The position numbers were made by a program, and so were the translations under genes. Shown here in pieces: positions 1-64,000 of a stretch of 64,000 nucleotides of DNA (position 1 is its first letter; each line of letters opens with the position of its first letter). Below the pieces are notes generated by a model, which had not been told where the DNA came from, searched no databases, and saw nothing but the letters and a program-made list of their open reading frames with translations. This stretch comes from Microbulbifer sp. HZ11 (GTDB lineage: Bacteria > Pseudomonadota > Gammaproteobacteria > Pseudomonadales > Cellvibrionaceae). Where the stretch lies: NCBI RefSeq assembly GCF_000708675.1, contig NZ_JELR01000002.1, forward strand, positions 992,001 to 1,056,000, in the 5' to 3' direction.

Positions 1-116
1 CAGGTGGTTCCGGCGATATTTAGTGGCGGTGCAGGTGCCATTTTCGTCCCACCCTACTCTGCAAGGCTGATTTTTGTTTATTGAAAACAGGACAGTGCGC
101 AGAAGTTAATTGTGAA

Positions 117-140
117 GGTGCTGCTGCCGGTGGCAGCACC
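117..140. repeat. Small perfect hairpin upstream of yeaH
   Basis: GGTGCTGC and GCAGCACC face each other across an 8-nt loop, about 40 bases before the yeaH start. There is no T-run, so it does not look like a simple terminator. The first 180 bases show no convincing coding end; in other gammaproteobacteria the prkA kinase gene usually precedes yeaH, but it is not visible here. The hairpin could mark the prkA-yeaH boundary or affect mRNA stability. Confidence 0.35.
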
Positions 141-180
141 GCCACTCAAGGCCTGAAGATTCCGGGTCCGAGGCAGTACT

Positions 181-1461
181 ATGAGCTACATCATCGACCG
201 TCGCCTGAATGGCAAGAAGAAAAGCACCGTCAATCGCCAACGCTTTTTGCGGCGCTATAAATCCCATATCAAGAAAGCCGTCGGCGAAGCCATGAACAGC
301 CGCTCCATTACCGATATGGGCGCCGGTGAAAAGATCAGCATTCCCACCCGCGACCTCAACGAGCCCATTTTTTCCAATGGCCGTGGCGGCCATATGGAAC
401 AGGTACTTCCGGGTAATAAGGAATTTGTTACCGGCGACCGCATCCCTCGTCCCGGCCAAGGCCAGGGACAGGGGAGCGGAGGCAGTGGCGCCAGTGACAG
501 CGGTGAAGGCATGGATGAATTTGCCTTCCAGATTTCCCAGGAAGAGTTCCTTGAATTTATGTTCGAAGGCCTGGAGCTGCCCAATATGGTCAAGCGAAAG
601 CTCGCCGGGAATGATTCCTTCCAGGTGGTGCGCGCCGGTATCAGTAACGAGGGTACACCCGGCCGTCTGAACGTGGTGCGCTCCATGCGCGCAGCCAATG
701 CGCGGCGTATAGCACTCAGCGGAGGCAAGCGCCGCAATCTCAAATTACTGGAGCAAGAGCTTGAGGTCGAAGAGAACAAGGATCCGGCGCTGCGGGATCA
801 GCGCAAGGTGGATGGACTGCGCCTGAAAATTGAAGAATTGAGAGCGCGGGTAAAACGCATTCCTTTCCTCGACGACTTTGACCTGAAGTACAACCTGCTG
901 GTGAAGCAACCACGCCCCAGCTCAAAGGCCGTGATGTTCTGCCTGATGGATGTATCAGGCTCCATGAACCAGGCCACCAAGGATATGGCGAAGCGGTTTT
1001 TCCTGCTGCTGTATCTATTTCTACAGCGCAGTTACGAATACACCGAGGTGGTTTTTATCCGCCACCACACCAGCGCCAAGGAAGTGGACGAACAGGAATT
1101 CTTCTACTCCCGCGAAACCGGCGGCACCATCGTATCCAGCGCCCTGAAAATGATGCGCGACATTATGCGCGAGCGCTATCCCGCCAGCGAGTGGAACATC
1201 TACGGTGCCCAGGCATCCGACGGCGACAACTGGAATGACGACTCCAGCACCTGCCACAAGATTTTGATCGACGACATCATGCCCCACGTGCAGTACTACT
1301 CCTACGTGGAAATCACTCCGCGAGACCACCAGGCTCTGTGGGATGAATACCAGAGTGTGGCCCATGTGTTCCCGGATCACTTTGCCATGGAACAGATTAT
1401 CGATGTCGGGGACATCTACCCGGTATTCCGCCAATTATTTACTCAGAAGGTTGCCACCTGA
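181..1461 (+). CDS. yeaH: YeaH/YhbH family protein (DUF444) with a von Willebrand A-like domain
   Basis: This 426-residue cytoplasmic protein belongs to the DUF444 (YeaH/YhbH) family, which usually sits in a prkA-yeaH-spoVR cluster linked to stationary-phase or stress signalling. The N-terminus is basic and resembles the family start ([15 protein letters not shown]). A Gly/Gln/Ser-rich low-complexity segment lies near residues 93-110. The second half is VWA-like, with a MIDAS-type DVSGS motif at about residues 257-261, suggesting metal-dependent protein binding. Its stop codon overlaps the next start (TGATG at 1459-1463), so the two genes are translationally coupled. Biochemical function is not established for the family; the family call itself is secure. 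Confidence 0.93.
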
Positions 1462-3023
1462 TGCTCGATACAGCAGTCACTACCAAGCAGCCCATCTCCA
1501 CCACTTCCGAGTGGACCTTCGAACTCATTCAGGAGTACGACCGGGAAATTGCGCTGCTGGCCAAGGAGTTTGGCCTCGACACCTATCCCAATCAGATAGA
1601 AGTCATCAGTTCCGAACAGATGATGGACGCTTACTCCTCCGTAGGTATGCCAGTAGGTTACAACCACTGGTCCTTCGGTAAGCAGTTCATTAGCGTGGAA
1701 AACAATTACCAGCGCGGCCGTATGGGGCTGGCCTACGAGATTGTGATCAACTCCAATCCATGTATTGCCTACCTGATGGAAGAGAACACCATGACCATGC
1801 AGGCGCTGGTGATTGCCCACGCCAGCTACGGTCACAACTCTTTCTTCAAAGGAAACTACCTGTTCCGCACCTGGACCGATGCCAGCAGCATTATCGATTA
1901 CCTGCTGTTTGCAAAAAACTATATCGCCCGCTGCGAAGAGCGCTACGGTGTGGATGAAGTGGAATCCCTGCTGGACAGCTGTCACGCGCTCATGAATTAC
2001 GGTGTAGACCGCTACAAACGCCCCTACCCGATTTCTGCCCACGAGGAAGAGCGCCGCCAGAAAGAGCGCGAGGAATATCGTCAGCGCCAGCTGAATGATC
2101 TCTGGCGCACCATTCCCAAGCTGGGTGCTGGTGACGAGGAGGCGCCGGTACGGCGCTTCCCCGACGAGCCGCAGGAAAACATCCTGTATTTCATCGAAAA
2201 GAATGCGCCGCTACTGGAAAACTGGCAACGGGAACTGGTACGTATTGTGCGCAAAATGGCGCAGTACTTCTATCCACAGCGCCAGACCCAGGTGATGAAC
2301 GAAGGCTGGGCCACTTTCTGGCACTACACTCTGCTGAACGAGCTGCATGCCCGTGGCAAAGTGACCGATGGCTTTATGATGGAGTTCCTCACCAGCCACA
2401 CAAGCGTCATCTATCAGCCACCCTACGACAGCCCCTACTACAACGGTATCAACCCCTACGCGTTGGGCTTCAACATTTTTACCGACCTGCGTCGTATCTG
2501 CGAGAACCCCACCGATGAAGACCGGGCCTGGTTCCCGGATATCGCCGGCACCAACTGGAAGGAAACCCTGCAGTTCGCCATGCGCGACTTCAAAGACGAG
2601 AGCTTTATTCTGCAGTTCCTGTCACCCAAAGTAATGCGGGATATGAAATTGTTCTGCATTTCCGATGACGATCGGGAGAAGGAAATCGAGGTCGGTGCCA
2701 TTCACAATGAGGATGGCTATCGTGAACTGCGGGCAAAGCTGGCGGGTCAGTACAATCTGGGCAACCGCGAGCCGAACATCCAGGTGTATTCCGTGGATAC
2801 ACGCGGTGACCGCTCCATCACCCTGCATCACACCCAACACCAGCGCCGGCCACTGGGCAAAGATACCAGCGAAGTCCTCAAGCATCTGCACCGTCTATGG
2901 GGATTTGACGTGCACCTGCACAGCCTCAACGGTGATGAGATCACCGCAAGTTACCACTGTCCGGAAATGGGAAGAGACCGCTCGGAAGAGGAAGAATCCA
3001 TGCTGGTACCCAAGCCGATCTGA
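1461..3023 (+). CDS. ycgB: SpoVR family protein
   Basis: This 520-residue protein matches the SpoVR/YcgB family over its whole length: an N-terminal WTFELIQEYD block, a central HASYGHNSFFKGN block with conserved histidines, and a WATFWHY motif near residue 283. The family is named after a Bacillus spore-cortex gene but is widespread in non-sporulating bacteria as the partner of PrkA and YeaH. The start overlaps the yeaH stop, so coupling with the upstream gene is clear. No signal peptide or membrane segment is seen. A perfect inverted repeat (AGCCGATC / GATCGGCT) covers the stop codon at 3013-3031. The molecular role is unknown; an association with stationary-phase physiology is family knowledge only. 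Confidence 0.93.
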   Translation: MLDTAVTTKQPISTTSEWTFELIQEYDREIALLAKEFGLDTYPNQIEVISSEQMMDAYSSVGMPVGYNHWSFGKQFISVENNYQRGRMGLAYEIVINSNPCIAYLMEENTMTMQALVIAHASYGHNSFFKGNYLFRTWTDASSIIDYLLFAKNYIARCEERYGVDEVESLLDSCHALMNYGVDRYKRPYPISAHEEERRQKEREEYRQRQLNDLWRTIPKLGAGDEEAPVRRFPDEPQENILYFIEKNAPLLENWQRELVRIVRKMAQYFYPQRQTQVMNEGWATFWHYTLLNELHARGKVTDGFMMEFLTSHTSVIYQPPYDSPYYNGINPYALGFNIFTDLRRICENPTDEDRAWFPDIAGTNWKETLQFAMRDFKDESFILQFLSPKVMRDMKLFCISDDDREKEIEVGAIHNEDGYRELRAKLAGQYNLGNREPNIQVYSVDTRGDRSITLHHTQHQRRPLGKDTSEVLKHLHRLWGFDVHLHSLNGDEITASYHCPEMGRDRSEEEESMLVPKPI

Positions 3024-3083
3024 GATCGGCTTGTGGACTACTATTTTGAACGCCTGAAAGGCGGTGCGGGGGGAACCCCGCCG
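3013..3083. terminator. Convergent hairpins between spoVR and the HTH-receiver gene
   Basis: Two stem-loops lie between the converging genes: AGCCGATC-tga-GATCGGCT over the spoVR stop, and a GC-rich GGCGG...CCGCC stem around 3060-3083. Neither has a long T-run, so termination is plausible but may be inefficient or Rho-assisted. Confidence 0.4.
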
Positions 3084-3087
3084 GTGA

Positions 3088-3651
3088 TCAGGCGTCGAGC
3101 AACAGATTGATGCGTCCCACCAGCTCGCCGCGGTCGCAAGTGGCCGCAACCACAGCATCCGCACCGGCATCCAGCCAGCGCTGCTGATTCGTATCACCTT
3201 CCGGTGCAATCAGCAGAACACTCAAAGAAGAGAATTCGCTGCGCGAGCGCAGCATATCCAGTATCTGAAAACCATTTACACCTTCGAGATTGCAATCCAG
3301 CACCAGCATTGCGGGCTTGCCGCAGGCAAGCATGGCACCCGCGCTGAAGGAGTCGCTGGCCAGATCCACGTCACACCCGGCCTGCTGCAGCTGCTGGCGA
3401 CCGGCAATCATTTCCGGCGAATCGGACACCAGTAGAACCTTGCGTGTGGCACTACCCAGTTCCGCAGGCACCGGCATAGCGTTATCGCGCAGGAAACCGA
3501 CAAAATCCTCCACACAGATGCGGTGGTCACCGCGCCCCGGAAGCTTGTAGGCCTTCAGCTGGCCACGCTCAATCCAGCGGATAACCGTACGGAAATTTAC
3601 CCCACAGTACCGGGCCGCTTCCCCGGTGGTAAGAACATGCACTTCGCTCAT
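3088..3651 (-). CDS. Excisionase-type HTH protein fused to a degenerate receiver domain
   Basis: The protein has an N-terminal helix-turn-helix of the MerR/excisionase (BldC-like) type (TTGEAARYCGVNFRTVIRW) followed by a C-terminal receiver-like domain. I place the start at the internal ATG (3651, MSEVHVLT), giving 187 residues; an ATG at 3669 would add six. The putative phospho-acceptor Asp lies in VLDCNLEG. The usual acidic pair is reduced to VSDSP and the conserved Lys is not obvious (LIAPEG), so phosphorylation may be weak or absent. No histidine kinase is nearby. The AT-rich region 3652-3790 is its probable promoter. It is likely a DNA-binding regulator; target and signal are unknown. 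Confidence 0.82.
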   Translation of the reverse strand: MSEVHVLTTGEAARYCGVNFRTVIRWIERGQLKAYKLPGRGDHRICVEDFVGFLRDNAMPVPAELGSATRKVLLVSDSPEMIAGRQQLQQAGCDVDLASDSFSAGAMLACGKPAMLVLDCNLEGVNGFQILDMLRSRSEFSSLSVLLIAPEGDTNQQRWLDAGADAVVAATCDRGELVGRINLLLDA

Positions 3652-3791
3652 TTTATTACTATCCCCCACGAATCGCGCATTTAGTTATTAATTATGCTGA
3701 ATTAAACCAAATAAACAGGCGTTAATTCTATGCCTATATATATTTAACGAACCAACAGACATATCCCTCAATAAAAGTTTGATAGCCACGG

Positions 3792-3819
3792 TTGACAGTT
3801 ATGACAGGTTAAATAGAAT
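3792..3819 (+). promoter_or_regulatory. Strong sigma-70 promoter for a candidate small RNA
   Basis: A perfect -35 box TTGACA (3792-3797) is followed after 16 nt by TAGAAT (3814-3819), one mismatch from the consensus -10. The predicted start is near 3826. No plus-strand ORF follows before the terminator at 3983-4013, so this promoter most simply drives a non-coding transcript, or a leader for cca with an attenuator. Confidence 0.6.
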
Positions 3820-3825
3820 GGACCA

Positions 3826-4013
3826 TATGTTGTTACAGGTCATTTAACCAGCGACAACAGGCGCCATCTACCTCGATCCTGTAGCCTTTTGTAACGAATT
3901 TCGGGCTACTCCTTTTAGTCGGGTTATTTTGGCGCAAACGAGCTTGTTGGGATTCTCTCTTCACGAATACCCTAAGACCCTGGGCCCCCTTGTAATTTCG
4001 GGGCCTTTTTTTT
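3826..4013 (+). ncRNA. Candidate small RNA (about 190 nt) or attenuated cca leader
   Basis: The interval between the consensus promoter at 3792-3819 and an intrinsic terminator has no credible ORF. The predicted transcript contains a possible stem GTAGCC...GGCTAC around 3880-3908 and ends in the terminator stem. I do not recognise 6S, tmRNA, SRP RNA, RNase P RNA or an Rsm-type multi-GGA RNA in it. The alternative is a leader that attenuates cca, which begins about 170 bases after the terminator. Confidence 0.45.
3983..4013 (+). terminator. Intrinsic terminator of the small-RNA candidate
   Basis: GGCCCC (3983-3988) pairs with GGGGCC (4000-4005) across an 11-nt loop and is followed directly by eight T residues. 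This is a textbook plus-strand Rho-independent terminator with no annotated gene upstream of it on that strand. Confidence 0.75.
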
Positions 4014-4182
4014 ATCTTCCCGACCCTCCAATTTCCTAGTATTTACCTGAGTCGACGCCGTTTCTGGCGCGTTTTATCTCAGGTTTAGCGGCATTTATGG
4101 CACTTTTCGCCTTTTCCCTTCGCTTCCGGCCATTTGCCTCGATCACCGAGGTCATTTCGCCCAGTTCTCCGAGATTCCGCCG

Positions 4183-5412
4183 ATGAAGATCTACCTGGTT
4201 GGCGGCGCGGTCCGCGACAAACTCCTTGAGCGCCCTATTCACGAGCGCGACTGGGTCGTGGTCGGCGCCACCGAAACCGAGATGCGCGAGCGTGGTTTTC
4301 GCCCGGTAGGCAAGGACTTCCCAGTATTCCTGCACCCGGACACCGATGAGGAGTACGCCCTGGCCCGCACCGAACGCAAGAGCGGCCACGGCTACGGCGG
4401 CTTTACCGTCTACGCCAGCCCCGAGGTGACCCTCGAGCAGGATCTGCAACGCCGCGACCTCACCGTCAACGCCATGGCAGAGACCGAGGACGGAGTGATC
4501 GTCGACCCTTACGGCGGACAAGCCGACCTGGCAGCCCGTAAGTTACGCCACGTTTCCGACGCGTTCAGCGAAGATCCCCTGAGAATTCTCCGTGTAGCCC
4601 GCTTTGCCGCGCGCTACGCACCACTGGGTTTTACCGTCGCTGATGAAACACTGACACTAATGCGCACCATGGTGGATGCAGGGGAGGTGGAGCACCTGGT
4701 AGCGGAGCGGGTGTGGAAGGAAGTGAGCCGGGCCCTGACCGAGCCGCGCCCCGACATCTTTATCAGCACACTGCGTGCCTGCGGTGCCCTGGAGATACTG
4801 CTACCGGAGGTCGATCGCCTGTTCGGGGTACCGCAGCCGGCATTGCACCACCCGGAAATCGATACCGGGGACCATATATTGCGCGCACTGCGCCAGGCGC
4901 CGGCGACCCTGCCCGTGCGATTTGCGGTGCTGGTACACGACCTGGGCAAAGGCATTACTCCCCAGGAGGTCCTGCCAAGCCATCGCGGCCACGAGGCCGC
5001 CGGCCTGCCGCTGGTAAAAGCGGTGTGCCAGCGGTTGCGCGTGCCCAACCCGATCACCGCGCTCGCTCTCGGTGTATGTGAGTACCACCTTCACTGCCAC
5101 AAGGCATTTGAATTGCGCCCGCAGACCCTGCTCAAGTTGCTGCGCGCACTGGATGCCCTGCGCAAACCCGAGCGCTTCGAGCAGTTTCTGGAAAGCTGTG
5201 AGGCAGATGCCCGCGGCCGGCTCGGACTGGAAGACCGCGAATACCCCCAGGTGGACTACCTGCGTGCCGCCCGGAAAGCCGCCGCCAACGTGGACCCTCA
5301 GGCCCTGATCGCCGAAGGCTTCGCCGGGGCCGAACTGGGTAAAGCACTGGACCGCGCGCGCCTGCAGGCACTTGCGCACCTAAAGGGTAGCTACGGCGCC
5401 CCTCAGGTTTAA
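4183..5412 (+). CDS. cca: Multifunctional CCA-adding tRNA nucleotidyltransferase with HD domain
   Basis: This 409-residue enzyme adds or repairs the 3' CCA of tRNAs. The start [15 protein letters not shown] and the [26 protein letters not shown] and [10 protein letters not shown] blocks match the class II nucleotidyltransferase core of the gammaproteobacterial enzyme, including the flexible-loop and nucleotide-selection region. An HD phosphohydrolase motif (LVHDLGKG, about residues 250-257) marks the long form with 2'-nucleotidase/phosphatase and phosphodiesterase activity in E. coli. Length agrees with the family (about 410). It is followed 36 bases later by the SDR gene. A terminator lies upstream at 3983-4013, so it probably has its own promoter or a regulated leader. 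Confidence 0.96.
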
Positions 5413-5448
5413 CCCCCGCCCCCGGCAATCCATCCAAGGAGCATCACA

Positions 5449-6174
5449 ATGGCCACAGTCCTGATCACCGGCGCCGCCGCCCGCCTCGGCCGCGCCATTG
5501 CCGAAGAGCTGCACCGGGACCACCAGGTCATCATTCATTATCGGCAATCCGCCCGGGCCGCCCTGGCGCTGGTAGACACACTGAATCAGCGCCGTGCCGG
5601 TTCCGCCGCCGCGGTTCAAAGCCGTCTCGCCGGAGCAGAGGACTGCCAGCAGCTGGCGGATTCCGCCCTGGCCTGCTTTGGCGAGATTACCGCACTGGTC
5701 AACAATGCCTCTGCGTTCTATCCCACCCCCATTGGCGACGCCACCGAACAGCAGTGGGAAGAGCTGATGGGCAGCAACCTCAAGGCCCCGTTCTTTCTCA
5801 GCCAGGCGCTGGCTCCCGCGCTGGCGGAACAGAGTGGCTGCATCGTCAATCTTGCGGATATCCACGCGGACAAGCCCATGCCCAGCCACCCAATTTACAG
5901 CTCGGCCAAGGCCGGCCTAGTGATGTTGACCAAGAGCCTGGCACGAGAACTGGCACCGAGGGTACGTGTGAATGCGGTGGCGCCCGGGGCAATTCTGTGG
6001 CCAGAACAGGAGGGTGAAGGCTATAACAAGGAACAGATACTGGCGCGCATCCCAATGCAGCGCAGCGGTGACCCGACAGACATCGCCCGAACCGTGCGCT
6101 TTCTGGTCGCTGACGCCCCCTACATCACTGGTCAGGTGATTGCCGTCGATGGCGGTCGCAGCCTGAATATTTGA
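5449..6174 (+). CDS. Pteridine-reductase-like short-chain dehydrogenase (SDR)
   Basis: This 241-residue classical SDR resembles PTR1/FolM-type pteridine reductases. The cofactor motif TGAAARLGRA replaces the usual TGxxxGxG, followed by HYRQSA, a typical NADPH-type pteridine reductase pattern. NNASAFYPTP, and catalytic Tyr and Lys in YSSAKAG, are present, and the C-terminus PYITGQVIAVDGGRSLNI is typical. It would reduce dihydropteridines or dihydromonapterin with NADPH. folB and folK lie about 2-3 kb downstream on the opposite strand, which fits a folate/pterin neighbourhood. A ribosome site AAGGAG lies just upstream of the ATG. A generic SDR with another substrate cannot be excluded. Confidence 0.86.
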   Translation: MATVLITGAAARLGRAIAEELHRDHQVIIHYRQSARAALALVDTLNQRRAGSAAAVQSRLAGAEDCQQLADSALACFGEITALVNNASAFYPTPIGDATEQQWEELMGSNLKAPFFLSQALAPALAEQSGCIVNLADIHADKPMPSHPIYSSAKAGLVMLTKSLARELAPRVRVNAVAPGAILWPEQEGEGYNKEQILARIPMQRSGDPTDIARTVRFLVADAPYITGQVIAVDGGRSLNI

Positions 6175-6207
6175 GTTGTTTACACGTTTAGCGCCCGAGG
6201 TATTTCA

Positions 6208-6783
6208 GTGAGCGAAAAACAGTTTATTTCTGCCCAGTCCCTGCTGGACGATTCCTATACCCTGGCTCTGAAAGTCGTGGAAAGCGGCTTTCGGCCGGAC
6301 TACATCGTCGGCGTCTGGCGCGGCGGCGCCCCCATTGGTATTGCGGTTCAGGAGATGTTCGACTTTCTCGGTTTTCACGCCGACCATATCGCTATCCGCA
6401 CATCGTCTTACTACGGTGTCGATCAACGCCAGAAAGACGTGAAGGTGCACGGCCTCACTTATCTGATCAAGCAGGTCGAATCCCATGAGAAAATGCTGAT
6501 CGTGGACGACGTGTACGATACCGGGCTGAGTATCCAGCAGGCGATCAAAGATATGCAGAAAGCCTGCAAAAAGAACACACCGGAAATCCGCATCGCCTGC
6601 CCCTACTTCAAACCCAGCCGCAACCAGACAGAAATGGAGCCGCACTACTACCTGCACGAGACCGATCAATGGCTGGTGTTCCCCCACGAGCTGCAGGGTT
6701 TGAGCGAGAAAGAAATCCTCGAAAACAAGCCGGAGCTGCGCAAGCACGAGGCGCTGCTGCGCAGACTCAAGAACGGCGGTTGA
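6208..6783 (+). CDS. Phosphoribosyltransferase (hypoxanthine/xanthine-guanine type)
   Basis: This 191-residue type I phosphoribosyltransferase has the PRPP-binding loop MLIVDDVYDTGLS at about residues 93-105 and an early YIVGVWRGGAPIG segment for pyrophosphate binding. It resembles bacterial purine phosphoribosyltransferases that salvage hypoxanthine or guanine, but the specificity hood is not diagnostic by eye. Translation starts at GTG (6208); an ATG alternative would remove the first beta-strand. It lies 33 bases after the SDR gene and is likely co-transcribed. A palindromic repeat follows at 6789. Confidence 0.85.
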   Translation: MSEKQFISAQSLLDDSYTLALKVVESGFRPDYIVGVWRGGAPIGIAVQEMFDFLGFHADHIAIRTSSYYGVDQRQKDVKVHGLTYLIKQVESHEKMLIVDDVYDTGLSIQQAIKDMQKACKKNTPEIRIACPYFKPSRNQTEMEPHYYLHETDQWLVFPHELQGLSEKEILENKPELRKHEALLRRLKNGG

Positions 6784-6788
6784 TTGTT

Positions 6789-6881
6789 GGTGGATGCGCT
6801 GCGCTTATCCACCCTACAAAACTCGCGCCCTGCAGGCGAACTTTCGAGCACTCCGCGCCGTTCGCCTGCAAAGCAGGCCTC
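6789..6881. repeat. Dispersed palindromic repeats, copy 1
   Basis: An imperfect palindrome built on GGTGGATGCGCTGCGCTTA followed by TCCACC occupies 6789-6813. It is followed by two inverted GC-rich arms, CCCTGCAGGCGAA (near 6828-6840) and TTCGCCTGCAAAGCAGG (6861-6877). The same pair of modules recurs in the same order at 8138-8259. This is the layout of REP/BIME-type intergenic elements. Confidence 0.7.
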
Positions 6882-7009
6882 TATCTCAAGTGGTATCAAA
6901 AACTATCGCGAGAGCGGAAATATCAACGCCCTTTACGCTTACGATAATCCCGTGACGCTGCGGTACGCGCTACAGTGCCCCGACTGTATTGCATCAACCG
7001 GAGCCAATC

Positions 7010-8122
7010 ATGAGCCATTCCCTCGATAGCCTGCTGCGTCCCTTCGAGCACAAATCTCTCAAGCTGCGCAACCGCGTCGCCATGGCCCCCATGACCCGCA
7101 CCGCCTCGCCGGGCTATGTACCCAATGACCAGGTAGCCGGCTACTACCGCCGCCGCGCCGAGGGCGAGGTGGGCCTGATCATTACCGAAGGCACTTTTGT
7201 CGGCCACCCCGCTGCCAACGGTTACGAAAATGTGCCGGCCATTTACGGCGATGAAGCCATGGCCGGCTGGAAAAAAGTCGTGGATGAAGTACACACAGCG
7301 GGCGGCCAGATTATTCCGCAACTGTGGCATGTGGGCGCGGTACGCAAGGAAGGTACAGGCCCGGATAAATCCTTCCCCGCCCATTCCCCTTCCGGTCTGT
7401 TCAAACCGGGCAAGCCTAACGGACAGGCGATGGGCAAACAGGATATCCAGGACACTATCAAAGCCTTCGCCGATTCCGCCCTTGCCGCCAAGCAGGCTGG
7501 CTTCGATGGTGTCGAGATTCACGGCGCCCACGGCTATCTGGTAGACCAGTTTTTCTGGGAAGGCACCAATGTGCGCGACGACGAGTACGGTGGCTCACTG
7601 GAAAACCGCACCCGTTTCGCGGTGGAAATCGTGGAAGCCGTGCGCGATGCCGTGGGTGAGGACTTCGCCATCGTGCTGCGCTACTCCCAGTGGAAACAGC
7701 AGGATTACGAAGCGCGCCTCGCCCGTACCCCGCAGGAACTGGAGCGCTTCCTGAAGCCGCTGGTGAATGCCGGTGTGGACATCTTCCACGCCTCCACAAG
7801 ACGTTTCTGGGTGCCGGAATTTGAAGGTTCCGATATGAACCTGGCGGGCTGGACCAAGGAGCTCACCGGCAAGCCGGTCATCTCCGTGGGCAGCGTTGGC
7901 CTGGATGACGACTTTATCGGCGGCAACAACCAGGGCATGGGCGGTACCGCCAACCCCACCGGCCTGGACGAGCTGGTACGCCGGATGGATAACAGCGAGT
8001 TCGACATGATCGCCGTAGGCCGCGCGCTGCTGCAGGATCCAAACTGGCTGCAGAAGGTGAAAGATGGGCGCGAAGAGGAGATTGTGCCGTTTACCAAGGA
8101 GGCGCTGGCGAGCTTGAGCTGA
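7010..8122 (+). CDS. NADH:flavin oxidoreductase, Old Yellow Enzyme family
   Basis: This 370-residue FMN-dependent ene-reductase-type protein reduces activated C=C bonds such as enones and quinones, and possibly nitro compounds. The ATG at 7010 (MSHSLDSLLRPFEHKSLKLRNRVAMAPM) fits the family start better than the TTG at 6989. Key motifs are RNRVAMAPMTR, the substrate-binding pair in EIHGAHGYLVDQFFW, and the EYGGSLENRTRF signature. The phosphate-binding glycine segment is near SVGSVGLDDDFI. It is cytoplasmic and apparently monocistronic, bracketed by palindromic repeats. The physiological substrate cannot be read from sequence. It is not a 2,4-dienoyl-CoA reductase, because the Fe-S and FAD domains of that larger enzyme are missing. 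Confidence 0.92.
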   Translation: MSHSLDSLLRPFEHKSLKLRNRVAMAPMTRTASPGYVPNDQVAGYYRRRAEGEVGLIITEGTFVGHPAANGYENVPAIYGDEAMAGWKKVVDEVHTAGGQIIPQLWHVGAVRKEGTGPDKSFPAHSPSGLFKPGKPNGQAMGKQDIQDTIKAFADSALAAKQAGFDGVEIHGAHGYLVDQFFWEGTNVRDDEYGGSLENRTRFAVEIVEAVRDAVGEDFAIVLRYSQWKQQDYEARLARTPQELERFLKPLVNAGVDIFHASTRRFWVPEFEGSDMNLAGWTKELTGKPVISVGSVGLDDDFIGGNNQGMGGTANPTGLDELVRRMDNSEFDMIAVGRALLQDPNWLQKVKDGREEEIVPFTKEALASLS

Positions 8123-8137
8123 GTCGTTCAAATCCGA

Positions 8138-8260
8138 GTGGTGGATGCGCTGCGCTTATCCACACTACAGCGCACTTTCTACCACGCATTCTGTAGGAGC
8201 CTGCCCTGCAGGCGAACGATCGAACACCTCGAACTACTCGCCTGCAAACAGGCTCCTACG
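8138..8260. repeat. Dispersed palindromic repeats, copy 2 (REP-like pair)
   Basis: The module GTGGATGCGCTGCGCTTATC recurs at 8140-8160, then two nearly complementary arms beginning GTAGGAGCCTGCCCTGCAGG (8193-8215) and ending CAAACAGGCTCCTAC (8244-8259). Inverted arms of about 23 nt separated by about 20 nt can form a long hairpin. The GTAGGAGC...GCTCCTAC ends resemble REP elements of pseudomonads. Confidence 0.75.
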
Positions 8261-8294
8261 AACACACGATAAGAGCACGATAATAATCGGCACT

Positions 8295-8792
8295 TTATTG
8301 CACTGGCCAGTCAAACTCCACCGGCCACAAATTTTGCGAAGTCTGATCGTAAGCTTCCCACAATTGCTGATAGGTTTTCCCTTCGAGCGGGTGCTCGGTA
8401 TCCGGAGCCAGTTCGGATAAAGGCAGTAACACAAACGCATTCTTGAGAATCTCGCCCCGCGGCAACTTAACACCATCCACTTCGCCGGTGAGATCATCAA
8501 AAGTCAGGATATCGATATCCAGTGTGCGCGCGCTGAACTTCGGACCACTGCGCAGGCGGCCGTTGGCATCCTCGATATCACGTAGCTTTGATGCCAGCCC
8601 GCCCACCGACAATTCGGTTTCAATGGCGGCGACCAGGTTATAGAAGTTGTCGCCGTCGAAGCCTACCGCTTCACTTTCGTACACCTGCGACATTTTCAGA
8701 TCACCAAACGCTTCCACCAGCGCGTCGAGACCGGCGCTCAGGTGTTTTTCACGATCGATATTACTGCCGAGACTCAGGTAGACGGTCGCCAT
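8295..8792 (-). CDS. folK: 2-amino-4-hydroxy-6-hydroxymethyldihydropteridine diphosphokinase
   Basis: This 165-residue HPPK transfers pyrophosphate from ATP to 6-hydroxymethyl-7,8-dihydropterin in folate synthesis. The start MATVYLSLGSNIDREKHL is the classical HPPK N-terminus. Substrate-binding and catalytic elements follow: YESEAVGFDGDNFYN, RSGPKFSARTLDIDILTFDD (the R-x-x-R-x-x-DxD type signature) and LPLSELAPD. Length matches the family (about 160). It begins three bases after the folB stop and forms a compact minus-strand cluster with folB and tsaD. Confidence 0.95.
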   Translation of the reverse strand: MATVYLSLGSNIDREKHLSAGLDALVEAFGDLKMSQVYESEAVGFDGDNFYNLVAAIETELSVGGLASKLRDIEDANGRLRSGPKFSARTLDIDILTFDDLTGEVDGVKLPRGEILKNAFVLLPLSELAPDTEHPLEGKTYQQLWEAYDQTSQNLWPVEFDWPVQ

Positions 8793-8795
8793 GAT

Positions 8796-9182
8796 TCAGG
8801 CCTCCGCACTTTGTTTGCTACCACGGTCACTGGATCCCCCGCGCTCTATTACCACACCCACATCGCGGGCGCCGCGTACGGCGCCGGGCTTGGAAAGACG
8901 CAGGCGCAACCAGCTTACCTTGAATTCTTTACGCACAATGTCCGCGGCCTGCTCGGCCATGGTTTCCACCAGTAGAAATTCGCTTCCCTCGATAAACGCA
9001 ATCAGGCGTTTGGCTACGGCCTTGTAGTTGAGAGTGTGCTCGATATTGTCGGTGCGGGCGGCCTCACGGATATCGAAGGCCATTTCCAGGTCCAGGCTGA
9101 CGGTCTGGCGAACTTCCCGCTCCCAATCGTAGATGCCAATAATGGTGTCGACCTTGAGATCGCGGATATAAACGATGTCCAA
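8796..9182 (-). CDS. folB: Dihydroneopterin aldolase
   Basis: This 128-residue enzyme converts 7,8-dihydroneopterin to 6-hydroxymethyl-dihydropterin and glycolaldehyde. The start MDIVYIRDLKVDTIIGIYDWERE is characteristic; conserved active-site elements are the Glu in IYDWE and the Lys in the VSWLRLRLSKPGAVRGARDVGV segment. It lies directly upstream of folK (3-nt gap) and 24 nt downstream of tsaD. The order folB-folK supplies consecutive pathway steps. The C-terminal tail after VVIERGG is short and unremarkable. Confidence 0.95.
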   Translation of the reverse strand: MDIVYIRDLKVDTIIGIYDWEREVRQTVSLDLEMAFDIREAARTDNIEHTLNYKAVAKRLIAFIEGSEFLLVETMAEQAADIVRKEFKVSWLRLRLSKPGAVRGARDVGVVIERGGSSDRGSKQSAEA

Positions 9183-9206
9183 AAGCTGTCTCCTTTTATT
9201 CCGCTG

Positions 9207-10262
9207 CTATTTATTGTGTTTCGAGGTTGCGTCGAGGGCGCCGGTCAATTCAGTCAGTGGCCAGCGGGGGCGCACATCGATCGCAAGGTCACTTTGCTGC
9301 CCGGCCTGCAGTCGCAAACAGCCGGCGTAGGCAATCATGGCACCATTGTCGGTACAGAATTCCTGACGCGGGTAGTACACGCTGCAGCCATCTTCGGCGA
9401 GGCGCGCTTCCAGGCGCTGGCGCAGTAACTTATTCGCGGATACGCCACCGGCAATTACCAGGGTTTTGCGCTTTGACTGCTTGAGTGCACGACGACACTT
9501 GATGACCAGAGTGTCCACCACCGCCTCCTGGAATGCCGCAGCGATATCCGCGCAGGTCTGCTCATCCGGCAGCCCGTCCTCCAGTGCGTGCTGTTGCACG
9601 GTGGTGAGCGTGTAGGTTTTCAGACCGGAAAAGCTGAAATCGAGCCCCGGGCGATCGGTCATGGGGCGCGGAAAGGTAAAACGCAGCGGATCGCCCTTTT
9701 CCGCCAGTGCGGCAAGGCGCGGGCCACCGGGGTAATCGAGGTCCAGCATCTTCGCGGCCTTATCGAAGGCTTCGCCGGCCGCATCATCCAGAGATTCGCC
9801 CAGCAATTCGTACTGGCCCAACCCCTGTACGTCCACCAGCTGGGTATGGCCACCGGAAACCAGCAGCGCCACGAATGGAAATTCCGGCGGATTCTCTTCC
9901 AGCATGGGCGCGAGCAGGTGGCCTTCCATATGGTGCACACCGATGGCCGGCACATCCCAGCCGTAGGCAATGGCGCGGCCGGCACAGGCGCCCACCATCA
10001 GCGCGCCGATCAGGCCGGGGCCGGCGGTATAAGCGACACCGTCGATCTGTTCCGGCCTGGTGTTGCTTTGCGCCATCACCTCGCGCACCAGCGGCAGCAG
10101 TTTGCGCACATGGTCACGACTGGCCAGTTCCGGCACAACGCCGCCGTAATCGGCGTGCAGTTTCACCTGACTATAAAGAGTGTGACCGAGCAGACCCTGC
10201 TCACTGTCGTACAGGGCGACGCCGGTTTCATCACAGGAAGTTTCTATGCCGAGTACTCGCAC
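9207..10262 (-). CDS. tsaD: tRNA N6-threonylcarbamoyladenosine synthase subunit TsaD
   Basis: This 351-residue Kae1/Qri7 family protein transfers threonylcarbamoyl to A37 of ANN-decoding tRNAs, working with TsaB, TsaE and TsaC. It starts [19 protein letters not shown]. The metal-binding HxxxH motif is at residues 111-115 (HHMEGH), followed by LVSGGHTQL and the C-terminal [10 protein letters not shown] and [10 protein letters not shown] motifs, all family hallmarks. It is divergent from rpsU, the standard gammaproteobacterial arrangement, with a 416-nt shared intergenic region, and is followed by folB and folK. Confidence 0.97.
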
Positions 10263-10518
10263 GGTGCCGGATATTTCCTCAAAAATTGAAAATTAACCGA
10301 GCGGACCACAAAAACGGACATTTTGCCGATTCGGACCCGGTTGCGGGGGCGCTATCATACTCTCAGATGGACCAGAAATCCGCCGTACGGCCCGGCGGGC
10401 GGGGGAAATCAGGACTATATTTACCTGCCTTTCCAGCAACCCTCCACCGACCCCGGTGCCCTATGGCCGGCATGTTTCAACGGGTCACACTTGATTGACG
10501 GGTTTAGGTCCACAAGGC

Positions 10519-10547
10519 TTGCGAAGGCCAAATCATCTGTATAGAAT
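10519..10547 (+). promoter_or_regulatory. Probable rpsU promoter
   Basis: TTGCGA (10519-10524) and TAGAAT (10542-10547) are separated by 17 nt, giving a start near 10554 and a leader of about 125 nt before rpsU. The rest of the divergent region 10263-10518 shows no ORF I would support. Confidence 0.5.
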
Positions 10548-10678
10548 TTGCGCCCTCGCTGTGAACCGGCCTCCGGCCTGATCTGCGAGATCAACGTTAG
10601 CCGGATAGGCCCCGCCAGATCCACACGAGCCATGCTCTATGGATTTTGGCCGAGAGAAACAATTTTACAGGTAATCTA

Positions 10679-10894
10679 ATGCCATCAGTACGCATCAAAG
10701 ACAACGAGCCATTTGACATCGCTCTGCGCCGCTTCAAGCGCTCCTGCGAGAAAGCCGGTGTACTCTCCGAAGTACGTCGTCGTGAGTTTTACGAGAAGCC
10801 CACTTCCGTTCGCAAGCGCAAGGCTGCTGCCGCTGTTAAGCGTCACGCCAAAAAACTGCAGCGCGAAAACCGCAAGTTCCAGCGTCTCTACTGA
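10679..10894 (+). CDS. rpsU: 30S ribosomal protein S21
   Basis: This 71-residue, highly basic protein is the small-subunit protein S21 ([20 protein letters not shown] start, Arg/Lys-rich C-terminus ending NRKFQRLY). The start is the ATG at 10679; an in-frame upstream ATG would add a non-conserved 11-residue tail. It is the first gene of the macromolecular synthesis cluster rpsU-(yqeY)-dnaG-rpoD. A terminator-like hairpin follows at 10961-10996, so downstream genes probably depend on readthrough or extra promoters. Confidence 0.97.
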
Positions 10895-10960
10895 GTTTTA
10901 CCGGACTTGAGTCCGGTCTCTCGCTCACAGCACGCTGACGCGAACGCGGTTCGCGATCTG

Positions 10961-10996
10961 AAACGGCGCCCGAGGCTACCTCGCGCGCCGTTTTCT
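10961..10996 (+). terminator. Hairpin after rpsU
   Basis: AACGGCGC pairs with GCGCCGTT across a short GC-rich loop, followed by TTCTATTTCT. A smaller CCGGACTTGAGTCCGG hairpin precedes it at about 10901-10916. In the E. coli rpsU-dnaG-rpoD operon an internal terminator occupies the same position. Confidence 0.6.
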
Positions 10997-11108
10997 ATTT
11001 CTGGAGCCCCCTCCAAAACGCTGCCACTTCAGCAGCACCTCCACAGGCGCTATGCTTAGCCGCCTGAACCCGAATTCTTACTTCCGCAACCAGAACGGAC
11101 GACACCCG

Positions 11109-11552
11109 ATGAGCACACTCAAGGAAACCCTCTCCACCGCCACCAAAGACGCCATGAAGAACCGCGACAAAGCGCGCCTGGCGACCCTGCGCCTGATCAA
11201 TGCGGAGATCAAGCGGGTAGAAGTGGACGAGCGTATCGAGCTGGACGACGCGCGCATCCTGGCCCTGCTGGATAAGATGACCAAGCAGCGTCGCGACTCC
11301 ATCACCCAGTACGAGAAAGCGGGCCGCCCGGAGCTCGCGGAAGTGGAGCAGCAGGAAATCGACGTGATCCAGGACTTCCTGCCGGAGCAGCTGTCCGAAG
11401 CGGAAATCCAGCAAATCGTCACCGCCGCTGTCCAGGAAACCGGTGCCAGCAGCATGGCGGATATGGGCAAGGTGATGGCACTGGTTAAACCCCAGGTGCA
11501 GGGCCGCGCCGATATGGGTGCGGTGAGTAAGCTCGTCAAAGCCGCCTTTTGA
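11109..11552 (+). CDS. yqeY: GatB/YqeY domain-containing protein
   Basis: This 147-residue YqeY family protein resembles the C-terminal tRNA-binding helical domain of GatB/GatE amidotransferase subunits. I use the ATG at 11109 (MSTLKETLSTATKDAMKNRD), the conserved start; the ATG at 11052 adds 19 unconserved residues. The family blocks RLINAEIKR, EQQEIDVIQDFLPEQLSEAEI and the DMGKVMALVKPQVQGRADMG C-terminus are all present. Placement between rpsU and dnaG is common in gammaproteobacteria. The exact function is unproven. Confidence 0.93.
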   Translation: MSTLKETLSTATKDAMKNRDKARLATLRLINAEIKRVEVDERIELDDARILALLDKMTKQRRDSITQYEKAGRPELAEVEQQEIDVIQDFLPEQLSEAEIQQIVTAAVQETGASSMADMGKVMALVKPQVQGRADMGAVSKLVKAAF

Positions 11553-11693
11553 GAATCACAGCAAAACTACTGCGCGGGCGCCTGACGGCGTCCGGCGGTG
11601 CTCGGAATGCTCATGTACTACTTGTACACTCCGCTTCCTGCGCTCCGGCGGCCACCGCCAGCCACCCGCTCGCTACGTTTTGCAGCGATTCTC
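11551..11693. repeat. Dispersed palindromic element, copy 1 (about 143 bp)
   Basis: Terminal GAGAATC (11551-11557) and GATTCTC (11687-11693) enclose a structured region containing CTACTGCGCGGGCG, a near-palindrome ATGTACTACTTGTACA and CACCCGCTCGCTACGTTTT. A second copy with the same internal blocks lies at 62751-62906. The yqeY stop codon overlaps its first bases. Confidence 0.7.
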
Positions 11694-11721
11694 AGTGGTT
11701 TAAATAGGCTAGTAATTATTT

Positions 11722-13734
11722 ATGGCAGGCAAGATCCCGCAGTACTTTATCGACGACCTGTTGGCCCGCGCCGACATAGTTCCGGTGGTCGATAGCCGGG
11801 TCAAACTGCGCAAGACCGGAAAAAACTATTCCGCCTGCTGCCCGTTTCACGACGAAAAAACACCTTCTTTCACCGTAAGCCCGGACAAACAGTTCTACTA
11901 CTGCTTCGGCTGCGGTGCCAGCGGCAATGCGGTCGGCTTCCTGATGGAGTACGACCGCCTGCCCTTCCCGGAAGCGGTCGAAAAACTCGCGGCGAGCCTG
12001 GGCCTGGAAGTCCCGCGGGAAAAACTCGATGCAGGCCAGATCAAACGCCAGCAGGAGAGCCAGTCTCTCTATCAACTCACCGAGAAAGCCGCCGACTTCT
12101 ACCGGGAAAAACTCCGGGACCACAAGGTCTCCACCCCGGCCATCACTTACCTGAAAAACCGCGGTCTTTCCGGCGCTGTGTGCAAGGAATTCGGCATCGG
12201 CCTGGCCCCGCCCGGGTGGGACAATCTGCTCAACCAGCTGGGCACCAGTTCGGAGAAAGCGGAGCAGCTGGAGCTGGCCGGCCTCGCTATCCGCCGCCAG
12301 GACAGTGATGGCAAGACGGAACCGGGCAAGCGCCACCACTACGACCGCTTCCGCAACCGCATCATGTTCCCCATCCGCGACCAGCGGGGACGCACCATCG
12401 CCTTCGGCGGCCGGGTGCTGGGGGACGATAAGCCGAAATACCTGAACTCCCCGGAAACCCCGATCTTCCACAAGGGCCGTGAGCTCTACGGCCTGTGGGA
12501 AGCGCGCCAGGCCAACCGCGAGCTGAAGCGACTGATCGTGGTGGAAGGCTATATGGACGTGGTGGCCCTGGCCCAGTTCGATATCCGCTGCGCTGTGGCC
12601 ACCCTAGGCACCGCCTGCGGCGAAGACCATATCCAACTGGCCTTCCGTCATACCCAGGAACTGGTGTTCTGCTTCGACGGCGACAAGGCCGGCCGCACCG
12701 CCGCCCGCCGCGCCTTAGAAGCTGCACTACCGCATATGCAGGACGGCCGCAGCCTGCGCTTCCTGTTACTGCCGGAAGGGGAAGACCCGGACACCCTGGT
12801 GCGCCAGATTGGCGGCGAGCGCTTCGACAAACTGATCGACGAACAGGGCCGCCCCCTGGAGGACTTCCTGTTCGACCTGCTGGGTGAGGGCATCAATATC
12901 CAGACCATGGACGGCCGCGCACGCCTGTCGAAAGCCGCCGCGCCGCTGCTCGACCTCCTGCCCAAAGGCGTCTACCGCCAACTGATGTTCCAGCAACTGG
13001 CGCGGCGTACCGGCCTCGAACAGGACATGCTGGAAGAAATCATCGCTGCGGAAAAAGCCCGCAGTGCGGAGCTCGCCCGCCAGGCCCAGCCCGCGCCAAA
13101 ACCGGCGCAGAAGCAGGCCCCCGGGCCCGCCGCGATGGCGCAGCCCGGCGAACCCACCGCCCCCCATTTCGGCGAAGAAATACCCCCCGCGGAAGCCTAC
13201 GACGGCCCCCCGATTGAAGACGAATATACCGCGCCGCCACCGGACTACCCGGACGACCGCGGCCCGGGCAACACGCCCCGCCGGCGCAGCGGACAGTACC
13301 GCCTGCCCGCCGAGCGCATGCTGATCGCCCTGCTGCTGCACCACCCCCAGCTGGCGGAGCTGATTGACGACAGCAGCCGCTTCCAGAACAGTGATGACGC
13401 GGATTTGCAGCTGTTTGGGGAAATTCTTCAGGTACTGCACAAAAACCCGGCGCTCAACAGCAACCAGCTGTTCGGTCGCCTGATGAACCTGGAAAGCAAG
13501 GAAGCCCGCGAACTGCTGCCCCGCCTCGCCATGAGCCACCCGATCATCGGCGGCCAGGGCCAGGTGCTGGAATACGACCCCCACACCGAGTTCAGTGACT
13601 GCCTGCGCACCCTGGAGCTCGCCGCGGAGCGCCAGCGCAAGCGGGAACTGCTCGGCCAGCTCAAGACCAACGGCAACCAGCTGAGCGCCGAGCAACTGGC
13701 GCTACTGGCGCAGTTTCGCCCGAAGAAAGACTAA
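11722..13734 (+). CDS. dnaG: DNA primase
   Basis: This 670-residue primase synthesises RNA primers at the replication fork. The N-terminal CHC2 zinc ribbon has C40, H43, C61 and C64 (CCPFHDEKTPSF and YYCFGCGASGNAVGF). The TOPRIM catalytic core has LIVVEGYMDVVAL (about 271-283) and FDGDKAG (about 318-324). A Pro/Ala-rich, low-complexity hinge lies at about residues 450-530. The C-terminal helicase-binding domain (PAERMLIALLLHHPQLAELI) binds DnaB. It is slightly longer than the E. coli enzyme (581 aa), mainly because of the hinge. It is followed by a large palindromic element and then rpoD. Confidence 0.97.
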   Translation: MAGKIPQYFIDDLLARADIVPVVDSRVKLRKTGKNYSACCPFHDEKTPSFTVSPDKQFYYCFGCGASGNAVGFLMEYDRLPFPEAVEKLAASLGLEVPREKLDAGQIKRQQESQSLYQLTEKAADFYREKLRDHKVSTPAITYLKNRGLSGAVCKEFGIGLAPPGWDNLLNQLGTSSEKAEQLELAGLAIRRQDSDGKTEPGKRHHYDRFRNRIMFPIRDQRGRTIAFGGRVLGDDKPKYLNSPETPIFHKGRELYGLWEARQANRELKRLIVVEGYMDVVALAQFDIRCAVATLGTACGEDHIQLAFRHTQELVFCFDGDKAGRTAARRALEAALPHMQDGRSLRFLLLPEGEDPDTLVRQIGGERFDKLIDEQGRPLEDFLFDLLGEGINIQTMDGRARLSKAAAPLLDLLPKGVYRQLMFQQLARRTGLEQDMLEEIIAAEKARSAELARQAQPAPKPAQKQAPGPAAMAQPGEPTAPHFGEEIPPAEAYDGPPIEDEYTAPPPDYPDDRGPGNTPRRRSGQYRLPAERMLIALLLHHPQLAELIDDSSRFQNSDDADLQLFGEILQVLHKNPALNSNQLFGRLMNLESKEARELLPRLAMSHPIIGGQGQVLEYDPHTEFSDCLRTLELAAERQRKRELLGQLKTNGNQLSAEQLALLAQFRPKKD

Positions 13735-13746
13735 AGCCGAAGCGAA

Positions 13747-13860
13747 GGTGCTGATACCGGGTATGCCTTTGTGAGACCTTCACCGCCATGGATGGCGGTG
13801 CAGAGCCCCCAGGGACGGGTTCACGGCGTGTCGCACAAAGGCATACCCGGTAGCGGCACC
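13747..13860. repeat. Large compound palindrome between dnaG and rpoD
   Basis: Two perfect 19-nt inverted arms, TACCGGGTATGCCTTTGTG (13755-13773) and its complement (13834-13852), extend imperfectly to GGTGC/GCACC at 13747 and 13860. Nested inside is CACCGCCA-tgga-TGGCGGTG (13781-13800). The other internal sequence (CAGGGACGGGTTCACGGCG) resembles conserved cores of intergenic repeats in related marine bacteria, from memory. Confidence 0.75.
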
Positions 13861-13921
13861 GCCACAAAAGCAATTCAAATCTACCCCTTGAATTTCAAGG
13901 CGCCATCACCATATAGACTGA

Positions 13922-13942
13922 CCCGCCGCCCAAAGCGGCGGG
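13922..13942. terminator. GC-rich hairpin in the dnaG-rpoD interval
   Basis: CCCGCCGC and GCGGCGGG pair perfectly across a 5-nt loop. No T-run follows, so it may be a processing or Rho-dependent signal rather than an intrinsic terminator. Confidence 0.35.
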
Positions 13943-14026
13943 AAGCCAAAGACAAGCGCGCCCGGACACCCTGAACCACGCCTTCTGCCTTGACAGTCAC
14001 AGTGGTTATTGCTATCGCAAATACGC

Positions 14027-14032
14027 TATAAT
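14027..14032 (+). promoter_or_regulatory. rpoD promoter -10 element
   Basis: A perfect TATAAT lies 60 bases before the rpoD ATG, in the context CGCTATAATCCCGCG. The -35 at proper spacing is weak (around 14005-14010). A perfect TTGACA at 13990-13995 is too far away (31 nt) to pair with it directly, so two start sites are possible. Confidence 0.5.
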
Positions 14033-14091
14033 CCCGCGTCTTTGTCCAGACAAAAGTCCCGACTATCAATCCCCAGAATTCAGGGTTGTGC

Positions 14092-15966
14092 ATGACCGAC
14101 AAAACCCAGCAGCAAAAAACCACCTCCCGCATTCGCGAACTGATTGCCCGCGGCAAAGAGCAGGGCTATCTCACCTATGCGGAAGTGAATGACCACCTGC
14201 CGGAGGACATCTCCGATCCCGATCAGGTGGAAGACATCATCGGCATGATCAACGACATGGGTATCAAGGTGTTTGAACAAGCACCGGATGCCGAAGAACT
14301 GTTGATGGCCGAAGGCGATAGCTCCGCTGACGAAATCGCCGCCGCCGAAGCCGCCGCCGCACTTGCCGCCGTAGAATCCGACGTAGGCCGCACCACCGAC
14401 CCCGTGCGCATGTACATGCGCGAAATGGGTACCGTAGAGCTGCTTACCCGGGAAGGCGAAATCGCCATTGCCAAGCGCATCGAAGAAGGCCTGCGTGAGC
14501 TGATGGCTGCACTCGCCTACTGGCCAGGCGCGGTACAGCAGATCATCGACGAATATGCGCTGATCGAGAAAGAAGAGCGCCGCATCCCCGACGTCATCGC
14601 CGGCTGGCTCGACCCCGCCGACGAAGTCCCCCCGGGTGCCCAGGCTGGCCAGGCCGCAGAAGCCAACAAGCCCGACGACAAGGACGACGATAACGAGTCC
14701 GACGGCGACGATGACGACAATGACGACTCTACCGAGGAAGAGGAAAACGTCGGCGGCATCGATCCGGAAGAACTGGCTGAGCGCATGAACGCGCTGATCG
14801 CCGCACAGAAGAAAGCAGATGCTGCCGTCAAGAAGCACGGCCGCGATTCCAAAGAGGCCGGCGAGGCCATGGAAGCCGTGGGTGAAGTGTTCCGCTTCTT
14901 CAAACTGGCACCGCGCCAGTTCGACCCGCTGTACAACGCCGTACGCAGCATCCTCGATGACGTGCGCGCGCAAGAACGCCTGATCATGAACCTGTGCATC
15001 AAGCGTGCCCGCATGCCGCGCAAGACCTTCATCAAGGAGTTCCCCGGCAACGAAACCAATCTTGACTGGATCCCCGCGATCATCAAGAAAAAGCGCGATT
15101 ACTCCGACGCACTGCGTCAGGTCGTCGACGAGATTCAGCGCGCTCAGCGCAAACTACAGCAGGCGCAAGACAAAGCCCAACTGGATGTCGGTCAGATCAA
15201 AGAGATCAACCGCCGCATGTCCATCGGCGAAGCCCGCTCCCGCCGCGCCAAGAAAGAAATGGTTGAGGCCAACCTACGTCTGGTAATTTCTATCGCGAAG
15301 AAATACACCAACCGTGGCCTGCAATTCCTGGATCTGATTCAGGAAGGCAACATCGGCCTGATGAAAGCAGTGGACAAGTTTGAATACCGTCGCGGTTACA
15401 AGTTCTCCACTTACGCTACCTGGTGGATTCGTCAGGCGATCACTCGCTCGATCGCCGACCAGGCGCGCACCATCCGAATTCCGGTGCACATGATTGAGAC
15501 CATCAACAAGCTCAATCGGATCAGCCGCCAGATGCTGCAGGAAATGGGCCGTGAGCCTACTCCGGAAGAACTGGGCGAGCGCATGGAAATGCCGGAAGAC
15601 AAAGTGCGCAAAGTCCTGAAGATCGCCAAAGAGCCGATTTCCATGGAAACGCCGATCGGCGACGATGAAGACTCCCACCTGGGCGATTTTATCGAAGACC
15701 AGAACCAGTCTTCCCCGATCGACACCGCAACGTCCACCGGCCTGCACGATGCCACCCGCTCCGTGCTGTCCGGGCTGACCGCGCGGGAAGCCAAGGTACT
15801 GCGCATGCGTTTCGGTATCGATATGAACACCGACCACACCCTCGAGGAAGTGGGCAAACAGTTCGACGTTACCCGGGAACGTATCCGTCAGATCGAAGCC
15901 AAGGCGTTGCGCAAACTGCGCCACCCCTCGCGTTCCGAGCACCTGCGCAGCTTCCTCGACGAGTAA
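14092..15966 (+). CDS. rpoD: RNA polymerase primary sigma factor (sigma-70)
   Basis: This 624-residue housekeeping sigma factor starts at the ATG 14092 ([11 protein letters not shown]); the TTG two codons earlier is unlikely. Region 1.1 occupies about residues 1-80. A long non-conserved region includes a very acidic run ([17 protein letters not shown], about 197-213). Region 2 has [22 protein letters not shown] and the promoter-melting [15 protein letters not shown]. Region 4.2 carries the -35-recognition helix [18 protein letters not shown]. Length agrees with gammaproteobacterial RpoD. It ends the rpsU-dnaG-rpoD series and is followed by a strong terminator. Confidence 0.98.
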
Positions 15967-15990
15967 GCCTTGTTACTCGGTCTATAATGA

Positions 15991-16016
15991 AAAAGCCCGG
16001 CTCGCCGGGCTTTTTT
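15991..16016 (+). terminator. Intrinsic terminator after rpoD
   Basis: GCCCGG-ctcg-CCGGGC flanked by A4 and T6 (AAAAGCCCGGCTCGCCGGGC then TTTTTT). A classical bidirectional-type Rho-independent terminator 24 bases after the rpoD stop. Confidence 0.9.
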
Positions 16017-16100
16017 GTGGATGTCGGAATTATTGCAAACCGATGAAGCCCGGCAACGTCCAGTGACCACACATAAACCGATGGAGATTTTTGCAGAGCA

Positions 16101-16490
16101 ATGGAAGAACAGTTTGTGAATAAGCCCGGAAAAACCGGTATTTCCCGCCTGATCGATGCTACCGAGTACTCCCGCCAGGGCCTGATCGCCACCTGGCGCA
16201 ACGAGGCCGCCTTCCGCCAGGAGGTTTCCCTCGCTATTTTCCTGATACCCGCTGCACTGTGGCTCGGCGAAACCGGCGTTGAGCGCGCACTGCTGATCGG
16301 CGTCACCCTGCTGGTGATGATTGTCGAACTGTTGAACAGTGCCGTGGAAGCGGTGGTGGATCGCGTAGGCCCGGAGAAACACCCGCTATCCAAAATCGCC
16401 AAGGATACCGGTTCCGCCGCGGTCTCCATCTCCCTGCTGCTGTGGATAACTACCTGGGCCTGTATCCTGCTCCCCCACTGGCTTACCTGA
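16101..16490 (+). CDS. dgkA: Diacylglycerol kinase
   Basis: This 129-residue integral inner-membrane enzyme phosphorylates diacylglycerol to phosphatidic acid, recycling the product of membrane-derived oligosaccharide and LPS-modification reactions. The family signature is EYSRQGLIATWRNEAAFRQE near the N-terminus and the catalytic VELLNSAVEAVVDRVGPE (about 75-92). Three transmembrane helices are visible (about 45-63, 65-83, 108-127). Length is normal (about 120). It is separate from rpoD by the terminator at 15991. Confidence 0.95.
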   Translation: MEEQFVNKPGKTGISRLIDATEYSRQGLIATWRNEAAFRQEVSLAIFLIPAALWLGETGVERALLIGVTLLVMIVELLNSAVEAVVDRVGPEKHPLSKIAKDTGSAAVSISLLLWITTWACILLPHWLT

Positions 16491-16704
16491 ATACCACGGA
16501 ACACGAAAAACCGCCTGCGGCCACAGCCTTGGTTACAGGCGGGTGACGACGCTGGTTTGCCCGTCAATATTCGCGACCAATAGCCGCAAGCCCCGACAGA
16601 CAGCCCTTCTCCGACCTAAACTATTGGTACCGACGTACCACTAGATACTTCCCCAAAAGAGTGCAACGGATCTGCGCTCAGCCATAAGATTCAGGGACGG
16701 AAGC

Positions 16705-18621
16705 ATGTCGACTCTGCGACTGGCTCGCGGCATTTTCGCCGGCGCCAAACCCTCATTGATGACCCCACTGGCGCTCACCAGCGCGCTATTCTCGCCCGGC
16801 CTCCACAGCCAGGTACTGCTGGGTAGCGACAACGACACGTATACCCTGACCAACAGGCACAGTGCCAGTCGCCACGGTAGCGCACTGATCGACGGCGGGC
16901 CGGGGGTCGACACCCTGACCCTACACAACATTTCCCTCGACAATCCCTCGCGCCTGCAACACTGGGAGTCAATACGGCTGCGGAACCGCGCGCAACTGAC
17001 ACTGGATACCCCACTGGTACTCGGAGACGCCGGCGGGCACCCGGGCCACCTGCATCTCGATAGCACCAGCGCCCTGTTACTCCCCTACTTCAGTAGCGCA
17101 CTCACACCATACAATGGACAGCCGTTAACCCTTACCAATCGGGGGGTTATCGACATGCGCGGCAGCACCGCCAATCGATTGACGATCCATGGAGACTATT
17201 GGGGTAGCGGTACCATTTACATGGATATGGTGGCGGAGGGCGATGACAGCCTCGCCGACAGACTGGTACTGCATGGCGGCCATGCCGGTGGCCAAACCCG
17301 GCTGATATTCAATCGTCTCGCCGGCCACGGCGCGGAAACCCAGGACGGTATCCTTGTGGTAGAAGCCCTGAACGGCGCCACCACCAGCCATAACGCATTT
17401 TCCATGAACGGCTCGGTATCCGCCGGCCCCTATGAATACTTCCTGTTCCGCGGCGCCACCTCCCCGGAAGACGCAGACAACTGGTACCTGCGCTCCACCA
17501 TACTCCCCGGTGATGCCCCCTCCCCATCTCAGGGGATCGAAGAGCCCTACGACGTTCTGGCCTTTACCGGCACCGACAGTATTTCCACCGGCAGCGAGAG
17601 CCCGGCCGCCCCCGCCGAGATCAGTGCCATCAACACCCTGGCGGCCCAATCAGGCAATACCCCGGTTCGCATCTACCGCCCGGAAATCCCCCTCTACGCC
17701 CAGGCGAAATCTCTGGCACGCCTGACATCCCTGCAGGAAATCGGCAGCTACCACAAAAGGCGCGGCGAGCAGCGCAGCTGGTTTGACGGGATAAACGAAG
17801 ACTGGATTCGCGTGCACCATATGCGCGCCGACTACGACTGGCACGGCGACATCGACAACCGCTTCGACGGCGACATCAGTGGTTTTCAGTTGGGAACCAA
17901 CCTCTGGTCCGCGCCCACCTGCACCGGCGGCGCGCGGGAAATGGGCCTGTTTGTAGGGTCAACACGGGCGAGTGGCGATGTCACCGGTTTTGCTCGCGGA
18001 TTTATCGATTACAGCGCTGGCCACAACCAGCTGACCAGTCACCACATCGGCTATTACTTCAATGACTACCGCCCGGACATGGGCTACTTTGATTTCACTG
18101 CCAAGGTCGCCTATCTGAAGCTTGAGAGTGAATCCTCACGGGGTATCGGCGACACCATTACCGGCCCCCAGGTGACCCTGTCGATCGAAAAGGGGTTTAC
18201 CTGGCAAGCCACCGAGGCCTTCAATATTGAGCCGCAACTACAGGCCGTAGTGAACTACAGCAACCTGAGCGCATATCAGGATGGCGTCTCCAGAGTGGAG
18301 CCGGATATGACCCCGGAAGCGAACTTCCGCGCCGGTATCCGCGGCTACAATCTGGACAGTCGCTGGCTGGACGGCAATCTGCGTTTTTACCTGTTCGGCA
18401 ACCTCTGGCACACACTTGGCGGTAATGACGAGCTGCTGTTTGATCTAAACGTGCAAACCAACCTGGATCGCCAGGCCACCTGGGGAGAGCTCGGTGGGGG
18501 CATTGTGCTACTGGAAAGCCAGTATGGCAGCGCCTTCCTGAACATTGGCTACCAGCGCTCCCTGGACAACCTGGACTGGTCCGGCGCCAATGCCAACCTG
18601 GGCTTCAACTGGGCCTGGTAA
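16705..18621 (+). CDS. Autotransporter outer-membrane beta-barrel protein
   Basis: This 638-residue protein has a passenger rich in short beta-helix-like repeats (about 35-290; LTNRGVIDMRGSTANRLTIHGDYWGSGTIY is pertactin-like) and a C-terminal autotransporter beta-barrel (about 350-638) ending in aromatic LGFNWAW. The barrel inserts in the outer membrane and exports the passenger. The N-terminus is not a clean signal peptide, but residues 18-36 are hydrophobic, and a later start is possible. No passenger protease motif is visible, so adhesion or a surface role is the best inference. It stands alone, followed by a hairpin and the tRNA. Confidence 0.82.
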   Translation: MSTLRLARGIFAGAKPSLMTPLALTSALFSPGLHSQVLLGSDNDTYTLTNRHSASRHGSALIDGGPGVDTLTLHNISLDNPSRLQHWESIRLRNRAQLTLDTPLVLGDAGGHPGHLHLDSTSALLLPYFSSALTPYNGQPLTLTNRGVIDMRGSTANRLTIHGDYWGSGTIYMDMVAEGDDSLADRLVLHGGHAGGQTRLIFNRLAGHGAETQDGILVVEALNGATTSHNAFSMNGSVSAGPYEYFLFRGATSPEDADNWYLRSTILPGDAPSPSQGIEEPYDVLAFTGTDSISTGSESPAAPAEISAINTLAAQSGNTPVRIYRPEIPLYAQAKSLARLTSLQEIGSYHKRRGEQRSWFDGINEDWIRVHHMRADYDWHGDIDNRFDGDISGFQLGTNLWSAPTCTGGAREMGLFVGSTRASGDVTGFARGFIDYSAGHNQLTSHHIGYYFNDYRPDMGYFDFTAKVAYLKLESESSRGIGDTITGPQVTLSIEKGFTWQATEAFNIEPQLQAVVNYSNLSAYQDGVSRVEPDMTPEANFRAGIRGYNLDSRWLDGNLRFYLFGNLWHTLGGNDELLFDLNVQTNLDRQATWGELGGGIVLLESQYGSAFLNIGYQRSLDNLDWSGANANLGFNWAW

Positions 18622-18692
18622 GGCAGGCGGCACGCCGCTACAGGCGCGACAGAGCGTTGATTTCACGGAAAAAATCGAGTACTTTGCCATCC

Positions 18693-18714
18693 CGCTCGCA
18701 GGACCCTGCGAGCG
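18693..18714. terminator. Perfect hairpin just before the tRNA
   Basis: CGCTCGCAGG and CCTGCGAGCG are perfect inverted arms with almost no spacer (effective 9-bp stem, 4-nt loop), seven bases before the tRNA 5' end. There is no T-run. It could end the autotransporter transcript or be a processing element in a tRNA precursor. Confidence 0.4.
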
Positions 18715-18721
18715 TCTGTGG

Positions 18722-18798
18722 GGGCCTTTAGCTCAGTTGGTTAGAGCATCCGACTCATAATCGGCAGGTCCTGGGTTCAAGTCCCGGAAGGCCCACCA
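18722..18798 (+). tRNA. tRNA with CAT anticodon (tRNA-Met type; possibly tRNA-Ile2)
   Basis: A complete 77-nt cloverleaf: acceptor GGGCCTT/AAGGCCC, D-arm GCTC/GAGC, anticodon loop CTCATAA, T-arm CTGGG-TTCAAGT-CCCGG, and encoded CCA. The anticodon CAT reads AUG, or AUA if C34 is modified to lysidine by TilS. The ACTCATAATCG anticodon arm resembles tRNA-Ile2 of other gammaproteobacteria, so both assignments remain open. One anticodon-stem pair (27-43, T-C) is mismatched. Three tandem copies of its 3' half follow directly. Confidence 0.93.
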
Positions 18799-19101
18799 TC
18801 TTCCCCCAAAGCCCATCACTTCGAACCCGTCGGATGCCGACTCATCTCTCTCCCCGAAAACCGGGCAGGTCCTGGGTTCAAGTCCCGGCAGGCCCACCAT
18901 CTTCCCCCAAAGCCCATCACTTCGAACCCGTCGGATGCCGACTCATCTCTCTCCCCGAAAACCGGGCAGGTCCTGGGTTCAAGTCCCGGAAGGCCCACCA
19001 TCTTCCCCCAAAGTCCATTACTTCGAACCCGTCAGATGCCGACTCATCTCTCTACCCGAAAACCGGGCAGGTCCTGGGTTCAAGTCCCGGAAGGCCCACC
19101 A
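18799..19101 (+). repeat. Three tandem 101-bp repeats, each ending in the tRNA 3' half plus CCA
   Basis: Units 18799-18899, 18900-19000 and 19001-19101 have an exact 101-bp period. Units 1 and 2 differ at one base; unit 3 differs from unit 2 at four. The last 36-37 bases of each unit reproduce the tRNA variable loop, T-arm, acceptor 3' strand and CCA. Upstream in each unit are GTCGG-atg-CCGAC, a copy of the anticodon-arm string CCGACTCAT, and CCCG-aaaac-CGGG. No 5' acceptor or D-arm strand is recognisable. A period of 101 is not a multiple of three, so the array is not coding. Confidence 0.95.
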
Positions 19102-19208
19102 TTTTTCTTACTTTCCCCCTTCTATCCTGCGCTTACCATCTATCTCGCTCACGCAAATTGAGATTACTATCTCTCGAAAGTATTCAAAGACACAGCGGGG
19201 CCAGCCCA

Positions 19209-19559
19209 ATGACCGAGCATAAAATCTTTTCCATGCCCTTCGCCAAGGTCTACCCCATGTACGTCCAGAAAGCCGAACGCAAGGGGCGCACCAAGGCGGA
19301 GGTGGATGAGATTATCTGCTGGCTGACCGGTTACGACACCGCTGGTCTGCAGCAACAGGTCGATCAGGAAAATGATTTCAAAACCTTCTTCGCCGAGGCG
19401 CCGGCAATGCATCCGAATATTGCGCTAATCAAGGGCGTGGTATGCGGCGTTCGTGTGGAGGAGGTAGAGGATCCACTGATGCGGAAAATCCGCTACCTGG
19501 ACAAGCTGATTGATGAGCTCGCCAAAGGCAAGGCGATGGAAAAAATCCTGCGTCGCTAG
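19209..19559 (+). CDS. DUF2200 family protein
   Basis: This 116-residue cytoplasmic protein starts [20 protein letters not shown], which I recognise as the DUF2200 family. It has no signal peptide or membrane segment. Conserved-looking elements are [29 protein letters not shown] and a C-terminal lysine-rich [23 protein letters not shown]. An open frame continues upstream to 18834 but runs through the tRNA repeat array and is not real coding sequence. The function of the family is unknown. It is probably monocistronic and convergent with the phosphoesterase gene. Confidence 0.85.
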
Positions 19560-19607
19560 GCCGGCACAGGATTTTCAGGTTACCCGCTTACTGCTACAGC
19601 AAGCGGT

Positions 19608-21635
19608 TTACAGCGGGCGTGCAACCAGAGCCAGTTCCGCATCCTGCTGCAGCACGGCCCACCACTGGTTCGGCGCCGCCGGGTCGATGCCCACCAGGGG
19701 CTGCTCTTCACAACCCGCGACACGCTCCGGTGCGCTGTCGAGGAAGCTGTCCTGCCAGGAAGCCTCCACTACACACATGGGCTCGGCCAGGGGCAACCAT
19801 TCGGTGCCAGTGCGCATGGACAGGATCAGGCTTTCATCGGCAGTTTCCGGGCCGGTGAAAGCCAGCACATAGCGGTCAGATACGGCAGTGCCGAGATCCC
19901 AGGACTTGCTGGCGGTTTCCGGCAGTACCACCGGAGGCTTCTCACCACCATCCGGGCGGCTCATGGGCAGTCCGCTGTCCACTTCGATATCTTTCAATAC
20001 CCCGTAATCGTCCTGGTAGATCCCGGTCTGATTCTGCGTGCCGCTGACGATCAGGATGTCCGAAACCGTTTCGTCCGTGGCGACCAGCCAGCTCAGAGTG
20101 ACATGTTCTTTCAGGTCGATGGTGGTTTCCGCAATGATCAGCTCGTCATTTTCGTAGTCCGGCGCGGCGCGCAGCGGGCTATTCAGATTGGGGGTCCAGT
20201 TTTCGTGATACTGGTACAGCCACTGATAGGCAAGGCGCATCAGATCGTTGAGAGATTCCGCACGCGACAGTCCCGGCGTAAAACCCATATCCCGGGTGCG
20301 GGTGTCGGTGCGGTTGAAGGTCTGATTGCGGCCACCCATCAACTTCGCATAACCACCCTGCGGCGCCAGACACTCATTGGTGCGGTACTCCGGCTGGAGC
20401 ACCATTGCAGATCGCGTCCCCTCGGGAATCGCGTCCGGATAGATGACGGTCTCACAGCGATCGGTGCTGCGAGAGAACCGATCCCCCAGTTTCCAGTCTG
20501 CGTCAAAGGCGTAAGACGCGTCATTACTCTTGGCAGTATGTGGCGCATAGTAAGATACGTAATCTACCCGCGGCCCCTGGAAAGTGAGGATGGAAGAGTT
20601 TACATCGTAAGCCTCGGAACCACTGGAATAGGTCGCGTTTTTCTGGGACACGATCATCTGTACCAGATCGCGCTCACCATAGCGGAATTCATAGCCTTTG
20701 TACGACGCGTTACCAGCCATGATCTGCGTATATACGTCCATACGGTAATTACCGCTGGCAGGGGTCGAGCTGGACGGCAGGGTGTTGAGTGCAGTCTTGG
20801 CAGAAATCAGCGAGCGCTGGTATTGGTGCTCGTGCCCCTGCACATAAATCACATCGTGATCGGCAAAAAACTCGCGGATCTGAGGCTGCACCTGATAGAC
20901 CCAGTTATCGTCTTTGGTGCCCTCGACAATCTGCTCGCGGGTTTGCCCATACTTGGCACCAATCAGGCCATCGTGGCTGGCAACGACAATGTGATCTACA
21001 TTTTCCCGCTGCGTATAGACCACCTGTTTGATCCACTCAAACGCGATCGGCAGGTTGTAATAGGCGAGACCAATGACCAGTACATTCTCACGTACTACAT
21101 AATAGTTAACCCATTCGTACCCGGGCATATGCACCGCATCGGCCGGAATGAAATCGCGCATGTTCTCGATCCATTCGACGGTATAGGCATAGCTGGTTTC
21201 GTGATTTCCCATTACCGGCAGGAACTCGACGCCCTGCTCCGCATATTCGTCGGCGATGGAGCGCCACTCTGCAAATTCGATTTCAGAACCGTGGTCTGTG
21301 AGATCACCGAGCGCGAGCACCATATCCACACCATTCGCTTTCTGGTGCTTCAAAACTTCACTCATCGGGTGCATCGACACATGCGCCTGACCTTCACTAT
21401 CGGTTCCACCCTGAGTGTCCGGCAATAGACCTATGCGGAATACCGGTGCCGGCGTAGTCTCTTGTTCTGCCGATTCCTCGTCATCGGGCTCGGCCTCATT
21501 CTCCGGTTGCTCATTGACCTCTTCAGGAATAATCGGCGCGGTAGAATTGCCACTGTCCGAGTCGCAACCGGACAGCAGATTGGTAAAGAGCACCACCAGC
21601 ACCATTGCCGGCAGGGCAATTTTTGATTTCAACAC
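19608..21635 (-). CDS. Calcineurin-like metallophosphoesterase lipoprotein
   Basis: A secreted lipoprotein of about 675 residues with a calcineurin-type phosphoesterase domain. I choose GTG at 21635, which has a GGGGG ribosome site; a GTG at 21647 is also open. The signal peptide ends in a lipobox LLSGC (Cys about 24), followed by an acidic spacer. Metal-ligand motifs are LLPDTQ, ALGDLTDHG, VMGNHET, SHDG and GHEH, in the standard order, within about residues 65-275. The C-terminal half (about 300-675) has no domain I recognise and may be beta-rich. It may hydrolyse extracellular phosphoesters. The substrate is not evident. Confidence 0.85.
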   Translation of the reverse strand: MLKSKIALPAMVLVVLFTNLLSGCDSDSGNSTAPIIPEEVNEQPENEAEPDDEESAEQETTPAPVFRIGLLPDTQGGTDSEGQAHVSMHPMSEVLKHQKANGVDMVLALGDLTDHGSEIEFAEWRSIADEYAEQGVEFLPVMGNHETSYAYTVEWIENMRDFIPADAVHMPGYEWVNYYVVRENVLVIGLAYYNLPIAFEWIKQVVYTQRENVDHIVVASHDGLIGAKYGQTREQIVEGTKDDNWVYQVQPQIREFFADHDVIYVQGHEHQYQRSLISAKTALNTLPSSSTPASGNYRMDVYTQIMAGNASYKGYEFRYGERDLVQMIVSQKNATYSSGSEAYDVNSSILTFQGPRVDYVSYYAPHTAKSNDASYAFDADWKLGDRFSRSTDRCETVIYPDAIPEGTRSAMVLQPEYRTNECLAPQGGYAKLMGGRNQTFNRTDTRTRDMGFTPGLSRAESLNDLMRLAYQWLYQYHENWTPNLNSPLRAAPDYENDELIIAETTIDLKEHVTLSWLVATDETVSDILIVSGTQNQTGIYQDDYGVLKDIEVDSGLPMSRPDGGEKPPVVLPETASKSWDLGTAVSDRYVLAFTGPETADESLILSMRTGTEWLPLAEPMCVVEASWQDSFLDSAPERVAGCEEQPLVGIDPAAPNQWWAVLQQDAELALVARPL

Positions 21636-21820
21636 GTTAACCCCCACTTTGTTTCAAATTATTAGCATCTCGGGAAGCGCAGGCTTCCGAGTAGATCGCG
21701 CCGTATTGAATCCGATTAAGGTGAAGGTTTGGCTTCCGTTAGATGAATTTTTTTAATAACAATCTGGACAACTTCATACAGATTGAAGCGAAAAATCATG
21801 TTAATGCCCGGCAGATAAAA

Positions 21821-23053
21821 CTAATTTACCGGTCGCTCCCGTTGCATGAGTGTCACAAGCGCGATCAGGGTAATCGCGAGTGGAGGAAAGGAGGTCCACA
21901 GAACGGTATCCCAGCCATAGGTACTGAGGATTCCTCCCGAGGCGAATGAGCCCAGAGCCATCAGACTGAATACAATAAAATCATTCACCGACTGGACACG
22001 TGTTTTCTCCGCATCGGTATGGCATTGCAGCACCAGTGCCGAGGCACCCAGAAAACCGAAATTCCAGCCAAGTCCGAGCAAGATCAGTGTCCACCAGAAA
22101 TGGGATACATTCATTCCGCCAAGTCCCACCGCCGCGGAAATTCCAATCAGCACCAACCCGACCAGCATCACCCGCTCGGCCCCAAAGCGCGCGATCACTT
22201 TGCCGGTAAAAAAGCTCGGCGCGAACATAGCGATAACATGCCACTGCAGGCCAAGATTTGACGATTCGGTAGAGTGTCCATGCATATGCATCGCAAGAGG
22301 CGCCGCGGTCATCAGGAAGTTCATCAGGGTGTAAGAGATGGCACCACAGGCGATTGCCGCGATAAATTTCGGCTGCTTCAGAATAATCCACAGCGGTCGC
22401 CCACCATGGCGCACCCGGTCATCTGGTCGCGGCAGTTGCACACCGAGAAGAATGATCGCGCACAGGGCTGCGACACCGGCCTGCGCGTAAAAAGTAGCGA
22501 TATACATTGGTTCAGGAACCAGATGCATGGTCCAGTTGACCAGCTGCGGTCCAACCACCCCCGCAGCCACGCCGCCGGCCATCACCAGCGAAAGCGCCTG
22601 CGCCTTGCGCGCGGGTGCCACACCGTCAGCGGCGGCAAACCGGAATGAGAGCACCACCGCGGCATAGGCACCACCCAGCAGAGTGGAAAGGCAGTACAAC
22701 CAGAATCCAGTGACCCCACCGGCCATAACGGCAACCACCGCCACCAGGCCAGCCAGTACCCCGGCACCGGAGCCCGTGAGAAATGCCGCGCGGCGCCCAT
22801 AACGCCCGGCAATTGCGCCGGCCGGCAGGGTGCACAGCGTCATGCCGATAACAAACAGCGTCAGCGGTAGAGTGGCAAGAATGGGAGCTGGCGCCAGGGT
22901 GTAGCCAACAATTCCGCCGACAGCGTAGGGCACAATCGAATTGGCTCCGGCGAGGGCCTGAGCAATGGCCAGTCGCCAGGTATTACTGCGTTGAACCCGC
23001 GCGCTCGCGAGCGGAGCCGCTTCATCAGTTGCCGAACTCGCGGTTTGCATCAT
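21821..23053 (-). CDS. Major facilitator superfamily transporter
   Basis: This 410-residue inner-membrane protein has about 12 predicted hydrophobic helices and an MFS-type loop motif between helices 2 and 3 (GAIAGRYGRRAAF, about residues 80-92). A short polar N-terminus precedes helix 1. The sequence resembles YbfB/YcaD-like or drug/metabolite MFS proteins; a substrate cannot be assigned. Histidines cluster in AMHMHGHSTESS (about residues 257-268), just after a transmembrane segment. It starts 48 bases after the DUF3298-type gene stop and could be co-transcribed with it. Confidence 0.85.
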   Translation of the reverse strand: MMQTASSATDEAAPLASARVQRSNTWRLAIAQALAGANSIVPYAVGGIVGYTLAPAPILATLPLTLFVIGMTLCTLPAGAIAGRYGRRAAFLTGSGAGVLAGLVAVVAVMAGGVTGFWLYCLSTLLGGAYAAVVLSFRFAAADGVAPARKAQALSLVMAGGVAAGVVGPQLVNWTMHLVPEPMYIATFYAQAGVAALCAIILLGVQLPRPDDRVRHGGRPLWIILKQPKFIAAIACGAISYTLMNFLMTAAPLAMHMHGHSTESSNLGLQWHVIAMFAPSFFTGKVIARFGAERVMLVGLVLIGISAAVGLGGMNVSHFWWTLILLGLGWNFGFLGASALVLQCHTDAEKTRVQSVNDFIVFSLMALGSFASGGILSTYGWDTVLWTSFPPLAITLIALVTLMQRERPVN

Positions 23054-23100
23054 GGGCTCTCAATATAAGTCTCTCGAAGGATGGGGCCGATCACCGGTAG

Positions 23101-23898
23101 TTACTGGAAGCGCTCACGCAAAACCGCTTTCAATTTCGCCGGGGGTATGGTCAGTTCAATCTCACCCATGGAATAGGGTGCCAGCGTATACACTCCGTAG
23201 CGCAAAACCAGGCCATCGTTGGTCAGACGAAAATCCTCCGTACGACTAAATGGCCAATTCTGCCGGAAGTCTTCATTTACCTGCTGTGATTTCAGCCATT
23301 CATCATGTGCGGCTTCCGCCAACTTCCAGAAAGCGTCTTCCTGGCCAGGCACCAGCACATCATTCAGCGCCAGTTGCGACTCGTTTGCGAGATCCCAGTT
23401 CAGCCAGCGACTGACGGGCATGCCGTGGGCGCCGCCGGTATAGAGGTAACTGTCAATCTCAATGGTCACCACATCGTCGCGACGCGAAAGTTTCTTCGCA
23501 TTGCCGGTCAGCTGCCATTGGGCTGCGGATGGAATGGTGACGGCGGCGGCATCGTCGAGGAATTTTTGCGCCACCTTTTCCAGGGAATCCAGCGGCGCCT
23601 CGGACGATTCACCAAAGCCCTGCAGCTGGGTAAGCAGCTGACGGTAGACCGCATCGTTCAGTGATGCCTGATCCGAAAACACTTCCCTCTGAATTGCCAC
23701 AGACGCGCATTTATCTGGCGACGCACAATTGGGCTCAAACATTTCCAGCGATTCCACCTGGGACGCCAGTGTGGCTGGCGCACGAGACTTGTCCCGCTCT
23801 TTCCCCTGCTCGCAGCCACCCAGGATGAGTGCCAGGGTAAGCGCCATAATCAACGTCCCGCGAGCGCGCGCTTTCAGCGGCAGACATTCATACAACAT
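23101..23898 (-). CDS. Lipoprotein with DUF3298/RsiV-like domain
   Basis: This 265-residue protein starts at the ATG 23898, with GGAG five bases upstream; the longer open frame to 24066 adds non-conserved sequence overlapping the opposite gene. The signal peptide ends in a lipobox LILGGC (Cys about 29). The mature part has the DUF3298/DUF4163 pattern: VVTIEIDSYLYTGGAHGM followed by SRWLNWDLANESQLALNDVL and a C-terminal LAPYSMGEIELTIP. Related domains occur in periplasmic RsiV-type anti-sigma proteins and lysozyme-binding proteins. Here no transmembrane anti-sigma segment or sigma gene is present. Periplasmic or outer-membrane location is inferred. Confidence 0.83.
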   Translation of the reverse strand: MLYECLPLKARARGTLIMALTLALILGGCEQGKERDKSRAPATLASQVESLEMFEPNCASPDKCASVAIQREVFSDQASLNDAVYRQLLTQLQGFGESSEAPLDSLEKVAQKFLDDAAAVTIPSAAQWQLTGNAKKLSRRDDVVTIEIDSYLYTGGAHGMPVSRWLNWDLANESQLALNDVLVPGQEDAFWKLAEAAHDEWLKSQQVNEDFRQNWPFSRTEDFRLTNDGLVLRYGVYTLAPYSMGEIELTIPPAKLKAVLRERFQ

Positions 23899-23977
23899 AC
23901 ATTCTCCGTGCTGGTGTGATGAGGGAAGCCTGCAATGAGCATAAGTAGCCACGCCCTCTCTCGCAAGCGACTTTATC

Positions 23978-26900
23978 ATGTTAAGGTGTGCGGTTAGGTT
24001 GGCGCGACCAGTCAAAACACAGCAACTCCGGAGCTTTGGCTTGATCACTTTTACCCACAAGAACATCCAGCAAATGGCCGACGGAGGCAGCTTTGCCCGC
24101 GGCGAAGACTACTTCGCACGTGGGCGGGTACTTGAGGCCTATTACGACCCGGAAACCGAGACGTTTCATGGGCGGGTCAAGGGATCGGCCCGCTTTGTTT
24201 ACCGGGTGGAGTTGGATGTTGACCGCGGTCGCCTTGTGGGCCTCTGCTCCTGTCCTGTGGGCCTGAACTGCAAACACGCGGTCGCCACGGCATTGGCGTT
24301 ACTGGAAGACGACGCGGCTCCGGCTTCCGCGCCCCCCGAAATTCCCGAACAGCCATCCCTTCCAGCCTGGCAACAGTGGCTTGAACAGTTACCCCCGGCA
24401 CCGCGAAGCGAAGTCCTGCCCCTACTTCATGGGCAACATTATTTGCTTTACGTACTTGAGTTAAATACCCAGGGACAACTACAGCTTTCCACGAAGAAGG
24501 GCTACCTGAAGAAAGATGGCAGCTGGAGTCAACTGCGGCCCTTTAATCAGGAGAGTACCCGCCTCGGCTGGAATCGCCCCAGCCATCTGCTGGACGAAGA
24601 TGTCACCATCCTGCAGCTGTTGCCGCGCATCAACGCCAGTGGCCGCTTGGGATTAGTGGGTGAGGAGGGACGACGCGCGCTTAGCTACCTGCTCGACAGC
24701 AACCGATTTTATTTTGAAGATGAACTGATCCGCCGCGCCCCCGCACGGGAACTCCGCTGGCACTGGCGCGAAAATGACGATGGCCGCCAACAGCTGCAGG
24801 CGCAACTCGACGGTGCAGATGACGCAAATAACTGGCAACTGTTGCCGGTCAGCCCCCCCTGCTATCTCGACACGGAAAATGCGGCACTTGGGGACATTGC
24901 CTCACCATTGCCCACCGGCCAGCTGATTCACTTACTAAACATGCCGGCCGTCTCCGCCGATGACGTTGGCCTGATGTCTGTGGAGCTCCGCCAGCGAATC
25001 CCACAGCCACAGCTTCCACTTCCCGTCGAGCCAAAGCTCACCCGTATCGACAGTTTTACTCCGCACATTACACTGGTGGGCTGTGACTTTGATCACTACA
25101 AACTTCCTGCGCTTAAACTGCACTTCGACTACGGTGGCTTTGCTCTCGCCGCTCCCTACAGTATTGACTATCAGGGTCCGGAAATGACCCGGGAGCAGGA
25201 TGGAAACTATTTCCATATCGTCCGCGACAGCGAACACGAACATCAGTGTTGCGATCAGATCTATGATCAAGGACTGTATTTGATCCCCGAGCAACTCGGT
25301 GGGCAGGAAGAAGTCTGGGTACTCGATGCCACCAAGCCAGAAAAGATATTCGAGCACTGGAGTGCACTGCTGCGCGATCAGATTCCTGAATGGCAGGCCC
25401 AGGGTTGGGTAATCGACACCGACCCCAGTTATCGATTTGATATTTCTCGCGCGGAAATATCTGTAGAGCTAACCGATACGGCCAATAACTGGTTTGAGCT
25501 CGGTCTGGATCTGACACTGCCCAACGGACAGCAGTGGCCGATTGTTGATCTAATTGAGCAGTGGCTGGAACAGGATGCGCCGGAGCAACTCAGTATTATT
25601 GCCGATGGTGACTGGATCAGTGTGGATACCACGCCACTGCAGAGCATTCGCGGCCTGCTGCTGGACCTGTTAAAAGAGAAAAAACTCGGCAAGCCCGTAC
25701 GTCTTCCGGCATTCCAGGCGGCACAGTTTTCAGATATCGAAGACCTCAATCACCGCCACGCTCCCGTCACTCAGAAGCTGATGGAAGACCTACAGGATTT
25801 CTCTGGTCTGCAAGCGGTTCCCATACCGAAACAGCTCAATGCCACCCTGCGGCCCTATCAACAGGATGGCCTCAACTGGCTGGGGTTTCTTCAACGCTAT
25901 CGCTTTGGTGGTATTCTGGCAGACGATATGGGCCTGGGTAAAACCCTGCAAACCCTGGCGCTTATCCAGCATATGAAAGAGACCGGCGCACTGGACAAGC
26001 CTGCTCTGGTTGTAGCGCCCACCAGCCTTACCGGCAACTGGATGCACGAAGCAGCGCAATTCACACCCCACTTAAAAGCCACTCTGATTCACGGCCCAGA
26101 CCGGGATAGCGCATTTGACCAGATCAAACACAGCGACCTGGTCATCACCACCTATCCTCTGCTGGCAAGAGACCAGACGCGCTATCGCAACCGGAAATTC
26201 AGTCTGCTCACCCTGGACGAGGCCCAGGCCATCAAGAACCCCACCACCAAAATTGCCGAGTGCGTGCGCCTGATCAATAGTGAGACTCGGCTGTGCCTGT
26301 CTGGCACACCGCTGGAAAATCATCTGGGGGAGTTGTGGTCACTGATGGACTTCGCCCTGCCGGGGTTACTGGGCGGAAGCAAAACTTTTCAGCAAACGTA
26401 TCGTACACCTATCGAGTCCCATGGCAATCACGATCGGCAGCAGGAGCTGGCCCGCAAGGTGCGCCCGTTTATGCTGCGAAGGACAAAAGCGGAAGTGGTT
26501 TCCGAGCTGCCGCCTAAAACCGAATCCATCCAGTATGTAGAACTGGGCAGTAAACAACGTGCACTCTACGAAAGCGTGCGTATCAGCATGGAGAAACGCA
26601 TTCGCGACCTGGTGGAGCGCCAAGGCATGGGCAAAAGCCATATCGAGTTTCTCGACGCCCTGCTGAAGCTGCGCCAGACCTGTATCGACCCGCGCCTGGT
26701 AAAACTGGAGAAAGCCGCCGGCATCCAGGAAAGTGCCAAGCTCAACTGGCTAGAGGAAAACCTGCCGCAATTACTCGAAGAAGGCCGCAGCATCCTGATC
26801 TTCTCGCAGTTCACCCAGGTACTGAAGCTGATCGAAGAGCAGCTGAATACACAGAAGATTGATTACACCAAACTCACCGGCCAGACCCGGAAGCGTCAGC

Positions 26901-27244
26901 AGGCCATCGACCGTTTCCAGAACGGCGAGGTGCGGGTATTTCTGATCAGCCTCAAGGCCGGCGGTGCCGGCCTCAACCTCACCGCCGCCGATGTGGTGAT
27001 CCACGTAGACCCCTGGTGGAACCCCGCTGTGGAAAACCAGGCCACCGACCGCGCCCATCGCATCGGTCAGGAGAAGCCGGTATTTGTGTACAAGCTGGTG
27101 GCGGAAAATACCGTGGAGGAGCGCATTCACCAGATGCAGCAACAGAAGCAGGCACTGGCGGATGCGTTGTTTGATGCCGCGGGCAGCAGTGCCCTGCCGA
27201 CAAGCAAAGAGGCGCTGCTGTCACTGCTATCCGGAGACCAATAG
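23978..27244 (+). CDS. SNF2-family helicase with N-terminal SWIM zinc finger
   Basis: A 1088-residue ATPase. A SWIM zinc finger (CSCPVGLNCKHA; C90, C92, C98, H100) precedes a long middle region and a C-terminal SWI2/SNF2 motor: motif I LADDMGLGKT (about 646-655), motif II LDEAQAIKNP (about 745), motif III LSGTPLEN, motif V KAGGAGLNLTAADVVIH, and motif VI TDRAHRIGQ (about 1022). Bacterial SWIM-SNF2 proteins probably translocate on DNA or remodel protein-DNA complexes; RapA-like effects on transcription are possible. It is divergent from the DUF3298 lipoprotein gene. The exact start is uncertain because the ATG at 24074 is also in frame, but that would cut the SWIM domain approach. Confidence 0.93.
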   Translation: MLRCAVRLARPVKTQQLRSFGLITFTHKNIQQMADGGSFARGEDYFARGRVLEAYYDPETETFHGRVKGSARFVYRVELDVDRGRLVGLCSCPVGLNCKHAVATALALLEDDAAPASAPPEIPEQPSLPAWQQWLEQLPPAPRSEVLPLLHGQHYLLYVLELNTQGQLQLSTKKGYLKKDGSWSQLRPFNQESTRLGWNRPSHLLDEDVTILQLLPRINASGRLGLVGEEGRRALSYLLDSNRFYFEDELIRRAPARELRWHWRENDDGRQQLQAQLDGADDANNWQLLPVSPPCYLDTENAALGDIASPLPTGQLIHLLNMPAVSADDVGLMSVELRQRIPQPQLPLPVEPKLTRIDSFTPHITLVGCDFDHYKLPALKLHFDYGGFALAAPYSIDYQGPEMTREQDGNYFHIVRDSEHEHQCCDQIYDQGLYLIPEQLGGQEEVWVLDATKPEKIFEHWSALLRDQIPEWQAQGWVIDTDPSYRFDISRAEISVELTDTANNWFELGLDLTLPNGQQWPIVDLIEQWLEQDAPEQLSIIADGDWISVDTTPLQSIRGLLLDLLKEKKLGKPVRLPAFQAAQFSDIEDLNHRHAPVTQKLMEDLQDFSGLQAVPIPKQLNATLRPYQQDGLNWLGFLQRYRFGGILADDMGLGKTLQTLALIQHMKETGALDKPALVVAPTSLTGNWMHEAAQFTPHLKATLIHGPDRDSAFDQIKHSDLVITTYPLLARDQTRYRNRKFSLLTLDEAQAIKNPTTKIAECVRLINSETRLCLSGTPLENHLGELWSLMDFALPGLLGGSKTFQQTYRTPIESHGNHDRQQELARKVRPFMLRRTKAEVVSELPPKTESIQYVELGSKQRALYESVRISMEKRIRDLVERQGMGKSHIEFLDALLKLRQTCIDPRLVKLEKAAGIQESAKLNWLEENLPQLLEEGRSILIFSQFTQVLKLIEEQLNTQKIDYTKLTGQTRKRQQAIDRFQNGEVRVFLISLKAGGAGLNLTAADVVIHVDPWWNPAVENQATDRAHRIGQEKPVFVYKLVAENTVEERIHQMQQQKQALADALFDAAGSSALPTSKEALLSLLSGDQ

Positions 27245-27278
27245 AAAGCGTGTTAGAAAGGTGTGCTGGAAAGGCATG

Positions 27279-28289
27279 CTAGAAAGAAGCACTCAAGCCA
27301 ATACCAAAAAAGTCGACCTGTGCATACTGATCGATAAATTCCTGCGAGCGCCGCGCATAGTAGGCGCTCCAGCGGTAGCGGCCGATGGGCAGCACCCATC
27401 CGGCCTGCCACTCCACCACGTGGGGTTCTTTTTCTACGCTGTGGCTGTCTTTGAATGTATTGCCGTCGAGAAATATATCCTGATGCACCAGCCGCAACTG
27501 CACATCGGAATACAGATACCAGCCACCGCCTGAACGCAGGCTGTTTTCCGGGCCGCTGATGTAGGGGGCAAATGCACTTACTCCGAAACTGGAATAGAGG
27601 TCCCGTCCCAGGCGCACCCCAGCTGCGGAAATCAGGGAGGTATTCACGTTGCCCAGATGACCGCCGAGGGTACCCGAAATTTCAAACTGCAGGCCATTCT
27701 CAGCCACCGTTTCAACGTGCGCCCATTTGCGCGCATAGCTCAACTGCAGTGTGGCTTCGTCGTGCAGCTGGTTGCTCCAGCCGTGAATATCATAGGTGCG
27801 AAGCAATTGATGGGTAGAGCGCTGTGCCTGCTCCGCTCCAGACGACGGCCCCACAATACCCAGTGAAAAATCCAAGCGATCAGCGGTGTTTAACGCACCA
27901 CCGGGAATCAGGTCCACCGCTTGCAGGGCACCACCGAGATACAACCAACCCGCGTAAGGGCGATCGTATTCCAGTAGCTCGGTTTCAAAAATCTCAAAGG
28001 GAGTAAAAATCGCCTGGCCGATAAAAAACTGCGCGTTTAATTCGCGGTTTTGATAGCGGCCGGGCAGCAGAGATTGCATCCAGCCGGGAGGGTTATCGGC
28101 GGTATAGGAAAGCCTGAGTCCCTGGGTATAGTCGGCGTCGTTGACGCGTCCGAAAGAATCATTTTCCAGCTGCAGAGCAATAGTGCCCGCAGTGGCTGTG
28201 GTGCTACCGGCGGCGAGTAAAGCAGCACCCATCCATTGGATACCTGACTGCCACTGCAGCGAAAATCCGTTTCGCGTTTTCTTTTTCAC
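27279..28289 (-). CDS. lpxR: Lipid A 3'-O-deacylase LpxR family protein
   Basis: This 336-residue outer-membrane protein belongs to the LpxR/DUF2219 family. A signal peptide (about 1-35, ending TTATA) is followed by TIALQLENDSFGRVNDADYTQGLRLSY, which contains the conserved Asn-Asp pair and the D-x-D-Y-T-x-G motif of the active site and calcium site. Repeated amphipathic strands and an aromatic C-terminus (VDFFGIGLSASF) fit a beta-barrel. LpxR removes the 3'-acyloxyacyl group of lipid A. Family members are common in marine bacteria, and their specificity is not always proven. It is convergent with the helicase gene and lies near a rhombosortase. Confidence 0.88.
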   Translation of the reverse strand: MKKKTRNGFSLQWQSGIQWMGAALLAAGSTTATAGTIALQLENDSFGRVNDADYTQGLRLSYTADNPPGWMQSLLPGRYQNRELNAQFFIGQAIFTPFEIFETELLEYDRPYAGWLYLGGALQAVDLIPGGALNTADRLDFSLGIVGPSSGAEQAQRSTHQLLRTYDIHGWSNQLHDEATLQLSYARKWAHVETVAENGLQFEISGTLGGHLGNVNTSLISAAGVRLGRDLYSSFGVSAFAPYISGPENSLRSGGGWYLYSDVQLRLVHQDIFLDGNTFKDSHSVEKEPHVVEWQAGWVLPIGRYRWSAYYARRSQEFIDQYAQVDFFGIGLSASF

Positions 28290-28380
28290 GCATGGATTTT
28301 AGGAAAGCGGTGCCGAAGCTCCAGAAACTCGGGTAGACAGATGCGCCGGTCAATAAACCGGTCAGGTGACTGCGATCACC

Positions 28381-28875
28381 TCACTGGCGCGCTTTCCAAA
28401 GCCAGACAATGGCACCACTCAATGAACCGAAAACGGTTCCCAATAAATGGCTGGATACCGCTACTTCTGCACCAATTATCTCCCCGGTGGCAGCACTGGG
28501 ACCCGCGGTCAATTCCCACGCCACTTTCGCCCAGCAACCGATCAGTAGCAGTGCCCCGGACCAGCGGCGCTGATACAGATCACTCAGCGCGCCAAAACAG
28601 AAGAGTCCGTGCAGAACCCCGGAAAGACCGTAATAGATTTCCACGCCCGGATAGCAAGTCCACAGCCCAAGGCTGATCAATACGGCCAACAGTGCCGTCA
28701 AACCCAGGTACGCGGCGACCGGGCGCCGCCCAAGCAAAGCGCTCTGCCCAAACACAAACCACAGCGCTACCACGGCGGCGCCATTGAGCATCAGGTGCGC
28801 GAGGTTCGTATGCACCAGATGCCCGGACAGCAGACGCCACCACTGGCCGGAAGCCAGCAGGGCGCGGTCATACAT
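28381..28875 (-). CDS. Rhombosortase-like rhomboid protease
   Basis: This intramembrane serine protease cleaves and anchors GlyGly-CTERM proteins in the rhombosortase branch. Visible motifs are RLLSGHLVHTNLAHLMLN, the catalytic Ser in YGLSGVLHG (residue 85 of this start) and the catalytic His in SSHLLG (143). The first standard start gives 164 residues, but the frame stays open upstream and encodes a clear transmembrane helix (GPVLILILCALLQYL) with no ATG, GTG or TTG. An AGGGAG ribosome site lies before an ATA codon at 28977. The true protein is therefore probably about 198 residues. A possible substrate, the BNR protein at 56712, is in this window. Confidence 0.82.
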   Translation of the reverse strand: MYDRALLASGQWWRLLSGHLVHTNLAHLMLNGAAVVALWFVFGQSALLGRRPVAAYLGLTALLAVLISLGLWTCYPGVEIYYGLSGVLHGLFCFGALSDLYQRRWSGALLLIGCWAKVAWELTAGPSAATGEIIGAEVAVSSHLLGTVFGSLSGAIVWLWKARQ

Positions 28876-29092
28876 AAACCAGTCGGGATGCAGGGACTGC
28901 AGATACTGCAGCAGAGCGCAGAGTATCAGTATCAGTACAGGGCCGCCGATACTGCCGGCCAGGGTTGCTCGGTCTATCTCAGGTCTCTCCCTTGTGCGCA
29001 GACGTTACCTGCGTGGTGTAACAGGTCTGGGCGCACTATGGGTGAAAAGCCATTACTTGGCAATTCCCTCAGCGACCGGCAAATGAGACCGT

Positions 29093-31165
29093 TTACTCCT
29101 CCCCGGAAGCAACGCTGAGATCCATCCGATACACCGCCTCCCCGCGCGGGTTTACTTCCAGCAGTCGCGCCTTCGGCAACTGTGCCGCGATGAATTGCGC
29201 TACGCGCTCGGTATCCGGAGCGCGGAAGACGACCTCAAGATTCCCGTTGTCCGCTACCGGTACGAAGGACCAGTTGCCATCCGCGGCCGGGGTAACCGGA
29301 CTGTTCGCGCGGATATAGTTGGCCAGCACCTGGCGGTTGGTATCCGGAGACTCGATCACAATATGCTCCTCCCCGGTACCGGCAAACATGCCACCGCCCG
29401 CGCGATAATTATTGGTGGCAACCAGAAATTGATCGTCAGCCGATACATCCCGTCCCTGGTATTGCAGGTTGACGATGCGCTCACCATCACTCACCTGAAC
29501 ACAGCTGCGGCTGTAACGCGCCGGCTGCGTCACGTCGATCTGGTAGCTTACCCCGTCAATGACATCGAAGTTGAAGCTGGGGAACCCGGCAAAATTCACC
29601 AGCTCCTGCCGCGTGCTGGAAGCGGTGTCGATCTGATTGAATTGCGATGCCGCACACTCCAGCCACTGCGTAAGCTCCGCCCCCGATACTTTGACCGCCA
29701 CCAGCGTATTTGGATACACGTAGAGGTCGGCGGCATTCTTTACTTTTACCGTTCCTTTCGGCACCACCGTAAAGCTGCCCTCCTCCGCACAGATACCATC
29801 GCGGTCACACACCTTGAATGGCGCTGCAGCGGAGAGCACCGGCAGGTGCTGCAGGTTCACGTCGCCACGAATCAGCTGTTCCACATACCAGCGCTGTGCG
29901 TCATTCACGATCTGAATTGTCGGGTCGTCCTTGACCAGGGCCAGAAAACTGAAAATATCGTCGGTGGATTCACCAATGGGTTGGTTCATGTAGTCGATGG
30001 TGGCGCGGTGATCCTGTGACACCAATGTCTGCAGATCTCCGTCGGGCTCAACCGCTGGCGCGCCTTCGACAAAGATTGCGGGTGTGGATACAGCACTTCC
30101 CGCTACCATCCAGGTATCCGCAGCAATATCGTAATCCAGCACCAGATCAACCACCCCCAGGTGACTCCCCCAGTAACCGGGCATGACTGCCGGCACGCCT
30201 TTGATGGTACCCGCTTCAATATCAACCCCGGGTACCCCGGCAAACTGCTGCGAGGGGAACAGCAGATGGCTGTGGCCAAACAGGATGGCATCAATCCCCG
30301 GCACCTCCGCCAGGTGCCAGCTGCTGTTCGCCTCGAGATTGCGCGCGTCATACACTCGGGTGCTGATGCCGGAGTGGGGAATAGCCACCACGATGTCAGC
30401 ACCCTGCGCGCGCATTTCCGGCACGAAGCGTTCAGCCATGGCGCGGATATCCCGAGTCTTCACCCGCCCTTCCAGCTTGCTTTTATCCCACTGCATAATC
30501 TGCGGCGGAACAAAACCAATAAAGCCGATGGTGATCTGGCGCGCTTTGCCATTGCGGTCCCGCAGGGTTTTCTCGATCAGCCGGTAGGGCTCGAAATACA
30601 GGCGATCATTTCCGTCGTCCGTATCTCCATCGTCAACAAAGATATTGGCGCTGATATAGGGGAAGTTTGCATCGTTGACGCTTTCCGCGAGAAATTCCAA
30701 TCCGTAGTTGAACTCGTGGTTGCCGTAATTGGCCACGTCGTACTGCAGGGCATTCATGACTTTAAAAACCGGGTGCACCTCGCCTTCGGTGATGCCATCC
30801 GACTGACGCCAGTCGCCCATGGGGCTGCCCTGAATCAGGTCGCCGTTGTCCACCAACGCGCTGTTCTGTGGATATTCCAGTTCTGCGCGGGCGCGGCGGA
30901 TCAGGCTGGCCGTGCGCACCAACCCCACCTTGGGATCCTCGGCGTCGCGGTAGTAGTTGTACCCCATCACATGGGCATGGATATCGGTGGTTTCCATCAG
31001 GCGCAGATCCACCTGCACTGTTTCACCGTCCACCTCGGAAAATGGCGAGGTGGCACCGCTGTGGTTATCACTGCAGCCGGCCAGCAGCGCTATCAGACCG
31101 CCACAAAAAGTGCGCCGAAAGGTGTATTTCTTTATGAAGGGATTTAAGAAGTTCATTTTCGCCAT
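29093..31165 (-). CDS. cpdB: 2',3'-cyclic-nucleotide 2'-phosphodiesterase/3'-nucleotidase (CpdB-like) lipoprotein
   Basis: A 690-residue exported nucleotidase. The ATG at 31165 gives a signal peptide with lipobox LIALLAGC (Cys 31); the longer frame to 31252 is not needed. The N-terminal metallophosphoesterase domain has ETTDIHAHVMGY, VDNGDLIQGSPMGDW, ANYGNHEFNYG, AIPHSG and GHSH metal-binding motifs. The C-terminal 5'-nucleotidase domain binds the base, with LYVYPNTLVAVKVSGAEL and VDGVSYQIDVTQP-type blocks. It would hydrolyse cyclic nucleotides and 3'-nucleotides in the periplasm, scavenging phosphate and nucleosides. E. coli CpdB is soluble; this lipobox suggests membrane attachment. Confidence 0.93.
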   Translation of the reverse strand: MAKMNFLNPFIKKYTFRRTFCGGLIALLAGCSDNHSGATSPFSEVDGETVQVDLRLMETTDIHAHVMGYNYYRDAEDPKVGLVRTASLIRRARAELEYPQNSALVDNGDLIQGSPMGDWRQSDGITEGEVHPVFKVMNALQYDVANYGNHEFNYGLEFLAESVNDANFPYISANIFVDDGDTDDGNDRLYFEPYRLIEKTLRDRNGKARQITIGFIGFVPPQIMQWDKSKLEGRVKTRDIRAMAERFVPEMRAQGADIVVAIPHSGISTRVYDARNLEANSSWHLAEVPGIDAILFGHSHLLFPSQQFAGVPGVDIEAGTIKGVPAVMPGYWGSHLGVVDLVLDYDIAADTWMVAGSAVSTPAIFVEGAPAVEPDGDLQTLVSQDHRATIDYMNQPIGESTDDIFSFLALVKDDPTIQIVNDAQRWYVEQLIRGDVNLQHLPVLSAAAPFKVCDRDGICAEEGSFTVVPKGTVKVKNAADLYVYPNTLVAVKVSGAELTQWLECAASQFNQIDTASSTRQELVNFAGFPSFNFDVIDGVSYQIDVTQPARYSRSCVQVSDGERIVNLQYQGRDVSADDQFLVATNNYRAGGGMFAGTGEEHIVIESPDTNRQVLANYIRANSPVTPAADGNWSFVPVADNGNLEVVFRAPDTERVAQFIAAQLPKARLLEVNPRGEAVYRMDLSVASGEE

Positions 31166-31326
31166 TCTTGCAGGTTGCGTAGACCAGAGAATGACAATCC
31201 GAAGCGAATTTTTCGCGAACGTTTTGTAACGGTTTGATGACACCGGGGGCACGCTCCCGGCTCAGGCTTCAGCCTCCCGTTCATGCACTTCCAGCGCCCT
31301 GAGCAGGACGCTGGTGACAACGGAGG

Positions 31327-31422
31327 TCAAGACTTTTTCAAAACACATACCTGATCACCGTAATAGTTGTCGCTGTAATTGCACTCGCACTCCACGACGG
31401 AAGCGGTTAAGAAGACGTTCAT
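31327..31422 (-). CDS. Possible 31-residue Cys-containing small protein
   Basis: An ATG at 31422 follows a good ribosome site (GGGAG, 7 bases upstream) and opens a 31-residue frame beginning MNVFLTASVVECECNYSDN, with three cysteines and a basic end (VLKKS). It is too short for confident gene calling. The ribosome site lies inside an 8-bp inverted repeat (31428-31459). Neither neighbour explains this 800-base gap, so a regulated small protein is plausible but unproven. Confidence 0.3.
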   Translation of the reverse strand: MNVFLTASVVECECNYSDNYYGDQVCVLKKS

Positions 31423-31427
31423 ACTAT

Positions 31428-31459
31428 TTCTCCCGGACTGTTTAATGAGAACGGGAGAA
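31428..31459 (-). promoter_or_regulatory. Inverted repeat that could mask a ribosome binding site
   Basis: TTCTCCCG (31428-31435) and CGGGAGAA (31452-31459) are perfect inverted arms with a 16-nt loop. On the minus strand the second arm contains the GGGAG ribosome site of the 31-codon ORF, so pairing would sequester it. Confidence 0.35.
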
Positions 31460-31815
31460 GAATAGCGCCAGGACCACGTATAGCACAAAGCAAACAAATC
31501 TCTAACCCTGATTGCAAATAGCTATGGACGACTCTGAACGGGGAAAGCGCCCATAACCAATCTGGAAATCGACCCCGACCAGGGTCAGACCAGATGAAAG
31601 ACACTTGAGACACGCCAACGGAGCGCTCTCACACAGAAAACCGGCACTGCGTCCCATGCTGATTGGGAATATCGCGAAAAGTGCACTAAGTACGGTGGAT
31701 TTACTGCGTTTTACACTACAGTTAAATGGTAACTATCCCGCCCCGGCCCTGCCCGGGGCCTGTATCACGCAGCAGGGAAGAGACGCAGCGTATAACGCAG
31801 ATTGAGGTCGCCACC

Positions 31816-31995
31816 ATGAATACGCACTTGCCGGTAAAACCCCAGAGTTCCCGTAAATCCGCCATGCTGACTACCCAGCACAAGGCTGAAGTTGCGCGGC
31901 AGAGCTCTCCGGCCAAGATCGGCAAAAGCATCGATAACCTCAGCCTTCGGTACCCGAAAGAGCTGGAGCATAGTTTTGTGCTTGGCAACAACTGA
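31816..31995 (+). CDS. Small hypothetical protein (59 residues)
   Basis: The ATG at 31816 has a GAGG ribosome site eight bases upstream and encodes 59 residues, basic and polar (MNTHLPVKPQSSRKSAMLTT...), with no signal peptide, membrane helix or recognised domain. It lies about 80 bases before the FMN reductase gene and could be its leader peptide gene or an independent small protein. An in-frame extension to 31726 lacks a better start. The coding status is uncertain. Confidence 0.35.
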   Translation: MNTHLPVKPQSSRKSAMLTTQHKAEVARQSSPAKIGKSIDNLSLRYPKELEHSFVLGNN

Positions 31996-32073
31996 TCCGG
32001 GGCAACATCGCCACCGCGACTCTCCGAATGGGCTGCTATCTTGAAGGTCACCCTCTGACCGAAAGGAGCAGCC

Positions 32074-32640
32074 ATGGCCGCAATCCCTCTGAAGATCCTC
32101 GCCATTTCCGGCAGCCTGCGTAAAAGCTCGTTCAACAGTGCCGCACTGGAAACCGCCGCCGAAATTGCCGGCGAAAGGGCCGAGTTCACCTTTGCCAACC
32201 TCGCTGGTATCCCCCTTTACGATCAGGATCTACGCGACCTGGGTGTGCCGGAGGCCGTAGAGACTCTGCAGCAGCAGGTACTGGAAGCGGATGCCATTCT
32301 TTTTTCCACCCCCGAATACAATTACTCGGTGTCCGGCGTACTGAAAAACGCCATCGACTGGCTGTCGCGGGTGGACCCACAGCCGTTTGCCGACAAACCA
32401 GTGGCGGTGATGAGTGCGAGCATGAGCGCCTTGGGCGGCGCGCGGGCACAGTATGACCTGCGCCGAATCCTGATTTATCTGGATGCGCACTTTGTAAATA
32501 GACCAGAAGTGATGATCAGCTTTGCCCACAAGAAATTTGATGAGAATGGCGCACTGACAGATGGGGACACGCGGAAGTTTATTGGCAACCTGGTGCAGGC
32601 ATTGGATCAGTGGGCCCGCCGGATCCGCGTAACAAATTAA
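32074..32640 (+). CDS. NADPH-dependent FMN reductase (ChrR/azoreductase-like)
   Basis: This 188-residue flavodoxin-fold protein reduces FMN, quinones or similar acceptors with NAD(P)H. The phosphate-binding loop ISGSLRKSSFNSA (about 10-22), the STPEYNYSVSGVLKNAIDWLSR block (about 77-98) and AVMSASMSALGGARAQ are hallmark motifs of the YieF/ChrR family. It has a strong ribosome site (AAAGGAG). No partner gene is evident. A role in quinone or metal (chromate-type) detoxification is family-based inference. Confidence 0.92.
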   Translation: MAAIPLKILAISGSLRKSSFNSAALETAAEIAGERAEFTFANLAGIPLYDQDLRDLGVPEAVETLQQQVLEADAILFSTPEYNYSVSGVLKNAIDWLSRVDPQPFADKPVAVMSASMSALGGARAQYDLRRILIYLDAHFVNRPEVMISFAHKKFDENGALTDGDTRKFIGNLVQALDQWARRIRVTN

Positions 32641-32655
32641 AATTTCGGTCTCGAC

Positions 32656-33132
32656 CTACCCTTCGTCGTCCTTTCCCATGCCATCCAAATGGGACTTGGC
32701 GGAGTGCATCACCCGCAGGGTAAAGAAAGTGAGCAGGCTGATCACAATCGCCACCTCCAGACGGTCGGTCGCCACGGCAAGCCCGATAGCACCGGTGGCC
32801 CACAGGCTCGCTGCCGTGGCCGTCCCTTGCACCCGCCCGACTTTCCCACCATCGGAGACACTTTTAAGAATCGCACCCCCGCCGATAAATCCCATGCCGG
32901 TAATTAGCCCCTCAATTACGCGGCCTTCGGCATCGGTGGAGGTCAAAACATCAAAACCCACCAGGGTGTAACCGCAAGCCGCGACGGCCACCAAAGGGAA
33001 AGTTCGCAGGCCCGCGGTGCGCTCATGCTTTTCCCTGTCCCAGCCAATGGGTAAAGCCAGCAGGTAGGCCACCGCCATATAGATGATGTGGTCCAGTACC
33101 AGTAGCCAGTCGACGTCCTTGAAGAGTTCCAT
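32656..33132 (-). CDS. MgtC/SapB family membrane protein
   Basis: This 158-residue inner-membrane protein belongs to the MgtC/SapB family. The core RTFPLVAVAACGYTLVG, EGLITGMGFIGGGAILK and TAASLWATGAIGLAVA are diagnostic and form four to five transmembrane helices. It lacks the C-terminal cytoplasmic ACT-like domain of the Salmonella virulence protein, so it is the short YhiD/SapB type. Members affect magnesium limitation responses or ATP synthase regulation; the exact role here is unknown. It starts about 50 bases after the DUF2061 stop and is likely co-transcribed with it. Confidence 0.92.
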   Translation of the reverse strand: MELFKDVDWLLVLDHIIYMAVAYLLALPIGWDREKHERTAGLRTFPLVAVAACGYTLVGFDVLTSTDAEGRVIEGLITGMGFIGGGAILKSVSDGGKVGRVQGTATAASLWATGAIGLAVATDRLEVAIVISLLTFFTLRVMHSAKSHLDGMGKDDEG

Positions 33133-33182
33133 CCATGCTCCTGCTCAAACCGGTGATTGACCGTTGCAGGCGAGTCTCGGAG

Positions 33183-33383
33183 TCAGACTGTCACCGGCAC
33201 CTGCTGCTCATCACGGCGGTCGCCGCGATTCCACCACTTCTCATGGAAATAGTAGGCCACGGTATTACAGGCAGGTTCCACCAGCGCCAGCGCACTGCCG
33301 ACCCAGAAGTCACCAGTAAGTACAAAACCAACGGTGAAGGCAACAAGCATATGCACGATCGCGAAGCTACAGGTCTTTTTCAT
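33183..33383 (-). CDS. DUF2061 membrane protein
   Basis: This 66-residue protein has two hydrophobic helices. The start at 33383 (MKKTCSFAIVHMLVAFTVGF) has GAGG nine bases upstream; an ATG 9 bases earlier lies immediately on that site. The sequence TVGFVLTGDFWVGSALALVEPACNTVAYYFHEKWW is the DUF2061 signature. The family has no assigned function. A Fur-box-like sequence lies upstream at 33443-33461. Confidence 0.82.
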   Translation of the reverse strand: MKKTCSFAIVHMLVAFTVGFVLTGDFWVGSALALVEPACNTVAYYFHEKWWNRGDRRDEQQVPVTV

Positions 33384-33442
33384 AGGAACCATCCTCAACT
33401 CAGGCTGATTAATTTTTAACCAGAACAACCAATATGCCTATT

Positions 33443-33461
33443 ATTGAGAACGATTCCTATT
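33443..33461 (-). promoter_or_regulatory. Possible Fur box upstream of the DUF2061 gene
   Basis: ATTGAGAACGATTCCTATT resembles the Fur operator: the 7-1-7 form TGAGAAC-G-ATTCCTA keeps most positions of TGATAAT-N-ATTATCA. It lies about 60 bases before the gene, an appropriate distance for repression. This is a single weak-to-moderate site identified by eye. Confidence 0.4.
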
Positions 33462-33617
33462 TTTAAAATACAACCAGATCCATAGTCCTGATTAGAATGA
33501 CCAATCGGTACTGCCATACCTTAACGCCCTCATCACGGTGTCGCCACTGCCAGAAACAGGATAAGAGTAGAAGCCGTCAGGTAGTTTGCTGTACCCAGAA
33601 AATTCCCCACTGCCGTT

Positions 33618-34853
33618 TCAGAAATAGCCGACTGTGTCGGCATAGCGGATCAGTTCGCTACCGTAGTTACCACCCCACTCGTAACCGTACCGACGCTCCG
33701 CGTCGATCGCCATAATGTCGTATTGCTTGATACCCGAGCGATCAGCGAAGAAACCCACATCCTGACCCAGGTCGTAAAACCGGTACCACATGGTGCTGCC
33801 GCTTCTACTCTGAATAGGGTTGTAGTTATCATCGTCGCTACCGCTGGGGCGTTTGACATAAGCGGTATCCGCAACCTGTACCACCGGGCTGCGGTACCAG
33901 GCCAGTGCGGCGCGCACGGCGGCTTCCACTTGTTCGGTCTGCGGCTGCGACATCAGGAAGGCCGTCACCAGCATGGATTCCTTGCCGCTCTTGGAGGGCA
34001 GTTCGTAATCCCGCGCACCGCGGGGCTCAAAGGTCACCGGGTCGTGCTGGGCACACCATACGGTTTTTGCATCCGCCTGGGCGATCTGCGCCCTCAGAAT
34101 AAACTCCACTCCTTTTGCAATTGCCGCCTCCATACGCACACGCTGCTCGTCAGTAAACAGATCGCCGTTCAGTGGCGCTTCCTCACGAACAGCGTGGTCG
34201 AGCAGGATGAGAACTCGTGCCATAGCCCCGTCGTTGAAGGTTACGTGGTTGGAATAGGTGGTGCCGGTACGCGCGGGGTATACCTGCGGCCAGCCACCGC
34301 TCTCGTACTGCATGGTCAACAGAAATTCCAGCGCCTTGCGCGCTCCATCGCGATACTGACTGTCGCCACTACGCTGATAGACATCAGCGAGGAACATCAA
34401 CTCGGTTACCGTGGCATCGTTATCGATGGTGCCCAACTCAATACCACCGGCGCCGGTCCAGCCAGAGCGTGGGCTACTGCCATTCCAGGGTGCATCGTAG
34501 GTAGACGCATCATTTTTGTAAAAGCCGCCGTGGTCCATCTGCCAGGTGAGAATATGCTCTGCCCGAGCCTCGTCCGCTGAAAGACTGCTCCCCAACCAGG
34601 ATTTGTAATTGTCCAACTCACCGTAAATCGGGTTGCCGGATTGCGGCAGCATCGGTGCTTCGCCGCCAGAGGAGGAGCCACTGGATGCGTTGCCACCAGA
34701 AGAACTGGAAGAAGAACCGGAGCTCGATGACGAGCTACTGGAGGAATTGAACACCGGTGGATCCGCATCGGAACCACTGCTGCCGCCACCGCAGGCGCTC
34801 AACATAAGCGATAGGGCCATCGCCGCGGCAGGGAAGAAAATTTTCATTGGCAT
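33618..34853 (-). CDS. Secreted pectate lyase, PL10 family, poly-Ser lipoprotein
   Basis: This 411-residue enzyme cleaves polygalacturonate by beta-elimination. The start at 34853 (MPMKIFFPAAAMALSLMLSAC) has an AAAGGTG ribosome site and a lipobox ending at Cys 21. A Ser/Gly linker (about 36-67) leads to the PL10 (alpha/alpha) domain, with ILTWQMDHGGFYKND, GTIDNDATVTEL, LLTMQYESGGWPQVYP, MWYRFYDLGQDVGFFADRSG and YGYEWGGNYG, typical of Cellvibrio/Azospirillum PL10 lyases. It follows the TonB receptor gene on the same strand. A TGGTAATCCCA operator-like site lies about 30 bases upstream, after a terminator, so it may have its own promoter. Confidence 0.9.
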   Translation of the reverse strand: MPMKIFFPAAAMALSLMLSACGGGSSGSDADPPVFNSSSSSSSSSGSSSSSSGGNASSGSSSGGEAPMLPQSGNPIYGELDNYKSWLGSSLSADEARAEHILTWQMDHGGFYKNDASTYDAPWNGSSPRSGWTGAGGIELGTIDNDATVTELMFLADVYQRSGDSQYRDGARKALEFLLTMQYESGGWPQVYPARTGTTYSNHVTFNDGAMARVLILLDHAVREEAPLNGDLFTDEQRVRMEAAIAKGVEFILRAQIAQADAKTVWCAQHDPVTFEPRGARDYELPSKSGKESMLVTAFLMSQPQTEQVEAAVRAALAWYRSPVVQVADTAYVKRPSGSDDDNYNPIQSRSGSTMWYRFYDLGQDVGFFADRSGIKQYDIMAIDAERRYGYEWGGNYGSELIRYADTVGYF

Positions 34854-34880
34854 GGATTCACCTTTAAAACCAGCGGGTAG

Positions 34881-34891
34881 TGGTAATCCCA
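34881..34891. promoter_or_regulatory. Weak TGGT-N3-ACCA operator-like site before the PL10 gene
   Basis: TGGTAATCCCA differs at one conserved base from TGGT-N3-ACCA and lies between the receptor terminator and the PL10 start. It is the weakest of the set and could be chance. Confidence 0.3.
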
Positions 34892-34902
34892 GTACCCACG
34901 GC

Positions 34903-34925
34903 AAAAAAAGCCCCGTAAGCGGGGC
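34903..34925 (-). terminator. Terminator after the TonB-dependent receptor
   Basis: On the minus strand GCCCCG-ctta-CGGGGC is followed by seven T residues. It separates the receptor from the PL10 lyase, so the lyase may be expressed independently or by readthrough. Confidence 0.85.
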
Positions 34926-34953
34926 AATAATGGCAAATTGATTGAGAGGATCT

Positions 34954-37900
34954 TTAGAACTGTACGTTTACACCCAGCTGGTAAGTGGGGCCATACGTCT
35001 CGCTCAGGAACATCATGTTTCCGTTGGAATATTCGTTGCCCTCAAAATACTGAATGTTGCTCTCATCGGTGATATTCACCGCGTCGAGGTACAGTTTTAC
35101 GTTGTCATTGACGTTGTAGGTCGCCTTGATGTCGTAGGTAATACCGGCATCCTGATAAACATCAGACCAGGCCGCGCAGTTCTGGGAATAGCCCAGAGCC
35201 GCGTCCGCAGCAATATCGTCAGCGGTACAGGAACCGATGCGCTTGAGGATTTCGCTGCGGTAGTTGGTGATGAAACGCACGGAGAAGTCGTTGTTCTCCC
35301 AACCCAGCGTGGTGTTGACGGTCACGTCCGCCTGCTCCGGCATGCGGATGCTTTCTGCACGCACGGAGTCACCCACGTCTGCCTCGGAGTGCAGCAGAGT
35401 GAAGTTGGACTGGATGAAGAAGTTTGCCAGCAGACCTTCAACAAAGTACTGGTTGTAGGTCACTTCCAGGCCGTAAACCTCTGCTCTGTCACCATTCAAG
35501 TAAGTCTGGGCATTGGTCAGTTGCAGGTCGGATGGGATGTTAAACATAGTGACCTGATCCACCGGCAGGGTGTACGGCAGGTCTGCCAGGTTCAGGTTGG
35601 CACCGGCAACTTCAACGATAAAGTCATCAATCTGCTTGTAGAACGCTGCGCCCTGAATAAACAGGTTTTCACTGGCGTACCAGCCCAATGACACGTCGAA
35701 GTTAGTCGCGGTCATCGCATCCAGCTTCGGGTTACCGATTTCCAGTACGTTGTCCGCAGACATTGTCATGTTCTGGGATTTGTACGCATCGGTGAATTCG
35801 GCATCGGCGATTTCACCCTGCAGATCCGCCGGGCGGTCGGAACAGTTGTCGTCACCCAGGTTGGCCGCCGCATCGTAGTTACAGAAAATTACGCGGTCAC
35901 GAACCTGTGCGTATGCACGTGCTTCATCGAAGGACGGACGAGTGAACGAGGTCCAGATAGAAGCGCGCAGCAGCAGGTCTTCACGTAGCTCGTCACGATA
36001 GTGCAGGCTGGGGAAGAAGCCGTCGTAGGAGTTGGAGGTATCATCCAGCGGTACAGCGATATCGAAAGATTCCAGCTGATCGGCACTCTCTTCGCGGTCG
36101 TTGCGGATAGAGAGGTAACCGGTGGAGTTGAAATCGGTTTTTTCGTAACGCACACCGGCAATCAGCGCCCCAGTTTCCGTCACCTGGAACTCACCCATGA
36201 TGTAGGCCGCTGCGGTATCTTCAGTGATCTCGTAGTCGTTGCGGGTGCTTTCCAGCTCGCGCTGCTCCGGGTCGTAACTGTCCGCAATCTGGCGAGTGGC
36301 GGCGATCAGACGCTCCGCTTCCGCTTCGGTAATGAACTCGTGGTCGAACAGGGGGTTATCCGACATAAAGGTTTCGAAGTCACCGAGACGCGCACCAGCG
36401 TTTTCAAGGCAGACTTCATCGCCGGCACAACCAGCCACACGCTTGTCGTTGGGCACAATACTTACGCGGTTTTTATCGCGGTTGCGTTCGCGGTTTTTGA
36501 TACGGAAACCGGTCTTGATGTAGTTCACCGGGCCCATATCAAAATCTTTACGCAGGTTGGCCATGGCCTGATCGATGGTGTCCTCGCGGAAGCTGTCCTC
36601 CATAAACAGGTTGTCGTACAGCATATAGGGCTGCACAGTTTCACCATACTGGTAACCGGACGGACCAAAACCACCTACGTCTGGCACTTCCACACCACCG
36701 GCGAGATCACTCAACTGATCCGGGTGGACGATCTGGCCGTTCAGGTAATCTTCGCCGGTAGTGCCGAGGGCACTGAGTTTACGCGCGCGGAACTGTACGC
36801 GGCGGCCATCGGGAGAATCCTGAGTGGCGTTGGAATGGGACAACTCATAGTCCACGGTCCAGTTATCCCCAAACAGGTTTTCGCCTCCGAGGGAGAATAC
36901 CTTGGTATCGCTCTCGGATTCCTGAATAAAGAACTGTTGCTGCAGATCCATACCACCGGTACCAAACACATTGTTATCCGGGTCGAGATAAACAACTTCG
37001 TCATCGCTCGCCTGACCCCAACGGTAGTACTCGCGCAGTGCGGTATCTTCGTCGGTGTAGACGGTATTACTGAAGCGCGCGTAGTACTTACTGTTATCGT
37101 TTGGACGGTACTCGAGATCGAATATACCAGCGATACGCTCGCGCTCGGCATTTTCCTGGCGATTCTGTAATTCGAACGGAATCAGCATCGGGCTATCAGC
37201 GCCATCCAAAGTGATGTAACGCGGCAGGCTGGTATCGTGTGCCCGCGATTCGTAGCCTTCCGTCACGCGGTTCTCGTAGGACAGGGAGTAGCTGAAACCA
37301 ATGGTTTCGTCGGCAAATATATTAGTGCCCTGCAGGGTCAGCTTGGGGGAGGACTCTCCGCTCTGCTCCTGGAAGGCACCCTGAGCGCGCAGCTTAATGG
37401 TGTCTTCGCCACGGTCCAAGGCTGAAATCGTGGTGACGTTTACACTACCACCGATAGAGTTCAGATCCATATCCGGAGTGAGGGACTTGAGCACTTCGAT
37501 GGACTGCAGTACATCTGCGGGCAAGGCATCAAGGGAAAAGCCGCGGCTCTCACTATCCGCGGCACCACCGCCGCTATTGGCCATTTCAGAACCGTTCATC
37601 TGTACGGATACGAAGCCCGGGCCGAGACCACGCAGGTTGATAAATTTACCTTCACCCTCGGAGCTCTGCAGGGTAATACCCGGCAGACGTTGCAAGGATT
37701 CCGCCACATTCTGGTCGGCGAAATTACCGGAATCGTCCTGGGTAATGACGGAACTAAATACGTCTTTATTGCGCTCCGCCTGACGGGCATTGAGCTCAGC
37801 GCTCTTAACACCTTCGACATAGACTTCTTCAATTGAAAAATCTGAAGGAACTTCTGCCTTGCTTTCTTCCACTTGCTGATTTGCTTCTTGAGCCATCAGG

Positions 37901-37956
37901 CTGGTGGAAGCTGCCATGGCGATGGCCACGGCGAGAATCTGTTTTTTATAAGTCAT
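34954..37956 (-). CDS. TonB-dependent outer-membrane receptor
   Basis: This 1000-residue receptor has a signal peptide ending SLMAQ (about 22). A TonB-box-like IEEVYVEG (about 43-50) precedes a plug domain (about 60-175), with NVAESLQRLPGITL, INLRGLGPGFVSVQMNG and DLNSIGGSVNVTT. The rest is a 22-strand barrel ending in YQLGVNVQF. It probably takes up oligogalacturonides or unsaturated uronate oligosaccharides, because it lies between an FN3/LamG lipoprotein and the PL10 lyase. The family (TIGR01782-like TonB-Xanth-Caul group) is common in polysaccharide loci of Alteromonadales and Cellvibrionales. The ligand itself is inferred from context only. Confidence 0.94.
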   Translation of the reverse strand: MTYKKQILAVAIAMAASTSLMAQEANQQVEESKAEVPSDFSIEEVYVEGVKSAELNARQAERNKDVFSSVITQDDSGNFADQNVAESLQRLPGITLQSSEGEGKFINLRGLGPGFVSVQMNGSEMANSGGGAADSESRGFSLDALPADVLQSIEVLKSLTPDMDLNSIGGSVNVTTISALDRGEDTIKLRAQGAFQEQSGESSPKLTLQGTNIFADETIGFSYSLSYENRVTEGYESRAHDTSLPRYITLDGADSPMLIPFELQNRQENAERERIAGIFDLEYRPNDNSKYYARFSNTVYTDEDTALREYYRWGQASDDEVVYLDPDNNVFGTGGMDLQQQFFIQESESDTKVFSLGGENLFGDNWTVDYELSHSNATQDSPDGRRVQFRARKLSALGTTGEDYLNGQIVHPDQLSDLAGGVEVPDVGGFGPSGYQYGETVQPYMLYDNLFMEDSFREDTIDQAMANLRKDFDMGPVNYIKTGFRIKNRERNRDKNRVSIVPNDKRVAGCAGDEVCLENAGARLGDFETFMSDNPLFDHEFITEAEAERLIAATRQIADSYDPEQRELESTRNDYEITEDTAAAYIMGEFQVTETGALIAGVRYEKTDFNSTGYLSIRNDREESADQLESFDIAVPLDDTSNSYDGFFPSLHYRDELREDLLLRASIWTSFTRPSFDEARAYAQVRDRVIFCNYDAAANLGDDNCSDRPADLQGEIADAEFTDAYKSQNMTMSADNVLEIGNPKLDAMTATNFDVSLGWYASENLFIQGAAFYKQIDDFIVEVAGANLNLADLPYTLPVDQVTMFNIPSDLQLTNAQTYLNGDRAEVYGLEVTYNQYFVEGLLANFFIQSNFTLLHSEADVGDSVRAESIRMPEQADVTVNTTLGWENNDFSVRFITNYRSEILKRIGSCTADDIAADAALGYSQNCAAWSDVYQDAGITYDIKATYNVNDNVKLYLDAVNITDESNIQYFEGNEYSNGNMMFLSETYGPTYQLGVNVQF

Positions 37957-38023
37957 TTTGACTCTCCCATCGGTTTTATGCGGCCTGCTGGTTTTTACGC
38001 TCAGACCGTTCGATGTTTTTTAT

Positions 38024-38052
38024 CGCGGGCCGCATCAAACCTGCGGCCCGCG
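38024..38052. repeat. Perfect 11-bp hairpin between the FN3 lipoprotein and receptor genes
   Basis: CGCGGGCCGCA and TGCGGCCCGCG are perfect arms with a 7-nt loop. On the minus (transcribed) strand no T-run follows, so it looks more like an mRNA-processing or stabilising structure than a terminator. Confidence 0.5.
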
Positions 38053-38067
38053 AGTTCCCCTGTTGGA

Positions 38068-40605
38068 TTACTGGTAGCTCACCTTGAAGTTATCGATGAC
38101 AACAGCCTTGTCTTCCGTGCCGCTGTCGCAGCGAATTTGCAGGAAGGAATTGGCTGTACCGATATGCGCATCCGGATCGCTGGCAATGGTGACAGTGCCT
38201 TCAGGCTGGTCGCCATCGGCCATCACGGCGGCGTATGCTTCAAACACTTTAGAGTCACCACCATGCACGGACTTGCCAGAGCTGGAGGTGTTGTTGTCCA
38301 CATACACCTGGCACTTACCGCTATCCAGTGACACGTTGGGGTTTTCCACCACGTCGAAGCTGATTACGTAAGGTTTGCTCAAGTCCAGGTCGCCACGGCC
38401 TGCGGTATCAGTTTCCGCAGTATCGGTACCGTGCAGGGCATCACCAATGGAGAAGCGTGCGTTGTGCAGCGCGAGGGTGCCGCCGGCAACAGTGATCCGA
38501 GAACCGCCACTGGTTACATTGAACATCGGCTTGCTGGCGTCGCCAGACTGGGCACGATAGGCCGCGTCGAAGAAGTTGGTATCCTCGGTATCGGAGTCTT
38601 CAACCAGACCTACACCGTTGAAGTTTTCTTCGAATGCAGCGGAAGCATCGGCACCGGCGTACACATCCAGCTCACCGATTCCGCCAGGCAGTTCGCCGAC
38701 CAGCTGATCCGCCGCGACTGCCGCCGCCCCATTGTCACTCCAAACCAGCCAGTCAAGGTTGGCATGGAAGGCACTACCGGATCCTTCACCAATACGGAAC
38801 AGGCTTGCAGAGCCGCCAGAGCGACCCGGGCCAGTGAAGTTACCCACTTCGACACCATCGCGATAAACAACGGCATTGATGTTGTCAGCGCCCGCTGCCG
38901 GATCATTCACGGTGAAGTTGATCTGGTAGGTGTGGTAGCCATCGGTGAAATCCAGATCACTCACCTCTGCGGTTTCTTCATCGGGGAGGAATTTCTCGAT
39001 CTGAAGTTTTCCGGAGTCCGGACGCAGAATTGCCTTCATGCGACGGTCGTCAATGTGCGTTTCGATTTCGAAACCGCGCGCACCCTGACTTTCGGCCTTG
39101 GCATTATCGATGCGCGCAATCCAGGTAAAGTGCTTCGGATAGGCGCCATCGGCGACGATGCCATCCAGGTCACCCACTGGCTTGGTTTCGCTGTCGCCAT
39201 CGAGGGTATCCAGCTCCATGATCCCCTGTGGGCTCACTTCGAACCATTTCAATTCTTCATCCGCGAAGGAGAAATTGGTCTGCTCGCTGCCGTTGATTAC
39301 AACTGCTCCAAGGTCACCCGGGTGAGTACAACCGTCGTAAACACTCCAGATAATGGCGTTGGTTGCGGAAGGATCAACAGAGGTGGTCGGAGTACAGTTG
39401 TCGCCAACCGGAGCTTCCGGAGTTCCGGTCGCAGAGGCACTCCATTCGCTCGGGCCAACGTTGTTTACACCGCGTACCCACACGTAGTAGGTGGTACCGT
39501 TTTCCAGCTCGGTCAGAGTGGTCGAGGTCTCGGTCAGGCCAGACATTACTTCCGCAGCAGACACATCGTCAGTAGTGCCATAGGCGAGATCATAACTTGC
39601 CGCTCCCAGCACAGAGCCCCAGCTCACCGCCATTTGGGCGTCGGTGGCAAAGGTGGTCGGCGCTTTCGGCGCATCTGGAGCCACGGCGGGCTCAAATACG
39701 GTACAGGCTGGCAGGTCAGCCTGGCCATCTTCGCTCTGCTTCTCGATCAGAAGGTCATCGATAATTGCGGTACCGCCACTGGATACACGCAGCTGCAGGA
39801 AAGAATTCTGGGTACCGATCACAGCGTCCTTGATATCGACAACATCGCCACCGGCCTGCAGGTAAGTTTCTCCAGGAATATTGATCACCACACGCTCGCC
39901 AGGAACAAGAGAGCCGGTCTCTACATCGAAAATACGCGAGCCCAGTGAGCCACCACCGTGAATGGAGTCAGCCTCGGAACTGGTGTTGTTATCTACGTAG
40001 ATCTGGGTTTTGGAGCCCGATCCGCTGGCAGATGCCACACAGAAAGAAATGCGGTAGGGCTCGGAAAGGTCCAGTTCACCCCAGCCTGAGCCGCCGTCGG
40101 AACCAGGAGTGGAGTCTTTCTTGGGATCTTTCCCATCTGCAGCCATATCAGACAGAGTCTGGCCAATACTGAAACGCGCGTTGCTGATCAGCAGGGAGGC
40201 ATCGCCAGCATCGCTGACGATCCCCAGGCGTTCTTTGCTATCGACCGTGATCTCCATGCTGGGATCGTCCTGGTCGAAGAAACAGCAGGTGGGATAGTAG
40301 AGAGCGGGACGCGCATCTTCGTATTCACTGCTATCAGCAGTGGCCAGCGCCTTGTAGTTGGGACTGAAGAAATCGATGGTGTCGCTCTGATCAAACCCGG
40401 TGTATTCACCAAAGTTTTCCACAAGCGGAAGCGGCGTGTTGCTGATTCCGCTCTCTTCCGGCGGTACAACCACCACCGGTGGTGGTTCAGGCAGGTCGGC
40501 GATATCGCCCTCCCCTGCAGAACTGCTACCACCGCCGCCACAGGCGGTCAGTGTCCCCATAATGCACAGCGCGAGTGCGGACTTTGCCCAAGGTAAAGGT
40601 TTCAT
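38068..40605 (-). CDS. Surface lipoprotein with duplicated unknown module, FN3 and LamG-like domain
   Basis: This 845-residue lipoprotein begins at the ATG 40605 (an AAGGGG ribosome site; a GTG two codons earlier overlaps it) and has a lipobox LTAC (Cys 22). Module A (about 55-300) and module B (about 650-845) are related to each other: NARFSIGQTLSD and NARFSIGDALHG, LDLSEPYRISFCV and LDLSKPYVISFDV, YVDNNTSSEADSIHGG and YVDNNTSSSGKSVHGG. Between them are an FN3 domain (about 310-395, ending WSASATGTPEAP) and a LamG/concanavalin-like segment (about 420-640). No catalytic motif is evident. It probably binds or holds pectic polysaccharide at the cell surface and may be co-transcribed with the receptor. 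Confidence 0.78.
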   Translation of the reverse strand: MKPLPWAKSALALCIMGTLTACGGGGSSSAGEGDIADLPEPPPVVVVPPEESGISNTPLPLVENFGEYTGFDQSDTIDFFSPNYKALATADSSEYEDARPALYYPTCCFFDQDDPSMEITVDSKERLGIVSDAGDASLLISNARFSIGQTLSDMAADGKDPKKDSTPGSDGGSGWGELDLSEPYRISFCVASASGSGSKTQIYVDNNTSSEADSIHGGGSLGSRIFDVETGSLVPGERVVINIPGETYLQAGGDVVDIKDAVIGTQNSFLQLRVSSGGTAIIDDLLIEKQSEDGQADLPACTVFEPAVAPDAPKAPTTFATDAQMAVSWGSVLGAASYDLAYGTTDDVSAAEVMSGLTETSTTLTELENGTTYYVWVRGVNNVGPSEWSASATGTPEAPVGDNCTPTTSVDPSATNAIIWSVYDGCTHPGDLGAVVINGSEQTNFSFADEELKWFEVSPQGIMELDTLDGDSETKPVGDLDGIVADGAYPKHFTWIARIDNAKAESQGARGFEIETHIDDRRMKAILRPDSGKLQIEKFLPDEETAEVSDLDFTDGYHTYQINFTVNDPAAGADNINAVVYRDGVEVGNFTGPGRSGGSASLFRIGEGSGSAFHANLDWLVWSDNGAAAVAADQLVGELPGGIGELDVYAGADASAAFEENFNGVGLVEDSDTEDTNFFDAAYRAQSGDASKPMFNVTSGGSRITVAGGTLALHNARFSIGDALHGTDTAETDTAGRGDLDLSKPYVISFDVVENPNVSLDSGKCQVYVDNNTSSSGKSVHGGDSKVFEAYAAVMADGDQPEGTVTIASDPDAHIGTANSFLQIRCDSGTEDKAVVIDNFKVSYQ

Positions 40606-40723
40606 GCTCACCCCTTCTCTCTCATTGTCGTCGTTATTCTTATGAGTCCGGATACTTCAGTCGGATGCCGCGCCGTTAGAATTGTTGTGCGCGGTAGCCA
40701 CCCAGACCCAGCCAGATACTTAT

Positions 40724-40756
40724 TGGTTAGACAATGAAACCAGATTGGTTAGGCAT
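40724..40756. promoter_or_regulatory. Two operator-like sites upstream of the FN3 lipoprotein gene
   Basis: TGGTTAGACAA (40724-40734) fits TNGT-N3-ACNA. TGGTTAGGCAT (40746-40756) is a poorer match with the same spacing phase (22 bp, two helical turns). They lie 120-150 bases before the gene and probably control the lipoprotein-receptor unit. Confidence 0.5.
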
Positions 40757-41011
40757 ATACAACCATTTGTACCAACTAAGCGCTGCAGTTATTGACACAT
40801 CTGCCTGACCGGAAGAATTTGGCGCAATAGCGAATGTTTTTTGAGCAAATCTGACGGGTTAACGGGTACAGGAGTTTTCACACCTACCGCAAATTGGGTG
40901 GTTAATAGACGCAATGGCGACCTGGAACCTGAGAATTGGCTTGTCCAAAAAGGTAGCCATTTCGCCATTCTTTAGTTGATTGAAGCTGACTTTCTCTGTA
41001 CCGCTAAACAG

Positions 41012-41046
41012 AAAAACCCACCCGCCCTGAAGAGCGGATGGGTTTT
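41012..41046 (-). terminator. Terminator after the double pectate lyase
   Basis: On the minus strand CCCATCCGC and GCGGGTGGG pair, followed by a T-run. The opposite side also has a T-run, so it may work in both directions between the lyase and the divergent region of the lipoprotein gene. Confidence 0.75.
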
Positions 41047-41077
41047 GGTTCTGTGTGATGGAGTTACATCGGCGCCC

Positions 41078-44000
41078 TTACTGGCAACTTGCACCACCGA
41101 GACCGATCACATAATTCTGATCATTGGCCAGCGGAGAGTTGAACGGGATATGTCCGTCTTTACCTGCGGTGGCAATAATGTAATCCGCCTGCGCCTGGCC
41201 CGCCGGGCGACCTTGTGCAGCGATCACATTGCGAGAGGCCTGTGAGTAGTTCTGCGAAAGATCCGATACGGAACCGGAGCTGTCACTGATGGTGTACACC
41301 AGAGACGAATCCAGGTTACACGCGGCATCGGAGAACCACACCTTGCTGCCTTCGCTGCGGAAGTTTCCACCGTCCACATCGCGGGCCAGCTGCTCGCCGC
41401 GCTCATTCAACGCCTGTACCACGTCATCCTTTTCCTGGAAGTCGCGATTCATCATGAAGGTGTTGTCTTCCCACAGCACCGTCGCACCCACACGCACACT
41501 CAGGATGTCCTTGCGATAGTTCATAAAGAAGTTATCAAACATGTGTGAGGTGCCGCGACGGATCAGCGGGATACGACGCAGGGTGTTACCCAGGCTGTTG
41601 TAGTGATCGTCGGTGGTGATAAACGCGTTGTGATGCATGGTGGTGGTGATCTGCTCGTTGATGGTCCGAGAGTCACTGGAACCGTGCAGAGAAGCGCGCT
41701 TCACGTTGATCAGCTTGTTGAAGGAAATGGTGATGTCGTAGGCACCCACTTTCACATCAAACGCCGCGTCACCGGTGGTGTCGAAGGTGTTCTTGTGAAT
41801 CCAGATGTCGTGGGACGCACCGGTATTGCGGATCATGTCCGGGTCGAGGCCGTGGTCCTCAACGTGACCGGCACCGCGGAAATCCAGGTGAGTCAGGATC
41901 ACGCTCTGCTCGGTTTCCACCGGCTGACCGCTGCTGTCGGAACCGATGGCAAAACCGTTGAAGCGGAAGTAACCGTTACTGAAACGTCCGTCGAGTGTTT
42001 TATTGGAGCCGATCTTCGCATTGCGGATGGGCAGATCCTTGTCGTCCAGACGGTTGTTGAAAAACTCCGACAGACAGGAATCACCGGATAGACCATTGCT
42101 GGAACACCAGCTGCGGAAATCGCGACACTGGGCTTCGCTGCCGTTGATCGCAGACTGCACGGAAGAGTCGCCACAGAAATTGCGATGCATGGAGATTTCG
42201 GTTTCGTTGGCAAAATCAAATTTGTCGAACACGATCCAGTTGTGCTCGTCGCCGGTGATGGCGTCGAGAATCTGCTGCTCAACCGGAACACTGCTGTTCT
42301 TGGTGATTACCGTCAGCTTGCTGTTGCCGTTGGGATCGTAACCACCCATCGCGTTTTCACCGTAACCCACCGGACGACCAAGGGTTTCATACAGACACTG
42401 CACAATCTTCTGATCGGTATCCAGCACGGAAGAATCGCGCCAGTTTACGTTCGGGTCGGTCGCTAGCGTATAGCACGCGTTGCTGATGCCACCGGAGGAC
42501 GACCCGCCGGATCCGGAACCAGAACCACTGCCTGAGCTGCTACTGGAGCTACTAGACGAGGAACTGCTACCGCCGGAAGAGCCGGAACCGCTACCACCGG
42601 AAGAAGAGCTTGAAGAAGAACTGCTGGAGCCGCCACCACCGGATGAGGAGCTGCCGCCACCATTACAGTCGCCTGCACTCGGGGCGGCACCAGAAATGGA
42701 AAGGCTGTCGATATTCGCGAGGCCACTGCTACCGGTCGCTTGCAGGCGGATTTCGTTGTAGCCCGCATTCAGCCACACGGTCACGGAACCGCTGTCAGCG
42801 TAGTTACCCCAGGCACCGGTGCCTGGCAGACTGACGTTAGTCTGCGCACCGTTATTCACCAGCACAGATCCCGGGCGGTCACTACTGCCATTGGCGTAAC
42901 GCCACTGCAGGGTGTAGTTACCCGCTGCCGGCACCACCACGGACCAGTCGACACCCATTCCGCTTTCGTTGTCGGTGTTGGCATAGCCGCTACCGGTATA
43001 GCCGCTGTGTTCGGATTCCACCGCGCCGTCCACAGCACAATAGCCCGCTTCAGATTCCTGCAGAACTAACGTAGATGGTATACCGCCGCCCCCGGAAGAG
43101 CTTGATGAAGAAGAGGAGGAAGACGAGCTGCCGCCACCAGAGGACGAGCCGCTGCCGCTCGCGTTATAGACTTCAAACTCGGCAATCTGCGGTGCACTGC
43201 TGGCACTATCAATCATTAAGTTGACTTTATCCATGCTGACATCGCCAACATAAACCTGCAGCGCGGAACCAATGCCATTTCCGGACGCAAGCTCAGCACC
43301 GGTATCGTTATTTACCAGACGCCAACGCTGCACATTGCTACCGATTTCGCGGATCACGACCGTATTGAAATCACCGCCGAAGTTTTTCACCGAGATTCGC
43401 TCGCCACTTGTGGAGCTCGGTTGCCAGTAGCTGCCCAGATCGCCGTCCACGGCGTTACCGTAGCTGCTGCCACCGCCTTTACTGGACCCGTCGGCGTCGC
43501 CCGAGAATGCGAGGTTTGGCCCCAGATCTCCGCCACCGGAGCTGGACCCGCTGCCGCCAGACGAAGAGGAACTACTGCTAGATGATGACGAGCTACCACC
43601 AGAACTGGAGCCGGAGCCGCTGCCACCGGAAGAGCTGGAGCTGCTGGAACTGGAGGAGCTGACCGAACAGCTGCTGTCCGCTACCTGGTTCCCTTTGTTC
43701 GCGCCCGCAGTAGAGGCAACCACTTGCGGCACCAGGTTGCCATTACATAGTTGATAACTGTATGGAATGTTGATGGAGGTGGTGGACGTCGGATTCGGGC
43801 CGGCCGGGTGGTTGTCATCGCCGTCTTCCGTCCAGGTAATATTGGACCAGATGTTGCCACTGACTTCCCAGTAACCCATATCATTGGTGTAGAAAGTACC
43901 GAGCGGATCCTTCGAGTCCTCGAAGTAATTATTTTCTGCTTTTATTTTGCCGCCGATACGAGGGTTCATACCGGATTTATTGATGCCCACATAGTGATTG

Positions 44001-44734
44001 TTATAGGCATGCGCAGTTGCGCCGCGTAACAACGGGGTACGGGAATCAATGTTCTGGTAGAGATTGTGGTGGAAGGTAACCGGGCCATTATTGGTATCGC
44101 CATCGCTGGAACCAACGAGACCACCGCGACCAGAATTCCGCAGAATACTGTAAGAAAGGGTCACGTATTTTGTGTCCGCTTTCATATCGAACAGAGCATC
44201 GTAACCATCACTCTCGCCACCCTGCGCCTCGAGGGTCAGGTGATCCGCCCAAACATTGTAAACGCCACTTTCCATACCAATGGCATCACCACCGTTGGAG
44301 GTGGGAGAACCGGATTTTTTCACATTCCGCACATGGAGGTTCTGCAGAATGATGTTGGATGCGTTGCGCAGGTGAATTCCCAGCTCATCGAACAGCGCGC
44401 CGTTGCCAACACCGATGATGGAGATATTACTGACGTCCTTGATTTCAATCTTGTCGTCGGCGGTGTTACAGCTATCGCCGGACACCTTGCTGGTGTTGCC
44501 GTGATTGATGGTGCCTTCGACGTGAATGATGACGGGGGTGTCGTCGGATGCCCGGTTACACAGGGCCTCGTGAATCTGGGTACCGGTAGTGGCATACACT
44601 ATATTGCCACCGGCACCGCCAGTAGTGCCGCCATTTAATGTGGCATACCCCGTGGCCTGAGCGGAGACATCCGCGGCCGCAAAGGTGCCCAGCAATGTAC
44701 TCAACATTGCTGCTCTCTTCAGCTTGATTTGCAT
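41078..44734 (-). CDS. Multidomain pectate lyase: PL1, CBM32-like, CBM35-like, second PL1-type domain
   Basis: A 1218-residue secreted enzyme (start at ATG 44734; a GGAAGG ribosome site lies inside the longer frame from 44746). After a signal peptide (about 1-25) comes a first PL1 domain (about 30-365) with VWADHLTLE, DALFDMK and the catalytic-Arg region FHHNLYQNIDSRTPLLR. Ser/Gly linkers separate an F5/8 (CBM32-like) module (about 406-535), a CBM35-like module (about 553-690) and a second PL1-type lyase (about 750-1218) with DIWIHKNTFD and TTTMHHNAF...RRIPLIRRG. Both lyase domains keep the R-x-P-x-x-R motif. Its operator-like sites lie upstream at 44885-44993. It should degrade polygalacturonate outside the cell. 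Confidence 0.9.
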   Translation of the reverse strand: MQIKLKRAAMLSTLLGTFAAADVSAQATGYATLNGGTTGGAGGNIVYATTGTQIHEALCNRASDDTPVIIHVEGTINHGNTSKVSGDSCNTADDKIEIKDVSNISIIGVGNGALFDELGIHLRNASNIILQNLHVRNVKKSGSPTSNGGDAIGMESGVYNVWADHLTLEAQGGESDGYDALFDMKADTKYVTLSYSILRNSGRGGLVGSSDGDTNNGPVTFHHNLYQNIDSRTPLLRGATAHAYNNHYVGINKSGMNPRIGGKIKAENNYFEDSKDPLGTFYTNDMGYWEVSGNIWSNITWTEDGDDNHPAGPNPTSTTSINIPYSYQLCNGNLVPQVVASTAGANKGNQVADSSCSVSSSSSSSSSSSGGSGSGSSSGGSSSSSSSSSSSSGGSGSSSGGGDLGPNLAFSGDADGSSKGGGSSYGNAVDGDLGSYWQPSSTSGERISVKNFGGDFNTVVIREIGSNVQRWRLVNNDTGAELASGNGIGSALQVYVGDVSMDKVNLMIDSASSAPQIAEFEVYNASGSGSSSGGGSSSSSSSSSSSSGGGGIPSTLVLQESEAGYCAVDGAVESEHSGYTGSGYANTDNESGMGVDWSVVVPAAGNYTLQWRYANGSSDRPGSVLVNNGAQTNVSLPGTGAWGNYADSGSVTVWLNAGYNEIRLQATGSSGLANIDSLSISGAAPSAGDCNGGGSSSSGGGGSSSSSSSSSSGGSGSGSSGGSSSSSSSSSSSSGSGSGSGSGGSSSGGISNACYTLATDPNVNWRDSSVLDTDQKIVQCLYETLGRPVGYGENAMGGYDPNGNSKLTVITKNSSVPVEQQILDAITGDEHNWIVFDKFDFANETEISMHRNFCGDSSVQSAINGSEAQCRDFRSWCSSNGLSGDSCLSEFFNNRLDDKDLPIRNAKIGSNKTLDGRFSNGYFRFNGFAIGSDSSGQPVETEQSVILTHLDFRGAGHVEDHGLDPDMIRNTGASHDIWIHKNTFDTTGDAAFDVKVGAYDITISFNKLINVKRASLHGSSDSRTINEQITTTMHHNAFITTDDHYNSLGNTLRRIPLIRRGTSHMFDNFFMNYRKDILSVRVGATVLWEDNTFMMNRDFQEKDDVVQALNERGEQLARDVDGGNFRSEGSKVWFSDAACNLDSSLVYTISDSSGSVSDLSQNYSQASRNVIAAQGRPAGQAQADYIIATAGKDGHIPFNSPLANDQNYVIGLGGASCQ

Positions 44735-44884
44735 GTGACCTTCCATTGTTATTTTTACTGTTGATCAAGACGATCGGTCACAGAGTGAGCCCCGGGGATA
44801 CTGCGAGCAGGGAGGGATGGACCAATCATCATCGCTGTGGGCGGCAGAAACTGCGGGGGCCGCCCGATATTTGGCCAAATCGGC

Positions 44885-44927
44885 TTGTTTAGCCAAAGCT
44901 CTATATTCTTATTAATTGGCAATACCA
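44885..44927. promoter_or_regulatory. Operator-like sites upstream of the double pectate lyase
   Basis: TTGTTTAGCCA (44885-44895) and TGGCAATACCA (44917-44927) are each one or two mismatches from TGGT-N3-ACCA. They are spaced 32 bp, three helical turns, and lie 150-190 bases before the lyase start. Confidence 0.45.
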
Positions 44928-44982
44928 AATATCAACACCGAGGTTACCACAGTATTTAATACTGTAAAGCCCACCCAGAAAC

Positions 44983-44993
44983 CTGTTAGACCA
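44983..44993. promoter_or_regulatory. Third operator-like site in the same region
   Basis: CTGTTAGACCA, read on the other strand as TGGTCTAACAG, fits TGGT-N3-ACNG. It is weaker than the others and located farther from the gene. Confidence 0.35.
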
Positions 44994-45051
44994 ATTCGCG
45001 AAAATGTGCACTATCGCAAGTCGTCGGCGAGGCCACAGGGTACCGGCAGGC

Positions 45052-45080
45052 AAAAAAAAGCCGGGCTAAAAAGCCCGGCA
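45052..45080 (-). terminator. Terminator of the TRAP transporter operon
   Basis: On the minus strand TTGCCGGGCTTTTTAGCCCG continues as GC and then eight T residues. The GCCGGGCT/AGCCCGGC stem is 8 bp. It lies about 95 bases after the dctM stop. Confidence 0.88.
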
Positions 45081-45172
45081 ATGCCATCCTGATGATGATG
45101 CGAGGAAATCAATGAAACAAAATGCCGCCTACTTAAATTGAGTAACAGGTGAGGAGAACCTCACCACTGAAG

Positions 45173-46474
45173 TTACTCGATCAATCCCAGCGCCCGCGGC
45201 AGGAACTCGCTGATTGCCGGCACCAGAGTAACCAGCGCCAGTACCAGGAACATCATCAGGTACATGGGCAACAGCGGGCGTATCAACGCTGTGATCGATG
45301 TTTTGCTAATACTTGCCCCGACAAACAGCACACTGCCCACCGGCGGGGTGCACAGGCCGATACACAGGTTCAGGATCATCACGATACCGAACTGCAGCGG
45401 GGACATACCCAGTTCCATCACTACCGGCAGGAAGATGGGGGTAAAGATCAGTACCGCCGGGGTCATATCCATAAAGGCACCCACAGCGAGAAGAATCAGG
45501 TTGATGGTCAGCAGGATCAGCAGCGGGTTGTCACTCAGGGTGATCAGCGCCTGGCTGATGGTCTGCGGAATATTCTGGTAAGACATGATCCAGGACATGG
45601 CCGAAGACGCAGCGATCAGGAACATCACAATCGCGGTGGTCTCAACGGACTTGGTCAGCAACGCGGGCAGCTGGTCCAGCTTCACTTCCTTGTACACCAC
45701 ACAGGACAGCAGCAGGGAGTAAAGCACCGCGATGGCACTGGCCTCAGTCGCAGTGAAGAAGCCGCTGATAATGCCGCCGATCACGATAAAGATCAGGAAC
45801 AGGCTGGGCACCGCATCCACGGTTTTCTGTACCGCTTCTTTCAGGGTAGGTTTTTCACCCACCGGGTAGCCTTTGGCTTTCGCCCACAGCCCGCACACCA
45901 TCATCAGGCCAAGTGCCAGTAACAGACCCGGCAGGTAACCGGCGATAAACAGCGCGGCGATGGACACACCACCGGAGGCCAGGGAAAAGACGATGAGAAT
46001 ATTACTCGGCGGAATCAACAGGCCGGTGGTGGACGAAGCCACGGTCACCGCTGTATTGAAGTTCTTGTCGTAACCCGCCTTGGTCATGGACGGAATCATA
46101 AAACCGCCGATGGCCGAAGTGGCCGCCACCGCAGAACCGGAGATGGAACCGAACAGGGTGCAGCTGATGATGTTCACGAACGCTAGGCCGCCGGGCAGCA
46201 TACCCACCAATACCTTGGCGAAGTCGATAATGCGCCGGGCGATACCGCCGCTGCCCATCAACATACCGGAGAAAATAAAGAACGGAATGGCGAGCAGCGC
46301 GAAACTGTCGATGCCGCTGGCCATACGCTGGGCCATGGTAATCATGGCCGGATCAAAATCGATGGTGCACAGCATGGTGAGCACAGTGGCCGCGCCAATA
46401 CTGATGGAAATGGGAACATTAAGCGCGAGAAGGATCAGAAAACTGACCAGCAATACCAGAACTGCGACTTCCAC
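45173..46474 (-). CDS. dctM: TRAP transporter large permease (DctM)
   Basis: This 433-residue inner-membrane protein carries the solute across the membrane with a sodium gradient. It has about 12 hydrophobic helices and the DctM signatures IPFFIFSGMLMGSGGIARRI, GGLAFVNIISCTLFGSISGSAVA, MTKAGYDKNFNTAVT and LIPPSNILIVFSLASGGVS. The C-terminus ends LPRALGLIE. It is the third gene of the dctP-dctQ-dctM operon (15-nt gap after dctQ). In this locus the likely substrate is a uronate or 4-deoxy-uronate released by the lyases. Confidence 0.95.
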   Translation of the reverse strand: MEVAVLVLLVSFLILLALNVPISISIGAATVLTMLCTIDFDPAMITMAQRMASGIDSFALLAIPFFIFSGMLMGSGGIARRIIDFAKVLVGMLPGGLAFVNIISCTLFGSISGSAVAATSAIGGFMIPSMTKAGYDKNFNTAVTVASSTTGLLIPPSNILIVFSLASGGVSIAALFIAGYLPGLLLALGLMMVCGLWAKAKGYPVGEKPTLKEAVQKTVDAVPSLFLIFIVIGGIISGFFTATEASAIAVLYSLLLSCVVYKEVKLDQLPALLTKSVETTAIVMFLIAASSAMSWIMSYQNIPQTISQALITLSDNPLLILLTINLILLAVGAFMDMTPAVLIFTPIFLPVVMELGMSPLQFGIVMILNLCIGLCTPPVGSVLFVGASISKTSITALIRPLLPMYLMMFLVLALVTLVPAISEFLPRALGLIE

Positions 46475-46489
46475 GATGACTCTCCTCGC

Positions 46490-47092
46490 TTAAGCTTCGA
46501 CGGCAGCTTCGGGCTGCTTTTGTTTTTGTTTGGTTTCTGCATCGGCTACAGAAGCGTTTGCGTCGTCGGTGCCATCTGTACCTTCCATATAAGAATGCAC
46601 TTCGGAATCAAACTCGCAGGGCAACTCTTCTTTTGCAGTGACCAGCTCGGTCAGATGATCGATGGAGAAGAGACAGATCAGCAGGCCGGACAAAGGCAGC
46701 ACGCTGTACACGTAACCCATGGGCAGGTTCAGCGCCGCGGAGGTCTGCTCCAGCTCGAAGGTGAGCAGCATCAGCTTGGCACCGCCGTAAACCATCGCCA
46801 GCGCGGCGAAGGCAAAGCACACCAACACCACAAAAATCTGCAGCGCGCGGCGCTTGGCACCGTGCAACGCATTGCTCAGCAGGTCGATACCCAGGTGGGA
46901 TTTTTTACGATAGGCGTAGGCGCCACCCAGCAGACCAATCCACACCAGCAGGTAGCGCGCCACCTCTTCGGTATAGGAGCTTGGCTGCATGGGCAGGAAG
47001 CGGGTGAGGATCTGCCAGGTCACGTCCAGCACCATCAGTGCCAGCAGCGTACCGAGCACAAAGCCCAGGGCCTTTTCAATTTTCTGCATCAT
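46490..47092 (-). CDS. dctQ: TRAP transporter small permease (DctQ)
   Basis: This 200-residue membrane protein has four predicted helices and matches the DctQ family core (LALMVLDVTWQILTRFLPMQPSSYTEEVARYLLVWIGLLGGAYAYRKKSHLGIDLL). A charged, low-complexity C-terminal tail (about 160-200) is longer than usual and rich in Asp, Lys and Gln. It pairs with DctM to form the membrane part of the transporter and lies between dctP and dctM. Confidence 0.93.
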   Translation of the reverse strand: MMQKIEKALGFVLGTLLALMVLDVTWQILTRFLPMQPSSYTEEVARYLLVWIGLLGGAYAYRKKSHLGIDLLSNALHGAKRRALQIFVVLVCFAFAALAMVYGGAKLMLLTFELEQTSAALNLPMGYVYSVLPLSGLLICLFSIDHLTELVTAKEELPCEFDSEVHSYMEGTDGTDDANASVADAETKQKQKQPEAAVEA

Positions 47093-47137
47093 CTTTGCCT
47101 TCCACTTTTATTTTTTTAGTGGGCTTTTTTTCAGGAA

Positions 47138-48130
47138 TTAATTAACGGCTTTTATCTGATCCAGCAGATCGCCAACGTCGGTGCCTTTGTAGCTATCGTG
47201 CAGCGGCTTCACCGCGTCGATGAAGGGCTGCTTGTCCGGGTAGATCACTTCCACACCGGCGGCCTTCACTGCAGCCAGGGATTCCTCGGTGGATTCCTGC
47301 CACAGTTTGCGCTGGTAGGCCACGGCTTCATCGACCGCCTTGTTCAGCCATTCCTGCTGCTGCGGCTCCAGCTTATTCCACACCTCGGTGCTGATCAGCA
47401 GCAGGTCGGGCACGTAGGTGTGCTCGTCCAGGGTGTAGTACTTGGACACTTCGTAGTGTTTGGAGAGGTAGAAGCTCGGCGGGTTGTTCTCGGCACCGTT
47501 GACCACGCCCTGCTGCAGCGCGGTGTACAGCTCGCCCCAGCTCACCGGGGTAGCGGCACCGCCCAGGGTGTTGACCATCTTGATCGCGGTCTGGCTGTTC
47601 TGAACGCGGATCTTCTGGCCGTTCAGGTCTTTCGGGGACTGCACGGCGATATCGTTCATGTAGAAGGAGCGGCTGCCCGCATCCAGGTAACCCAGGCCGC
47701 GCAGGCGCGCGCGCTCACAGGCCACCAGCAGATCTTTGCCGATGGGGCTCTGCAGCACACTCCAGAAATGTTCGGAATCGCGGAATACGTAGGGAAGGTT
47801 GAAGACCTTCATCTCCGGCACGAAGCCCTCCATGGGGCTGGCGGAGACCTTGGTCATGGCCAGGCTGCCGATCTGCAGCAGCTCGATCAGCTCGCGCTCG
47901 CTGCCCAGCTGGCCGCCGGAATAGATGTCGATCCGCATGGTATCGCCGGACAGCGCCCGCAGGCGCTCGTCCATAAACACCATGGCGCGGTGTACGGAGT
48001 GCTGCTGGTCCAGGGTGTGGGCCAGTTTGAGGGCCACCTGGTCTTCCTGAAAGCCGCAACTGGCCAGGAATAATGTGCCGCCAGCCAGGGCCGCAGCGCG
48101 CAGCTGCCGCCAGAATCTTCTCATTATCAT
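47138..48130 (-). CDS. dctP: TRAP transporter substrate-binding protein (DctP-like)
   Basis: This 330-residue DctP-family protein (MIMRRFW start; Met3 at 48124 is possible) has a lipobox LFLASC (Cys about 25), so it is probably membrane-tethered rather than free periplasmic. Conserved elements include KLAHTLDQQHSVHRAMVFMDERL, SGGQLGSERELIELLQIGSL and the ligand-carboxylate region IRVQNSQTAIKMVNTLGGAATPVSWGELYTALQQGVVNGAENNPPSFY, with the carboxylate-binding Arg and the NGAENN motif. It follows kdgK by 92 bases. A good operator lies upstream at 48220-48230. Confidence 0.94.
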   Translation of the reverse strand: MIMRRFWRQLRAAALAGGTLFLASCGFQEDQVALKLAHTLDQQHSVHRAMVFMDERLRALSGDTMRIDIYSGGQLGSERELIELLQIGSLAMTKVSASPMEGFVPEMKVFNLPYVFRDSEHFWSVLQSPIGKDLLVACERARLRGLGYLDAGSRSFYMNDIAVQSPKDLNGQKIRVQNSQTAIKMVNTLGGAATPVSWGELYTALQQGVVNGAENNPPSFYLSKHYEVSKYYTLDEHTYVPDLLLISTEVWNKLEPQQQEWLNKAVDEAVAYQRKLWQESTEESLAAVKAAGVEVIYPDKQPFIDAVKPLHDSYKGTDVGDLLDQIKAVN

Positions 48131-48219
48131 CGTTGTGACCTGTTATTTATTTTTTATCGAGCACAGGTTTTCTGGTTTGTCACCCAATGGGGAATAAACA
48201 CCCATCCGGCAGACCAGAT

Positions 48220-48230
48220 TGGTCATACCA
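48220..48230. promoter_or_regulatory. Operator TGGTCATACCA upstream of the TRAP operon
   Basis: A perfect TGGT-N3-ACCA palindrome that overlaps the kdgK stop codon and lies about 90-100 bases upstream of dctP. It is one of the best matches in the set. Confidence 0.62.
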
Positions 48231-49218
48231 TCGTAGCAACTTGTGGACTCGGTATGCAATCCTGAATTTGCGACTCGTCCGTATATTCCGCTGTCGGAAT
48301 GATTGCACCCCGGTGGCCAATCACCCGTGCCGCACAGCGGTTGCCCGCGGCAGTGGAGGCCTCGGGACTTGCGCCCTGCAGGCGCGCCGCCAGGTAACCG
48401 GCGTTGAAAGAGTCACCGGCACCGGTGGTGTCCACCACGCTGCTGACCGGGGGCACGTCAATGGCGGTCAGCTCGCCTTCGTACTGCAGCAGAACCGGTT
48501 CCGCACCGCGCTTGATCACCAGCTCGGATACGCCAAAGCCACAGTTGCGTTTCACGCACTGACCGGCACGCTTGTCGCCCCACAGGGCCTGCTCGTCCTC
48601 AAAGGTCAACAGGGCCATATCGGTGTGCTGCAGGAACTCGCTGACGACTTGTCTCGCCGCCGCGGCCGAATCCCACAGGCGCGGACGATAGTTACTGTCG
48701 AAGGCCAGGCGGCCGCCCGCAGCGCGGTACTCCTCGAGAAAGGCCAACAGCTCTGCGCGAGCCTCGGCACTCATAATCGCGAGCGTGATACCGGACAGAT
48801 ACAGGCAGTCCATGGTGCGCAGATGGGCTTTCAGGGCCTCACGGCGGTCGGGATCCGCAAACAGCTCCCGCGCAGGTGCCTGGCCGCGCCAATAGGTGAA
48901 GTAGCGCTCGCCATCCGGGGTGTTCTGAATCATGTAGAGGCCAGGGCAGCGGCCCGGCAGGCGTGCGATAGCACTGGTGTCAATGGACTCGCCGGCCAAC
49001 CTGGTGAGCACTTCCTCACTGTAGGGGTCATCTCCCAAGAGGGTCACGTAGCTGACACTGACTCCACCGCGGGCGATATACACCGCGGTGTTGTAGGTAT
49101 CACCGGCATACGACTGCGCCAGCAGCGGCTTGCTGCCACCGGACTGCTCCTGAACCGACGCCTGCGGCGCCAGTTCCACCATAACTTCTCCCAGTGCTGC
49201 CAGTTTCACGGCGTCCAC
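48223..49218 (-). CDS. kdgK: 2-dehydro-3-deoxygluconokinase (KDG kinase)
   Basis: This 331-residue PfkB-family kinase phosphorylates 2-keto-3-deoxygluconate to KDPG, the common end product of the KduI/KduD and UxuA/UxuB branches. The start MDAVKLAALGEVMVELAPQ and the second PfkB signature DTTGAGDSFNAGYLAARLQG (catalytic Asp in DTTGAGD) are clear. An internal YFTYWRGQAPARELF block is characteristic of KDG kinases. It precedes the TRAP genes and is divergent from the GntR gene. No KDPG aldolase gene is in the window. Confidence 0.94.
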   Translation of the reverse strand: MDAVKLAALGEVMVELAPQASVQEQSGGSKPLLAQSYAGDTYNTAVYIARGGVSVSYVTLLGDDPYSEEVLTRLAGESIDTSAIARLPGRCPGLYMIQNTPDGERYFTYWRGQAPARELFADPDRREALKAHLRTMDCLYLSGITLAIMSAEARAELLAFLEEYRAAGGRLAFDSNYRPRLWDSAAAARQVVSEFLQHTDMALLTFEDEQALWGDKRAGQCVKRNCGFGVSELVIKRGAEPVLLQYEGELTAIDVPPVSSVVDTTGAGDSFNAGYLAARLQGASPEASTAAGNRCAARVIGHRGAIIPTAEYTDESQIQDCIPSPQVATMV

Positions 49219-49374
49219 CTCTCGTCCACCTAAATTGTATTTATTCTCGGCGGCCCCTGTTCGCGCTAGCTGCGCAACAAGGCCTTACCAAAACAGCGCA
49301 CAGGTATAACCAATTTTAATGCGCAAGGCAACCGCAGCACCGCAGACGAAACGCCGTATTCACGCCTCGCCAAC

Positions 49375-49392
49375 TGGTAATGCCACCTTACC
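49375..49392. promoter_or_regulatory. Operator TGGTAATGCCA between kdgK and gntR
   Basis: TGGTAATGCCA (49375-49385, one mismatch) is followed by a further half-site TTACCAG at 49388-49394. It lies in the divergent region and could serve kdgK or the regulator gene itself. Confidence 0.55.
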
Positions 49393-49500
49393 AGATTATT
49401 CAGGTTTTTCACTGGATTGCAATACGTCAGCAAACAAACACGTGGAATAACTTCTATGGCTGACAGGAATTCGCTAGAATCGCCAGGATAGTGGGACTGG

Positions 49501-49511
49501 TGGTCAGACAA
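49501..49511. promoter_or_regulatory. Operator-like site near the gntR start
   Basis: TGGTCAGACAA (one mismatch from TGGT-N3-ACCA) lies about 100 bases before the GTG start of the regulator gene and fits autoregulation. Confidence 0.42.
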
Positions 49512-49608
49512 GTTGCAACGGCATCACACACCAACCACCACACAGACTGCCCACAGGCCGCGATGCCGGCCAATTTAGAATTGATACAAATATCGAGGCG
49601 CGATAATC

Positions 49609-50316
49609 GTGGAACTGCAAGCCGTAAAAGCCGAACGACTCTATTTAAAAGTTGCCGAGCAACTTTCGGGACTGATCACCAGCGGTTCGATCAAACCCGG
49701 AGAACGCCTGCCCTCGGAGCGGGTACTGGCGGACAAGCTAGGGGTCAGTCGCCCCACTATCCGCGAAGCAATGATTGCCCTGGAAATTTCCGGCGTCATT
49801 GAAATCCGCACCGGCTCCGGCATCTACGCCACACAGAAACAGTATCAGCAGTCACAACCGGAAATTGGCGATAAAGGCGTGGGCCCGTTCGAGATTCTGG
49901 AAACCCGTTTCATTATTGAGTCGGAAGCCTGCGCACTGGCCGCGGCCCGCATCAGCAGCGAACAAATCCGTGAACTGAAGCAGGCGGTCAAGGAAATGGA
50001 AGAGGAGGAGACCCGCGCGGACGCATCCGAGAAAGCGGACTGGAAATTCCACAGCATTATTGCCGAGGCTTCCCAGAACACCGCGATCATCGGTATCGTC
50101 AACTGGCTGTGGGAGTTGCGCAACCAGTCGGAACTCAGTACCGGCTTTATGGAGCGACTGCGTGCAGAGGGTGTTCATCCATCAATCGAAGATCACCGCA
50201 AGATTATTCTGGCACTGGAACAGCGTAACCCGGAAAAGGCGCGCGCGGCCATGCGCAATCATATCGACAATGCCACCGCAGCCGCGGCGACCTATTTTGA
50301 GCAGGAGCCTGCCTGA
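49609..50316 (+). CDS. GntR/FadR-family transcriptional regulator of the uronate locus
   Basis: This 235-residue regulator starts at GTG 49609. The winged-helix GntR domain (about 8-75) has the family pattern LYLKVAEQLSGLITSGSIKPGERLPSERVLADKLGVSRPTIREAMIALEISG. The C-terminal FCD ligand-binding domain (about 85-225) has helices beginning FEILETRFIIESEACALAA and the metal-ligand-type residues WKFHSIIAEAS and HRKIILAL. UxuR, ExuR and related FadR-subfamily proteins bind TGGT-N3-ACCA-type palindromes and respond to uronates. It sits in the centre of the locus next to kdgK and uxuAB. The ligand is inferred. Confidence 0.93.
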   Translation: MELQAVKAERLYLKVAEQLSGLITSGSIKPGERLPSERVLADKLGVSRPTIREAMIALEISGVIEIRTGSGIYATQKQYQQSQPEIGDKGVGPFEILETRFIIESEACALAAARISSEQIRELKQAVKEMEEEETRADASEKADWKFHSIIAEASQNTAIIGIVNWLWELRNQSELSTGFMERLRAEGVHPSIEDHRKIILALEQRNPEKARAAMRNHIDNATAAAATYFEQEPA

Positions 50317-50390
50317 TCGGCCCGCTCCTGATCCAATATCAGTAAAAAGAAAACACATTCGGCAGCGCGCTTTCGCCACCGGCGGGCGCG

Positions 50391-51938
50391 CTAGGGAATG
50401 TCAGGCAGGGACTCGGCCAGCATCGGCTGCACACCGCTTTCAATCATCCTTGCCAGCTGATCCCACAATTTCACCACGAAGTCTTCACGCTGTAGCAACC
50501 CCACCGGCACTATGCCGGAATGGGTCAGCAGAGCGACGACATGATCTCGCGTAGGAAAACTGCTCTGGGATTCTTGCCTTTTCAGCATTTCTACCAATGG
50601 CTGGGCCGCGGGATCCTGAAGCGGGAAGCCCTGAGAGGAAGATGTACTCTGGAAAATATAGGCGACCCACGCCGCAACAATGCTGATCAAAAACGAGCTT
50701 GGTTCACCGCGCTCGAACCGCTCCGCGATCGGCGCCAAAATACGCTGGGGTAATTTTTGACTACTGTCGGAGGCGACCTGACGGCAGGTATAGGGAACGG
50801 ACGGGTTGGAAAATCGGTTAAGCAGCGTTGCGCAGTACTCATCCAGGTCAACATCGGGCAACGGCTGCAAGGTAGGCCGCAGCTCCCGCTGCATCATCAC
50901 CTGCACAAACTTTCTGATTTGTGTGTCGGCAGCGGCTTCGTAAATATAGGAATAGCCACTGAGCGCCCCGAGAAATGCCAGCGCCGAGTGACTGCCATTT
51001 AGCAGCCCCAGCTTCATCCGCTCGTAGGGGGCGACATCGCGCACCACGCTGACACCCACCGAGCGCCAGTCTGGCGTCGGCGCAATAAAGTTATCTTCAA
51101 TCACCCACTGACGAAAATTCTCACTCAGCAGGCAGCCGGTGTCCCGGTAGCCTGCGGCATTCTGAATACTCTCGGCAATACCATCGCTGGTGGCGGGGAC
51201 CATGCAGTCCACCATGGTGCTGCAAAAGCCAATTTCGCGGGCCATCCAGGTGGCGAGGCCGCTGTCCTGTATCCGCGCCGCTGCCAGCAGAGAGTCGCGC
51301 AACAGGGCGCCATTGTCTGGCAGGTTGTCGCAGCTCAGCAGGTTGAACCCCGCGAGGCCGCGTTCGTGCCGCAGCCGGCAGGCTGCCAGCAGAAATCCCA
51401 CCATGGTTTTCGGTGACTGCGGGTGCAGCACATCGTGCTCAATATCCGGGTGTGAAAGATTCAGCTCGCGACCGCCAGGCTTCAGGCAATACCCTTTCTC
51501 GGTTACTGTCACCGTCACCACATGAGTCGACTCTGAAGCCAGGGCGTCAATCACCGCAGCGGGACTCTCCGGTGCCACCAGCACCTTTGCCACCGAACCC
51601 ACTACTCGTAAACTTTCTGCAGCCGAAGCGCGCTCGCACAGGGTGTAGAGACAGTTCTGGGACTTCATGCGGTCGCGCACATCCGGATTGCGCAGGCTTA
51701 CCGCAGTGATGCGCCAGTTACCACCGCACTTGCGCAGCAGGTCATCCACGTATACGGCCTGGTGGGCGCGATGAAAATTGCCAATTCCTATATGCACAAT
51801 CCCACACCCGTGATCGGCAGGATTGTAACCGGGCATGGCGACACCGCTGCCAAGGGTATTCCGTTTCTCAGAGACCGACTTGAGAAACTGCAGGTACAGC
51901 TTAGCGGGTAAGGACGCTTGCTTCGACAAGACAGGCAT
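50391..51938 (-). CDS. uxuB: Fructuronate reductase (mannitol dehydrogenase family)
   Basis: This 515-residue NAD-dependent oxidoreductase has an N-terminal Rossmann domain (IVHIGIGNFHRAHQAVYVDDLL, about 37-58) and a C-terminal mannitol-dehydrogenase domain with KLGLLNGSHSALAFLGALSGY (the catalytic Lys-x-x-x-Asn-x-x-His pattern). It reduces fructuronate to mannonate, the substrate of UxuA. The ATG at 51938 has a GGGGG ribosome site, 8 bases after the uxuA stop; the much longer open frame would overlap uxuA. It is the second gene of the uxuA-uxuB unit. Confidence 0.93.
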   Translation of the reverse strand: MPVLSKQASLPAKLYLQFLKSVSEKRNTLGSGVAMPGYNPADHGCGIVHIGIGNFHRAHQAVYVDDLLRKCGGNWRITAVSLRNPDVRDRMKSQNCLYTLCERASAAESLRVVGSVAKVLVAPESPAAVIDALASESTHVVTVTVTEKGYCLKPGGRELNLSHPDIEHDVLHPQSPKTMVGFLLAACRLRHERGLAGFNLLSCDNLPDNGALLRDSLLAAARIQDSGLATWMAREIGFCSTMVDCMVPATSDGIAESIQNAAGYRDTGCLLSENFRQWVIEDNFIAPTPDWRSVGVSVVRDVAPYERMKLGLLNGSHSALAFLGALSGYSYIYEAAADTQIRKFVQVMMQRELRPTLQPLPDVDLDEYCATLLNRFSNPSVPYTCRQVASDSSQKLPQRILAPIAERFERGEPSSFLISIVAAWVAYIFQSTSSSQGFPLQDPAAQPLVEMLKRQESQSSFPTRDHVVALLTHSGIVPVGLLQREDFVVKLWDQLARMIESGVQPMLAESLPDIP

Positions 51939-51946
51939 TACGCCCC

Positions 51947-53122
51947 CTAACCAATGGCATTCAGTGTGTGGATTACACCGCGCAGCTCCGCCAACCCTTT
52001 GAGACGGCCCATATACGAGTATCCAGGTTTCGACGATCCTTCCTGTAACTCGTCGGCCATCAGGTGGCCATGATCCGGCCGCATCGGAATATCGCACCCC
52101 GCACCTGAGTTGCGGCGACGCGCCTCTTCTTCCAGCAGTGCACGAATCAACCCGACCATGTCATTGTCACCGGCGAGATGATCAGACTCATAAAAAGAAC
52201 CATCCGCTTCCCGAATAACATTGCGCAAATGCACGAAGTAAATGCGCTCGGCAAATTCCCGAGTCATGGAAACCAGGTCGTTATCCGCACGCGCGCCAAA
52301 GGAACCCGCACACATGGTCAATCCATTGGATGGGCTAGGGTAGGCCGCCAGCAAAGCCCGCGCATCTTCCGCCGTCGACACCACTCGCGGCAGGCCGAAC
52401 AGGGAAAAGGGCGGATCGTCCGGGTGAATACACATTTTCACACCCGCCGATTCTGCTACGGGAATGATCTCCTGCAAAAAGAGGAACAGGTTTTCCCGAT
52501 AGCGATCGGTACCCAGTGCGTTAAACAGCTCGATGGAGCGTCGGATACTATCGCGGTCGTGCGAGCCTTCACCGCCTGGCAAGCCGGCGATAATGTTGCG
52601 CTCCAGCTGTGCCAATTCATCGCTGGTTTTCGTTTGCAGGTAGGTCTGTGCACGAGCCAGAACCTCCGGTGGGTAGTCCCCCTCTGCACCCGGGCGCTTT
52701 AATACATGAATGTCGTAGGCGGCAAAGTCTGCCATCTCAAAACGCAGGGCCTGGCTGCCGTTGGGCAGGGTGTAGTTCAGGTTAGTGCGGGTCCAGTCCA
52801 CCACCGGCATAAAGTTGTAGCAGACGGTGGTTACCCCGGCTTTGCCGGCATTGATGACGGACTGGCGGTAGTTTTCGATCATTCGCTCGAAGTCGCCGGT
52901 GCGCGCCTTGATATCATTGTGGACCGGGATGCTTTCGATGACGGACCAGCTGAGACCTTCCGCCTCGATCATCGCCTTGCGCTGCTGGATCGCTTCTTCC
53001 GGCCACAATTCGCCCGCTGGAATCTCGTGCAATGCACTTACGATTCCCGTTGCTCCCGCCTGGGCAATATGCCGCAGGGTGATTCCGTCGTCTGGTCCAA
53101 ACCAGCGCCATGTCTCTTGCAT
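51947..53122 (-). CDS. uxuA: Mannonate dehydratase
   Basis: This 391-residue enzyme dehydrates D-mannonate to 2-keto-3-deoxygluconate. It starts MQETWRWFGPDDGITLRHIAQAGATGIVSALHEIP. The typical UxuA blocks VCYNFMPVVDWTRTNLNY, MCIHPDDPPFSLFGLPRVVST and the C-terminal DHGHLMADELQEGSSKPGYSYMGRLKGLAELRG are all present, containing the His, Cys and Asp metal ligands of the TIM-barrel active site. An operator (TGGTAAGACCA) lies about 90 bases upstream. It feeds KDG to KdgK. Confidence 0.95.
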   Translation of the reverse strand: MQETWRWFGPDDGITLRHIAQAGATGIVSALHEIPAGELWPEEAIQQRKAMIEAEGLSWSVIESIPVHNDIKARTGDFERMIENYRQSVINAGKAGVTTVCYNFMPVVDWTRTNLNYTLPNGSQALRFEMADFAAYDIHVLKRPGAEGDYPPEVLARAQTYLQTKTSDELAQLERNIIAGLPGGEGSHDRDSIRRSIELFNALGTDRYRENLFLFLQEIIPVAESAGVKMCIHPDDPPFSLFGLPRVVSTAEDARALLAAYPSPSNGLTMCAGSFGARADNDLVSMTREFAERIYFVHLRNVIREADGSFYESDHLAGDNDMVGLIRALLEEEARRRNSGAGCDIPMRPDHGHLMADELQEGSSKPGYSYMGRLKGLAELRGVIHTLNAIG

Positions 53123-53210
53123 CGGACTATTCCTGTTCGTTCGACTTCAGCGGCCTTGCCTGCGCGAGCTTCAGCTCTAGCGACAGACCCAGCGTGATGA
53201 CACACACAAC

Positions 53211-53221
53211 TGGTAAGACCA
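53211..53221. promoter_or_regulatory. Operator TGGTAAGACCA upstream of uxuAB
   Basis: A perfect match to TGGT-N3-ACCA, about 90 bases before the uxuA ATG, followed by ACCAATT. Confidence 0.62.
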
Positions 53222-53492
53222 CCGGACCAATTAAACTCAGTTTTACCGCAAATAACAAGAGTCAGTATCGGCAAAGCGCCGGTTTTACATAACACCAAGG
53301 TCAATTGATCACCTTTTGATCACCCCGCGCCCCTGAAGCGGGTGATTTCACGCCAATTATGAGTGATTTATTGCGTTTCCGTTAAAAAGTCTAGTGGCAT
53401 GATTGTAAGGCCAGATAAAGCTGCTTACATTTTCCTTGCTGGCCGATGGGGTTGTGTTCGCGCCAGCGGGGGTCGGTACGCCGCGGTGGTTA

Positions 53493-53513
53493 TTTGGTTG
53501 CCGGCCCACCAAA
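53493..53513. promoter_or_regulatory. TTTGGT-N9-ACCAAA palindrome before the beta-helix gene
   Basis: TTTGGT (53493-53498) and ACCAAA (53508-53513) are perfect inverted halves with a 9-nt spacer, about 70 bases before the start at 53582. The half-sites resemble the operator set but the spacing is wider, so recognition by the same regulator is uncertain. Confidence 0.35.
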
Positions 53514-53581
53514 CACTCTGATGCCGCGTATTAAACGCGTGTACCAGCCACCCAAACCTGGAATTTTTTCCGGAGATAATA

Positions 53582-55705
53582 ATGAATAAACAACAGCGAT
53601 TAATGAGAAGGATAAATGGCAAGTCCTTACTCCCCATGATAGTCACCGCAACCACAGCACTGAGCGCCACACTGAGCGCGCCCTCACTGGCAGGGCCCGG
53701 CTACAAGGGCGGCCAGCCCCTCCCTACCAGCTTCAGCCAGACCATCAATGCCGCCGACTACGGTGTTATTGCCAACGACGGCATGGACGATGCCGCGGCG
53801 CTGCAGAACATCATCGACAGCATGATTCCCCTGGGCAATTCGCCATCCAACCGCGTGGCCATTCAGTTGCCTGCCGGGGAGATTCACCTGGATGATGAAG
53901 TGCATGTGGACCGCTCCGGCGTGGTGATTCTCGGCGCGGGCAACAACCCCTCTACCGGTACCAAGATCACCGTGCGCAGCTGGCAACCCTACGGGGCCGA
54001 TTCCAGCGGGGCGCCGGATTTCGACAAAAAGTACTGGCCGGGTTTTGGTGCCTTCCGCGTGGAAACCCGCATCAAGCATTCCGGTGAGCAGAACTACGAA
54101 GGCAGTATCAATTTCCACTGGAAGCACAGTATCGAGTTCGACCAGACCGCCTCTCTCGGCGATACGGTACTGCACCTGGAAAACAACGGTGCGAGCAAAT
54201 TTTCCGTGGGCGACCTGATCTATGTGGGGGCCGCCACCGATACCGCGTTCCTGGACCTGGGTCAGGTACCGAGCAGCAAGCGCTCAAAGTCGCACCTGAA
54301 AACCGGGCATATGCGCACGCAGATTTTCACCGTCACCGCGCGCAATACCAGTAACGATACCGTCACTCTGGATGCTCCGCTGGAATTTGATATTCCCATC
54401 AACAATAGCAGCGGCTACAAGAGCCGTGTGATGCCGGTGACGGCGGTTAAAGACGTGGGCTTCCGCGACTTTTATCTGGAGATGTCCACCACCGGTACCA
54501 ACTGCGCGGGCTATAACGGCGACGATTACTCCGCTTCAAACCCCGCAGGTGTCGGCCTCAAGTATGTGAACTTGTGCCCGGAAGATGCCATCCACGGCAT
54601 CGTTTTCAAATGGGCGGCCGACGGTTGGGTGGAGAATGTGCGCATGGAAATGATGGGTTCGCATCCACTGGTGACCGAATTCGCCCGCCATATGACGTTC
54701 AAGGACAACTATTTCCACGGCTCCTGGAACAAGGGCGCCGGTGGCAATGGCTACTTCCGCGGTTCCAAACTCTATAACAGCCTGATTCAGGGCAACACTC
54801 TGTCGCGTTTGCGCCATCTCACCCTGCAGTGGTCTGCCACCGGCAATATCGTCGAGAACAATACCCTCGACAGCGATATCAACCTGCACGGTGGCTGGGA
54901 GCGCAACAATCTGATCCGCAACAATACCGTGGCGGTACCCTTCGAGCACCGAAACTGGAGCAACGGCGCACCCGACTCCGGCACCTGGCAACCCATCTGG
55001 TATGGCTCCGGAGATCACGCCAGTAACTGGTCGGGCCCCACTGGGCCGAACAATGTATTCCTGAATAACAACTTCTCCAAGGCGACCAGCGCCGGCGCAC
55101 CTATTGCACCCTGGGGTCTGTTTGACACGCCGGGAGTCAGCTATGCGTTTGCCTGGGATGGTAGCCAGTTCATGCATCTGAATGTGAGCGGCACGCCGGT
55201 GACTACCTGGAACCAGAGCTACGCGGAAGATGTGCACGCCCAGATGCCGTTATCGGGGGTGTATACCGGTGGTAGTTCCAGCGGTGGATCCAGTTCATCG
55301 AGCAGCTCATCCAGTAGTTCGTCGAGCAGTTCCAGCTCTTCCAGTAGTAGCTCTGGCGGCAGCAGTAGCTCCGGCAGCTCGTCCGGGGGAAGTTCCAGCT
55401 CCAGTGGTGGCAGCGGCAGCTGCAGCAGCTATATCGACCTGCCGTGGGACAGCCGCGAAGAAATCACCCTGAGCAGTAGTGGCAGCTGTGTACGTTTCGA
55501 TCGCGATCTCGCCGGGGAGAGCCTGCAGGTCTGGGACAGCGATGCCAATGGCAGCTGTAATTTCCGCGGCAGTATTACCTCTGTCAACGGCAGCGGTTCA
55601 CTGTCAGTCAACAGCAACTACGCATCTTCGAATGGCTTCAGCGGAACTGTTCTGAAGTTCCAGCCGAGCAACGGCTGTGTATATGTAAAAACACGGGCCT
55701 ACTGA
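53582..55705 (+). CDS. Secreted right-handed beta-helix protein, pectate-lyase-superfamily, with unknown C-terminal module
   Basis: A 707-residue secreted protein (signal peptide about 1-36, ending PSLAGP) with a GGAG ribosome site eight bases before the ATG. Residues about 55-560 form a Pectate_lyase_3/GH55-type parallel beta-helix: NAADYGVIANDGMDDAAALQ, VAIQLPAGEIHLDDEV and repeated asparagine-rich turns (GNIVENNTLDSDINL). A long Ser/Gly linker (about 562-612) leads to a compact, Cys-containing module (about 613-707, CSSYIDLPWDSREEITLS...). The exact lyase or hydrolase family could not be decided. It lies between uxuAB and kduI, so a pectic or related uronan substrate is likely. Confidence 0.8.
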   Translation: MNKQQRLMRRINGKSLLPMIVTATTALSATLSAPSLAGPGYKGGQPLPTSFSQTINAADYGVIANDGMDDAAALQNIIDSMIPLGNSPSNRVAIQLPAGEIHLDDEVHVDRSGVVILGAGNNPSTGTKITVRSWQPYGADSSGAPDFDKKYWPGFGAFRVETRIKHSGEQNYEGSINFHWKHSIEFDQTASLGDTVLHLENNGASKFSVGDLIYVGAATDTAFLDLGQVPSSKRSKSHLKTGHMRTQIFTVTARNTSNDTVTLDAPLEFDIPINNSSGYKSRVMPVTAVKDVGFRDFYLEMSTTGTNCAGYNGDDYSASNPAGVGLKYVNLCPEDAIHGIVFKWAADGWVENVRMEMMGSHPLVTEFARHMTFKDNYFHGSWNKGAGGNGYFRGSKLYNSLIQGNTLSRLRHLTLQWSATGNIVENNTLDSDINLHGGWERNNLIRNNTVAVPFEHRNWSNGAPDSGTWQPIWYGSGDHASNWSGPTGPNNVFLNNNFSKATSAGAPIAPWGLFDTPGVSYAFAWDGSQFMHLNVSGTPVTTWNQSYAEDVHAQMPLSGVYTGGSSSGGSSSSSSSSSSSSSSSSSSSSSSGGSSSSGSSSGGSSSSSGGSGSCSSYIDLPWDSREEITLSSSGSCVRFDRDLAGESLQVWDSDANGSCNFRGSITSVNGSGSLSVNSNYASSNGFSGTVLKFQPSNGCVYVKTRAY

Positions 55706-55724
55706 TCCGGCCTGCTGTCAGAGG

Positions 55725-55749
55725 AGCGGCGCCCGGCGCCGCTTTTTTT
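55725..55749 (+). terminator. Terminator after the beta-helix gene
   Basis: AGCGGCGCC-cg-GGCGCCGCT-type stem followed by seven T residues, about 20 bases after the stop. Confidence 0.9.
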
Positions 55750-55754
55750 GCCCT

Positions 55755-55782
55755 AAAAAAAGCCCCACTCGAGGTGGGGCTG
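55755..55782 (-). terminator. Terminator after kduI
   Basis: On the minus strand AGCCCCACCTCGAGTGGGGC is followed by seven T residues, convergent with the neighbouring terminator. Confidence 0.88.
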
Positions 55783-55811
55783 CAATGTTGGCGGAGAGAG
55801 GAAGATATCTG

Positions 55812-56645
55812 CTAGCCGAGGTCACCAAGTTTGAGGTGATCCATATCGTCGAACTGCTGGTTTTCGCCACCCATAGCCCATACAAAACTGTAATTGCAGC
55901 TGCCGGCACCACTGTGGATGGACCAGTGCGGAGAGGCAATCGCGGTCTTTGGCGCGAGCGGCAGTGAGCGGGTTTCATGGGGCTGCCCCATAAAATGGAA
56001 TACCCGCTCGTCCTGGGGGAAATCAAAATACAGATACACCTCGGTGCGGCGACGGTGAGTGTGCGGTGGCTTGGTATTCCACACACTGCCACTGGCCAGC
56101 CGGGTAATACCCATCACCAGCTGACAACTGTCCACCACACCGGGGCAGATAGATTGACAGATCACCCGCTCGTTACTGCCATCGATACTGCCGAGCTCTA
56201 CACGGTTGGCTTTGTCCAGCGGGATATGCACGGTTTCCGTTGCGCGGTGCGCCGGGTAGCTAACCAGATAGAATTCCGCCGGCGCACTGTCGTCTGCGCT
56301 GGTGAAGGTTACTGTTTGGCTTCCGCGCGCCACATACAGGCTGTCGAATTTTTCCATCGGGTATTCTTTGCCGTCCACCACGACAACACCGGTACCGCCG
56401 ATATTCACTACACCCAACTCGCGTCGCTCGCAAAAATACGCACTGGCGAGCTCTTTGTGAGTGGGCAGTGAAAGTGGCTGCTGCACGGTAGGTACTGCCG
56501 CGCCCACTACGGCGCGGTCCACATCCGTATAAGTGAGATTCAGAGCGCCACGCTCAAACAGCGACTCCATGCAAAAAGATTCGCGTAACTCTGCATTGGT
56601 CATGCGCTGATAGCGCACACTGTCCGCACTATGTAGAAATTGCAT
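55812..56645 (-). CDS. kduI: 5-dehydro-4-deoxy-D-glucuronate isomerase
   Basis: This 277-residue cupin-type metalloenzyme converts 5-keto-4-deoxyuronate (DKI) to 2,5-diketo-3-deoxygluconate (DKII), the step after lyases and GH105 release unsaturated galacturonate. The zinc site is visible in PPHTHRRRTEVYLYFDF and in WSIHSGAG. The C-terminus ends FVWAMGGENQQFDDMDHLKLGDLG, typical of KduI. It lies 66 bases after the BNR lyase-like gene and is probably co-transcribed with it. Confidence 0.95.
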   Translation of the reverse strand: MQFLHSADSVRYQRMTNAELRESFCMESLFERGALNLTYTDVDRAVVGAAVPTVQQPLSLPTHKELASAYFCERRELGVVNIGGTGVVVVDGKEYPMEKFDSLYVARGSQTVTFTSADDSAPAEFYLVSYPAHRATETVHIPLDKANRVELGSIDGSNERVICQSICPGVVDSCQLVMGITRLASGSVWNTKPPHTHRRRTEVYLYFDFPQDERVFHFMGQPHETRSLPLAPKTAIASPHWSIHSGAGSCNYSFVWAMGGENQQFDDMDHLKLGDLG

Positions 56646-56711
56646 TGTGACTCCTTAACACGTGGATATTTATCTTGACGCTTTCGTGCTTTTCACAAAA
56701 AGCGAATAATT

Positions 56712-59282
56712 TCACAGGGGGTTAGACCTGTACCGCCACTGGGAACGGCGATATACAAAGAGGATCATGGCCAACAGAATGAGAAATTGCGGCTCGATCG
56801 CGCCACCCTTACTACCCGCTCCCCCGGCATTCTGATTACTTGAAGCATCGGAATTATCAATTGTCTCGTCCGGTCCCCCGGAATCCCCGGAATCCCCGGA
56901 ATCTCCGGAATCTCCGGAATCTCCGGAATCTCCGGAATCTCCAGAGTCCCCGGCGTCGGTCGTTTCCTGATATTCGAGGGAGAACCAGTTCAGGTTCAAA
57001 TCATTGCTAAACTGCAAAGTGAGGACCTGCGAGCCAGTTTCGAGGTGACCCAGTTCGATATCGAATGTCGTAAAGCTGCCTTCGCTTCCAGTACTCGCAA
57101 GCGCCTGTTCGGTTACCACCAGCTGATCGTCGACTCGAACATCCAGGGTGATCTCGTCCAGCGGAATCGCTGCACGCATCTGCATATGGTAAGGGCCCGC
57201 CTGGGTAATAAGAATGTCGTAGTGCAGAAGATCCTCACTGGAAATCCAGCCCACATGAAAATCTCCGTCGCTGTCGGTGGTAGCTTCTATATCCACAACA
57301 CCGGAACGATACTCTCCACCTTTGTTAACCGGGGAGGCATCGCTGGCTCTGGAGTAGTCTTCGGCTTCGACCCGGGTTTTCTGACTTCCATTGACCACCT
57401 GCAGGACATCCAGCGTATTCGTGACGCTGCTGCAGATCACCCACTGTATCGAATCTACGGTGATAGCTTCACATCGTTCGAAAGCAAAATCTGCACAGGC
57501 ATCGGCAAACTTTTCCTGCGCGGCAGAAAAGGTGTGATCTGCCACCGCACAGTATTCGTCATCCGAATCAGTTTCTGCGGCGTCGCCGGAGGCCCTTACG
57601 TAGCAGTTCTTGGCAGCCCCTGGCTGCGGATCACCAAAAACGTCGGACGCGCACTGTACATCGGCCGTCTGGTTATACAGATAGAAGAAGCTGCCTTTTG
57701 CACCATAGGCGACATCCTGCACCCCCGTAACGGTAACGGTTTCCCCCTCCCTGGCCGCGAAGGTGAACCCTTCCGGTCCACTGTCCGCCTGTGGCAAGTC
57801 GAGATCGATCACCTGTACGTGCAACGGCAGGCTGGTGCTATCGCCCTTTTCCTGAAGGTAGTAGTAGAGTTTCCCGTTATAAATATGCGGAACTCCGTGG
57901 CCAAAGGCCGAGCCACTACCGGTTTCATATACCGTCTGAAAATCATTGGTGCCGCCGTCGGTGGCCTGAACCCAAGGGCGACCACTTTTCAGTCCGATGA
58001 TGTAAACCTTGTCGCCGGAGGTGTACAGCTTGTCAGCACCGGCAAACTCCGTAGAGTGAATAAATTCACTGCTTCCAGAGGGCTTATAGGAGTGCAGATA
58101 GACGGTTTTATTGACGACCTGATCTTTGACTTTGCTGATGATATGCACATCACCACGATCCGTTACGGTAAAATCAAAACCGCTGACGATATACACTTCG
58201 TCTTTTCCGGTCGCCTCAACCAGATCACCGGGTTCATAGACTTTTAATGGCTGCGGATCCACCAGGGGGATCGCGAATTCTTCCCCCCGGTGGGTTTTCC
58301 ACTGATTTTTTCCGTTCTGGTCATCAGAATAGGCGTAGAAGATGCCGTTCTGATACAGAAACTTGTCATTCTTGTTACCGCTTCGTGTCTGGAACGCCGT
58401 TCGCAGCTTTCCATTCACAAACTTCATATCGCCATACAGTCCCCAATTGTGGTCGAGGTCCGGGCTTTTCGCGGCCTGATTCAGATGGTTGAACTGGGTG
58501 AAGCTATCCCAGGTCTCTGTTGCTGCATCATATTTCGTAAATACGTAGCCACCGTTGTCGTTTCCACCTGTGCGCATAAAGAACATCAGGTCATTGTTCT
58601 CATTCAGAAAGAAAGTCGGGTAGGTGAGGTCCTGAAACTGGGCGGGGTCGGCCACACCATTCAGGCTCACATGGCCGTAGTCACCCGGCTGGTCTTGCAC
58701 AAATAAATCGAGCGTAAACTCGTCATCAGGAACGGTTGCGGCATCTACAGTTGTGAAGGCATAACGAAAATAGTCATCAGGAAATTGACTACTCGAATAG
58801 GAGTGCATGTCGTAAAGGATGTGCAGTTTGCCATCCTTGGGGCTGATGCCAATCGCCGCCGTATTGTGTGACTCCCCGATCCACCAGTCCCCCCGTAGCC
58901 CGGTATGCCGATGGGGAAACTCAATGGTTTTCACCGTTTCGGTCTGGGTGTTGTAGCGGGACAGCATCAGGTTGCGCGCATCCTTGCCACCCTTGTACCA
59001 GGTGGTAAAGATGAACTGGTCGAAAACTTTTATTGCATCTCCGTGGGCGGAAATGCGCGGACCAAATTTGTAGTCGTATACCTCGCTATTGCCGTTGTCC
59101 GGCGTTTCGTAACCGACTTTCTTCCCATTAAAGTAGAGCCCGTTATCAGCCACCCTATATTGACTTTCAAATTCAATATCCGCATAAACCGCCGGAGACA
59201 GCAGACCTGCCAAGGTAAAGAGGGGCAGCAACCCCCGTTTTAGTCGGGACTTGCTTCGATGTCTGCAGTGGATGCAGCGCAT
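56712..59282 (-). CDS. Secreted BNR-4 repeat protein (PL24/25 ulvan-lyase-like) with CBM6/35-like module and GlyGly-CTERM-like tail
   Basis: This 856-residue protein starts at ATG 59282 with AAGGAG seven bases upstream, and has a signal peptide ending AVYA (about 34). A BNR-4-type propeller (about 45-520) carries WWIGESHNTAAIGISPKDG and LHILYDMHSYSSS, the His-rich face used by PL24/PL25 ulvan lyases. A CBM6/35-like module (RVEAEDYSRAS, about 640-770) follows. Next come eight to nine Gly-Asp-Ser repeats encoded by 9-bp DNA repeats, and then GGAGSKGG, a hydrophobic helix and Arg-rich RRSQWRYR, a GlyGly-CTERM-like sorting tail. The substrate may be ulvan, or a rhamnose-rich pectin; lyase activity is not proven. 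Confidence 0.8.
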   Translation of the reverse strand: MRCIHCRHRSKSRLKRGLLPLFTLAGLLSPAVYADIEFESQYRVADNGLYFNGKKVGYETPDNGNSEVYDYKFGPRISAHGDAIKVFDQFIFTTWYKGGKDARNLMLSRYNTQTETVKTIEFPHRHTGLRGDWWIGESHNTAAIGISPKDGKLHILYDMHSYSSSQFPDDYFRYAFTTVDAATVPDDEFTLDLFVQDQPGDYGHVSLNGVADPAQFQDLTYPTFFLNENNDLMFFMRTGGNDNGGYVFTKYDAATETWDSFTQFNHLNQAAKSPDLDHNWGLYGDMKFVNGKLRTAFQTRSGNKNDKFLYQNGIFYAYSDDQNGKNQWKTHRGEEFAIPLVDPQPLKVYEPGDLVEATGKDEVYIVSGFDFTVTDRGDVHIISKVKDQVVNKTVYLHSYKPSGSSEFIHSTEFAGADKLYTSGDKVYIIGLKSGRPWVQATDGGTNDFQTVYETGSGSAFGHGVPHIYNGKLYYYLQEKGDSTSLPLHVQVIDLDLPQADSGPEGFTFAAREGETVTVTGVQDVAYGAKGSFFYLYNQTADVQCASDVFGDPQPGAAKNCYVRASGDAAETDSDDEYCAVADHTFSAAQEKFADACADFAFERCEAITVDSIQWVICSSVTNTLDVLQVVNGSQKTRVEAEDYSRASDASPVNKGGEYRSGVVDIEATTDSDGDFHVGWISSEDLLHYDILITQAGPYHMQMRAAIPLDEITLDVRVDDQLVVTEQALASTGSEGSFTTFDIELGHLETGSQVLTLQFSNDLNLNWFSLEYQETTDAGDSGDSGDSGDSGDSGDSGDSGDSGGPDETIDNSDASSNQNAGGAGSKGGAIEPQFLILLAMILFVYRRSQWRYRSNPL
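56868..56952. repeat. 9-bp tandem repeat (Gly-Asp-Ser minisatellite)
   Basis: About nine copies of GGAATCTCC (some with a one-base change) encode a Gly-Asp-Ser stretch between the CBM and the C-terminal anchor. A 9-bp period keeps the reading frame, so copy-number change would alter linker length only. Confidence 0.85.
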
Positions 59283-59314
59283 GGAAAAACTCCTTGAAAA
59301 ATGGTCTTTTGTTG

Positions 59315-59325
59315 AGGTCTGACCA
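59315..59325. promoter_or_regulatory. Operator-like site before the BNR lyase-like gene
   Basis: AGGTCTGACCA, or TGGTCAGACCT on the other strand, has one mismatch from TGGT-N3-ACCA. It lies about 35 bases before the start of the BNR-kduI unit. Downstream of the site are TCTTTTG and a T-rich stretch. Confidence 0.48.
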
Positions 59326-59408
59326 AGAGCCTGCCCGGTATTGCTCTCTCCAGGAAGAAGCAATACCTAGGCCCGGCCATTGCGATGCAGCGTCATTTTT
59401 GGCGACGG

Positions 59409-60470
59409 TTATTCTTTCTCGACACTTGCCGCACGATCACTTTCCAGCGCCTGTGCGGTCGTCTTCAAGTACTCCACAAACTGCGCGCGGTTCTGCACAT
59501 CGTCATCCCGCCACACTGCCGCGAATTGATAGCGCGCTTCGCTGCCGCCGTTTAGCAGTACCAGGTGGTTGTATTCATCGTCGGTAATCTGCTGCAGATC
59601 TTCGTTGCGGAAGAAAATCGCCATGCCGAGATTGTCGTCGGCCAGGCTCTGCTTGCCCCAGGTGGCGAGATAGCCCCACTCGCCACTACCCGGTTCCGAA
59701 AGCAGTGGTTCCAGGCCGTGGCGCACGATGCCGGTGGCCCAGGTTTCCGCAGGTGCGTCGGCCCGGGCGTGCACCTGAGTCAGCCGCGAGCCTGGCTCGA
59801 TTCGCAGTGTCATCTCGAGGTCGCGCTCGGTCCCCGCGGACTGCCAACCGGCGTAGCGCACGCGCACACCGGAAACTTCCGTTTCGTTAAATATTTTTAC
59901 GGATGCACCAGCGAAATCCCGCACACCGTCAAGTTTGCCCTGGTGCCAGACACCGACACCGCCAAGACCGAGGGACGGGCCGACTTTCAGGACGTCCATA
60001 CCCCAGTCGGCCAGTGCGTGATAGTCGGTGCCGTCCTGGCCCACTTGCGGCAGCACCAGTTGCGGCTGCGTCTTGCCGAAAATATCGATGGCCGCGCGCT
60101 CATCGAAATACAGCCGGTAGGCCACCTGTTCCGATTCCCAGCCTGGGCCTTCATACTTGAACAGACGGTTGCCGATCTGGTGGTCATCCGGCAGCTGCAT
60201 ATAATCCACAGGCACGTATTCACCGCCCTGCAGCCTGCCGTCCTCTCCCGCTACGCCACCGCGACGTACCGCCAGTTCTGCGTAGGCGCCGCGCACAGCG
60301 GATTGCTCCACGGGCGCCGGGTCACCAGATTCGGGGTTCGGCGCAGCCATCGCCACCTGGTCGGTTTCGGACTTTGCGGCGGCGTCTCCACCACGATGAT
60401 CGGCACAGCCACTGGCGGCAATTAGGGTGATGGTGGCGGCCAGCGCCGCTTTGTGCGTGAAATCCAACAT
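59409..60470 (-). CDS. DUF4861 family lipoprotein
   Basis: This 353-residue exported lipoprotein has a signal peptide with lipobox IAASGC (Cys about 22) and a Ser/Pro-rich spacer. The DUF4861 core includes YVPVDYMQLPDDHQIGNRLFKYEGPGWESEQVAYRLYFDERAAIDIFGK and DWGMDVLKVGPSLGLGGVGVW. DUF4861 proteins commonly accompany GH105 and lyase genes in pectin and ulvan loci; some relatives are reported as ulvan-active, but function in general is not settled. It is divergent from the GH105 gene, and two operator matches lie between them. Confidence 0.83.
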   Translation of the reverse strand: MLDFTHKAALAATITLIAASGCADHRGGDAAAKSETDQVAMAAPNPESGDPAPVEQSAVRGAYAELAVRRGGVAGEDGRLQGGEYVPVDYMQLPDDHQIGNRLFKYEGPGWESEQVAYRLYFDERAAIDIFGKTQPQLVLPQVGQDGTDYHALADWGMDVLKVGPSLGLGGVGVWHQGKLDGVRDFAGASVKIFNETEVSGVRVRYAGWQSAGTERDLEMTLRIEPGSRLTQVHARADAPAETWATGIVRHGLEPLLSEPGSGEWGYLATWGKQSLADDNLGMAIFFRNEDLQQITDDEYNHLVLLNGGSEARYQFAAVWRDDDVQNRAQFVEYLKTTAQALESDRAASVEKE

Positions 60471-60494
60471 TATTGTTTCCCCACCTAGACTTTA

Positions 60495-60533
60495 TGGTAA
60501 GGCCAACATACACTACTGCAACTGGTATTACCA
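60495..60533. promoter_or_regulatory. Two operators between the DUF4861 and GH105 genes
   Basis: TGGTAAGGCCA (60495-60505, one mismatch) and TGGTATTACCA (60523-60533, perfect) are 28 bp apart. They lie in the divergent promoter region and probably control both genes. Confidence 0.6.
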
Positions 60534-60626
60534 CATGACCAAATAAATGAATGTGGCGGCGGGGGAATAGCGACCCGCCTATGCGTGCCCACAGTGAACC
60601 CTGGCATTTGATACGATCGTGCCAAT

Positions 60627-60641
60627 TGGTTGACGCAACCA
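60627..60641. promoter_or_regulatory. TGGTTG-ACG-CAACCA palindrome before GH105
   Basis: Perfect 6-bp inverted arms with a 3-nt spacer, about 35 bases before the GH105 start. It has the half-site letters of the operator set but a different arrangement. Confidence 0.35.
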
Positions 60642-60673
60642 GTACAACGGATAACAGTAATAAAGGTGGCATC

Positions 60674-61981
60674 ATGACCCTGAACCGAAGCCTGCAACTC
60701 GGGCTGGGACTGCTGATCGGCAGTCTCTGCACCAGCATCCACACTTCAGCCAACGCTTTCGCCAGCGCCAGCGGTGCCGCCCAGGCAGAGTACTGGCCGG
60801 AACCAATCGCCTGGCAGGCTCCGACTGCCGAGGTTCCGGCCTACGCCGACAAACTCTCTCCCGCGCTCACCCAGGCGGACATTACCGCCGCCGCCAACCG
60901 CGTGGCAGACTGGCAGCTCAGCCAGTACGACCTGCGCAGCAACATGATGCGACCGGAAGGCCGCGCCAGTGGACTTCCCCAGGGCTGGATGTACGCCACC
61001 TGGCAGATTGGCCTGCTGGAATGGGCCAAGGTCAGCAAGCAGCTCCCCTATGAGCAGGCGGTGATCAATAATTCTGAGGTGAACTTGTGGAGGCTCGGTC
61101 CGCGCGTACACCACGCCGATGACCATGCGATGGGCGCGGTGTACCTGGATCTGTACAAGCGCATGGGTGGCGAGGAGAAAATCGCCCATCTGAAACAGCA
61201 GTTCGACAAGGTGCTGGCAGACCAACCAGATACCAGCCTCTATTTTGATGACGATGACAAGTTTCATCAGGACCTTGCCCACCGCAATTTCGACGACCCT
61301 GCCTGCACCATCCGCTGGTGCTGGGCCGACGCCATCTTTATGGCACCGCCGGTATGGGCCGAGCTGGCCCGTATTACCGGCTCGCAGAAATACCTGGACT
61401 TTATGGACAAGGAATTCTGGGTCACCACCGATTACCTGTACAACAAAGACGAAAAACTCTACCTGCGCGACAGCCGCTATTTTGAGCGCAAAGACAGCAA
61501 GGGCCGCCTGATTTACTGGGGCCGCGGTAACGGCTGGGTACTCGCCGGCATCGCGCGCACGCTCAAGGCACTACCGGATCACTTTGCAGAAAAAGAGCGC
61601 TATGAAACCCTGTTTGTGGAAATGAGTGAGCGCCTGGTAGACCTGCAACAGAAAGACGGCAGCTGGCCGTCATCACTGCTGGAAATTGAAGAGCAGTCGC
61701 CACCGGAATCCAGCGGCACCGGCCTGCTGGTGTATGCGCTGGCCTGGGGTGTCAACAGCGGCCTGCTGAAAGAAGAAAAATACGTAGACGCGGTACACAA
61801 AGGCTGGGCATCGCTGGTTGACAGCGTACAGCCGAACGGCAAGCTGGGCTGGGTTCAGCAGGTCGCCTTTGCACCGGGCTCCGCCACCGCGGAAGATACC
61901 CAACTGTACGGCACCGGCGCATTGTTGCTGGCCGCCTCTGAAGTGATTCAGCTGGACGGACACAAGGGAGATGCACAATGA
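60674..61981 (+). CDS. GH105 unsaturated galacturonyl/rhamnogalacturonyl hydrolase
   Basis: This 435-residue GH105 (YteR/YesR family) enzyme removes the unsaturated uronic acid from the non-reducing end of lyase products. The ATG at 60674 has an AAAGGTGG ribosome site and a signal peptide ending ANAFA (about 31); earlier in-frame starts are not needed. An (alpha/alpha)6-barrel pattern is seen: GWMYATWQIGLLEW, HHADDHAMGAVYLDLYKR, WCWADAIFMAPPVWAELAR (catalytic Asp region), RDSRYFERKDSKGRLIYWGRGNGWVLAGI and SSGTGLLVYALAWGVN. It overlaps kduD by four bases and is translationally coupled. Secretion of a GH105 suggests processing in the periplasm or outside. Confidence 0.92.
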   Translation: MTLNRSLQLGLGLLIGSLCTSIHTSANAFASASGAAQAEYWPEPIAWQAPTAEVPAYADKLSPALTQADITAAANRVADWQLSQYDLRSNMMRPEGRASGLPQGWMYATWQIGLLEWAKVSKQLPYEQAVINNSEVNLWRLGPRVHHADDHAMGAVYLDLYKRMGGEEKIAHLKQQFDKVLADQPDTSLYFDDDDKFHQDLAHRNFDDPACTIRWCWADAIFMAPPVWAELARITGSQKYLDFMDKEFWVTTDYLYNKDEKLYLRDSRYFERKDSKGRLIYWGRGNGWVLAGIARTLKALPDHFAEKERYETLFVEMSERLVDLQQKDGSWPSSLLEIEEQSPPESSGTGLLVYALAWGVNSGLLKEEKYVDAVHKGWASLVDSVQPNGKLGWVQQVAFAPGSATAEDTQLYGTGALLLAASEVIQLDGHKGDAQ

Positions 61982-62751
61982 GCGATTATCTGCAGCAGCA
62001 GTTTGGCCTTGAGGGCAAAGTCGCCATGGTGACCGGTGCCAGCCGCGGCCTCGGCAAAGCGATGGCCATGGCCCTTGGCCGCGCCGGAGCACGGGTAGTG
62101 GTGGTGGGTTCTACACCCGCCAGCGCCGAGAATGCGCAACAGGAACTGAGCACCGAAGGCATCGACACCATCGCACTGGGTTGCGACCAGTCTCAGCCGG
62201 CACAAATCGACGCGCTGTTCCGCGAAGTGGAATCCCGCTTTGGCCGCCTGGACATTCTGGTGAACAACGCGGGCACAATCCGCCGCGCACCCGCGGTGGA
62301 TTATTCCGATGACGACTGGAACGCGGTGATGGACACCAACATCAACGGCGTATTCAGAATGTGCCGCGCCGCCGGCGCGATGATGCTGAAGCAGGGTTCC
62401 GGCAAGATTATCAATATTGCCTCGCTGCTCAGCTTCTCCGGCGGTATTACTGTGCCCGCCTACGCTGCCAGTAAAGGCGCGGTATCCCAGCTCACCAAGG
62501 CACTGGCCAACGAGTGGGCGGTAAACAATATTCAGGTCAATGCCATTGCACCGGGCTATTTCGCCACCGACAACACCGCCAACCTGCGCGCGGACGCCGA
62601 GCGCAATGCGGCGATCAGCGCGCGTATTCCCGCGGGGCGCTGGGGTAATCCGGAAGATCTGGCCGGTGCCGCGGTGTTCTTGGCCTCTCCCGCCGCCAAC
62701 TATATGAATGGCCATATTCTCTTAGTAGACGGCGGCTGGATGGCCCGCTAG
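61978..62751 (+). CDS. kduD: 2-dehydro-3-deoxy-D-gluconate 5-dehydrogenase
   Basis: This 257-residue SDR reduces DKII to 2-keto-3-deoxygluconate. TGASRGLGKAMAMALGRAGA (cofactor loop), LVNNAGTIRRAPAVDYSDDDW and the YAASKGAVSQLTKALANEWA catalytic YxxxK segment match KduD closely. The C-terminus ends HILLVDGGWMAR, as in KduD. It overlaps the GH105 gene by four bases (ATGA). Together with KduI and KdgK it completes the unsaturated-uronate branch. Confidence 0.94.
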   Translation: MSDYLQQQFGLEGKVAMVTGASRGLGKAMAMALGRAGARVVVVGSTPASAENAQQELSTEGIDTIALGCDQSQPAQIDALFREVESRFGRLDILVNNAGTIRRAPAVDYSDDDWNAVMDTNINGVFRMCRAAGAMMLKQGSGKIINIASLLSFSGGITVPAYAASKGAVSQLTKALANEWAVNNIQVNAIAPGYFATDNTANLRADAERNAAISARIPAGRWGNPEDLAGAAVFLASPAANYMNGHILLVDGGWMAR

Positions 62752-62906
62752 CGAATACCGGGAAAATTACTGCGCGTACGTCTGACGACGCCCGACTGTG
62801 CTGGTGCGCCAGCCCGGTCGCTGCTCACGTACTAGTGTACGCTCCGCGGTCTGTGCGCAGGCGGTCACCACCAGACACCCGCTCGCTACATTTTCTCGGC
62901 ATTCGC
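62751..62906. repeat. Dispersed palindromic element, copy 2 (about 156 bp)
   Basis: Terminal GCGAAT (62751-62756) and ATTCGC (62901-62906) enclose the same blocks seen at 11551-11693: ATTACTGCGCGTACG, CTCACGTACTAGTGTACG and ACACCCGCTCGCTACATTTT. The internal blocks are conserved while the outermost arms differ. Confidence 0.7.
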
Positions 62907-62974
62907 AATACTTTTAGAAAATTGATTTAGGCAAATCCGAGAAACTATTTCGATAAAAATTTACGGAGCCAACC

Positions 62975-64000
62975 ATGCAACGCGTAGAGGAATCATCCTC
63001 ACCCTCAGGCACCGCACTGTTTTTTTGCGGTGCTTTTTTTTACCTGTTGTTTTCCACAGCCTGGGCTTCAGCGCTACAGGAACAGCAGTTGTTCAATAGC
63101 GACTGGGAATACCTGCAGGACGAACGGCTATCGCCACCGCCGCTCAATGCGGCGGGTGCAATGGACGTGACACTGCCTCACACCTGGAACGCCACCGATA
63201 CCGTGGATGCACAGCCCGGTTACCGACGCGGTGCGGGCTGGTATAGCAAGCGATTTCGTATCGCGGATAATCTGCCCAACGGCACACGCCACAAGCTCTA
63301 CTTTGAGGGCGCCAATCAGAAGGCGCGGGTTTACCTGAATGGGCGCATGATCGGCGAACATATTGGCGGCTACCTGGGCTTTACCGTCGAGCTTACCGAA
63401 CACCTGCAGCCCGATGCCGACAACCTGGTGCAGGTGCGCGTATCCAATGAATACGATCGCAACCTGATTCCTTCACAAAAGGCCGACTTTTTTATTCACG
63501 GCGGCCTGACCCGCGATGTATGGCTGCAGCAGTTACCTGCAGAACACATTCAGTCTGTAGCGATCACCACCCCCAATGTCAGTCATGAATCGGCGCAGAC
63601 AAAGGTGCGGATCACCCTGGAAAAATCGTCCGCAGCCAGCACCAACGACAAGGCAGCGCGCCTGCAGTTGACACTGTTGGACCCTGCGGGAAAACCCGTA
63701 AGCAGCAGCGAAACCGAGATTGACGGCGAGCAGGCGGAGGCCGAGCTGCCACTGTTGCAACGACCGCAACTCTGGTCCTCGGGTTCACCGGCGCTGTACA
63801 CATTGGTTACCGAGCTGCAGAACGCCAACGGTAAAACCCTGCACCAGCATCGCGAGCGTTTCGGCTACCGCTGGTTTGAGATGCGCCCGAACCAGGGCTT
63901 CTTCGTCAACGGGGAGCGGGTGCTGATTCGCGGCACCCACCGCCATGAAGAGCACGCAGGAATCGGTGCCGCCATGAGCAATGACCAGCACCGTGCGGAT
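62975..64000 (+). CDS. GH2 family glycoside hydrolase (N-terminal part, cut by window end)
   Basis: The first 342 codons of a secreted GH2 enzyme (beta-galactosidase/beta-glucuronidase type). The ATG at 62975 has an ACGGAG ribosome site. A hydrophobic signal segment (about 16-32) is followed by the sugar-binding jelly roll (FNSDWEYLQDE, LPHTWNATDT, RRGAGWYSKRF, LYFEGANQKARVYLNGRMIGEHIGGYLGFTVEL), an immunoglobulin-like domain, and the start of the TIM barrel (GFFVNGERVLIRGTHRHEEH). The catalytic Glu residues lie beyond the window. Fit with the locus suggests removal of galactose or glucuronate side chains. Confidence 0.9.
   Translation, partial: MQRVEESSSPSGTALFFCGAFFYLLFSTAWASALQEQQLFNSDWEYLQDERLSPPPLNAAGAMDVTLPHTWNATDTVDAQPGYRRGAGWYSKRFRIADNLPNGTRHKLYFEGANQKARVYLNGRMIGEHIGGYLGFTVELTEHLQPDADNLVQVRVSNEYDRNLIPSQKADFFIHGGLTRDVWLQQLPAEHIQSVAITTPNVSHESAQTKVRITLEKSSAASTNDKAARLQLTLLDPAGKPVSSSETEIDGEQAEAELPLLQRPQLWSSGSPALYTLVTELQNANGKTLHQHRERFGYRWFEMRPNQGFFVNGERVLIRGTHRHEEHAGIGAAMSNDQHRAD

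Follow-up and report, generated by a model that had tools for sequence, protein, structure and literature searches.

A putative rtT-type tail array of interrupted tRNA copies behind a CAU-anticodon tRNA gene of Microbulbifer sp. HZ11

Introduction

Why would three copies of the 3′ part of a tRNA stand in tandem directly behind the intact tRNA gene? This question is raised by a locus of Microbulbifer sp. HZ11 (genome G000; genomes are denoted here by G numbers and loci by L numbers). The window, meaning the whole 64-kb stretch of DNA that was analyzed (G000:C2:992001-1056000), has a single tRNA gene, located at positions 18722-18798 of the plus strand, with a CAU anticodon and the ARAGORN label Met. 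I propose that the sequences behind this gene form an rtT-type tail array, in which decayed tRNA copies interrupted in the anticodon loop lie in the 3′ trailer of the tRNA and have their copy number set by recombination. I regard the chances of this full reading as about even. Its structural and evolutionary part, which was drawn from sequence comparison, is very probably correct. Its RNA-level part, concerning the working or function of the array RNA, is a tentative suggestion.

Results

TRF found a tandem repeat at 18763-19102, with a period of 101 bp, 97% matches, 0% indels, and a score of 645. The three 101-bp tail units occupy 18799-18899, 18900-19000, and 19001-19101 on the plus strand. 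Units 1 and 2 differ at one position, units 2 and 3 at four, and units 1 and 3 at five, the third unit being the most diverged. The last 36 nt of units 1, 2, and 3 (18864-18899, 18965-19000, and 19066-19101), which comprise the variable loop, the T-arm, the acceptor 3′ strand, and CCA, have 1, 0, and 0 differences from the last 36 nt of the tRNA. Thus, the ARAGORN and TRF results and the 36-nt comparison bear out the initial annotation, which had described an intact tRNA followed by three repeats of an exact 101-bp period, with one and four mismatches between units and with the 3′ part of the tRNA copied at the end of each. It had also reported a copied anticodon-arm string followed by an unrelated insert, and CCGACTCAT is indeed present in all three units and followed by non-tRNA sequence.

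Unit 1 starts with a 30-nt C-rich stretch, followed by a fold-back GTCGG-ATG-CCGAC (18829-18841, plus strand), in which an antisense copy of the anticodon-arm 5′ strand precedes a sense copy. Next comes a pyrimidine-rich insert (18842-18862, plus strand), consisting of TCATCTCTCT and 11 more nucleotides, which replaces the 3′ side of the anticodon loop and recurs as CTCA-N-CTCT in many relatives. It is followed by GGGC (18863-18866, plus strand), able to pair with the GCCC before ACCA, and by the 36-nt tRNA copy, which overlaps the GGGC. Equivalent fold-backs are located at 18930-18942 in unit 2 and at 19031-19043 in unit 3, with one pair broken in the latter. The arrangement exceeds what chance would give: the 340-nt block is found at a single place in the 4.2-Mb genome, and tails are few among its tRNA genes (see below). 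The view that no 5′ half is recognizable in the units also held: the unit 1 spacer matches the tRNA locally over 9 nt at best, on one strand as on the other, and 36 and 43 of 2000 shuffles did as well for the two strands. Neither ARAGORN nor Rfam cmscan reported a tRNA in the tail units, 18722-18798 being the only one reported in the window.

Is the intact gene really a tRNA-Met gene? The tRNA has C4-G69 and C5-G68, which I take to be TilS/tRNA-Ile2 determinants. In alignments, it shares 64 identities in 78 columns with E. coli ileX and 61 in 85 with metT; the figures for the second non-initiator CAU tRNA of the genome (C2:201557, adjoining a tRNA-Gln) are 57/80 and 58/77, respectively. The genome also has two initiator tRNAs (C2:390088 and C2:390219). 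These sequence features give weak support to tRNA-Ile2(CAU) as the likelier identity.

The leader at 18642-18721 (plus strand) is the putative promoter region of the tRNA, and these 80 nt are 84% and 74% identical to those of the relatives G003 and G031. A hairpin, CGCTCGCAGG-ACC-CTGCGAGCG, is located at 18693-18714, just 5′ of the tRNA, and by eye it has a paired change in G003. A consensus scan of 18500-19400, which includes the T-rich stretch after the last CCA (19102-19114, plus strand), detected no promoter and no intrinsic terminator. Elsewhere in the window, TRF detected a 9-bp tandem repeat (CCGGAATCT, 8.4 copies) at 56878-56953. Is the array a protein-coding repeat, an idea once put forward for tpr of the E. 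coli array? An ORF at 18834-19559 spans the array and continues into the frame of the downstream DUF2200 gene (PF09966 over residues 5-115). However, this gene has its own start at 19209, and the unit lengths of the relatives (98, 100, 101, 103, 107, 90, 119, 130, 131, and 133) do not keep the frame. A coding role is hardly credible.

Is the array common in the genus? Searching 48 genomes of the genus found units in only three: three units in G000, one of exactly 101 bp in G003, and one in G031, where an island now puts 6 kb between the unit and the tRNA. When 42 loci, 40 of them with the CAT tRNA, were checked directly for a 3′-end copy within 1400 nt, only G000 and G003 had one. G002, a species close to G003, represents the empty site of the latter, lacking exactly 101 bp at the CCA; the two sequences are 95.3% identical after the unit and 43% identical if aligned directly after the tRNA. 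This one-unit difference is as expected from recombination between two 3′ halves. Since the array was not found in 45 of the 48 genomes and is absent in G002, it is not essential. In G022, of the same genus, a second copy of the CAU tRNA carries a group I intron (RF00028, 98 bits; L034:651-899) in its anticodon loop.

The spacers of the Microbulbifer units are C-rich and G-poor (29 C and 9 G of 65 in G000). Spacer identity to G000 is 0.82 in G031 and 0.77 in G003 (shuffled mean 0.54, with 0 of 500 as high), and the 100 nt after the array have identities of 0.51 and 0.60 for the two relatives. For G128, which belongs to another genus, the spacer identity is 0.54 (shuffled 0.47). It may be asked whether a pseudo-tRNA has simply expanded neutrally, sustained by unequal recombination and by gene conversion with the tRNA, without any function as RNA or DNA. 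Such an origin agrees with the sporadic distribution (3 of 48 genomes in the genus and 6 of 390 in the order by a strict pattern that misses some known units), with the exact absence in G002, with the decayed units in G128 and G335, and with the weak fold statistics described below. However, the spacers are 77-82% identical, against 0.47-0.48 and 0.53-0.56 at fourfold sites of the neighboring genes (47-56% overall). Because the spacer is not part of the tRNA, its conservation cannot come from gene conversion with that gene and calls for either selection or a transfer between species by recombination. The CTCA-N-CTCT core also recurs across genera and families and once outside the order, although both the conserved spacer and the core could still be due to such a transfer of the array. 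I consider a neutral array a substantial possibility, short of probable.

How far does the tail array extend beyond the genus? A model of nine units (R1) was run over 144 genomes of the family, and a further model (R2) over 390 genomes of the order and 369 genomes of the class. R1 located arrays or units behind this tRNA in G128, G130, G084, G089, G091, G092, and G093, and isolated copies in G099. The family total is at least 12 of 144 genomes (11 including G000, G003, and G031, plus G111). G128 has four full units and one truncated unit, present on two contigs, G084 has three full units by direct reading (4.0 copies by TRF), and the G091 array contains a run of N. In the order, R2 added G146, G235, G315, G335, G354, and G111, together with isolated copies in G223. 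The strict pattern, which misses G003, G111, G223, and G335, matched 8 of the 390 genomes, six of which have arrays or units. R2 matched 7 of the 369 class genomes, G000 included; outside the order, three units of 107 bp follow a tRNA(CAT) in G864, the last one ending in CCAGCA. As far as these sequences tell, the tail array is not just a recent stutter, since units of this kind are found behind this tRNA in other genera and families as well. Absence from close relatives, by which the initial annotation would have recognized a recent slippage product, thus applies to the 45 genomes of the genus in which no unit was found, but not to the wider groups.

Several candidates were set aside. G412 and G491, matched by the strict pattern, have single displaced 3′ fragments, and G657 in the class has a fragment of another tRNA. 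G112, G135, G267, and G477 have displaced 3′ fragments; G100, G118, and G129 have the tRNA only; G127 has the tRNA with only a fold-back remnant; and G076 has one T-loop-interrupted copy. A family search with the spacer DNA gave mostly short matches, with E values up to 1; G000, G003, G031, and G128 were kept, and the places in G127, G000:C1, G053, and G137 have no tRNA and no tandem repeat. With the whole block as query, no plasmid or phage record covered 80% of it, and the best 20 of 836 plasmid matches and the best 20 of 1029 phage matches run from query position 1 to at most 103, which is the tRNA part. A degenerate spacer pattern was found in one genome-contig record (M. agarilyticus) and in no viral contigs. 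The isolated pseudo-tRNA units in G099 and G223 (L111, L112, L133, and L134) have no tRNA gene within the 2.0-2.5 kb around them, and L112 and L133 have flanks in common.

What do the units share? The arrays have a common core, CCGACTCA-N-CTCT...GGCAGG. In 16 aligned units, CC(G)ACTC(A) of the anticodon arm is followed by a mostly CT-rich insert replacing TAATC, the variable loop, the T-arm, the acceptor strand, and CCA, and the same plan was found in the units of G235, G315, G354, G146, and G864 and in one or two of those of G335. The longer units of G089, G092, G093, G084, and G235 still have visible D-arm sequence, and one longer G092 unit is called tRNA-Val by ARAGORN. Thus, the units of these five genomes are pseudo-tRNAs and not unrelated repeats, in support of the degenerate tRNA array that had been suggested initially. 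By eye, each unit of G089, G091, G092, and G093 begins with an apparent intrinsic terminator, so that the pseudo-tRNA is poorly placed for transcription there. In G089 (L144, about 1340-14490), an insertion of about 13 kb, with inverted ends by eye, appears to lie inside such a unit start, splitting the array. Hairpin-rich inserts were also seen in the T-loop of decayed tRNA copies of G092, G130, G076, and G089 (L107, L113, L121, L144, and L171), and by eye their style is like that of the insert of E. coli rttR and of a tRNA-Gln tail.

The last 34 nt of the first unit have 0-2 differences from the own tRNA in 10 of 14 arrays compared. The differences number 5 in G003 and 10 in G335, and the G128 units have 11, 15, 1, and 10; the G146 row of the 14 was misplaced by 12 nt, the real unit having 0 differences. 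Comparison with foreign tRNAs is informative only where the T-arm is distinctive. The first unit has 2 differences in 34 from the own tRNA and at least 5 from others in G084, 1 and at least 5 in G354, and 1 and at least 8 in G864.

The GGGC has no counterpart at that place in the tRNA and occurs in 5 of 5 Microbulbifer units, in 3 of 4 G128 units, and in G130, G089, G092, G093, G091, G099a, G235, G146, and G864. Each unit might thereby yield a CCA-ended minihelix, a 37-38-nt GGGC...GCCC-ACCA RNA acting as a decoy that keeps RNase P, the CCA enzyme, a synthetase, or some other factor that binds tRNA occupied. The predicted GGGC/GCCC pairing stood in part: when the 38-mers of units 1 and 2 are folded in isolation, their MFE structures contain it, but an equally good fold was reached by 27 and 41 of 200 shuffles, respectively. 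Also against the decoys, the 38-mers fold no better than shuffles, the MFE structure of the G130 38-mer uses other pairs, and GGGC is absent in G084, G099b, G315, G335, G354, and one G128 unit. Decoys of this kind are quite unlikely. The whole 101-nt units likewise fold no better than shuffles (z = -1.46, -0.62, and -0.50), and for nine units RNAalifold returned +0.59 as the covariation term and a two-sided change in 1 of 16 pairs, which is no useful covariation.

The fold-back has a different sequence in each lineage: GTCGG/CCGAC in Microbulbifer, GTCGGAT/ATCCGAC in G130, GGATG/CATCC in G315, CGTGTG/CACACG in G354, GTCCA/TGGAC in G864, and GCCCG/CGGGC in the tail of an initiator tRNA of G000. 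The sense arm follows the own tRNA of each lineage and the other arm stays complementary, with pairs broken in unit 3 and in G031. Shuffle scoring, which leaves out G003, G084, G335, G091, G235, and G146, was suggestive only for G130 (5/1000), G315 (22/1000), and G354 (48/1000); it was weak for G000 (77/1000), G864 (149/1000), and the initiator tail (137/2000), and in G128 254 of 1000 shuffles were as good, for another stem. No perfect fold-back stem was found in G031 or in G089, G092, and G093, which keep the D-arm. These sequences are suggestive, and only suggestive, of a fold-back that replaces the D-arm in the shorter units with lineage-matched arms.

Are the units traces of site-specific recombination, that is, remnants of integrative elements targeting this tRNA or spare attachment sites shielding it? 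This tRNA is a hot spot for islands. In G007, G016, and G035 (L035, L033, and L032), the native 5′ half is broken at the anticodon loop and a complete different tRNA(CAT), apparently carried by the integrated element, lies close behind; in G031, G044, and G007, the displaced 3′ part is 6 to 39 kb away. The tail interruptions fall in the anticodon loop and the T-loop, the classical crossover places. However, an integrase domain was found in 0 of 20 flanking proteins tested (19 of 71 ORFs at ten array loci and one in the window). The displaced fragments in G007, G044, G112, G135, G267, G477, and G111 run through CTCATAATCGG, where the units have CTCA-N-CTCT or a variant (CTCATCTCTCT... in the window), so the window units do not begin at the crossover seen in these fragments, and the displaced fragment of G031 begins in the T-arm. 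Moreover, the island lies between the tRNA and the unit, not within the unit, in G031 and apparently in G111. An origin by site-specific recombination is unlikely. The suggestion of a serial scar of recombination at the tRNA 3′ end therefore fared unevenly, being supported by the one-unit difference between G002 and G003 but not by any integrase among the proteins tested.

Do other tRNA genes of this genome have such tails? The 44 tRNA genes of G000 (one with only 308 nt downstream before the contig end) were searched for a 19-nt copy of the 3′ end lying outside tRNA genes, no more than 450 nt away and with no more than 3 mismatches. Five genes were flagged and, as initiator copy 1 sees the tail of copy 2, four tails remain: those of the window tRNA, initiator copy 2, and both tRNA-Gln(TTG). 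The tail of initiator copy 2 has the same design as the window array. In one tRNA-Gln tail, a hairpin-rich insert clearly interrupts the T-loop, as in E. coli rttR; the other tail has the same ending, and its upstream T-arm half is not clear. By eye, the initiator tail and one tRNA-Gln tail are followed by terminator-like hairpins with T-runs, which makes transcription plausible there.

Discussion

How might the rtT-type tail array have arisen, and how might it work? Most likely, the array belongs to the 3′ trailer of the tRNA. The unit would have arisen from an extra tRNA copy that suffered an interruption in the anticodon loop and a fold-back onto its own sequence. The number of units would then change by recombination between the identical 3′ halves, which would also convert each other. 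Since every junction restores a complete CCA end, a change in copy number is harmless to the tRNA. The array may be transcribed together with the tRNA, and each unit may be released as a tRNA-like 3′ fragment terminated by CCA, or may end in one, in the manner of E. coli rtT RNA. Being rich in C and poor in G, the spacer may help to stop transcription in a Rho-type manner, which is proposed because no intrinsic terminator was found behind the array; in view of the terminator-like hairpins behind the initiator tail and one tRNA-Gln tail, Rho-dependent termination would not be general. As most relatives are without the array, any benefit should be modest.

A wider idea is that pre-cut tRNA 3′ fragments, encoded as such in genes, form a general class in bacteria. 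Such tails, lying behind several tRNA genes, would be co-transcribed with the parent tRNA, gene conversion would keep their sequence in step with it, and they would be released as regulatory RNAs with a CCA end, in amounts that track the synthesis of the tRNA. The class would have two types: a 3′ half, made by a break in the anticodon loop (the window array and the initiator tail), and a 19-nt piece, made by a break in the T-loop (the tRNA-Gln tails and E. coli rttR). This idea, with its two types, is speculative and rather improbable. The tail layout on three tRNA species of one genome, and across several families, widens a class best known from E. coli. The copy-number variants, the exact empty site (G002 versus G003), and the two interruption types provide natural replicates, and the role of tRNA tail repeats becomes testable outside enteric bacteria. 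As a caution, a tRNA fragment close to a tRNA gene need not mark the end of an island.

How does the array compare with known systems? A literature search, with most subscription papers outside its scope, found no paper on such tRNA tails beyond the RtT ones. There, rtT RNA is placed in E. coli and, by its Rfam family, in relatives such as Pasteurellaceae, the RtT candidates lying upstream of tRNA genes (PMC4986893), and rtT-like sequences are linked with BIMEs (PMC2965389). Partial tRNA genes of integrative elements are described in PMC9897764. Like displaced attR fragments, the tail units are partial 3′ tRNA copies near an intact gene; unlike them, they form a series of three at 101-bp intervals, share a conserved spacer, and are not separated by any element, and none of the 20 flanking proteins tested had an integrase domain. 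The array also resembles the 3′ETS-leuZ sponge RNA in its probable location in the trailer of a tRNA transcript and in possibly having its own role, although the available part of PMC8166272 does not describe 3′ETS-leuZ as a tRNA-derived tandem repeat.

The closest precedent is the E. coli tyrT/tyrV rttR array (rtT RNA, RF00391), which was missed by the initial remark that no standard name was known for such a layout. In both cases, tandem units lie directly 3′ of an intact tRNA, and each unit ends in the parent 3′ end and CCA. E. coli tyrV has three units at an exact 178-bp spacing, ending in 19 nt of the tRNA. In the rttR unit, sense tRNA parts are preceded by an antisense stretch from the T-arm and acceptor of the tRNA, which 0 of 2000 shuffles equalled; the corresponding 9-nt antisense match in window unit 1, GTCGGATGC, is modest (43 of 2000 shuffles as good). 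The Rfam RtT model had no match in G000, with the E. coli control positive, and none at E ≤ 1 in 17000-21000 of the window. The window array differs from rttR in its tRNA, in the length of the 3′ part (36 nt versus 19 nt), and in the place of the interruption (anticodon loop versus T-loop), and the tRNA-Gln tails of the same genome are closer to E. coli rttR than the window array is.
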